Origin: Acidobacteriota bacterium
GTDB lineage: Bacteria; Acidobacteriota; Thermoanaerobaculia; Thermoanaerobaculales; Sulfomarinibacteraceae
Direction: 5' to 3'
Length of the DNA stretch: 34,777 bases
Assembly: GCA_024641545.1 (NCBI GenBank)
Contig: JAHECW010000041.1
Span: 1 to 34,777, forward strand
Under the pieces are notes generated by a model. The model was not told the origin of the DNA. It searched no databases and saw nothing but the letters and a program-made list of their open reading frames with translations. Position 1 is the stretch's first letter. Each line of letters begins with the position of its first letter. This document shows positions 1-34,777 of the stretch, one piece after another. A program made the position numbers and the translations under genes.

Positions 1-3000
1 ACCACACCGAGGTGCAGGTGCCCGGCACCTGCATGCCGACGGTCTCACCTATGCCGAGCGCGGTGTAGGCCGCGGGGAAACAGTGGGCGTCCGAGTAGTT
101 GCCCTCGTTCATTACGACAATTGAAGGCTTGGTCCAACGCCCCGACGGTTCAATACCCACGACCCGCCCCCGGGGGATCGCGGTGAAGTACACCTCACCG
201 CTGAGGAAGGTGGTCAGGGCCTCGACCAGATTGCCGCCGCCGTTGAAGCGGGTGTCGAGAACGATGGCTTCTTTCTCGGTGTGGCGACCGAAGACCTCTT
301 CGTAGATCTCCCGATACGGCCCGTCACTCATCCCACGAATGTGGGCGTAACCCAGCCGCCCGGCGGACAGTCTTTCGACTTCGGCGCGGCGCGACCGTAC
401 CCAACGCGTGTAGAGCAGACCGGCAAGCTCACGTCGCGAAATCGGCTTGACCTTCTCCTGCCACCTCCCGTCGGTCGCCGGATCGTGGAGCGACACGCGC
501 ACCAGAGTGTCGGCCTTGTGATTGAGCAGCGGATACCAGTTTTCGCCGGCAGCGATCTTCTTCCCGTCGATGGCTTCGATCACGACCCCCGCCTTGGCCT
601 TGCTCTCGGCCTGATCCAGCGGGCTGCCCTCGATGATCTCGGCGATCCTGATTCCGTCTCCACCGAACCCGGGGTCGGGAAAGAAGGCCAATTCCGCGGT
701 GGCATCGCCATCCGGACGGAGCTGCCGATATCCGCTGCCCAGGTGCGAGGCGTTGAGCTCGCCCTGCATCTCCGAGATCAGCTCGGCGAAATCCCAGTTG
801 TTGTCGATGTACGGCAGGAACACCGCGTACTCGGCCTTGTAGAAATCCCAGTCGACGCCGTTCATGTCTTCGACATAGAATTTCTTCTTGGTCTGCCGCC
901 AGGCGTGTTCGAAGAGATACGCCCGCTCGGCGGCCGCGTCGAGCTCCATCTTGGCGTCGAAGGAGATCGGCTTCACTTTGCCGCCCTCGATCTCCACCGA
1001 CTGCAGCTGGTTATCGGCAAGGACAAACGCCTTCTTGCCCTCCTTGTCGATGACGAGGCCGTTGGTGGAATCGGCCTTGAGCTTGGCGAGGAGCTTGACC
1101 TCCTTCTTCCGCGGCTCGTAGACCCAGAGATCGTAGCCCTCTTCAAAGCTCGCGAGATAGAGGACCTTCTCGCCATCGGGAGTGATGGCGGCGTTCTCCA
1201 TATCGGCCGAGTGAAACGAAAGCCGGGTCTTGCGGTCGTCGATGCCTTCGAGATCGATCTTCACCGGGTCGGGGAGCTCGACCTCGCCCTTCTTTTCGTC
1301 GGATTTTTCGCCTTTCTTGTCGGCGTCCTTCTTCTCATCCGCGTCGTCCTTTTCGGCTTTCTCTTCCTTTTCCTCCTTGGCCTTCAACTGCTCGAACTCG
1401 GCCTCGGTCAGGTGGAAACGATCCCACGCCTCGCGGGTGAGGAACGCGCCGTAGATATCGAGCTCGGCCGGCCAACCGGCCTGGAGCCGGGCGCCGTGAC
1501 GATCCGAGAGCCAGAACACCAGCTCGCCATCCATCGCCCAGCGTGGGACGAAGGAGAAATAGCCGCTCTTGGTGAGGTTGGTGAGTTCGCCTTTGCCCGA
1601 CGACGGCACCAGACCCGCCTCAAGCGACCACCTGCCGGGGCTGAGAAACTGGACCAGGAACCAGCGGCCGTCGGGCGACCACTCGTACCACTGGTCGTCA
1701 TCGGTGTAGGAGTAGTTGAGATCTCCCGGGACGATCGTTCGACTCGCTCCGCTCGCCAGATTCAGGACCTTGAGCTCGACGCGTTCTTCGAGGTAGGCGA
1801 CCTCCTTGCCGTCGGGGCTGAAGTGCGGCTGATAGGTTTCCGCCCCGGTCACGAGCACCGGTTTTTCCTCGAACGCGGTGGCGTTGAAGAAGCTCGGTTC
1901 GTCATCGTCCGCGAGATCGGTGCGATAGAGATTCCAGCTGCCGTCGCGCTCGCTCGCATAGAGCAGGCTGCGGCCGTCCGGGCTGAAGCTTACCGAACGT
2001 TCCTGCTCCGGGGTGTTCGTGATGCGACGGGTGGCCGAGTGGTCCGCCGAGGTCACAAAGACCTCGCCCCGGGCGATGAAGGCGATCTCCTTTGCGTCGG
2101 GGGAGAGGTCGAACTCCGATATGTCCTTTGCCACGTCGATCCAGCGAACGTCATTGTCACGCAGGTCGGTGGCGACCAGGATTTCGAGCTTGGAATCGGT
2201 TTCGGATCCGGCCGGCCGGACCCAGATCTCGCCGTCGAATGCATAACACAGATCCCCCTGCCGCGAGGCGCTGAGAAACCGCACCGGGTGGGTGTCGTGA
2301 TCGGTGATCTGCTCGCTCGCGGTCGGATCATCGAGATCGAGCCGCCAGACGTTGAACGTGCCGTCGCGCTCGGAGAGGTAGTAGAGCGAAGACTCGTCGG
2401 GGCTCCAGACCGGCTGCCGGTCGTCGGCGCCGAAATCGGTCAGTCGGGTGTGCTGACCGGATCCGGTGTCATAAATCCAGAGGTCCCGGGCGAAAGACGA
2501 GTTATCGTGTTTCCGCCATGGGTCTTCATAGCTCTTTTCATCGGTGTAGGCCAGGGTGGTGGCGTCCGAGTTGAGGACCGCGTAGAGAGCGGGAGTGGTC
2601 AGCATCTGGCGGGGCATCCCGCCCCCGACCGAGACTCGATAGAGCTCGGGTTGTGCCCCGGTCGGAAACTGGACGCAGTCCTGTCCATCGAGACGCGCCG
2701 AGGAGAACAACACTTCGGCGCCGTCGGGGGTGAAGCTCGTCGGCTGGTCGTTGGCGGAGTGGTAGGTCAGCCGGGTTGCGGCACCGCCCGCGGCATCCAT
2801 GACGAAGACGTCGAAATTGCCGTATCGATCCGAGGCGAATGCGATCTTCGTCGAGTCGGGGGACCACACGGGCATGGTGTCGTGCGCCGCGTGGACCGTC
2901 AGCGGTGTTGCCGTCCCACCTATGGACGGCACCCGATAGAGGTCGCCGCGGTAGCTGAAGACGATGGTCTCACCATCCGGAGAGATCGCCGGATAGCGCA

Positions 3001-3094
3001 ACCACAGCGCCGGCTGGGCGGCGGATGCGACCACCGCAGCGGTCGACAGAACGAGCACACCGATCACGACAAGAGCCGAGGTCCTGAATCGCAT
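1..3094 (-). CDS. Tricorn-type protease (S41 family, beta-propeller plus PDZ), C-terminus cut by window edge
   Basis: The reading frame starts at ATG 3094 and runs open to base 1, giving about 1031 residues; Thermoplasma tricorn has about 1071, so only the last few tens are missing. The N-terminus (MRFRTSALVV, then hydrophobic to about residue 25) is a signal peptide, so the enzyme is probably exported, unlike cytosolic archaeal tricorn. Repeated SPDG/SPDS-type blades fill residues 30-550 (propeller). A Lys/Glu/Asp-rich linker lies at about 569-603. A PDZ-like segment follows the Ser-His pair (S783, H784 in ASHLG), and the nucleophile region is NEGNYSDAH with S1001. These match tricorn S745/H746/S965; the fourth residue (E1023 in tricorn) would lie outside the window. 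Expected role: trimming peptides to short products. It is downstream of the hydrolase ending at 3404, but a 309-bp repeat-containing gap suggests its own promoter. Confidence 0.9.
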   Translation of the reverse strand, partial: MRFRTSALVVIGVLVLSTAAVVASAAQPALWLRYPAISPDGETIVFSYRGDLYRVPSIGGTATPLTVHAAHDTMPVWSPDSTKIAFASDRYGNFDVFVMDAAGGAATRLTYHSANDQPTSFTPDGAEVLFSSARLDGQDCVQFPTGAQPELYRVSVGGGMPRQMLTTPALYAVLNSDATTLAYTDEKSYEDPWRKHDNSSFARDLWIYDTGSGQHTRLTDFGADDRQPVWSPDESSLYYLSERDGTFNVWRLDLDDPTASEQITDHDTHPVRFLSASRQGDLCYAFDGEIWVRPAGSETDSKLEILVATDLRDNDVRWIDVAKDISEFDLSPDAKEIAFIARGEVFVTSADHSATRRITNTPEQERSVSFSPDGRSLLYASERDGSWNLYRTDLADDDEPSFFNATAFEEKPVLVTGAETYQPHFSPDGKEVAYLEERVELKVLNLASGASRTIVPGDLNYSYTDDDQWYEWSPDGRWFLVQFLSPGRWSLEAGLVPSSGKGELTNLTKSGYFSFVPRWAMDGELVFWLSDRHGARLQAGWPAELDIYGAFLTREAWDRFHLTEAEFEQLKAKEEKEEKAEKDDADEKKDADKKGEKSDEKKGEVELPDPVKIDLEGIDDRKTRLSFHSADMENAAITPDGEKVLYLASFEEGYDLWVYEPRKKEVKLLAKLKADSTNGLVIDKEGKKAFVLADNQLQSVEIEGGKVKPISFDAKMELDAAAERAYLFEHAWRQTKKKFYVEDMNGVDWDFYKAEYAVFLPYIDNNWDFAELISEMQGELNASHLGSGYRQLRPDGDATAELAFFPDPGFGGDGIRIAEIIEGSPLDQAESKAKAGVVIEAIDGKKIAAGENWYPLLNHKADTLVRVSLHDPATDGRWQEKVKPISRRELAGLLYTRWVRSRRAEVERLSAGRLGYAHIRGMSDGPYREIYEEVFGRHTEKEAIVLDTRFNGGGNLVEALTTFLSGEVYFTAIPRGRVVGIEPSGRWTKPSIVVMNEGNYSDAHCFPAAYTALGIGETVGMQVPGTCTSVW

Positions 3095-3403
3095 ACCTTC
3101 TCCAAAAAGAAAAATTGAGCGCGACTTCACAGCAGCCACACAATGATGTACGGATATTCCCCTCCGCCGGTTCCGCCGGAGTCGTCGGCCTGCGAAGGCG
3201 GTTATAGGGAGGGAGTGAGACGTGAGACGTGAGACGTGAGACGTGAGACGTGAGACGTGAGACGTCAGATGTTAGAAAGTTAGTAGGTAAGGTAGTCAGG
3301 AAGTCAGGAAGAAAAAGAGTCAAAAGCCAGGAGTCAGGACCCCTCACCTCCTCACAGCGAGCGAAGCGAGCGCTGACAGCGAGCAACGCGAGCGCTCACC
3401 TCC
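3095..3403. other. Repeat-filled intergenic region
   Basis: This gap of about 309 bp between two minus-strand genes holds no convincing gene. It contains a heptamer tandem repeat (3215-3263), an A/G-rich stretch with words such as tcaggaag in direct repeat (about 3265-3340), two near-identical 22-mers (3355-3398) and two identical 13-mers (3343-3355, 3395-3407). On the minus strand a TATAAC hexamer (3206-3201), about 107 bases before the tricorn start, resembles a -10 box, with the heptamer array where a -35 box would sit. No good -35 match is seen. Confidence 0.7.
3215..3263. repeat. Heptamer tandem repeat, 7 x GTGAGAC
   Basis: Seven uninterrupted copies of GTGAGAC (GTCTCAC on the other strand) fill 3215-3263, followed by a decayed unit, gtcagat. 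Perfect heptamer arrays of this size are prone to slippage in copy number. The array lies about 120-170 bp upstream of the tricorn start, in the probable promoter region, outside any real gene. There is no unique spacer, so it is not a CRISPR array. Confidence 0.95.
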
Positions 3404-3407
3404 TCAC
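3343..3407. repeat. Two 22-bp repeats bracketed by identical 13-mers
   Basis: CTCACCTCCTCAC occurs at 3343-3355 and again at 3395-3407, exactly 52 bases apart. Between them are two tandem 22-mers, 3355-3376 and 3377-3398, identical at 19 of 22 positions (cagcgagc... to ...gcgagcgct plus two bases). The right 13-mer overlaps the stop codon of the gene ending at 3404. The bracketed arrangement looks like a small inserted or expanded element rather than chance. Confidence 0.8.
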
Positions 3408-6400
3408 TTCTGCACCCGGGTGATCACGAACGGGTCGTCTCCCTTCATGAAACTGACCTCGACGGTGGTTCGCTGGCCGTCGACGATGAGAACCGTCGTC
3501 GTCAGCTTGCGGCCGGGGATCATCACCATCATCGGATACTCACCCGCCGGGATCTTGGAGAGATTGAAACGATCATAGGCCTTGTCGTGGATCTCGTCCC
3601 GGAACCAGATCGTGCAGCGGACGGGTTTGGATCTCACCTGCAGCGACCCCAGCCCGAGGTGGACGACCTCGACCTTGGAGGCCTTGAGATCTCCGTGCAC
3701 GGTGTTCTCGGCCCCGGGCTCGATGGTGATCACCGAGGTCACCGTCTGGTAGCCGTCCTTCTTGAAGCTGATGGTGTGCTCACCGACCGGAATACCGCCG
3801 ATGGAGAGTTGCGGAGTCGTCTTTTCTTCGACCCGACCGTCGATCTCGACGGTGATGTTCTGCGGCGCCGAGGTCACGACCAGCGAACCGACCTCCTGGA
3901 CCGACGGAACGGCGGCCTGCGGCGAGGTCGGAAGGGCGACGACAACCGGGATGAACTTCCCGACCTCGACCTCGACCGGCCGATTGAGAACGTCGACCTC
4001 GAAACTCTGGGGCTGGAAACCGTCCTTTTCCACCCGAAGGGTGTGACGACCCCGCTTGACGTCGCTGAGGAAGAGTCCGTCTTCCCGGGCGCTCGTGGTT
4101 CCCATGAACTCACCGTCGAAGTAGATCTGCAGCCCGGGCTCGGCGGAAACCTGGATCCCGCCGGCCGACGAGACCGCGGTCGCCGCGACCGCGGTGGCGG
4201 CACCGGCGGCGGGCGGCTTCGTCGTCGCGCCCGGTTGGGTGTCGGAGCGAGTGGTTTCTCCAGCCGCCGGAATCGCACCGGCGGCAACGGTCGCGCCGGC
4301 GGCGGCTGCCGCGGGTGCGACATCCGCGGTTGCGGATGCGATCTCGACCTTCGGCAGCACCAGAGCATCGCCAAGCCGCCAGAAGGGTGCGGCATCCAGT
4401 GGTTCCGGCGGCCAGACGAGACGACCGGCGAACTCGACGGCGGCGGCGGCGTCGGCCTCGAGCAGGATGCGATCCGCGGCGAGTCCGTACGCCGCGGCGG
4501 AAACCCGATTGACATAGTCCTGATGGCCGTCGTATCGCTCGTCGATGGAGGGCCTGGGATCGGCGGTCGCCGCTCGTTCCTCTTCGCTCGTCGGGAAGAA
4601 CCAGAAGGAACCGTCAAACCGGCTGAGAAACTCCGGCGCGCCGAACTCGGCCGTCCTCGGGTTCCAACCCTGATAGGTGCCCAGCGGAACCTCGATCTCG
4701 GGCAGCCGGATGCCGCCCAGTTCATTTCCATCCGCGTCGAACGCAGGGACCAGGGTCTGGTACGGCTCACCCACCTCGGGCGGAACCCGGGTGAACACCC
4801 CGGTTGTCCAGAAATCGGGTCCGTAGTCGACCCGCGGCGGCCGGAGATTTCGCCCCGGGTGGCGCATCCCCGGTATCGCGGGGAAACGTCGCCGGTGTTC
4901 CTCGGCGGTAATGAGCCCGCCCCCGTCGATCCGCGGATAGCGGCTCGGGGGCGGTTCCACATCCTCACTCACCCACCGATCCAGATTGACCAACATGGCC
5001 CGCTGAACCGGAGCCACGTCGAGGGGATTGCGCTCGTGCTCGGTGATCGTCCGGGCCCGAGTCGCCGCACCGCCGTGGGGGGCGCCGTTGGTCATGTAGT
5101 AGCGGACGAGGGGGTGGATCCGAGCATCCGCCCCGCCCTCCGGATCGGTGTGGACCAACGAGGCCGACCGGGTCCAGTACTCGAGGGCGTTGTTGGTCAT
5201 GATGATCTTCGGCATCCGGCCGAGCCGTTTGGCCTCGGCCAGGACGTCGTTGGCGGCCGGCGCCCCGTCGGGAAGGAAATTGAAGGGCGGGTGATCGGCC
5301 GGGAAGTAGTTGCCTTCGAGATCGCTGGGGTGGTGCGTGGTCTGGGCGAAACGGTGGTTGAAGCCACCCTTGCCGGCGCCGGCGACGTGGATCCGCGCGC
5401 CCTCGAAGACCATCCGTCCGCGTTCGTCGACGTGGAACCCCTGCCACAACATCTGGACGATGAACCGACCGGACTGCGAGACCCCGAAGATGTAGGCAAG
5501 ATCCACCGTCGAGGCCGGATCCCCTCCGCCGGCACGAACGGCCAACGGATTCGGGTTGCCGTAGCCGTCCTCGCCCTCGAAGTGGAAGAACGCCACGGCG
5601 TCGCGAACCGCCGCCAGCCCGAGGCCCACCACCCGCGGGTTTTCGGCCTCGTAGATGAGCTCGTAGATCTTGCCGGGGAGGAGGCCGCCGTCGACGACGA
5701 TCTGGGTCGGATCGGGCGCCGACACACCGTTTTCGGAACGGGAAAAGCTCCATTGGTCGTTGGGAATCGCCCGCCGCCGGGCGGTCGGGGCGTCGCGGAC
5801 GGTCAGCGACGCTCCCGAGTTATCGGTCGGATCGTGGGCCGGATAGCACCGGCTGCCGCCCCAGGCCAGGGGCATCGACGGCGCGGCCTCGCGACCAAAG
5901 CTGTTGACGATCTCGGCGGCGATCCTCTGCCGGATGGCGGCCCCGCCTTCGGTGGCGATGGGGAGCTCGATCTGGAGCCGGTCGTCGCCCGACGCGACAT
6001 CCCAGTTCCACGCCGACCACAACAACGAATACCCCTGCTCCATGAGGAAGCCGTTGCCGGCGTCCTCGGCGGTCGACGGGTCGTTGGTGCGGGTCCCTCC
6101 GTTGATGTGGCGCAGCATGTAGAGGTTGCCGCGGTTGTTGACGTCGTAAAGGAGCCGGCCGTTGCCGCGCGCCAGGTCGACCGGCTTGAGCAGGAGGAAG
6201 TCGCCCTGAAAGTGAACCCGGCCGTCGGCCCCTCGGGGCGCCAACTCGAGATCGACGATGGCGGCGTTGGCGGGATTCGCCGGGTCAACGGCGTAGAACA
6301 ACGTGCCGCGGATCTTCTCGTACGGCCCGGTCTCACCGAACGCCATCCCGTCCGCAAAGGTCTCCCGCGAGGCGATCTCGATGCGTTCGACCTCCGCCGG

Positions 6401-6481
6401 CGCAATGACCGCGACCAACGTCACGATGAAGAATGCCTGTAGGACACGAACAAAACGGCGTCGGTTCGATCGATTGCTCAT
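3404..6481 (-). CDS. Exported alpha/beta hydrolase with three C-terminal PEGA-like domains
   Basis: The 1025-residue product starts at ATG 6481, with GGAG eight bases upstream. Residues 10-29 form a signal peptide or anchor. Residues 30-690 resemble the 'alpha/beta hydrolase domain' family (Abhydrolase_10-like): the nucleophile elbow is GVSQSGR at 333-339 (S335 likely nucleophile), and a later GAPHGG could supply the histidine. An Ala/Pro/Thr-rich linker (about 710-785) is followed by three PEGA-type repeats, each with a short 'G..VSA.P...IYFDG' start and a 'G.HTL...KDG' or similar core (about 787-850, 866-930, 945-1015). PEGA domains are usually surface or wall-associated. The natural substrate is unknown. 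Hydrolases of this family are usually near 650-700 residues, so the fusion explains the extra length. Family call is secure at fold level; substrate is not inferable. Confidence 0.85.
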   Translation of the reverse strand: MSNRSNRRRFVRVLQAFFIVTLVAVIAPAEVERIEIASRETFADGMAFGETGPYEKIRGTLFYAVDPANPANAAIVDLELAPRGADGRVHFQGDFLLLKPVDLARGNGRLLYDVNNRGNLYMLRHINGGTRTNDPSTAEDAGNGFLMEQGYSLLWSAWNWDVASGDDRLQIELPIATEGGAAIRQRIAAEIVNSFGREAAPSMPLAWGGSRCYPAHDPTDNSGASLTVRDAPTARRRAIPNDQWSFSRSENGVSAPDPTQIVVDGGLLPGKIYELIYEAENPRVVGLGLAAVRDAVAFFHFEGEDGYGNPNPLAVRAGGGDPASTVDLAYIFGVSQSGRFIVQMLWQGFHVDERGRMVFEGARIHVAGAGKGGFNHRFAQTTHHPSDLEGNYFPADHPPFNFLPDGAPAANDVLAEAKRLGRMPKIIMTNNALEYWTRSASLVHTDPEGGADARIHPLVRYYMTNGAPHGGAATRARTITEHERNPLDVAPVQRAMLVNLDRWVSEDVEPPPSRYPRIDGGGLITAEEHRRRFPAIPGMRHPGRNLRPPRVDYGPDFWTTGVFTRVPPEVGEPYQTLVPAFDADGNELGGIRLPEIEVPLGTYQGWNPRTAEFGAPEFLSRFDGSFWFFPTSEEERAATADPRPSIDERYDGHQDYVNRVSAAAYGLAADRILLEADAAAAVEFAGRLVWPPEPLDAAPFWRLGDALVLPKVEIASATADVAPAAAAAGATVAAGAIPAAGETTRSDTQPGATTKPPAAGAATAVAATAVSSAGGIQVSAEPGLQIYFDGEFMGTTSAREDGLFLSDVKRGRHTLRVEKDGFQPQSFEVDVLNRPVEVEVGKFIPVVVALPTSPQAAVPSVQEVGSLVVTSAPQNITVEIDGRVEEKTTPQLSIGGIPVGEHTISFKKDGYQTVTSVITIEPGAENTVHGDLKASKVEVVHLGLGSLQVRSKPVRCTIWFRDEIHDKAYDRFNLSKIPAGEYPMMVMIPGRKLTTTVLIVDGQRTTVEVSFMKGDDPFVITRVQK

Positions 6482-6960
6482 GGTTCACTCCGATGGCGTC
6501 GACGGGTTTCGGACATGGTGACTATAACCCCGCTTTCGCGGACACGTGATTCGGATTCCGGATGCGGGAGACGGAAAATACCGCAGCGTGCCATCGCAAT
6601 CGTTGCACAGACGCGCACAGCGATCGTCTTGAGAGTGGGCTCCGCGCTGCTCGAACGTCATGGGAGTTCGTGGTGCGTTCTTTTCGGCCGGGAGGTTTCT
6701 CGAGGTGGGCCGGGCGCCACCCACCTCACCCAAGAACACGGGACCAAGTCCGACCCGAAGTGTCTTCAGGGCGAAATCCGCGCTACCATTCCCCTCCGAT
6801 GACAGGGCCCTGCCAACCTTGCAGAGGGCCGAGGTCCCCGTCGTCCACAGCGAACTCCAAGAGATCAACGGCACTGCAGCCGAAATCCCCGATCGGAGTC
6901 TGACGGTCATCAAGCACAGTTCTCCCTTCGTCCTTCTCAACTAACCCCCAAGGAGGTCAC
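6482..6960. other. Divergent intergenic region
   Basis: These 479 bp separate a minus-strand gene from a plus-strand gene, so both promoters should lie here. I found no convincing sigma-70 or sigma-54 promoter. A TATAGT hexamer on the minus strand (6526-6521) has no matching -35. A small 4-bp stem, CCGC-TTTC-GCGG, lies at 6530-6541. Open frames on both strands here show no recognisable protein character. Confidence 0.6.
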
Positions 6961-8664
6961 ATGCGGACTCTCGCCGTCGCAGTATTCGTCACGATCATCG
7001 CCATCGGGTGCGGAACCCCCGCCCCGCCGCCGCAGGAAACCGCCGAAACCGGGATCCGACTCGAGCTCCCGACCGGATTCGGCCACGCGTCGGAAACCAT
7101 CGCCGAGGGAAACCTGCTGACCGACGTCGGCATGCTGGCGAGCGATGACTTCGCGGGGCGAGGGCCGGGCAGCGAGGGAGATCGGATGGCCCGCGCCTAC
7201 CTCGCCAGCCGGCTGGCCGAGATGGGCTTTGAACCCCTCTTCGACGGCGGTTCCTACGAGCAGCCCGTCGAGATCGTCGGACTGACCGCCAACCCGCCGG
7301 AGACCTGGACCTTTGACGCCGCCGACGGCTCGACGGTCGGCTATCGTTTCGCCGATGAGTACATGCTCGTCGCCGGCGTTCAGGAACCCGCGGTTTCCAT
7401 CAAAGACGCTGAGGTGGTATTCGTCGGATACGGCATCGTCGCGCCGGAGGAGGACTGGGATGACTTCAAGGGCGTGGATCTCCACGGCAAGATCCTGCTC
7501 ATGCTCAACGACGACCCCGACTGGGACCAGGAGCTCTTCGGCGGCGCGCGCAAACTCTCCTACGGCCGTTGGGACTACAAGTACGCCAGCGCCGCCCGCC
7601 GGGGCGCCGTCGGCGCCATCATCGTCCACACCACCGAATCGGCGGGCTACCCGTGGACGGTGGTCCGCTCGTCGAACATCGGCGAGCAGTTCGAACTCGT
7701 CGCCGGCGACGAACCGCGAACCCTGTTCAACGGTTGGCTGACCTGGGACGGATCGAAGGCCCTCGCCGAGCTCGGCGGCCACAGCCTCGAGGCGCTCATC
7801 GAGTCGGCCCGGTCGCGTGACTTCCGGCCGATCCCCCTGGGCGTGACCACCTCCATCGACTTTTCGGTGGATGTCCGTCCCAACTCCACCGCCAACGTCG
7901 CCGGCATCCTCCGCGGCGCCGACCCCGAGGTCGGCGGCGAAATCGTGGTCCTGTCCGCCCACCACGATCACTTCGGCATCGGCGAGCCCGACGAGACCGG
8001 CGATGTGATCTTCAACGGCGCCCTCGACAACGGCGTCGCCATGGCCCAGACCTTGGCCGTCGCCGGCGCCTTCGCCGCGCTCCCTGAAGGTCCGCGGCGC
8101 AGCGTGATGGCCTTCTTCCCCGCGGTCGAGGAGCAGGGCATCCTCGGCTCCAAGTACTTTGCCGGAAGCGGTGTCGTTCAACCGGGCCGGATGGTGGCGG
8201 ACATCAATTTCGAGCTCGGCAACGTCTGGGGAAAGACCAGCGACGTCATCATATACGGCCTCGGCAAATCCGAGCTCGATGACTGGCTCGCCGCCGCGGC
8301 CAAGACCCAGAACCGAACCATTCGCGGCGAACAGGATGTCAAGGCGGGTTGGTTCTACCGCTCCGACCAGATCAGCTTTGCGCGGATCGGCGTCCCGTCG
8401 ATCTGGTTCAAGTCCGGCGTCGATTTCATCGGCCGCGAGCCCGGCTGGGGAGAACAACAGTACGCCGACTGGATCAGCACCAAGTATCACACTCCGGGCG
8501 ACGAGGTGGATGAGAACTGGGTGCTCGACGGTCTCGTCGAAGACGCGCAGCTCGGTTTCATGCTCGCCGCCGCCGTCGCCACCGGCGATGTCACGCCGAC
8601 CTGGTACGCCGGCGACGAGTTCGCGGCGGCGAGGAAGGCGGCGCTGGCGGAGTTGGATCGGTAG
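6961..8664 (+). CDS. M28-family zinc peptidase lipoprotein
   Basis: This 567-residue protein starts at ATG 6961 behind a perfect AGGAGG at 6951-6956. The N-terminus has a lipoprotein signal with C17 in AIGCG, so it is probably anchored in the envelope. Residues 50-300 hold a leading domain with an inserted PA-like segment, and the catalytic M28 domain covers about 305-560. Zinc ligands and catalytic residues fit the family: H335/D336 in AHHDH, D356 in ALDNG, E390/E391 in VEEQG, D414 in VADIN, and H510 in YHTPGDE. M28 enzymes are mostly aminopeptidases, so it would release amino acids from peptides in the periplasm. It stands alone on the plus strand, divergent from the hydrolase and convergent with the 8838-19868 operon. 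Confidence 0.92.
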   Translation: MRTLAVAVFVTIIAIGCGTPAPPPQETAETGIRLELPTGFGHASETIAEGNLLTDVGMLASDDFAGRGPGSEGDRMARAYLASRLAEMGFEPLFDGGSYEQPVEIVGLTANPPETWTFDAADGSTVGYRFADEYMLVAGVQEPAVSIKDAEVVFVGYGIVAPEEDWDDFKGVDLHGKILLMLNDDPDWDQELFGGARKLSYGRWDYKYASAARRGAVGAIIVHTTESAGYPWTVVRSSNIGEQFELVAGDEPRTLFNGWLTWDGSKALAELGGHSLEALIESARSRDFRPIPLGVTTSIDFSVDVRPNSTANVAGILRGADPEVGGEIVVLSAHHDHFGIGEPDETGDVIFNGALDNGVAMAQTLAVAGAFAALPEGPRRSVMAFFPAVEEQGILGSKYFAGSGVVQPGRMVADINFELGNVWGKTSDVIIYGLGKSELDDWLAAAAKTQNRTIRGEQDVKAGWFYRSDQISFARIGVPSIWFKSGVDFIGREPGWGEQQYADWISTKYHTPGDEVDENWVLDGLVEDAQLGFMLAAAVATGDVTPTWYAGDEFAAARKAALAELDR

Positions 8665-8837
8665 GCGGGTCCGCCTTCGGCGCCCTGGCGTCACCCGAAC
8701 AGCGTGGCCGCGGGGGTGGCGGGGGAGGACTGCAACCACGCTGACCGGGCGGGCGGCGGCCTCCCTCCGACCTGAGCAGCCGTCCGGGATCGTCTCCTCG
8801 CGAGAGGGGTCCGGCACCGCTCCCCGGGTGATCGGGC

Positions 8838-9290
8838 CTATGTGTCGATACGCTGCAGCCGCTCAGGCACTCCCGACGAGAGCACCGACCACATCGACAC
8901 CACCGCTCCAGCGAAGAGCAGCACCCCCGCGAAGACCATCACCAGAACCCCAGCGATCGGGGTGGCGGCGAAGAGGATGGCGACGTTTTCGCCGACTACG
9001 ACGGTGTCGTCCGCATCCCGCGCGGTCAGGGTCGCGATGCCGAATCTCGACGGGCTCCAATCGATCCGTCCGTCGGTCGTGAATCGGCCGACCTCCTCTT
9101 CGGTCTGGGTTTCGCTGGTCGGCGAATAGATCACCCACAGCGTCAAGGTCGAGGCGTCCTCGACACCAGCGAGGAATACACTCTGAGGCTTCCCGACGAC
9201 AGGGAAATCCTCGCCGAGGTCGAGATCGGCGGCGACGGGGGCGCCGGCGGCGACAACCAGGAGAACCACGGTGAGCATCAGCGTCTTCAT
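8838..9290 (-). CDS. Small membrane protein coupled to the NSS transporter
   Basis: This 150-residue protein starts at ATG 9290, which overlaps the stop of the upstream NSS gene as TGATG, with GGGGGAG just before it; the two are therefore translationally coupled. It has a cleavable-looking signal peptide (MKTLMLTVVLLVVAAGAPVA, cut near residue 21), an extracytoplasmic region of about 80 residues that looks beta-rich, and one transmembrane segment at about 103-135 with a short tail. I do not recognise a family. A longer frame upstream of this start is only a shadow of the NSS gene. Position suggests an accessory subunit of the transporter, in the way that small MetS accompanies NSS protein MetP in Corynebacterium; no sequence similarity to MetS is claimed. 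Confidence 0.8.
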   Translation of the reverse strand: MKTLMLTVVLLVVAAGAPVAADLDLGEDFPVVGKPQSVFLAGVEDASTLTLWVIYSPTSETQTEEEVGRFTTDGRIDWSPSRFGIATLTARDADDTVVVGENVAILFAATPIAGVLVMVFAGVLLFAGAVVSMWSVLSSGVPERLQRIDT

Positions 9291-10816
9291 CACGCTCCCC
9301 CTCCCCCGTCGCGCCGTTTGAGCATGGTGAAAAGCACCGCCCCTCCAAGAGAAAAGACGATCCAACCGGCGAAAGCCACGAAGTGGAGCCCGCTGTAGCC
9401 GCCGGTTTCCATGGCATTGCCGTAGAGCCCACCGGTGATCTCGTCGACCGCCGACAGAACGAGAATGCAGACGATGACAAGCGGCAGGATGTAGCGGACC
9501 AGGAACCTGAACTTCGATCCGAGCTTGACGCGGGAGCTCTCGTTGATGAAAACGAGCAGCGCGTCGATGTCGTGGAGCCATCCGAGGATGATGAGCTCGA
9601 ACAGACCGCAGATCAGCAGACCGTAGCCGAAAGCCCAGTGATCGAAGAGATCGACCAGGGTGAAACCGAGGGTGCCGTCGTCGCTGAGGCCGGGGTCGAC
9701 AACCTGCGGCAGCACGAAGAGCACCGAGCCGGCGAGACCGACCAGGAAGACCCCGACGAGGACCTTCATCCTCGGCAGGTCGAACTTGTCGATCACCGAC
9801 AGCACCACCGACTCGACCAGCGAGACCGAGCTCGTCAGCCCGGCCATGAGCAGCAGGGTGAAAAAGAGAAAACCGAAGATCCCGACGAGAACCGGGAACT
9901 CGGCGATGCCCTCCGGCACGACAAAGAAGATCATCGACAGGCTGCTCGCCTTGGGCGCGATGGCGAAGGCAAAGAGCAGCGAGAAGATCGCGAGCCCGGC
10001 GATGTACTCGAAGCTGCAGTTGAGAAAGCTGATCGTCGTCGCGCTGAGGACGTCGTCGTTCTTGCGCGGAAGATAGCTCGCGTAGGCCATCATGATCCCG
10101 AAGCCCAGGCTCAGGGTGAAGAACATCTGCGAGAAGGCGCCCTTCCAGATCCCGACGTCGGCCATCACCGAGAAGTCCGGGGTGAAGAGGTAGAGGATCC
10201 CCTCGATCCCGCCGGGAAGGGTGACGCCGCGGATGATGAGCACGACCATCATCACCCACATGAGGGGAACGAAGATCTTGACCACGGCCTCGATGCTCTT
10301 GGCGCCGCGGATGATGATCAGGATGTTCGCGGCCCAGATCAGCACCACGTAGAGCAACGGCCTCTGACTCGAGATCATGTTGAAGAAGTAGCTCATGGAG
10401 TTGGAGAGCTCGCCGCTCGAGAGCCCGAAGGCCTCCACCGGCGACGCCTGCCACAGCGCGCCCAGCGACCCGACCCACATCCCGAGAATCCACGCCAGGA
10501 TGGCGATGTAGTACATCGTGATGATGCTCGCGTTGAGGGCCCCGAACCAGCCGGCGACCTCGGCCCGCTTGCCGGCCATCTGGTAGAGCGCGTTGGGCAT
10601 CGACCGGCGGGCGAACCGGCCCGCGCCGAGCTCGAGGATCATCACCGGGATGCCGATGAGAAAGAGCGCGACCAGGTATGGCACATAAAACGCCCCACCG
10701 CCGTACTTGTAGGCGTTGGACGAGAAGAAAACGATGTTGCCGAGGCCGATGGCGCTGCCCGATGCAGCCAGGATGAAACCCAGCTTGCTGCCCCAGCTCC
10801 CCCTCACTTCAGACAT
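9290..10816 (-). CDS. Sodium-dependent transporter, NSS/SNF family
   Basis: The 508-residue protein starts at ATG 10816 with AGGAGGG upstream. It has about a dozen hydrophobic segments and the NSS TM1 signature (ASGSAIGLGN, N27 as in LeuT, then GGGAF), placing it with LeuT/MhsT-type sodium-coupled amino-acid transporters. It departs from the family in the gate: LeuT R30 and P32 are F30 and S32 here (GNIVFFS in place of GNxxRFP), and the usual ENGGGAF reads YKYGGGAF. The start is 21 bp from the NRAMP-like gene's stop and the end overlaps the small membrane protein gene. Substrate is probably an amino acid or related compound; position in an oxoprolinase operon suggests glutamate, 5-oxoproline or a similar compound, but this is inference. 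Confidence 0.88.
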   Translation of the reverse strand: MSEVRGSWGSKLGFILAASGSAIGLGNIVFFSSNAYKYGGGAFYVPYLVALFLIGIPVMILELGAGRFARRSMPNALYQMAGKRAEVAGWFGALNASIITMYYIAILAWILGMWVGSLGALWQASPVEAFGLSSGELSNSMSYFFNMISSQRPLLYVVLIWAANILIIIRGAKSIEAVVKIFVPLMWVMMVVLIIRGVTLPGGIEGILYLFTPDFSVMADVGIWKGAFSQMFFTLSLGFGIMMAYASYLPRKNDDVLSATTISFLNCSFEYIAGLAIFSLLFAFAIAPKASSLSMIFFVVPEGIAEFPVLVGIFGFLFFTLLLMAGLTSSVSLVESVVLSVIDKFDLPRMKVLVGVFLVGLAGSVLFVLPQVVDPGLSDDGTLGFTLVDLFDHWAFGYGLLICGLFELIILGWLHDIDALLVFINESSRVKLGSKFRFLVRYILPLVIVCILVLSAVDEITGGLYGNAMETGGYSGLHFVAFAGWIVFSLGGAVLFTMLKRRDGGGGA

Positions 10817-10837
10817 GAACCCTCCTGTGACCCTGCT

Positions 10838-12043
10838 TCATCTCATGAACTCGAGCGCGCCGGCGGCGGCCGACGCCAGACCCCTTAGGCCGAGCGCGAC
10901 GCAGGCCAAGACTACCGCGCCCATGACGAGGTTCTGAATTCTGGTATTGACCCCGCGCTCGCCGAGGAGGTCGCGATCGTTCATGGTCAGCCAGAGGAAG
11001 ACCGCGATCAACGGGAGCACGAGACCGTTGAAAGCCTGGGCGAGGATGATCACCGGTATCGGCCTCACCCCGGTGGTCCCGAAGACAACGCCGACGAGCA
11101 GCACGCCGAGCCAAATCCCGCGATACCGCCAGGAACGCTCCGTCCACCTCTCCCCGCCACCGTCGCCGAGAAGCGTGCGCGCGGTGATGGCTCCGGCCAG
11201 GGGAGCCGTGACGGCCGAGGTCAGTCCCGCCCCGAAAAGGCCGACCGCCAGCGACCACTCGCCGCCGGGACCGAGGCGATCGGTGAGGACCGCCGCAAGC
11301 CGTTCGTACTCCAGCCCGCCGCCGAGCGCGCTGCCCACGACCAGCACGCCCAACGAGATCAGGCCGCCTCCGACGATGGCCAGGGTCAGACCCCAGCGCA
11401 TCTCGCCGAGGTCGTGGTCACGCGCGAGAGCCGAACCGAGAAAAAGGTTGTATGGGACCACCGTCGTTCCGACCAGCCCGAGGACCAGAATCATCGATCC
11501 CGCCGGCATCCGCGGCACCAGGAGACCGGTCAGGAGGGCGCCGAGATCGGGTCCGAGCCGGACCGCCGTCACCAGGAAGGCGACACCCATGACCGCGACC
11601 AGCGCACCCAGACTGCGCGCGATCCAGCGCGTGTTCCCGGTGGCCAACAAGGCCGCAGCGACCGCACCGCACGCGATCGTCGCCGGTACCGGCGAGACGT
11701 CGACCAGCAACCGAAGACCCACCACCCCGCCGAGCAGGTTGCCCGCCTCGTAGGCGGCGCAGCCGAGGACCACTCCGGCCGCAAGGGTCGCAGGGACCCA
11801 TCGCGCCCAGCTCGCGGTCGAGAAACGCACTCGTACAGCCTCACCGAGTTCCTTCCCGGTGAGCACGGTGATCCGTCCCGACGCCTCCTGCAGCACGAGG
11901 CACGCAGCGGTCGAAAACAGCAGCGCCCAGGCCAGGACAAAACCGAAGTCGCTGCCCGCCCGCGCTGCGGTTGTCACCGTGCCCGGACCGATGAAAGCCG
12001 CAGCGATCACCGACCAGAACAACAGGTTGAGGAGTCGCTTCAA
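10838..12043 (-). CDS. NRAMP-family-like transporter with non-canonical substrate-site motifs
   Basis: This 401-residue integral membrane protein has about 11 transmembrane segments and an NRAMP-type TM1 (FIGPGTVTTA). The start is TTG 12043, overlapping the upstream stop by four bases, with GGGGAG about eight bases before. Canonical Mn/Fe transporters carry DPGN in TM1 and MPH(N) in TM6; here TM1 reads GPGT (19-22) and TM6 reads VPYN (196-199), so the metal-ligating Asp, Asn and Met are absent. Metal transport should not be assumed. In Bacillus subtilis an NRAMP-family protein, YcsG, is encoded beside the PxpABC-type 5-oxoprolinase genes. Coupling to an oxoprolinase here fits a role in moving 5-oxoproline or a similar small organic molecule. 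That role is inference; the fold is well supported. Confidence 0.85.
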   Translation of the reverse strand: MKRLLNLLFWSVIAAAFIGPGTVTTAARAGSDFGFVLAWALLFSTAACLVLQEASGRITVLTGKELGEAVRVRFSTASWARWVPATLAAGVVLGCAAYEAGNLLGGVVGLRLLVDVSPVPATIACGAVAAALLATGNTRWIARSLGALVAVMGVAFLVTAVRLGPDLGALLTGLLVPRMPAGSMILVLGLVGTTVVPYNLFLGSALARDHDLGEMRWGLTLAIVGGGLISLGVLVVGSALGGGLEYERLAAVLTDRLGPGGEWSLAVGLFGAGLTSAVTAPLAGAITARTLLGDGGGERWTERSWRYRGIWLGVLLVGVVFGTTGVRPIPVIILAQAFNGLVLPLIAVFLWLTMNDRDLLGERGVNTRIQNLVMGAVVLACVALGLRGLASAAAGALEFMR

Positions 12044-15000
12044 GCCCCGGGCTCCCCGTAGCCGCCGCCGCCGGGAGTTTCGAGGACCAGACGGTCGCCG
12101 TTTTCCACCGAACAGCCGTCGACACCGCGGATCTTCATCCGGCTGCCGTCCGCCTTGATGATGGTCTGGCGGCCGACGGCGCCGTCGCGGCCCCCCGCCA
12201 TACCGAACGGACCGGTCTCACGGTGCTGGCTGAGAATCGAGAACTGGAGCGGTGCGAGGAACTCGATTTCACGAACAACGCCGTTGCCGCCGCGCCACCT
12301 GCCGGCGCCGCCGGACCCCCGTCGGATGGCGAACCGTCGCAGCCGAACCGGGTAGCGGTACTCGAGGACCTCGGGGTCGGTGATCCGGGTGTTGGTCATG
12401 TGGGTGTGGACGCCATCGGTTCCGTCAAAGCCCTCGCCCGCCCCACTTCCCCCGGCCACGGTTTCGTAGTAACCGAAGCTGTCGTCACCGAAGCTCACGT
12501 TGTTCATCGTCCCCTGACTGCATCCGACCAACCGGAGCGCGTGGATCAGGGTGTCGACCAGGCGTTGAGACGTCTCGACATTGCCGCCGACCACCGCCGG
12601 ACAGTTTTCCGGATCGGCGTCGAAGGACGGATCGAGGATGCTCCCGCCCGGGATTCGAATCTCGATGGGTTCCAGCAGCCCCTCGTTGAGCGGCAGATCG
12701 ACATCCACAAGCAAACGCATGACATACATGGTCACACTGTGGACGATGGCCGGGGTGGCGTTGAGATTGCCCGGGTGAACGCCCGAGCTACCGGAAAAAT
12801 CGAGGATGGCGTGATCACCTTCGATGGTGAACGCTGCCGCCAGGGGGGCGCCTCCGTCGAGGACCTGCCGACCTTCGTGGACTCCATCGGGCAGACCCTC
12901 GAGCGCCATCCGGACCTGTTCCGCCGCCAACTCCCGCAGCGCATCCATGTGTTCGATCACATGATCGAAACCCACCGTCGCGGCAAGTCTGCGAAGCGCT
13001 CCGCGCCCACGAGCGATGGCGGCGAGCTGGGCTCGCAGATCGGCCAGATTGTCGGCGAGCATGCGCGTCGGCCAGAGCCCGCCGGTCAGCAGATCCTCGA
13101 TTCGCTCCCACTGCGGTTCGCCCCCCTCAACCAGCAGCGTCGGCGGGATGACCACCCCCTCCTCGGCCAGGTTCCTGGCATCAGGAGGCACCGAACCCGG
13201 CCGGATGCCGCCGATCTCGGCGTGGTGCGCGCGGCACGCGACAAATCCGAGCAGTCGTCCGTCGACGTGCACCGGAGCAGCCAGGGTGACGTCCGGGAGA
13301 TGGGAGCCGCCGAACGCGGGGTGATTGGTGACCACCACGTCGCCGGGCTCCATGCGACGAAACTCGTTGAGCTGGCGAACACACAGGCCCATGGCGCCGA
13401 GGTGGACCGGAATGTGCGGTGCGTTGACCACCAACCGGCCCTGTGGATCGAGCAGGGTGCAGGAGAAATCCTCCCGCTCCTTGATGTTGGTCGAGACGGC
13501 CGTTCTCTGGAGCATCTCGCCCATCTCGCGGGCGATGCCGGCAAACCGGTGGCTCATGAGCTCCAGTTCCACCGCGCGCGACGAATCCGGCCGCGAGGCG
13601 CCGGCCCGACCCTCCCTTTCACCTCGTACCGAGCGAACGACGACACCACCGTCCCCCTGCCCGTGGACCCTCCAGTGCGACGGCACCACCAGGGCGCTGT
13701 GGGCCTGTTGGATCAGAACCGGGCCGTCGACGACCGCGCCGCAGCCCAACTCGGCCGCGTGATGACACGGCACCTCGCGCCACTCGCCGTCGAGGAAACA
13801 CCGCTGCACGACGGTCGGCTCGGGGGTAGTCTCCGGCTCCTTCAGCTCGACTCCACCCTCGGCGACGTCCTCGCGACGGCTTCGCATGACGACCCTGAGG
13901 GAGACGATCTCGATCTCCCGATCGGACGGGCTGTAGGAAAAGAGCTCGAAGTATTCCTGCTCGAACTCGGCGCCGAGATCGTCTCCGGGCGACGGTTCGA
14001 TCTCGAGGGACGCGTCCTGACCGAGGTAGCGCAGTTCGACGAACCGGCGCGGCTCATCCATCTCTTCCGCGCCGACACCCTCGGCAGCGAGCTCGGCGGC
14101 GGCACTTGCCTCGAGGCTGGTGAACCAACCCTCGATCTTCTTGCCGGCATGTGCCAACGGAAGCAGGACCTCGCGTTGAACGAACCTCTCGATCACCGCA
14201 TGGCCGAGGCCGTAGGCGCTGAGCAGCCCCGCATCGCTCGGGAGGATGACCTCGGTCATCCCGAGAATCTGCGCGACCTGGCAAGCGTGTTGGCCGCCGG
14301 CGCCGCCGAATGCGACCAACGAGTAACCGGCGGGGTCGATGCCCTTGCGCACCGAGATGTGGCGGATGGCTTCCGCCATGCGCTCGTCCGCGATTCGCAC
14401 GAGCCCCTCGAGAATCTCCTGGTCGCTCCCCTCCTCGGTCGATCCGAGATCGGCGCGAAGCTCCCGCAGGCGATTCCGGGCGGCATCGAGATCGATGGGG
14501 ATCGCGAACCGCCCAGCCACGAGCCGGCCGAGCAGGAGATTGACATCGGTGATGGTGAGGGGGCCGCCCGCCCCGTACGATGCCGGGCCGGGATCGGCCC
14601 CGGCACTCTGCGGTCCTACCGCCAGCCGCCCCTGCTCGACCCGACAGATGGAGCCGCCACCGGCGGCGACGGTCTCGATGGCGAGCGCCGGAGCGGCGAG
14701 CTCCACCGGGCCCACGCGGTGGTCGAAGACGTACTCGAAGTCACCGTCGAAACGCGAAACGTCGGTGCTCGTCCCACCCATGTCGAACGCTATCACCCGA
14801 TCCGAACCCGCTTTCCGGCCGGCCATGGCCGCACCGACCACACCTCCCGCCGGGCCGCTCAAGAGGCTGTCCATGGCCCTGAACTTGTCCGTACTCACCA
14901 GTCCCCCGGCGCTGGTCATGACATGAAGGCTGACCGCTCCGGCTCCGAGCCCGTCCCGAACAGACTGCAGATATCCCGAGATCACCGGACCGAGATAGGC

Positions 15001-15837
15001 ATCGGTGGTCGCGGTCTGCGACCGCCGCAGGAGCCCGAGAAACGGGCACAGAACGCTCGATCGCGAGATGTGCTCGAATCCCGCCGTTCGCAGGAGCTTC
15101 TCCAGCACCTCTTCGTGTTGCGAGTTTCGGTGGCCGTGGAGCAGGGCGATGCTCGCGCTTTCGAATCCCCGTCGCTTGAGCCGGGCGATCTTTTCGCTGA
15201 CCGCCTGCCGGCTGAGCCCCTCGATGACAAAGCCACCCGCCGTCAGCCGCTCCTCGCAACCGATGACCTCCTCCGTCAGCGGCGCCGGACGGTCGATGCG
15301 CAGGGCAAAGAGGTCCGGGCGGGTCTGGTTGCCGATCAGGAGCAGGTCCTCGAAACCGGCGGTCGTAAAGAGCGCGGTCCGCGCGCCGCGTCGCTCGAGA
15401 AGCGCGTTGGTGCCGCGAGTGGTCGCCAGCCGCATGGCCACCGGCGGCAGATCACCGCCGATCGGGGTGCCGGTGACGAGTCGGGTCGCCAGCAGCGGCG
15501 CCTCTTCGCCCGAGAACAACTCGACCGGTTGACCGACCTCGAAGGGAACCTCGTGATCAGCCAGCACCAGCGCTCCGGTGAGAGCTTCGTGGTCGAGGAC
15601 CTCGATCTCGATCCCGCTGCCGAGGGCCGATATCCGGAATCCGGCAAGGAAGCCGTCCGGCAGCCGCGCTCCCCCACGGAGAAAGACCCGACCGTCATCT
15701 TCGACAGCGTCGACCAGATCGCGCAGAGCCCCGCTCGAAAGCACCTTGCAGGTGTGAACGGTACCGACCGGATCCTCGGCAATGCAGTCGGTGAAGGTGC
15801 CGCCGGTGTCGATCCAGATCTGCCAGAGCCGAGACAA
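12040..15837 (-). CDS. Fused hydantoinase A/B family enzyme, probable ATP-dependent 5-oxoprolinase
   Basis: The 1265-residue enzyme has HyuA and HyuB parts in one chain, as in eukaryote-type 5-oxoprolinase (about 1290 residues). The HyuA half has DTGGTFTD at 10-17 and FDMGGTSTD near 351-359, both nucleotide-binding motifs of the ASKHA-like fold. The HyuB half starts near residue 760 and includes TNHPAFGGSHLPD and RAHHAEIGG, typical of this family. Expected reaction: ATP-driven opening of 5-oxoproline to glutamate; hydantoin or another lactam is the main alternative. The start is TTG 15837, with an AAGAAGGGG stretch upstream, four bases after the DUF2891 stop. The 3' end overlaps the NRAMP-like gene, so enzyme and transporter are made together. 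No signal peptide: cytoplasmic. Confidence 0.92.
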   Translation of the reverse strand: MSRLWQIWIDTGGTFTDCIAEDPVGTVHTCKVLSSGALRDLVDAVEDDGRVFLRGGARLPDGFLAGFRISALGSGIEIEVLDHEALTGALVLADHEVPFEVGQPVELFSGEEAPLLATRLVTGTPIGGDLPPVAMRLATTRGTNALLERRGARTALFTTAGFEDLLLIGNQTRPDLFALRIDRPAPLTEEVIGCEERLTAGGFVIEGLSRQAVSEKIARLKRRGFESASIALLHGHRNSQHEEVLEKLLRTAGFEHISRSSVLCPFLGLLRRSQTATTDAYLGPVISGYLQSVRDGLGAGAVSLHVMTSAGGLVSTDKFRAMDSLLSGPAGGVVGAAMAGRKAGSDRVIAFDMGGTSTDVSRFDGDFEYVFDHRVGPVELAAPALAIETVAAGGGSICRVEQGRLAVGPQSAGADPGPASYGAGGPLTITDVNLLLGRLVAGRFAIPIDLDAARNRLRELRADLGSTEEGSDQEILEGLVRIADERMAEAIRHISVRKGIDPAGYSLVAFGGAGGQHACQVAQILGMTEVILPSDAGLLSAYGLGHAVIERFVQREVLLPLAHAGKKIEGWFTSLEASAAAELAAEGVGAEEMDEPRRFVELRYLGQDASLEIEPSPGDDLGAEFEQEYFELFSYSPSDREIEIVSLRVVMRSRREDVAEGGVELKEPETTPEPTVVQRCFLDGEWREVPCHHAAELGCGAVVDGPVLIQQAHSALVVPSHWRVHGQGDGGVVVRSVRGEREGRAGASRPDSSRAVELELMSHRFAGIAREMGEMLQRTAVSTNIKEREDFSCTLLDPQGRLVVNAPHIPVHLGAMGLCVRQLNEFRRMEPGDVVVTNHPAFGGSHLPDVTLAAPVHVDGRLLGFVACRAHHAEIGGIRPGSVPPDARNLAEEGVVIPPTLLVEGGEPQWERIEDLLTGGLWPTRMLADNLADLRAQLAAIARGRGALRRLAATVGFDHVIEHMDALRELAAEQVRMALEGLPDGVHEGRQVLDGGAPLAAAFTIEGDHAILDFSGSSGVHPGNLNATPAIVHSVTMYVMRLLVDVDLPLNEGLLEPIEIRIPGGSILDPSFDADPENCPAVVGGNVETSQRLVDTLIHALRLVGCSQGTMNNVSFGDDSFGYYETVAGGSGAGEGFDGTDGVHTHMTNTRITDPEVLEYRYPVRLRRFAIRRGSGGAGRWRGGNGVVREIEFLAPLQFSILSQHRETGPFGMAGGRDGAVGRQTIIKADGSRMKIRGVDGCSVENGDRLVLETPGGGGYGEPGA

Positions 15838-15840
15838 TGC

Positions 15841-16923
15841 CTAGAGCCCCTTCTTCGTCACCAAGTAGGTCGCGAAGGACCCGAGCCAATGACCGCCCTC
15901 GTAGTTTTCGCCGGTCACCGAGACCAGCCCGGACGCCCTGTGGGTATCGGCTGCGGCCTCCAGGGCCGCCCGCCTCGGATCGCTCGCGGGAAGACCGGAA
16001 GCGATTCCTTCGAGCATCCATGCCCGGGAGATGTTGAGCCCGTCGAGATGGGCGAGCTTGCCGTCGGTGCGGTCGGTGACCACCCCGATGGGCAGCCAGT
16101 CGGCGTCCCCGGTGGTCGGGATTCCCGGCAGGAACGAGCTCAGCCAGTCGGCAAACTCGGCGGGGGACAGCACCCGGCGCATGAGATCCGCTTCGGCGAT
16201 GCACGGCGACAGAAAGTCCTGGCCCGACGGCTCGTAGCTCAACGGACAGTTCACGTCGCCGAGGTAGTAGGCGCGCGACCTCTCCGCGATGAGGTCCGCC
16301 ATCGCCTCGTCCCCCACCGTCTCGGCCCAGTCCAGGACGAGACCGAACGCAAACGCCGTCTGGCTGTGCTCCCCGGTCCGGATCGGGTAGTAAAGCTTGG
16401 GAAGCCACTCGCGGAACCGCTCGGCGGCCAGTTGCTCGAGCGGGGCCAGGGTCCGGCGCCACGCCTGGGCCTGCTCATCGTCCCAGGTCTCGAGCTCGTC
16501 GGCGAGGCACAACAGCCAGGCCAGCCCATAGGGCCGTTCGGTGGAGGCTCGCCCTTCACCCTTGAAGTAGCTCACTTCACCGGCGATCCTGGCCTCGGTG
16601 AAGCTCTCGCCGAGGGCGGCTCGCGCGGCCGGCGCGAAATCCGCGTCGGGGTAGACCTTGGTGAGCCGGGTCAGAAGCCAGTGGCCATGGACCGAGCTGT
16701 GCCAGTCGAAGCAACCGTAGAAGCTCGGCGTCAACTTCCGCGGCGGATCGACGTCGTCGTCCGAGTTCATGACGTGCCCGATCTTGTTCGGGTACTCCTG
16801 GTGGACACACGCCAGCGCCAGATTCGCGAAGTTCGATACCGATGCCTCGTCCAGGTTCTGCTCGTCGGCAACCACGGGAATCACCATGCCCATCATCGCG
16901 ACCGTCAACAGCGCGCGCTTCAT
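15841..16923 (-). CDS. DUF2891 family protein, exported
   Basis: This 360-residue protein starts at ATG 16923, overlapping the isochorismatase-like gene's stop (ATGA). Residues 1-19 look like a signal peptide ending near VVA. The body has the DUF2891 hallmark FYGCFDWHSSVHGHW near residue 70 and an alpha-rich repeat pattern consistent with an (alpha/alpha) barrel. Conserved His, Asp and Glu (for example HSSVHGHW and GEHSQTAFA) could form an active site, but no function is established for the family that I know of. Its place between a hydrolase and the oxoprolinase suggests periplasmic processing of an imported compound. Confidence 0.85.
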   Translation of the reverse strand: MKRALLTVAMMGMVIPVVADEQNLDEASVSNFANLALACVHQEYPNKIGHVMNSDDDVDPPRKLTPSFYGCFDWHSSVHGHWLLTRLTKVYPDADFAPAARAALGESFTEARIAGEVSYFKGEGRASTERPYGLAWLLCLADELETWDDEQAQAWRRTLAPLEQLAAERFREWLPKLYYPIRTGEHSQTAFAFGLVLDWAETVGDEAMADLIAERSRAYYLGDVNCPLSYEPSGQDFLSPCIAEADLMRRVLSPAEFADWLSSFLPGIPTTGDADWLPIGVVTDRTDGKLAHLDGLNISRAWMLEGIASGLPASDPRRAALEAAADTHRASGLVSVTGENYEGGHWLGSFATYLVTKKGL

Positions 16924-17573
16924 TCAACCACCCCGCAGAGCTCAGCGGTGGAAACCACCTTGGCGTAACTCCCGTTCATGGCGGCCAATGCCGCGGCGTG
17001 GACCTGGGCGGCAGGAACGGTCGCGCCGTCGAACTCGAGATCCCGCGTGGCGCAGGCGTCGTGGACCACCGTGACCTCGAACCCGTAGTCTGCTGCGGCT
17101 CGGACCGCCGCCTCGACGCACATGTGGGTCTGCATTCCCGTGACCACGAGTTTCTTGATCCCGAGCTCTTTCAATCGTGCCATGAGATCGGTATCCCGAA
17201 ACGAGTTGGCGTGGTGCTTGCCGATCACGATCTCACCCGGCTTCGGGAGGACGTCCGAGTGGATCCGGTACTGGGGCTGGATCCCGGTGGGATCCGGCGT
17301 GTCCACGTCCTTCGGCAGATGCTGCACGTGGATCACCGGTCGTCCGGCGGTCCGAAAGGCCGCGATGACCTTCGCCGCCTGCGAAGCCGCCGCCTCGGGT
17401 CCGACCAAAGGGACCATCCCGTCGGGGAAATAGAACGCCTGAATATCGATGACGATGAGCGCTGCGTGGTCGAAATCAGCTGCCGCTTCGTCCGTCGATT
17501 CGGCCGCGCCGACCATCGTCAATGCGACCACCAGGACTACCGACACCACCACCGATTTCCGGTTTCTGAACAT
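16920..17573 (-). CDS. Secreted isochorismatase-like cysteine hydrolase
   Basis: I chose ATG 17573 (217 residues), which has a GGGGG stretch five bases upstream; an in-frame GTG at 17579 would add two residues. Residues 1-24 are a signal peptide, unusual because most isochorismatase-like hydrolases are cytoplasmic. The catalytic triad of the family is present: D43 in VIDIQ, K119 in IGKHH and C152 in THMCVE. Family members hydrolyse amides (nicotinamide, N-carbamoyl amino acids, ureidoacrylate) or isochorismate; the substrate here cannot be read from sequence. Neighbouring oxoprolinase/hydantoinase-type chemistry makes an amidase acting on an N-carbamoyl or lactam-derived compound attractive. 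The 3' end overlaps the DUF2891 gene. Confidence 0.88.
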   Translation of the reverse strand: MFRNRKSVVVSVVLVVALTMVGAAESTDEAAADFDHAALIVIDIQAFYFPDGMVPLVGPEAAASQAAKVIAAFRTAGRPVIHVQHLPKDVDTPDPTGIQPQYRIHSDVLPKPGEIVIGKHHANSFRDTDLMARLKELGIKKLVVTGMQTHMCVEAAVRAAADYGFEVTVVHDACATRDLEFDGATVPAAQVHAAALAAMNGSYAKVVSTAELCGVVE

Positions 17574-17678
17574 CAGCACCCCCCCGACGGCGCCAGTGTA
17601 ACCCGGCCGACCGGTCGACGTCAGCAGCGACCACCGAAAGACCGCCTCAGGCGTCCTCCTCCGAACACCGGGTCGGGT

Positions 17679-19868
17679 TCAGGACGGATCGCCCTCGATC
17701 TCGGCGAGCAGGGCCGCGATGGCTGCGTTGTCGGGGCGGAGATCGGCGGCCCTTCGGCACGCCGCCAGCGCCTGCGAAGTCCGACCCAGACCCAGGTTGG
17801 CCTTCGCCAGGAGGTAATAGGTGTAGTAGAGGTAGTCGCTCTCGGGATACTCCTCGGCGCTGAGTCGGAGAAAGGCCGCCGCCGGCTCGGGACGGTCCCC
17901 GGCCAGGAGCTTGCTGCCCGCGGCGAGGAGATCGAACTCCGTGAAGTCGTAGATGTCCGCCTGATCGGCCTTGAGTTCGCGGTATCGCATCAGGGCGGCC
18001 TCGGTTCCGTGGTCGCGGAGGGTGAAGTAGAGCTCGGCGTGGATGTCCTTCTTCGGCGCACCGCCCTTCGGCGACTCGAGGGCATCGGCGATGTAGTCGA
18101 TCCACTGGTCGGTGCTGACGTACGACCCGGCGTAATCCTTCCACGGGTCCAGGATGCCGGCCTCCTTGAGTTCCTCGGTGGTCCGCCCGTCCTCGAGCCC
18201 GGATCGAACCGCCTCCACGGTACCGACGAGCATGTCGTGATAGGGATCGAGATCCTGCCAGCTGCCGTTGGCGTTGTGACCCGAAACGATGACCACGTCC
18301 TCCGGCAGCTCATCCATGGCCCGGGTGATCAGCGGAGCGAAAGCGAGCGCATCGCCGTCGGAATCGATCGACGGCAGATTGAAACCGTTGGTCAGCGAGC
18401 TCAGGTGGACGACCTTGGCTCCGGTGAAGTGGACCATGATCTCGTTGTCGTCGTGGCCCCCGGCCATGGCCACGAGCTCGATTTCCTCGCCGTTGAAGAA
18501 GAGCTTCATCCGATCGGCGAAGCTGAGATCCGGCATGGTGGCGTCGGGAAACTCGTCAAAGAGGTACGAGCCGCTGCGCAGTTTTCCCCGCACCAGGTCG
18601 TGGGCGATGATCAACGGTTCCTCACCGAAGATGGCGGCGCCCCCAACGTGCTCGACGTGGCGGTGGCTGAAAACGATGATCTTCGGCACGCCTTGGCGAA
18701 ACCCGTCGACCAACCGCTTCAAAGCCTCCGCCTCACCCGCGGCCTGGGTGTCGACGAGGAGTACGCCGTCCGAACCGGCGAAGGCGAGCGAGTTGGTGGT
18801 GTAGGCTCCCTGGTCGGTGGTCAACCGGTAGAGCCCTTCGGAGAGCCGCGTCACCTCGATGGTGGGCTTCCACCCGACCGCATCCCTACCGACCATTGAG
18901 AGGACCCCCTCCCCGGACATCCAGAAGAGATCTGCGTTGTCGTCGTAAACCGGCTCACCGTAGTCATCATATCGCCAGACCGCGGGGGGATTGGCGCCCT
19001 GACCCGAGCGCTCGCTGACGAAGAAGAGCCGCTTGCCATCCGGCGAGAGAGCGGCGAACTTCGGCGACTGGCCCTCGAGCCCCGGAATCGGTCGACCCTC
19101 GGCCCAACCTCCAACCCCGTCGGGCAGGCTGAGCCGGAGTTCGAGCCCGGCTTCGACCGCGGTCGCGGAGATCAGGAACCGCCGATCCGGATCGATGAAC
19201 GGCGCCACTTCGCCGGCCTCGGTGTTGATTCCTCCGGCCAGGAGCTCGACCACCGGGTAGGTGCCGTCCACCTGCCGCACCAGGTAGATATCATGGCCGC
19301 CGACGCCCTCGTCCGTCTCGATCGACGCAAAGATGTTGCCGTCGCGGTCGAGGCTGAACCCGCCGTTGACGTTGGTCGAATTGACCGGCGAGTCGAGCAG
19401 GAACGGTTCTGCCCAGCTCTCGCCCTGCCGCCGGGCGACCCAGATCCGCGACGCCTCGAATCCCTCCGGATCACCCGGCGCCGGTCGCTTGGAGCTGAAG
19501 AGGAGGGCCTGCCCACCGGGAGCGAACGCCGCCGCGCCATCCATTGTGCGGCCCGAAAACGGCAGCGGTTGCGGTGCGACCCAACACCCCGAGTCGTCCA
19601 TCCGGCTGAAAAAGAGGGTGCCGATCCTCACCTCGCCGACATGACCGAGAATCCGTAGAACCACCTCGCGCCCATCCTCGGAAAAGACCGGCGGCCAGTC
19701 GTCGTGGTGCTGGGTCGATGCGACTCCCGGCGCAAAGAGCGAAACCTCGTCGGTGGCCTCGGCGCCGAAATACGGCCCGCGAGCGACACACCGTTGTTCG
19801 GCAATCCCAGGGTTCGCCCCCATCAACACCAGACCCAGAACCAGGCCTCGCCCGAAGACAACTCGCAT
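17679..19868 (-). CDS. Exported beta-propeller/MBL-fold/TPR protein
   Basis: The 729-residue protein starts at ATG 19868 behind GGAGAAGG. Residues 1-23 are a signal peptide. Residues 30-325 contain WD40-like (PD40) blades (FAPGGQALLFSS, LSPDGKRLFFVS). Residues 335-540 are a metallo-beta-lactamase fold, and residues 600-729 form TPR-like helices. The usual MBL motif HxHxDH is HRHVEH at 402-407, so the second metal ligand Asp is Glu406. Other likely ligands are H472 (GGHDDNE) and H531 (VSGHNANG); the bridging Asp is not obvious. It is probably the first gene of the operon; the next gene starts about 105 bp after its stop. An active hydrolase is possible but not assured. Confidence 0.85.
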   Translation of the reverse strand: MRVVFGRGLVLGLVLMGANPGIAEQRCVARGPYFGAEATDEVSLFAPGVASTQHHDDWPPVFSEDGREVVLRILGHVGEVRIGTLFFSRMDDSGCWVAPQPLPFSGRTMDGAAAFAPGGQALLFSSKRPAPGDPEGFEASRIWVARRQGESWAEPFLLDSPVNSTNVNGGFSLDRDGNIFASIETDEGVGGHDIYLVRQVDGTYPVVELLAGGINTEAGEVAPFIDPDRRFLISATAVEAGLELRLSLPDGVGGWAEGRPIPGLEGQSPKFAALSPDGKRLFFVSERSGQGANPPAVWRYDDYGEPVYDDNADLFWMSGEGVLSMVGRDAVGWKPTIEVTRLSEGLYRLTTDQGAYTTNSLAFAGSDGVLLVDTQAAGEAEALKRLVDGFRQGVPKIIVFSHRHVEHVGGAAIFGEEPLIIAHDLVRGKLRSGSYLFDEFPDATMPDLSFADRMKLFFNGEEIELVAMAGGHDDNEIMVHFTGAKVVHLSSLTNGFNLPSIDSDGDALAFAPLITRAMDELPEDVVIVSGHNANGSWQDLDPYHDMLVGTVEAVRSGLEDGRTTEELKEAGILDPWKDYAGSYVSTDQWIDYIADALESPKGGAPKKDIHAELYFTLRDHGTEAALMRYRELKADQADIYDFTEFDLLAAGSKLLAGDRPEPAAAFLRLSAEEYPESDYLYYTYYLLAKANLGLGRTSQALAACRRAADLRPDNAAIAALLAEIEGDPS

Positions 19869-20003
19869 CGACCTTCTCCTTCTCGAGATTTCGGCTCTTG
19901 ACCAACCGAGCAGGAGATACGTCTGGTCGGTGACCCGGTTCCGGAATCCGCCGCTCGACCCGACCGGATCGACGAGCTTTCACGTATTTTGCAATTCCGG
20001 CAG

Positions 20004-20039
20004 GCGAAAAAGAAACGGGCGGGGATCAACCCCGCCCGT
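20004..20039 (-). terminator. Rho-independent terminator for the helicase gene
   Basis: On the minus strand a perfect 10-bp GC-rich stem (ACGGGCGGGG / CCCCGCCCGT, 20039-20030 with 20024-20015) with a 5-base loop is followed by TTCTTTTTCG (20014-20005). It lies 23 bp past the helicase stop at 20063 and upstream of the operon starting at 19868, so the operon must use its own promoter in 19869-20003. Confidence 0.92.
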
Positions 20040-20062
20040 GCGATCATTCGTTGAACCAGCCC

Positions 20063-21331
20063 TTAACGAGCCGATCTCGAGCGCTGGTTGGACGGACGCC
20101 TTCCCGGAGGGGGTGTCCCGCGCTGGGCCTTCACCCTGGTTCGAGAGCGGTCGTTGGCGCGCTGTGCGCGGTGGGCCGCAATACGCTCGCCAACCGGAAT
20201 CTCGAATCGCTCCTGGGCCTGGGCCTTGTAGTCGAATCCGTCCAGCGTCTTCCGCTCCAACCGGTGGCCGACCGCACGCTCGATAGCGTTCACCTTGGAC
20301 TGCTCGGCCGGCGCGGCGAAGGTCAGCGCATCACCGACCTTGCCGGCCCGGGCGGTCCGTCCGACCCGGTGGATGTAGTCCTCGGGCTGAACCGGCACAT
20401 CGAAGTTGATCACGTGGGGAAGCGCCTCGACGTCGATTCCACGAGCCGCGATATCGGTGGCGACGAGGACCCGGATCCTCCCGTTCTTGAAATCCGCCAG
20501 GGCCTTCTCGCGCTGGGGCTGGCTCCTGTTGCCGTGGATCCGCTCGACCTTGATCCCGGCCCGCTCGAGCTTCTGCCAGAGGCGATTGGCGCGGTGCTTG
20601 GTGCGGGTGAAGACGAGCGCGGTCTCGACCTCGCCCCGCTTGATCATCTCCTTCAGGAGATCGGTCTTCAGGTGTTCGGGCACCGGCAGGATGGCCTGGG
20701 TGATGCCCACCGCCGGCTTGGACTGGCGCTCGACATCGATCCTGGCCGGATTGTCGAGAAAATCGCGGCTGAGCTGGACGATGGGTCCGGGGAGCGTGGC
20801 GGAGAAAAGCATGGTTTGCCTCTTCTTGGGCAGCTGAGCCAGGATTCGGCGAACATCGGGCAGGAAACCCATGTCGAGCATCCGGTCGCCCTCGTCGAGG
20901 ACGAGGAACTCGAGGCCGCTGAAGTCGGCCCACGGGTACTGCATGAGATCGAGCAGGCGGCCGGGGGTGGCGACGACGATGTCGACGCCGTCCCGAAGCG
21001 CGCGCTCCTGCTTGCCGGGTTTGACGCCACCGAACACCGTCGCCGACTTGAGCGGCGTGTGGCGGGCGAGGATCTCGATGTGCTCGTGAATCTGCGACGC
21101 CAGTTCACGGGTCGGAGTGAGGATCAGCACGCGGGTCCGCTTGCCGCGGGTGTCGGCCATGCTCTGAAGCATGGGCAGCACGAAGGCCGCGGTCTTGCCG
21201 CTGCCGGTCATGGCGCAGGCGAGGACATCGCGGCCCTCGAGGGCAGGCGGGATCGAGTCACGCTGGATGGGGGTCGCTTCGGTAAATCCGAAGTCCTGAA
21301 TCCCGCGCAGGATGGCGGGGTGGAAGTTCAT
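20063..21331 (-). CDS. DEAD-box RNA helicase, RhlE-like
   Basis: I place the start at ATG 21331 (422 residues); an upstream frame to 21472 has no family similarity. All helicase motifs are in order: Q motif GFTEATPIQ, motif I AMTGSGKT (40-47), PTRELASQ, TPGRL, motif II DEGD (146-149, usual DEAD), SAT (177-179), ATDIAARGID and HRVGRTARAG. A basic Arg/Pro/Gln tail follows the second RecA domain, as in RhlE-like proteins that bind RNA or ribosome precursors. The Ala-to-Gly change in motif II is conservative and probably active. Ribosome-binding signal before the start is weak. It unwinds RNA duplexes with ATP in the cytoplasm. Confidence 0.93.
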   Translation of the reverse strand: MNFHPAILRGIQDFGFTEATPIQRDSIPPALEGRDVLACAMTGSGKTAAFVLPMLQSMADTRGKRTRVLILTPTRELASQIHEHIEILARHTPLKSATVFGGVKPGKQERALRDGVDIVVATPGRLLDLMQYPWADFSGLEFLVLDEGDRMLDMGFLPDVRRILAQLPKKRQTMLFSATLPGPIVQLSRDFLDNPARIDVERQSKPAVGITQAILPVPEHLKTDLLKEMIKRGEVETALVFTRTKHRANRLWQKLERAGIKVERIHGNRSQPQREKALADFKNGRIRVLVATDIAARGIDVEALPHVINFDVPVQPEDYIHRVGRTARAGKVGDALTFAAPAEQSKVNAIERAVGHRLERKTLDGFDYKAQAQERFEIPVGERIAAHRAQRANDRSRTRVKAQRGTPPPGRRPSNQRSRSAR

Positions 21332-21630
21332 ATCAACAAATTTCAAAACAGTTCTGTCTTTCTGCAGACGCACGCCCGCCGAAGCGGTTGGTCCGCGATT
21401 CGCTTTCCGGCTGATTGGGGGAACGAGAGACTTGCCGGGGAGGCTGCCGTCCGGGCCGGGGAGGCCCTGCAATCTGTCTGCTGTCCGCTGTATCGACGGG
21501 AACCGTCACGGAGAGCAGTCGAGACACCTTCTCACACTTGCATCGGTTTGGCAAGGACCGGGTGCCGCGTGCCGGCCGGCGCAATGAAGTCCAGGAGCAG
21601 GTAAACACCGGAACTCGTTCGTGTATGGGG
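21332..21630. other. Upstream region of helicase gene
   Basis: About 299 bp lie between the 4Fe-4S gene stop and the helicase start on the minus strand. I see two direct copies of an 11-mer (gcctccccggc on the minus strand) but no firm promoter, terminator or gene. Confidence 0.5.
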
Positions 21631-22782
21631 CTACCGGATACCCCGGGCAATCCCCTTCTCGACGACCCCACGCAACCGCTGGTAGGCGCCGGGGAAACGA
21701 TCGGCGACCATCCGCATGGGACCGATGGCCTGGAGCCCACAGTCGGCGGCAAGCTGTCCAAATCGGGTGTTGGGGGGCGCGTAACGCGGTCGTTCTACCA
21801 GCCGCAAGGCGACGTCGAGGTGGCAGGCCGAGACGCACAGGCCGCAACCGATACAGCTCGGTTCGTCGAGGTTCACCCGCTCGTCGACGATCGTCAGCGC
21901 TCCGGTCGGACACCGACCCGCGCACGCTCCACAGCCCTCACACGCCGCCCGGTCGACCGCGGCCATGAAGTGACTCTTGGCGATCATCCACGGGTAGCTG
22001 AACCTCGTGATGATCTTCAGGCCGGTGCAGCAGCACGAACAGCAGGAACAAAGGAAGTTCGCCCGCGCCACGTTGTCGGTGAGGTGAACCAGACCCGCTT
22101 CGGCGGCGCGCTCGGCAACTTCGAAAAGCTCCGCCTTCTCGGCCTTTCGCGCGAGCCCCCGATCGACCAGAAACTCAGCCAACGAGCCGAAGGCCATACA
22201 CGTTTCCCTCGGCTTGGAGCACGGCTCACCGCGGAGATCGGCGGCGTGCCGGCAACAGCACGCCGTGAGGCTGAAGGAAGTGTGCGAGTCGATGAGCTCC
22301 GACACCCGGTCGGTGGGCAGCACGCCGACCTGAGTGTCGATGTGCTTCTCGACCGGGATGATCTTGATCAGGCCGTTCGGTTTGGCGGAGAAGTAGTCCC
22401 GGGTGTAATACCGCTCGTAGAGCTCGGCGAAGCGTCTCGCCTCGGGGTCGGTGCGGCGGCTCCACATCACGACCTCGAAGAGGCCCGGAACGATCGGCAG
22501 GAGCATGAATCTGCGCTGCCCGTCGGCCGCATACGAGGCGATCACCCCACGGCCGTCGAGGGCGGCGAGCAGTCGCTCGGCGGCCTCGGCGGAAATGCGT
22601 CCTGCGCGCGCGATCGTCGCTGCGGTGGCGGGCCGAACCGGAAACGAAGCCGCCAGATCGGCCTCCTCCTCGGAGAATACAGTGCTCATCATCTCGGTGA
22701 GCACCTCGTTGACCGGCGATCGGAACGGGATCCTCCCGTATCGCCGGGCGAGCTTCCAATGCGCGGCAGTGACTGCAGACAT
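21631..22782 (-). CDS. Cysteine-rich 4Fe-4S protein with N-terminal helical domain
   Basis: The 383-residue protein starts at ATG 22782. Residues 30-100 look like a winged-helix or helical region. Two ferredoxin-type clusters are clear: C281/C284/C287 with C291, and C310/C313/C316 with C320. Additional cysteines sit at 175-177 (ACCCRH), 188, 195, and in CSCCSCCC at 245-252, which could bind another metal centre. No signal peptide or clear membrane segment. The neighbour on the upstream side is the DUF885-like gene (132 bp away), then a Tat-exported DUF362 protein; DUF362 domains are often found with ferredoxin domains, so electron transfer or metal-site maturation is possible, but no substrate is indicated. 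Confidence 0.82.
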   Translation of the reverse strand: MSAVTAAHWKLARRYGRIPFRSPVNEVLTEMMSTVFSEEEADLAASFPVRPATAATIARAGRISAEAAERLLAALDGRGVIASYAADGQRRFMLLPIVPGLFEVVMWSRRTDPEARRFAELYERYYTRDYFSAKPNGLIKIIPVEKHIDTQVGVLPTDRVSELIDSHTSFSLTACCCRHAADLRGEPCSKPRETCMAFGSLAEFLVDRGLARKAEKAELFEVAERAAEAGLVHLTDNVARANFLCSCCSCCCTGLKIITRFSYPWMIAKSHFMAAVDRAACEGCGACAGRCPTGALTIVDERVNLDEPSCIGCGLCVSACHLDVALRLVERPRYAPPNTRFGQLAADCGLQAIGPMRMVADRFPGAYQRLRGVVEKGIARGIR

Positions 22783-22914
22783 TCAGGCTCCCGGACGCAG
22801 GTGGCGCCCCGCTGCATCCATCATAGCCCGCATCGCGGCGAGGCCGTCACCGGTTCGGCCCCGTCCGAACCGGGGATCTCGCCGGGATCGCCGCAGGACC
22901 GACGACCGGCCGGA

Positions 22915-24294
22915 TCAGCCCGACCCGCTCGCTCGTCGACCGGTCCCGGCAGGGACATCGCTGCCGAGCACCTCGTTGATGGTGACCACGTCGACCAACC
23001 CGCTGCAGCCATAGAGCGCGGGCAGGATGACCGCGGGATCGTGGTTTCGCCGCCACGCGGCGACGGCGTCGGTTCCCGCCCGGTACGACGGCAGGTACAT
23101 CCGCCCGAGGATCGGGTGCTGCGCCCACGGGCCCGAGAGCTTCCCGGCGCGCTCTTCCGAGACGAGAAAGTCGCGGCGCAGGATCTCCGCCACCTCGAGT
23201 TGCGGCAGGCCTTCGTTCCAGGTCAGATACGACGACTGGTTCTTGGCGTCGTCCTGGAGCAGCGACAGGATGGTTCCGATCTGGAGATCACGGTCGGGCA
23301 GGTCGCCGATCTCGGTCACCCCGTAGGCCATGAGCAGGGCGTTGTTGGCGATGCCCTCGGCCAGGGTCGAGTAGCGCGAGTTCATGGTCAGCACGGTTCC
23401 TTCGAACCCCACCTTGCCGAGCCGGTAAAGGTGCTGCACGTACGCGAAGGTCATGACATGGCCCGGAACCACCTCGTGGCTCACCAGGTGCATGAACTCG
23501 GGGATTGAAATCTCGAGCGACGCGTTGATCTCGTAGGACGCGTCGTAGAGCGGCCGCCCGTCGGCGGTTCGGGCCCGCCCGAGGTAGTTCATGGACCCCG
23601 AGAACCAGGCGTCCTTGATGGGCAGGAACTCGACGTTGGCTCGCGGTACGCCGTGCATCTCCTCCGGCAGGGACGGCATCACATGCGCGCGGGTCCCGGC
23701 ATCGAGTTCGGCGATGAAGGCGCGGGCCAGTCCACCGATCGACGCGGCTGGAACCATGCGATCGCGCCGCCAGGCATCCGCCGCATCGAGGATCGATTCC
23801 TCGGGCGAATAGCCGGCGTCGCCGAGCAAACCGCCGAGGGCTTCGAGCATCGCTCGAGAATCCGACGGTGTCGGTGCGGCGCCCGTCGACGCTTCCACCG
23901 AACGCGCATACGGCACCGGTTCACCTCGATCGAGCGCCTCCATGGCGAGATCCCACATGACCTCGAGACAGATCGACAGACCCGCGAGGAACGAGCCCCT
24001 GCCGCCGGCCTGCCCCGACCCGTCCGAAGCCACGAGATCGAGGGCCCCGCGAAGATCCACCGCAGCGAGATAGGCCTCGACGGCGGCGTGATCCACCTTC
24101 CCGGCCGAGAGCCCGCCCGCGGCGCGCACCGCAGCCGCAGTGGCGTCGGTGTAGCTCTTCGGGAGCGCCTCGTCGGAGAACCACGAATCGGCGATGAACC
24201 GCCCCGTGCCCGACGGGTTCATCACATCCCCGCCCCACAAGGTGTCGATGCCGAGAATCGCTTCGGCCAACGCGCGATCGAGAGTCAGGCCCAT
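22915..24294 (-). CDS. DUF885-like zinc metallopeptidase
   Basis: Start is ATG 24294 with a perfect GGAGG just upstream, giving 459 residues; a longer open frame upstream lacks a ribosome site. The motif H273-E274-V-V-P-G-H279 is the HExxPGH zinc-binding pattern seen in DUF885/M32-like gluzincins, and E313 in LAEGIANN is a candidate third ligand. There is no signal peptide, so it is probably cytoplasmic. DUF885 family members are putative carboxypeptidases or dipeptidases, but the N-terminal half here is divergent and I would not name a specificity. It lies 172 bp after the DUF362 gene. Confidence 0.78.
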   Translation of the reverse strand: MGLTLDRALAEAILGIDTLWGGDVMNPSGTGRFIADSWFSDEALPKSYTDATAAAVRAAGGLSAGKVDHAAVEAYLAAVDLRGALDLVASDGSGQAGGRGSFLAGLSICLEVMWDLAMEALDRGEPVPYARSVEASTGAAPTPSDSRAMLEALGGLLGDAGYSPEESILDAADAWRRDRMVPAASIGGLARAFIAELDAGTRAHVMPSLPEEMHGVPRANVEFLPIKDAWFSGSMNYLGRARTADGRPLYDASYEINASLEISIPEFMHLVSHEVVPGHVMTFAYVQHLYRLGKVGFEGTVLTMNSRYSTLAEGIANNALLMAYGVTEIGDLPDRDLQIGTILSLLQDDAKNQSSYLTWNEGLPQLEVAEILRRDFLVSEERAGKLSGPWAQHPILGRMYLPSYRAGTDAVAAWRRNHDPAVILPALYGCSGLVDVVTINEVLGSDVPAGTGRRASGSG

Positions 24295-24466
24295 GTTTCC
24301 TCCGGACCAGCAGTGTAACGCGGTGACGGGTCGTTGTTGACGCGGACCGGCGTGCGGCCGGCCGAAACGCCCGATTCCACACAGCTCGCGGTCGCCGGTT
24401 GCTCGGCCGGCCGGGGCGCCGGCGCCGCGAGGCATCACGCGGTCATCCTTGTCGGCTTTCGGCCCC

Positions 24467-25417
24467 TCAACCCAGCGCGGCCTCGTGGACGACGGTCTTC
24501 GCCGGATCCGCCGTCCCCAGGCCGTGCGCCTCCGCCATGGCGATCATCGGCACGTCGTGCGGTTGCAGCCCGAGATATCGTGTCCCGTAGGCGTCGATGG
24601 CCACCATGTCGACCGAAGCCACCACCGTCTGCGGGGCGGCCAGCTTGCCGGGACCGAAGGGCCCGTTGGTGGTCAGGATCTCACCCGCGTCGAGGATGCA
24701 GAGATCGGGTCGCCGAACCAGATTGAGGTCGGCAACGCACTGCGAAAGATGATTCAGATCGGGGTACCAGTCCTCGGAATCGGGGTTGTTCCCGACGTGA
24801 AAGAACCGGCACGTGGGATCGTGCGGGCAGGCGCCCATGGTGTTCTTGAGCGCGCCGGTGAACTCGCAGCCCTTGTGGTTCTTGGCGATGGCGACATTGA
24901 GGTAGTGGTCGGCTTCGAGCAGGCGACGATCGACATGCGCCTGTCTGAGCGCCACTCCGCCGGCGATCTCCACCACCTTCATGTCGCGCTCGCAGACGTT
25001 GACGCTCTCGATCAGCCCCCGGTGCTCCGCCGCCCGACCGCAGCGCTGCCAGAAATCGTCGTTGGCGGCCTTGATGAGCCGGATTTCCTTGGCGCCGGCA
25101 TCGGCACAGAGGGTGAGGACGGCGAGCAGGACACCCGGATCGACGATGCTCCCGCGGTGCTTGAACGCGATGTTCGCGTTGATCACGACGCTCGATCCCG
25201 TGGCAACGAACCGAGCCATCCCACCCACCGCGTTCACAGCGGCGACGGTGTTTGCGAAGCCGTCGGGGCTCGTCACCGCCGCCAGCCCCACCGCCGCGCT
25301 CTCGTCGGCCGAAGCCGTGCCGGCAAACCCGGCGAACAGACCGTCTCCGATGCCCACCGTCGCACCCACCGCCGCGCTGCCCTTGATGAAGCGCCGTCGT
25401 GTGATTCCGCTCTTCAT
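24467..25417 (-). CDS. Tat-exported DUF362 protein
   Basis: This 316-residue protein starts at ATG 25417, overlapping the upstream DUF6599 gene by four bases (ATGA) with GGGGGAG before it. The N-terminus has a twin-arginine motif TRRRFIK (residues 6-12) and a hydrophobic Ala/Gly run, so it should be exported folded, often meaning a cofactor is loaded in the cytoplasm. The DUF362 core includes NHKGCEFTGALKNTMG and LDAGEILTTNGPFG, with additional cysteines (CEFTG, GACPHDPTC). DUF362 members are often linked to iron-sulfur chemistry. The exact function is unknown. Confidence 0.87.
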   Translation of the reverse strand: MKSGITRRRFIKGSAAVGATVGIGDGLFAGFAGTASADESAAVGLAAVTSPDGFANTVAAVNAVGGMARFVATGSSVVINANIAFKHRGSIVDPGVLLAVLTLCADAGAKEIRLIKAANDDFWQRCGRAAEHRGLIESVNVCERDMKVVEIAGGVALRQAHVDRRLLEADHYLNVAIAKNHKGCEFTGALKNTMGACPHDPTCRFFHVGNNPDSEDWYPDLNHLSQCVADLNLVRRPDLCILDAGEILTTNGPFGPGKLAAPQTVVASVDMVAIDAYGTRYLGLQPHDVPMIAMAEAHGLGTADPAKTVVHEAALG

Positions 25418-25935
25418 GATGCTCCCCCGAGCCCCGCTGCCGCCGCGCGGGCGAGCAGCAGGATCCCAGCCGTGGTTTCAGGTTGGCTGTCAAAACCCGT
25501 GATCGTTACTAAGAAGCGGCCCGACCGGAAGTTGAGGTAGTAGTCCTCGCCCGCCGCCTCGTCGCCGATCTGAAGCGGTTCGCCCGAGCCCCCGGTCTTG
25601 TCCGCGTAGATGCGCTCGGCGCCGTCGATGTCCTTCATCTCGAACACCTCGAGCGAGATCGAGCGGCCGTCGCCGTCGGCGTACTGCGTCGCCAGCGCCT
25701 GGACGAAACCGAATCGGTGGTAGACCTCGGCGCCGCCGTTGATGAGTTCGAAGAGCGCGTCGCCGACATAGATTTCGGGCTCGTACTCCTGCTGCCAACC
25801 GCTGACGACCGCCGCGGCCGCGCCGATTCCCCGCGACGGCGGATCGACCACGGGTTGGTCGGTGCACTGGATGACCACCAGTAGCATCAATCCCGCGGCG
25901 GCGGTTCTGGACCCACTCCGAAGAAAACTCGTCAT
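25414..25935 (-). CDS. DUF6599 family envelope protein
   Basis: I chose ATG 25935, with GGAGG five bases upstream, giving 173 residues; a longer frame to 26052 passes through a palindromic region and is unlikely. A signal peptide at 1-23 ends at C24 (VVIQC); Gln before the Cys makes a lipobox doubtful. The body has the DUF6599 hallmark YVGDALFELINGGAEVYHRFGF and EVFEMKD. No known function. It is translationally coupled to the DUF362 gene, which supports a shared envelope role. Confidence 0.82.
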   Translation of the reverse strand: MTSFLRSGSRTAAAGLMLLVVIQCTDQPVVDPPSRGIGAAAAVVSGWQQEYEPEIYVGDALFELINGGAEVYHRFGFVQALATQYADGDGRSISLEVFEMKDIDGAERIYADKTGGSGEPLQIGDEAAGEDYYLNFRSGRFLVTITGFDSQPETTAGILLLARAAAAGLGGAS

Positions 25936-26289
25936 CTCGGCCTCCGTGCCAATTCTAGCCCGGACCATCCCTCTGCTGTCGGCTGCAGCCGATGATCCAT
26001 CGGCTGCAGCCGGGCTCCGGATCCTCGACCCCCGCCGCCGGCCGAGAACCAAGTGGAAACATCATCAGAGCCGCGCCGGAAACCCGCCGGACCCGCTTTC
26101 GACCGCCGCCCGGACCCCGATCGACGAGGGGACTCACCAAAGAATCCATGCACTTTCGCGCGCGCTGTTGTAGGTTGGAGGTGGTCGATTTCAGGTTGCT
26201 CGCCGTTGTGTTCCCCTCTGCCAGCGTCAATGCGATCCCGATCGAGTCGACCCCGACGAACCGTTTGCAGCATCGGAAAGGGAGTGTTT
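25936..26289. other. Divergent intergenic region with palindromes
   Basis: This 354-bp gap separates the DUF6599/DUF362 operon from the DUF3553 gene. It contains the paired palindromes at 25980-26012 and, near 26150-26230, short text without a convincing promoter. A GGGAG ribosome site at 26280-26284 belongs to the DUF3553 gene. Longer frames on both strands read as noise. Confidence 0.6.
25980..26012. promoter_or_regulatory. Double 12-bp palindrome / perfect 14-bp hairpin
   Basis: CGGCTGCAGCCG, itself palindromic, occurs at 25980-25991 and 26001-26012, start-to-start 21 bp (two helical turns). The copies also pair with each other: a perfect 14-bp stem (25980-25993 with 25999-26012) and a 5-base loop. 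It sits 45 bp before the minus-strand start of the DUF6599 gene. Without a T run it is not a clear terminator; an operator for a dimeric regulator is the best guess. Confidence 0.6.
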
Positions 26290-27198
26290 GTGACTGATCA
26301 GAAGATCGAGGTGGGGACCATTGTTCATCATCCCAAGCGACCCGCGTGGGGCCCGGCCAAGGCTCTCGCAGTCGGCGCCGGAGGCAACGTGACGCTGTAT
26401 TTCCGGGATCTCGAGGAGGCCAAACCGAACGATGCGGTCAAGACCATCTCGACAAGCGTCATCGGGCTCGAGATCGCCGAAGATCAGGCCGATTTCATGC
26501 TCGACAACCTCCCGGTTTTCGACAACGGAAAGTTCAAGGGTCTGAGAAAACCCAGGCTGAGCCTCGATCAGGCGGTCCAGGCGTTCATCGACAAACAGGC
26601 CGCCGCCTTCGACAACCCGAAGTACATCGAGGAACAGCGCGCGCCCAAGCTCAAGGCCCACGAAATGTGGGTCGAGATCCTGGGCGAAGGCCAGGGCGCC
26701 GACCTCCTGGATGCGGGCGACGTTGCCGAGGTCCGCAAGCGTCTGCTGAAGATCGACGCCAAACTCGATCTCTTGAGCCCGCAGGAGAAGGCGGTTCTCA
26801 AACGGGGCCTCAAGAGCGACGAGGCCGAGCAGTTTCTCCGCGCCCTGATGGGGGTCGCCGCCGAGCCCCAGGTCGAGCAGTCGGCTTTTCAGAAGCTGAT
26901 CGACGCCGTGGATCTGGTGATGGAGAAGGAACCGGGCAGCCGCAGCACGAACTGGCCCGTTCTGACCCAATTCCCTTTCATCGCCGACCCCGAGCACCAC
27001 ATCGAGTTCAAACCCGCCGTGGTGCAGAAGTGTGCGGCGCGGCTGAACTTCGACCTGCGCTATTCGGCGACGCCCAACTGGTGGGGTTACGAACGGCTCC
27101 TGCAGCTGGCAAGAGCGCTGCAGACTCGTTTGGAATCGATCGGAGCGAAGGACCTCATCGATGTGCACTGGTTCATGCAGGTGATCGCGACGGTTTGA
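26290..27198 (+). CDS. DUF3553-domain protein
   Basis: The protein starts at GTG 26290 with GGGAG five bases upstream (302 residues); an upstream ATG frame has no family signal. Residues 7-55 match DUF3553 (VHHPKRPAWGPAKALAVGAGG ends in a VTLYFRDL strand), a small SH3-like beta domain. The rest is mostly alpha-helical, with acidic and basic patches, and no recognised domain. Role unknown; the fold suggests nucleic-acid or protein binding. It may share a transcript with the downstream ADC-like gene, 104 bp away. Confidence 0.75.
   Translation: MTDQKIEVGTIVHHPKRPAWGPAKALAVGAGGNVTLYFRDLEEAKPNDAVKTISTSVIGLEIAEDQADFMLDNLPVFDNGKFKGLRKPRLSLDQAVQAFIDKQAAAFDNPKYIEEQRAPKLKAHEMWVEILGEGQGADLLDAGDVAEVRKRLLKIDAKLDLLSPQEKAVLKRGLKSDEAEQFLRALMGVAAEPQVEQSAFQKLIDAVDLVMEKEPGSRSTNWPVLTQFPFIADPEHHIEFKPAVVQKCAARLNFDLRYSATPNWWGYERLLQLARALQTRLESIGAKDLIDVHWFMQVIATV
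27107..27122 (+). promoter_or_regulatory. Candidate sigma-54 promoter upstream of ADC-like gene
   Basis: TGGCAAGAGCGCTGCA has GG and GC separated by exactly 10 bases and matches the -24/-12 consensus (YTGGCACG-N4-TTGCW) at 11 of 13 positions. It lies in the end of the DUF3553 gene, about 170 bp before the ADC-like start. About one such site is expected by chance in 35 kb, so the call rests on position near a sigma-54 activator gene. Confidence 0.25.
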
Positions 27199-27302
27199 GG
27201 GTCGCCCCGAGCAACGTCCGCTCGAACCGGGCGCGGGGGTTCGACGGGGGATCCGGATTCGAATCTGCAGGCCGGCCCAAACCGGAGCTGGAGGCTCACG
27301 AA

Positions 27303-28163
27303 GTGAAACCGAACACCTACATCGATCCCGGCCTCGTGGACAATGCCGGCATGTTCGCCGACGACTTCTTCCGGCGGTTCACCCTTCGCCCCGCTCCCAC
27401 CCCCTTGGAGCTGGACACCGGCCTCTCGAAGACCTATTCCTTCCCCACTTTCTATGCCGATGTGACCTGCGCCATCGCGATCTTTCTCTGCGATTACCGG
27501 CGCGCCGAAGCGATGATGCCGCACCCGTTGATGCAACCCCTGAAGATGCCGAGAGGGAGATCGGTGGTTCTCTTCTCGTGCTACGAGTACCGAAACGTGA
27601 TGAACATCGCCCCGTACAACGAGATCGCCATGACCATCCCGATCATGGTCGGCGGCGGGTGGGCGCCGCCGTTGCTGCCGCTGGCCTTGGATTTCAAGAG
27701 GAAAGGCTACTACGTCTTCTCCATGCCGGTGACGTCACTGGAGAATCAGATCCGCGGCACGAGAATCTGGGGTTTGCCCAAAATCGTGGAGGAAATCGAC
27801 ATCTCCACCGACGGCAGCCACTGCACCACCGTTGCCAGAGACTCGAGCGGCGAGATCTACTTCGAGCTCGCGGTGCCCAAGACGGGTTCCGCCAAACACT
27901 TCGACGAGACCGGCCGGCTCTTCAGCGTCCGCGACGGGCGGCTTCTCAAGAGTCGGACCAGCTTCAAAGGCGATTTCGCGGTCAACACCAACCCCGGCTT
28001 GTTGTGGAAAAAAGGTCTCAAGGCCGAGGTCCCGGCGCTCAGACTCGGGTCGACGGCGCGAGCCGACGATCTCCGGGCGCTGGAGATCGAGGAAACCGCA
28101 TTCCAGTTCCGCTTCTCGGCGAGCATGAACAGTTGCTTCGAGTTGCCGACGGGAACCGAGTAA
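27303..28163 (+). CDS. Acetoacetate decarboxylase superfamily protein
   Basis: The 286-residue protein starts at GTG 27303 with GGAGG eight bases upstream. It has the ADC core: an NEIAMTIP strand with a Glu, and RIWGLPKIVEE with a candidate Schiff-base lysine K160. In Clostridium Adc the catalytic Lys115 has Lys116 beside it to lower its pKa; here that position is isoleucine. Members without decarboxylase activity are known in this superfamily, so another reaction (for example aldol or hydrolytic chemistry) is possible. It ends 17 bp before the convergent sigma-54 regulator gene. Confidence 0.85.
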   Translation: MKPNTYIDPGLVDNAGMFADDFFRRFTLRPAPTPLELDTGLSKTYSFPTFYADVTCAIAIFLCDYRRAEAMMPHPLMQPLKMPRGRSVVLFSCYEYRNVMNIAPYNEIAMTIPIMVGGGWAPPLLPLALDFKRKGYYVFSMPVTSLENQIRGTRIWGLPKIVEEIDISTDGSHCTTVARDSSGEIYFELAVPKTGSAKHFDETGRLFSVRDGRLLKSRTSFKGDFAVNTNPGLLWKKGLKAEVPALRLGSTARADDLRALEIEETAFQFRFSASMNSCFELPTGTE

Positions 28164-28180
28164 GGCGCCCCGGACGCGGC

Positions 28181-29941
28181 TCAGTCGCCGGCCGCGACAT
28201 TCGGATGTTCGGCGAGGAATCGGTACAGGGTCGCCCGCGACACATCGAGTCCTCTCGCAGCCTCCGACCGGTTGCCCTCGGCTTTCTCGAGGGCCTCGAC
28301 AACCGCCTCCTCGGTCAGTGATTTCCTCACTTTCTTCGCCGGTGACAAACCGGCGACCACGCGACTGAAGCTCGGCGGAAGGTGCTCCGGCAGGATGACA
28401 CCCGCCATGCATTTGATAAAGGCGTACCGAATGGCATTCTGGAGCTCGCGGATATTTCCCGGCCATGCGTAGGCCATGAAAATCTCGAGCACCTCCGGCG
28501 AAAGGGAGACCAGCCTCCCGCCGGAGATCGCCGATTCCTTTTCGACGATGAACTCGGAGATCAGCGGCAGGTCGTCGATGCGATCGCGTAACGGCGGCAA
28601 CGTGATCGGCACCACACAGAGCCGGTAGAACAGATCCTCCCTGAAATTTCCGATCTCGACCTCGTGACGGAGGTCCTTGTTGGTTGCACAAACCACACGC
28701 ACGTCGACGGTTACGGATTTCTCCCCTCCCACCCTCTCGAAGGACCCTTCCTGCAGGACTCTGAGCAGTTTGACCTGCATCGCCGGACTGAGATCGCCGA
28801 TCTCGTCGAGGAAAATCGTGCCGCCGTGGGCGAGCTGGAACCTCCCTTTTCGCTCCCGGACCGCACCGGTGAACGCACCCCTCTCGTGGCCGAAAAGCTC
28901 GCTCTCCAAGAGGCCGTCGGGGATTGCGCCGCAGTTCACCGGCACGAAAGGTTTCCTCGATCGCGCCCCCTGGCTGTGGATCGCCCCGGCCACCAGTTCC
29001 TTACCGGTGCCGCTCTCACCGAGAACCATGGCGGGGACATTCAGATCTGCAATCTCTCTGATGGTGTTGAAGATCTCGACCATCGCGGGGGTCGCTCCCA
29101 CAATCCCGGCAAAGGACTTTTCTGCCGTCAGGAGCCGACGGAGGCTCGCGAGCTCGGTGATGTCCTCCATGATGAGAATCGCCAGATCCTCGCCCCGATG
29201 GTGGAGACCGGCCGAGCTGAGCTGGAGCGTGAGTTGCCGCGAATACCTGGTGTCACGAGAGTCGATCCTGCAATGGACCTTCCTGGTGGTATGGCCTTCG
29301 ATCGCGGTCTTGATCGCGATGTGGACCTTGCACCCTTCACATCCGTCGAGGTTGCCGCACCGCCCGGGACTTTCCAGGGCGGTCGCACACCCCAGCACGT
29401 CCCCGATGCGGCTGCCGAAGCTCTCGTCCTCGGTAACATCGAACGCATCAACGAATTCGCGGTTGACCATTCGGATCCGGTGATCCGAACCGACGACGAT
29501 GATCGAGCAGGGAACCCCCCCGAAGACCGCGTTCAGGAAGGCCTGCTGATCCCTTAGCGAGCGGTCGAGCTGGTGCTTGTAGAGAGCGATCTCGATCGTC
29601 GAGTGGAGATCGCGGTCCGAGAACGGCTTGAGAATGAACCCGAAGGGATCGGCCACCTTGGCTCTCTCCAGGGTGTCGTCGTCGGCGAGGGAAGTGACGA
29701 AGACCACCGGGAGGTCGAGCTGCTCTCGGATCGTCTCCGCGGCCTTGATCCCATCGACCGAACCCTTGAGGTGGATATCCATCAACACGAGATCGGGAGA
29801 GGATCGTTCGGCCTCTGCGATTGCACTTTCCCCCGAGATGACCCATCCGGCGATTCCGTAGCCCTGCGAGACCAATCGATTCTGTACGTCCTTGGCCACG
29901 AGACCCTCGTCCTCGACGATCAGAATCGACTTTTTGGGCAA
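28181..29941 (-). CDS. Sigma-54-dependent response regulator with PAS domain
   Basis: The 586-residue protein starts at TTG 29941 behind GGGAGG at six bases. Domains in order: receiver (1-120, phospho-acceptor D55, K105 near FILKPF), PAS (about 130-260) with cysteines C185, C195, C201 and C204, AAA+ core (265-510: Walker A GESGTGKE 308-315, GAFTGA 355-360 for sigma-54 contact, LDEIGD), and a Fis-type HTH (545-580). GAFTGA makes it a true sigma-54 activator. The C-x9-C-x5-C-x2-C pattern in the PAS domain resembles the Cys motif seen in many PAS sensors and could bind metal or a cluster. Last gene of the signalling cluster. Confidence 0.93.
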   Translation of the reverse strand: MPKKSILIVEDEGLVAKDVQNRLVSQGYGIAGWVISGESAIAEAERSSPDLVLMDIHLKGSVDGIKAAETIREQLDLPVVFVTSLADDDTLERAKVADPFGFILKPFSDRDLHSTIEIALYKHQLDRSLRDQQAFLNAVFGGVPCSIIVVGSDHRIRMVNREFVDAFDVTEDESFGSRIGDVLGCATALESPGRCGNLDGCEGCKVHIAIKTAIEGHTTRKVHCRIDSRDTRYSRQLTLQLSSAGLHHRGEDLAILIMEDITELASLRRLLTAEKSFAGIVGATPAMVEIFNTIREIADLNVPAMVLGESGTGKELVAGAIHSQGARSRKPFVPVNCGAIPDGLLESELFGHERGAFTGAVRERKGRFQLAHGGTIFLDEIGDLSPAMQVKLLRVLQEGSFERVGGEKSVTVDVRVVCATNKDLRHEVEIGNFREDLFYRLCVVPITLPPLRDRIDDLPLISEFIVEKESAISGGRLVSLSPEVLEIFMAYAWPGNIRELQNAIRYAFIKCMAGVILPEHLPPSFSRVVAGLSPAKKVRKSLTEEAVVEALEKAEGNRSEAARGLDVSRATLYRFLAEHPNVAAGD

Positions 29942-30002
29942 CTCGGGCCTCCCGCTCGCGGAACATCTCGACGGCTGATCGCGACCACTCTAGCAAATGG
30001 TT

Positions 30003-31259
30003 CTAGTGGTCGCCGAGCGGAAAACGCACCCTGACGTCCGCCCCGCCCTCCCAGCGCATCTCGAGATCACCGCCAAGCTGCTTCGCCAGCAGTTCTACCA
30101 ACTGCAGCCCGATACCTCCTCGTCGATCGGCGCCGGTGTCCCCTCGGCGCCCATCTCCGTTGTCGATCACCGCCAGCTCGACGCGGCCGTCATTGTTCAT
30201 CTCCAGAGCGACAACGACCTCACCCCTTCCACCGTCGGGGAAGGCGTGCTCGAGGGCATTGCCGATCAGCTCGTTCAGAATCAGGCCACACGGGACGGCC
30301 ACGTCGATGGTCACGGCCAAGTCCGCGATCTGGAGCCTGAGATCGACCTTGCCGACCCGGCCGGGATGGCTCTGGAAAATCGAATCGGTCAGGCGCCGTG
30401 TGTAGTCGCCGAGATCGACTCGCCGGAAGTCCTCCGACCGGTACGCCTGGTCGTGGGCCAACGCCATCGACCTGATCCGGCCCTGGATCTTCTTCATCCC
30501 GTCCACGGTCGCTTGATCAACGACGCCCTCGCTCTGGAGACCGATCATGCTCAGGATGACCGCCATGTTGTTCTTGACCCGGTGGTGGACCTCCCTCAGC
30601 AACGCATCCTTCTCGCCGAGAGCGCGCTGAAGCGCCTCTTCGGCTTTCAGCCGTTCCTGTTCCCTGAGATCCCTGGCCAACCGCGCATGCAGGATCGGGC
30701 CGATGCGGCGGGCTATGGACTCCATCAGGTCCCGGTCCGAATCGACGTAGTCGGTGTCACGGTTCGCCGCCGCAAGCAGACCGATGAGTTCATCCCCGTC
30801 AACGATCGGGACGAACACGCACCTCGCGATCTCGATGCGGCCGTCCGGCAAACGGCCCGATGAGTTCGAGAGCATGGTCCGTTTCGTCGTCAAGCACTCG
30901 CCCCAGAGCCCGCCCCAGGAGTCCGCCGGGAAGACATTGCTCAGATCGGAAATCCGGCTCTCCTCGAAGATCTCCCGAGTCATTGACGGACACACCAGGC
31001 TTCCCTCCGGGTCGATGTAGCCGAAGACGCCGTGCCTGCTGTCAAGCACCTCGAGCACGATGTCCAGCACCCTTTCGTACATCTCATCATCCCCGACGGT
31101 CAGAAAAACATCGGCGATCCTGTTGGAGATCGCCAGCTCTCTTTCCGATCCCGACAACGCCGAGTCGGCCTTCCTGCGTCCGCTGGTTTCGCTTGTCAGA
31201 ACGCCTCCTTGAGCGGCTCCGCACCACGAGCATCCGATGTCAGTTGATGTCCGCCGCAC
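30003..31259 (-). CDS. GAF-domain histidine kinase (HisKA_2 type), soluble
   Basis: The GTG at 31259 gives 418 residues and overlaps the upstream regulator gene by 20 bp but has no ribosome site. An AAGGAGG at 31210-31204 sits four bases before an in-frame CTG at 31199, so the true start may be CTG (398 residues). Domains: GAF (about 50-190), coiled coil (190-215), HisKA_2 with H225 in EVHHRVKNN, and an ATPase domain with NELIGNALEH and DNGDG. No membrane segment: it senses a cytoplasmic signal. The 61-bp gap to the sigma-54 regulator suggests they are partners. Confidence 0.9.
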   Translation of the reverse strand: MRRTSTDIGCSWCGAAQGGVLTSETSGRRKADSALSGSERELAISNRIADVFLTVGDDEMYERVLDIVLEVLDSRHGVFGYIDPEGSLVCPSMTREIFEESRISDLSNVFPADSWGGLWGECLTTKRTMLSNSSGRLPDGRIEIARCVFVPIVDGDELIGLLAAANRDTDYVDSDRDLMESIARRIGPILHARLARDLREQERLKAEEALQRALGEKDALLREVHHRVKNNMAVILSMIGLQSEGVVDQATVDGMKKIQGRIRSMALAHDQAYRSEDFRRVDLGDYTRRLTDSIFQSHPGRVGKVDLRLQIADLAVTIDVAVPCGLILNELIGNALEHAFPDGGRGEVVVALEMNNDGRVELAVIDNGDGRRGDTGADRRGGIGLQLVELLAKQLGGDLEMRWEGGADVRVRFPLGDH

Positions 31260-31626
31260 GAGACAGGAAGAACGTCCCGAGGGCTATCTCCAACTCGCCG
31301 TACTCGAGTGGTTTCACAAAGACTCCGATTGGCGAGATGTCGGCGGCTCTCGTCATCAATTCCTCGACAGGATAGCCGGACAGGAAGGCCGTCCGGATTC
31401 CGAAGCGGGCACGGATGTGGCGGGCCGCCTCGATCCCGTCCATCTCCCCCTTGAGGCTCACATCCATCAAGATACAGCCCGGCTTCTCTCGTTCGGCGCA
31501 GTCGATCGCGTCCCGACCCGAACCGACCATCCCACACACCGTGTAACCCATCCCCTCGAGGGCCCCCTTCAGTTCAAATGCGACGATGAACTCGTCCTCG
31601 ACCACGAGGATCCTGGGTTTGTTCAT
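31240..31626 (-). CDS. Single-domain response regulator
   Basis: This 128-residue receiver-only protein starts at ATG 31626, overlapping the membrane kinase stop by four bases (ATGA). It has E10/D11, phospho-acceptor D55 in LMDVSLKG and the conserved lysine in VFVKPLE. It has no output domain, so it acts by passing or sinking phosphate between the two kinases of the cluster, or by binding a protein target. Confidence 0.93.
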   Translation of the reverse strand: MNKPRILVVEDEFIVAFELKGALEGMGYTVCGMVGSGRDAIDCAEREKPGCILMDVSLKGEMDGIEAARHIRARFGIRTAFLSGYPVEELMTRAADISPIGVFVKPLEYGELEIALGTFFLSRAADIN

Positions 31627-33329
31627 CGTCCGAGCGCCCGGGCGGGTTCGGTCGGAGTGAAAGAAATGGTGAAACGGGTCCCATGGTCGCGGTCGAGGAA
31701 GACGCTTCCTCCGAGCTGACTTTCCACCAGACCGACAACCAACCGCATCCCCATCGTGTCGGTGTTTCTGATATCGATCTCAGCGGGGATCCCGGCACCA
31801 TCGTCACACACGACGAGCGTGATCCTGCCGTCCGCCGCGGACGCCGCCTCGATCCCGATCTCGCCGGCCCGGCCGTCTCGGAATGCGTATTTCAGAGAGT
31901 TGGAAAGGAGCTCATTGATCACCAGTCCGCAGGGCACGGTGTCATCGATTCCGAGGGTGACGTCTTTGGCGCCGATCCTGAGGTTGATCCTGTCGGGTCC
32001 GGCGCCGTACATCCGGACCAGGCTCGTCGCGAGCTTGGCGACATAATCCCCGAGGTCGATTCGGCCCAGGTTGCCGGACTGGTAGAGAATTTCGTGGATC
32101 AAAGCCATCGCGCGGACCCGACTCTGGCTTTCTTGAAATACCTTGCTCAACCGCGCATCCTCGATGCCTCTCGCCTGCAGATTGAGCAGGCTGGAAATGA
32201 CCTGCATGTTGTTCTTGACCCGGTGGTGAATCTCCCTCAGCAGGACCTCCTTCTCGGCGAGTGAACCCTGCACTGCCAATTCGGCCTTCTTGCGGTCCGT
32301 GGTGTCCTCGATCACGGCGATGAAGTAGCGCGGCTCTCCGGATCGGTCCTTGACCAGGGACACGGTCAGACTGACCCACACAATCGAGGAGTCCTGTCGC
32401 ACGTATCGCTTCTCGGTGGAGAAGGTCTCGGTTTCTCCATCGAGAATGCGCCGCACGTGATCGAGATATGTCGCGAGATCATCCGGGTGCGCGATGTCCT
32501 GAAATCCGAGCTCGAGCAGCTTGTCGCTGGTGTAGCCCACAATTCGGCAGAACTTCTGATTGAGGCTGACAAAACGCCCCTCCAGAGAAACGTGGGCGAT
32601 ACCGGCGCCGGCATGCTCGAAGGTTGTGCGGAAACGCTCTTCGCTCGCCTGGAGCGCACCGACAGTCGCCTCGAGATCCCGCGACCGGCGTTCGAGAGCG
32701 GTCACCAGTGGACTGCTGACGCGAATGAACAGGATCGACCCGGTGATCACCACCAGCAGCGCGAATCCCGCGGCTGCCAACCCGGCCTTCTTGAACGGCG
32801 CCTGCACTTCGTTCAGGTCGATCTTCGCGACGATGCCGAGATCGAGTTCGGCGACCGGCTCATATGCGGCGACCACCGTCTCTCCCCGATAGTCGAGCCC
32901 GACCACTGTTCCCGACTCTCCGAGGAGCGCTCGCCGCATCGGCTCGGCGAGGTCAGAGAGAAACGGCACCGGCTCCGGATGCTCCACGGTCTGGTGGCGG
33001 TGCCCGAGCACGAAGACGATGAGCCCGCCCTCCAACTTGCCAAGGGTGAACTCTCCGGTTTTCCCGAAACCCTCGTATTCTCGGTGGGCCTCGTCGATCT
33101 GGCTCAGCGTCGCCTCTTTCCAGCCGCCGAGATGGCCGCTGTTGTGGACCCGATCGTATCGGGCAACCGCCTCGATCAGGCGCGCCTGACTCTGGGCCGT
33201 CTCGACCAACCGCAGCCGTTCCTCCTCGAAGGCAGTGTCGTACAGCATCCAGATTGTCGTCCCGGCGACCAGCAAAGAACCGATCGCCATGATCAGAACC
33301 AGGATCAACACACGGAGTCGTTCAGCCAA
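31623..33329 (-). CDS. Membrane sensor histidine kinase (periplasmic sensor, PAS, HisKA_2)
   Basis: The 568-residue protein starts at TTG 33329, with GGGG five bases upstream. TM1 (about 7-28) and TM2 (182-203) bracket a periplasmic sensor of about 150 residues that looks like a Cache-type domain. A PAS domain (about 228-345) is followed by HisKA_2 with H368 in EIHHRVKNN, and an ATPase domain with NELLSNSLKY and DDGAGIP. HisKA_2 kinases commonly donate to single receivers. A good sigma-70 promoter is 30 bp upstream. The signal is unknown. Confidence 0.93.
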   Translation of the reverse strand: MAERLRVLILVLIMAIGSLLVAGTTIWMLYDTAFEEERLRLVETAQSQARLIEAVARYDRVHNSGHLGGWKEATLSQIDEAHREYEGFGKTGEFTLGKLEGGLIVFVLGHRHQTVEHPEPVPFLSDLAEPMRRALLGESGTVVGLDYRGETVVAAYEPVAELDLGIVAKIDLNEVQAPFKKAGLAAAGFALLVVITGSILFIRVSSPLVTALERRSRDLEATVGALQASEERFRTTFEHAGAGIAHVSLEGRFVSLNQKFCRIVGYTSDKLLELGFQDIAHPDDLATYLDHVRRILDGETETFSTEKRYVRQDSSIVWVSLTVSLVKDRSGEPRYFIAVIEDTTDRKKAELAVQGSLAEKEVLLREIHHRVKNNMQVISSLLNLQARGIEDARLSKVFQESQSRVRAMALIHEILYQSGNLGRIDLGDYVAKLATSLVRMYGAGPDRINLRIGAKDVTLGIDDTVPCGLVINELLSNSLKYAFRDGRAGEIGIEAASAADGRITLVVCDDGAGIPAEIDIRNTDTMGMRLVVGLVESQLGGSVFLDRDHGTRFTISFTPTEPARALGR

Positions 33330-33365
33330 ATTTTCCCCACTTGATATTTCTTGGATACCCGCTGG

Positions 33366-33394
33366 ATGTTATGCCATCGGGCCACGATTCTCAA
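33366..33394 (-). promoter_or_regulatory. Sigma-70 promoter for the signalling operon
   Basis: On the minus strand TTGAGA (33394-33389) and TAACAT (33371-33366) are 17 bp apart, five of six and four of six matches to consensus. Transcription would start near 33359, about 30 bases before the TTG start at 33329. Confidence 0.5.
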
Positions 33395-33457
33395 TGACCG
33401 TCCGATCGACAACGACCCTCGCGCCGGAGCCGTGGGGGGCAGAACCGAACGGTTCCG

Positions 33458-34777
33458 TCAGGACCTCACGGCTTCGACCTCGTCCACGGTGACCGGTTTC
33501 GCCGGACCGAGACGACGGGCGCCGCCCTCGGTGATGAGATAGTCCTCCTCGTTGCGCAGACCACCGAAACCGCGCCACTCGTCGAGCTTGTCGAAGTCAA
33601 GGAACTCGGCGCAGTGGCCGCGCGAGCGCCAGAGATCCATGAGCTGGGGAACAAAGTAGATCCCGGGTTCAACAGTGATGACAAAACCGGGCTCGAGCTC
33701 CCGCCCGAGTCGCAGCGATTTCAGTCCGAACTGGGTGCTCTTCGGTTCCCCCGCCCAGCCGGCGTGGACCTCGCCGAGGTCCTCCATGTCGTGGACATCG
33801 AGACCCATGAGATGCCCAACCCCACACGGGAAGAACATCGCGTGGGCGCCGGCTTGGAGAGCGTCTTCGGTGTTGCCCTTCATCAGGCCCAGATCCTTCA
33901 TCCCCTCAGCGATGACACGGCACGCGGCAAAATGTACATCGCGGTTGGTCACGCCCGGCGCCAGGAGGTCGATGGCGGCATGGTAGGACGCGAGCTGAAT
34001 CTCGTAGATGGTCCGTTGCCTGGAGCTGAAAGTGGGACTCACGGGAAAGGTCGACGAGAGGTCACCGGCGTAACCCATGGCGGTCTGCGCGCCGGCATCG
34101 AGCAGGAAGAGATCGCCGTCCGCGAGGGTGTTGCCGTGAAAGTGGTTGTGCAGGGTCTCGCCGCGAACGGTCGCGATCACCGGAAATGAGAGACCGCCGC
34201 CGGCGGCGTTGGCAACCCTCTCGACCTCGGCGGCGATATCGGATTCCCGCATCCCCGGCCGGGCCATCCGCATCCCCGCAACGTGCATCTCCACCGATGT
34301 GGTCACGGCGCGCTCGATCTCGACGATCTCCTCCTCGCTCTTGACGTTGCGCTGGGCGACCACCGCCCGGATGAACTCGAGCGAGGCGCGGCCGGCGATC
34401 TCGGCCGCGGGCAACCCCAGAAGCATCGACAGGAGCAGTGCATTGTCGGCGCGATAGGGCGGCAGAAAGCGCACCTGCCGGCCGGCCCGGACGGCGTCGC
34501 CGACGATTCGGCCGAGCGCGGAGCGCGGACGGATCTCACTCACGCCGGCCCGCCGGGCGCGTTCGGCGATGGATGGAAGGTCCCCCATCCAGACAATGTC
34601 ATCGATGGTGAGTTCGTCGCCAAAAACGATCGTCGAACCCTCATCGACGTCGATCACCGCAGCCAACCCGGGCTGATCGAGCCCGAAAAAGTACAGAAAG
34701 GTGCTGTCCTGGCGAAAAGGATAGCAGTTGTCGGCGTAGTTCATGGGGCTCTCGTTGTTTCCCAGAAAGAGCAGCAG
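33458..34777 (-). CDS. M24 aminopeptidase P-like metallopeptidase, N-terminus cut by window edge
   Basis: The frame is open to the right edge. Sequence before ATG 34744 reads LLLFLGNNESP, which continues the aminopeptidase P N-terminal domain (MNYADNCYPFRQDSTF), so 34744 is internal and the true start lies outside the window. About 439 residues are visible. The M24 metal ligands are present: D and D in LLDAG and YAGDLSSTF, H in GVGHLMG, E in VEPGIY and E in NEEDY. It should remove N-terminal residues before proline, with two Mn or Co ions, in the cytoplasm. The stop (33458-33460) is followed closely by a GAACCG-AA-CGGTTC palindrome (33442-33455). Confidence 0.92.
   Translation of the reverse strand: MLLFLGNNESPMNYADNCYPFRQDSTFLYFFGLDQPGLAAVIDVDEGSTIVFGDELTIDDIVWMGDLPSIAERARRAGVSEIRPRSALGRIVGDAVRAGRQVRFLPPYRADNALLLSMLLGLPAAEIAGRASLEFIRAVVAQRNVKSEEEIVEIERAVTTSVEMHVAGMRMARPGMRESDIAAEVERVANAAGGGLSFPVIATVRGETLHNHFHGNTLADGDLFLLDAGAQTAMGYAGDLSSTFPVSPTFSSRQRTIYEIQLASYHAAIDLLAPGVTNRDVHFAACRVIAEGMKDLGLMKGNTEDALQAGAHAMFFPCGVGHLMGLDVHDMEDLGEVHAGWAGEPKSTQFGLKSLRLGRELEPGFVITVEPGIYFVPQLMDLWRSRGHCAEFLDFDKLDEWRGFGGLRNEEDYLITEGGARRLGPAKPVTVDEVEAVRS

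Follow-up and report, generated by a model that had tools for sequence, protein, structure and literature searches.

The closest described counterpart of the exported protein considered here is the lactate racemase LarA (DUF2088/Lar_N), which uses three residues, His174, Lys184 and His200, separated by spacings of 10 and 16 (PMC11770544). The Pfam clan CL0471 joins the DUF362 family and the domain of LarA (PMC11770544), and one of the catalytic histidines is also missing from some LarA homologues (PMC12611868). Some members of the DUF362 family, but not all, contain a nested Fe-S binding motif, which is not family-defining (PMC7955657). With respect to metallopeptidases, the DUF885 family (PF05960) is represented by the structures 3o0y, 3u24 and 3iuk. 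No explanation of the function of DUF6599 proteins, and no report linking OPT transporters with DUF885 proteins, was found in the literature.

The window, which refers to the whole stretch of 34,777 nucleotides analysed from an Acidobacteriota bacterium, is located on contig C97 of a source assembly of 5.38 Mb that is 99% complete. The minus strand carries four genes coding for a DUF6599 protein, a DUF362 protein with a Tat signal, a peptidase with an HExxPGH motif and a Cys-rich Fe-S protein, which an earlier note had proposed to constitute a single envelope redox or maturation system. The four genes are all present where that note had placed them, and their DUF6599, DUF362 and Fer4 domains score above the Pfam cut-offs. 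The features are as follows:

25414 to 25935, minus strand: DUF6599 protein of 173 aa, a probable lipoprotein, first gene of the pair (Pfam PF20244)
24467 to 25417, minus strand: DUF362 protein of 316 aa with a Tat signal (PF04015 and TAT_signal)
24797 to 24883, minus strand: DUF362 motif K179-x-H181-x9-K191-N ... H207, kept unchanged in all 23 sequences of the subfamily
24299 to 24303, minus strand: GGAGG ribosome-binding site of the peptidase gene, read from the sequence
22915 to 24294, minus strand: predicted DUF885-fold metallopeptidase of 459 aa, cytosolic, start placed by the ribosome site and alignment
23458 to 23478, minus strand: HEVVPGH zinc motif, residues 273-279, with H273, E274, P277, G278 and H279 invariant in 26 sequences
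23356 to 23358, minus strand: Glu313 within EGIANN, which probably provides the third zinc ligand, invariant in 26 sequences
21631 to 22782, minus strand: Fe-S protein of 383 aa with a CxCR..C..C site, a CSCCSCCC site and two 4Fe-4S ferredoxin motifs (Pfam Fer4 and alignment)
22027 to 22050, minus strand: CSCCSCCC motif, residues 245-252, its six cysteines invariant in an alignment of eight family members

The genes are separated by gaps of 172 and 132 bp and, in one case, overlap by ATGA; since all four share one strand and the gaps are of this size, their co-transcription in the window species is possible. Searches for promoters and terminators gave no signal exceeding the shuffled background. 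Among the four genes, a linkage beyond chance occurs only between DUF6599 and DUF362, and the stretch is likely to be a chance juxtaposition of three units, namely the DUF6599-DUF362 pair, the peptidase and the Fe-S protein. This tells apart three modules which, lumped together, would be mistaken for a single pathway.

DUF6599 and DUF362 form a genuine pair, conserved through the Acidobacteriota. The DUF6599 protein matches PF20244 with E=1.7e-22 (80.4 bits for a cut-off of 27), and its leader consists of a hydrophobic stretch followed by a Cys residue, the lipobox being clearer (LLAIGC) in a relative at L002/L064; the ATG at 25935 is the preferred start, the reading frame being extendable upstream to 26052. 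The DUF362 protein, whose start overlaps the DUF6599 stop codon in the ATGA, matches PF04015 with E=7.7e-29 (101.6 bits for a cut-off of 24), and its Tat signal exceeds the cut-off of TAT_signal (PF10518, E=3.2e-5), with the twin Arg present in 22 of the 23 sequences of the subfamily. A search of 396 Acidobacteriota genomes, with hits accepted at an E of 5e-45 or better, recovered the window-type DUF362 subfamily in 21 genomes besides the window's own (loci L185-L205). DUF6599 occurs within 1.5 kb of DUF362 at 15 of these 21 distant loci, either before or after it, so that the coupling of a signal-peptide protein to a Tat DUF362 protein, as the earlier note had described it, is borne out by both the overlap and the adjacency. 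Neither the peptidase nor the Fe-S protein lies within 1.5 kb of DUF362 at any of the 21 loci, and the other neighbours, seen in wider views, vary from locus to locus. No DUF362 relatives were found in viral contigs. On the other side of the pair, positions 26284-33311 of the window comprise, in this order, a gene of unknown function, an acetoacetate decarboxylase-like gene, a sigma-54 response regulator, histidine kinases and a receiver protein; the same order is kept next to DUF6599-DUF362 in the sister genome G001 (L063), and the pair therefore stands in genus-level synteny on that side.

In the DUF362 subfamily, the distance from H181 to K191 is 10 residues in all 23 sequences, and from K191 to H207 it is 15 or 16, the window protein exhibiting spacings of 10 and 16; N192, G195, D230, N232 and D243 are also among the residues that never vary in the 23-member alignment. 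The LarA homologues of these same bacteria display the sequence HHYFxGFGGGPKMVFPG...NH with the LarA spacings of 10 and 16. In a profile alignment of DUF362 with LarA, the first His falls on His and Lys on Lys, with weak E-values of 9e-4 and 0.007 and a match probability of 6-23%, the control families scoring poorer still (0.18 and 0.04). From these sequence comparisons we infer that the DUF362 protein carries a LarA-type ligand-binding site, with H181, K191 and H207 at the positions equivalent to His174, Lys184 and His200 of a protein of the same clan. In contrast to LarA, the DUF362 protein is Tat-exported, shorter and paired with DUF6599, and it has no equivalent of His108, the second catalytic histidine of LarA, the aligned position reading IKAANDD without any His. 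Neither the window DUF362 protein nor its locus gave a match to Lar_N (PF09861), a PDB sequence search with the protein returned no significant match, and its single-sequence structure model (pLDDT 39) was useless. No conserved set of Fe-S cysteines occurs across the 23 members, only C104 being kept in 20 of them, and the identification of DUF362 as an Fe-S protein was rejected on this ground; since a conserved Fe-S motif is absent, the protein is not expected to contain iron or sulfide.

Lipoprotein DUF6599 and Tat-exported DUF362 probably make up a translationally coupled envelope module. Within it, the likely role of DUF362 is that of an enzyme or a binding protein from the LarA clan which is exported and whose invariant His/Lys/His site would hold a cofactor or a nucleotide-like ligand. 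This ligand would be loaded before Tat export, and DUF6599 would act as the membrane-anchored partner. The suggestion of the earlier note that Tat export points to a cofactor loaded before export fits the invariant Lys/His/His site. For the unannotated DUF362 and DUF6599, this provides a testable setting, that of a pair which is exported and whose site resembles the one in LarA.

A different role is suggested by a second type of Tat DUF362 protein, which is adjoined by a Fer4_5 polyferredoxin at 24 of 25 readable loci of closer relatives, and at 12 of these by DUF6599 as well. Memo/AMMECR1 is also found at four wider loci of this type, L066 and L067 additionally carry a radical SAM gene and one more DUF362, and the window genome itself possesses a DUF362-polyferredoxin unit on contig C296 (L079). 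The window pair could be read, on these grounds, as an electron-transfer accessory of the envelope that arose by divergence from the DUF6599-DUF362-polyferredoxin unit found beside AmmeMemoRadiSam genes in related Thermoanaerobaculia, and that has lost its polyferredoxin and now serves another redox partner. Both arrangements place DUF6599 next to a Tat DUF362, but the window pair is devoid of polyferredoxin, Memo and radical SAM genes, and the two DUF362 proteins are only about 30% identical. Moreover, the polyferredoxin is missing from all but possibly one of the 21 loci of the window subfamily, whose members are relatives of 35-41% identity, and the subfamily keeps no cysteines that could bind a redox cluster, so that we regard this reading as rather unlikely. 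An envelope redox role, as the earlier note had it, is plausible for the wider DUF362 family because the other Tat DUF362 paralogue adjoins a membrane polyferredoxin. Memo/AMMECR1 and radical SAM genes were not found among the window genes searched. In the Thermoanaerobaculia (L066 and L067, also L065 and L068), a conserved cluster runs DUF6599, Tat DUF362, Fer4_5 polyferredoxin, Memo/AMMECR1 fusion, second DUF362 and radical SAM; it places AmmeMemoRadiSam genes in a context that is linked to the envelope and as yet uncharacterised.

The likeness to LarA also raises the idea that DUF362 is a Tat-exported enzyme of the nickel-pincer nucleotide (NPN), related to LarA but working in the periplasm and with a hydroxy acid as its substrate. 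The H-K-H triad is invariant at LarA-like spacing (PMC11770544), LarC and LarE lie next to each other in the window genome, and LarC occurs in 21 of the 22 genomes with the subfamily as compared to 260 of 374 others in the sampled phylum (Fisher p=0.004, a value that ignores the kinship of the genomes). This co-occurrence follows families, however, and looks phylogenetic because members of family f52 devoid of the DUF362 subfamily also have LarC. Two LarA homologues already serve as clients in G000, the second catalytic His of LarA is missing, and G006, a genome 96% complete whose DUF362 is 41% identical and paired with DUF6599, has neither LarC nor LarE. The NPN enzyme is improbable on this evidence, and NPN as a required cofactor of DUF362 is unsupported, LarC being missing from G006. 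It is very improbable, in turn, that the Tat DUF362 protein is a relative of lactate racemase that receives the nickel-pincer or a similar nucleotide in the cytoplasm, is exported folded and works in the periplasm, anchored by DUF6599. To our knowledge, no extracytoplasmic user of a nickel-pincer-type cofactor was known earlier; if true, this protein would be the first user of an NPN-type cofactor outside the cytoplasm, and a function would be found for both DUF362 and DUF6599. LarA homologues (PF09861) also occur in G004, G006, G012, G015 and G016, where LarC and LarE were undetected, which means either another source of the cofactor or another chemistry.

The peptidase starts at the ATG at 24294 and not at 24438, since GGAGG precedes it and the relatives start there too; because this is the true start, the protein has no signal peptide. 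Its match to Pfam DUF885 (E=0.016, 15.3 bits for a cut-off of 32.4) remains below the cut-off, and all 26 relatives match the same family, with a best E of 2.6e-4. A PDB sequence search returned no significant match. The predicted model (pLDDT 87.8) resembles the DUF885-type structures 3o0y, 3u24 and 3iuk with Z values of 24.9, 22.6 and 22.1, the next family scoring 13.8, so that the "DUF885-like" label given in the earlier note is justified by the predicted fold in spite of the weak Pfam match. The protein shares with DUF885 the HExxPGH motif and the overall predicted fold over 349-383 residues but differs by its 11-12% identity, its shorter length, the missing leader peptide and the linkage of its family to OPT transporters. 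It is probably a zinc peptidase, as judged from its motifs, Glu313 being presumably a zinc ligand as in the DUF885/Peptidase_MA families; both the metal and the substrate are predicted.

A single scan of the collection yielded 151 confirmed relatives of the peptidase, the best 80 of which were examined with flanks of up to 6 kb (L080-L159). An OPT transporter lies within 400 bp upstream of the peptidase in 71 of the best 80 of 151, mostly in Acidobacteriota, and 70 of these 71 pairs are on the same strand and one is divergent; in 24 of the 38 pairs with readable spacing, the genes overlap. The OPT identity of the neighbours was supported by Pfam E-values of 5e-86 and 3.5e-101. The divergent arrangement occurs at L149, a Myxococcales MAG, where OPT and peptidase occupy 2537-4537 and 4676-5983 and are not in tandem. 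The linkage supports an uptake of oligopeptides followed by their hydrolysis in the cytosol, and it provides a testable setting for a DUF885-fold peptidase, which throughout a major soil phylum is tied to the uptake of oligopeptides by OPT. Over its full length, the window peptidase shows 59-84% identity to those of the OPT (PF03169)-peptidase pairs of Acidobacteriota, but its transporter is not adjacent: it has no OPT within 400 bp, DUF362 is its upstream neighbour, and the best OPTs of the window genome, located on other contigs, reach no more than 41% identity to the type of OPT that usually accompanies such a peptidase. The family to which the window belongs (G000, G001 and G009) is among the few without an adjacent OPT. 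Most likely, the window protein cleaves imported oligopeptides in the cytosol and has become separated from its transporter. Such a DUF885-fold zinc peptidase would normally operate with an OPT importer, breaking down the imported peptides, and the two would have been separated in the window genus.

The Fe-S protein matches Pfam Fer4 above the cut-off (E=7.9e-10), and its CSCCSCCC motif, to which the earlier note had drawn attention, is real, the site reading mostly CNCCxCCC in the other family members. In an alignment of nine sequences, its N-terminal region appears winged-helix-like by eye and is accompanied by the CxCR..C..C site, a CxCCxCCC site and the two ferredoxin motifs. Long relatives of 31-38% identity are present in about half of 40 related genomes, often in several copies, in unrelated or mixed gene contexts, one of them beside hydrogenase-like genes. 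The protein is a divergent representative of an Fe-S family that is common and multicopy. The sister genome G001 has no close ortholog (best 33%), and its peptidase gene is followed by a PrsW-like gene instead of the Fe-S gene. The protein would probably act in the cytosol, in electron transfer or redox sensing, and may owe its place to a local rearrangement.

That all four genes form one envelope redox/maturation system, in which the Fe-S protein gives DUF362 electrons or clusters and the peptidase processes DUF362, is barely credible, despite the single strand, the short gaps, the one ATGA overlap and the different Tat DUF362 paralogue beside a polyferredoxin in relatives, since the other genes are found at none of the best 80 of 151 peptidase loci (flanks to 6 kb), neither the peptidase nor the Fe-S protein at any of the 21 DUF362 loci, the peptidase has no export signal, the Fe-S gene is missing after the peptidase in G001 and DUF362 has no conserved Fe-S cysteines. 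The missing linkage contradicts the four-gene system put forward in the earlier note, and the absence of a signal peptide together with the OPT linkage removes the metallopeptidase from any envelope machinery. The same note had named genes unlinked in relatives as evidence against its proposal: DUF6599 and DUF362 were found linked, but the peptidase, the Fe-S protein and the DUF362/DUF6599 pair were not linked with one another. A stretch 25% identical to DUF6599, 4.5 kb from the peptidase at L132, did not recur. The adjacency of DUF362 and the peptidase could be genus-wide, because the contigs of G001 end before a peptidase following DUF362 would be visible. A conserved DUF362-peptidase spacer was considered and discarded, the sister genome (L062) being alike only in about 32 bp before the peptidase start codon.

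Further along the window, the minus-strand gene at 17679-19868 codes for a protein in which PD40 beta-propeller repeats precede an HRHVEH motif resembling that of metallo-beta-lactamases; its C-terminus appears to be TPR-like, and PD40 is its sole Pfam match.
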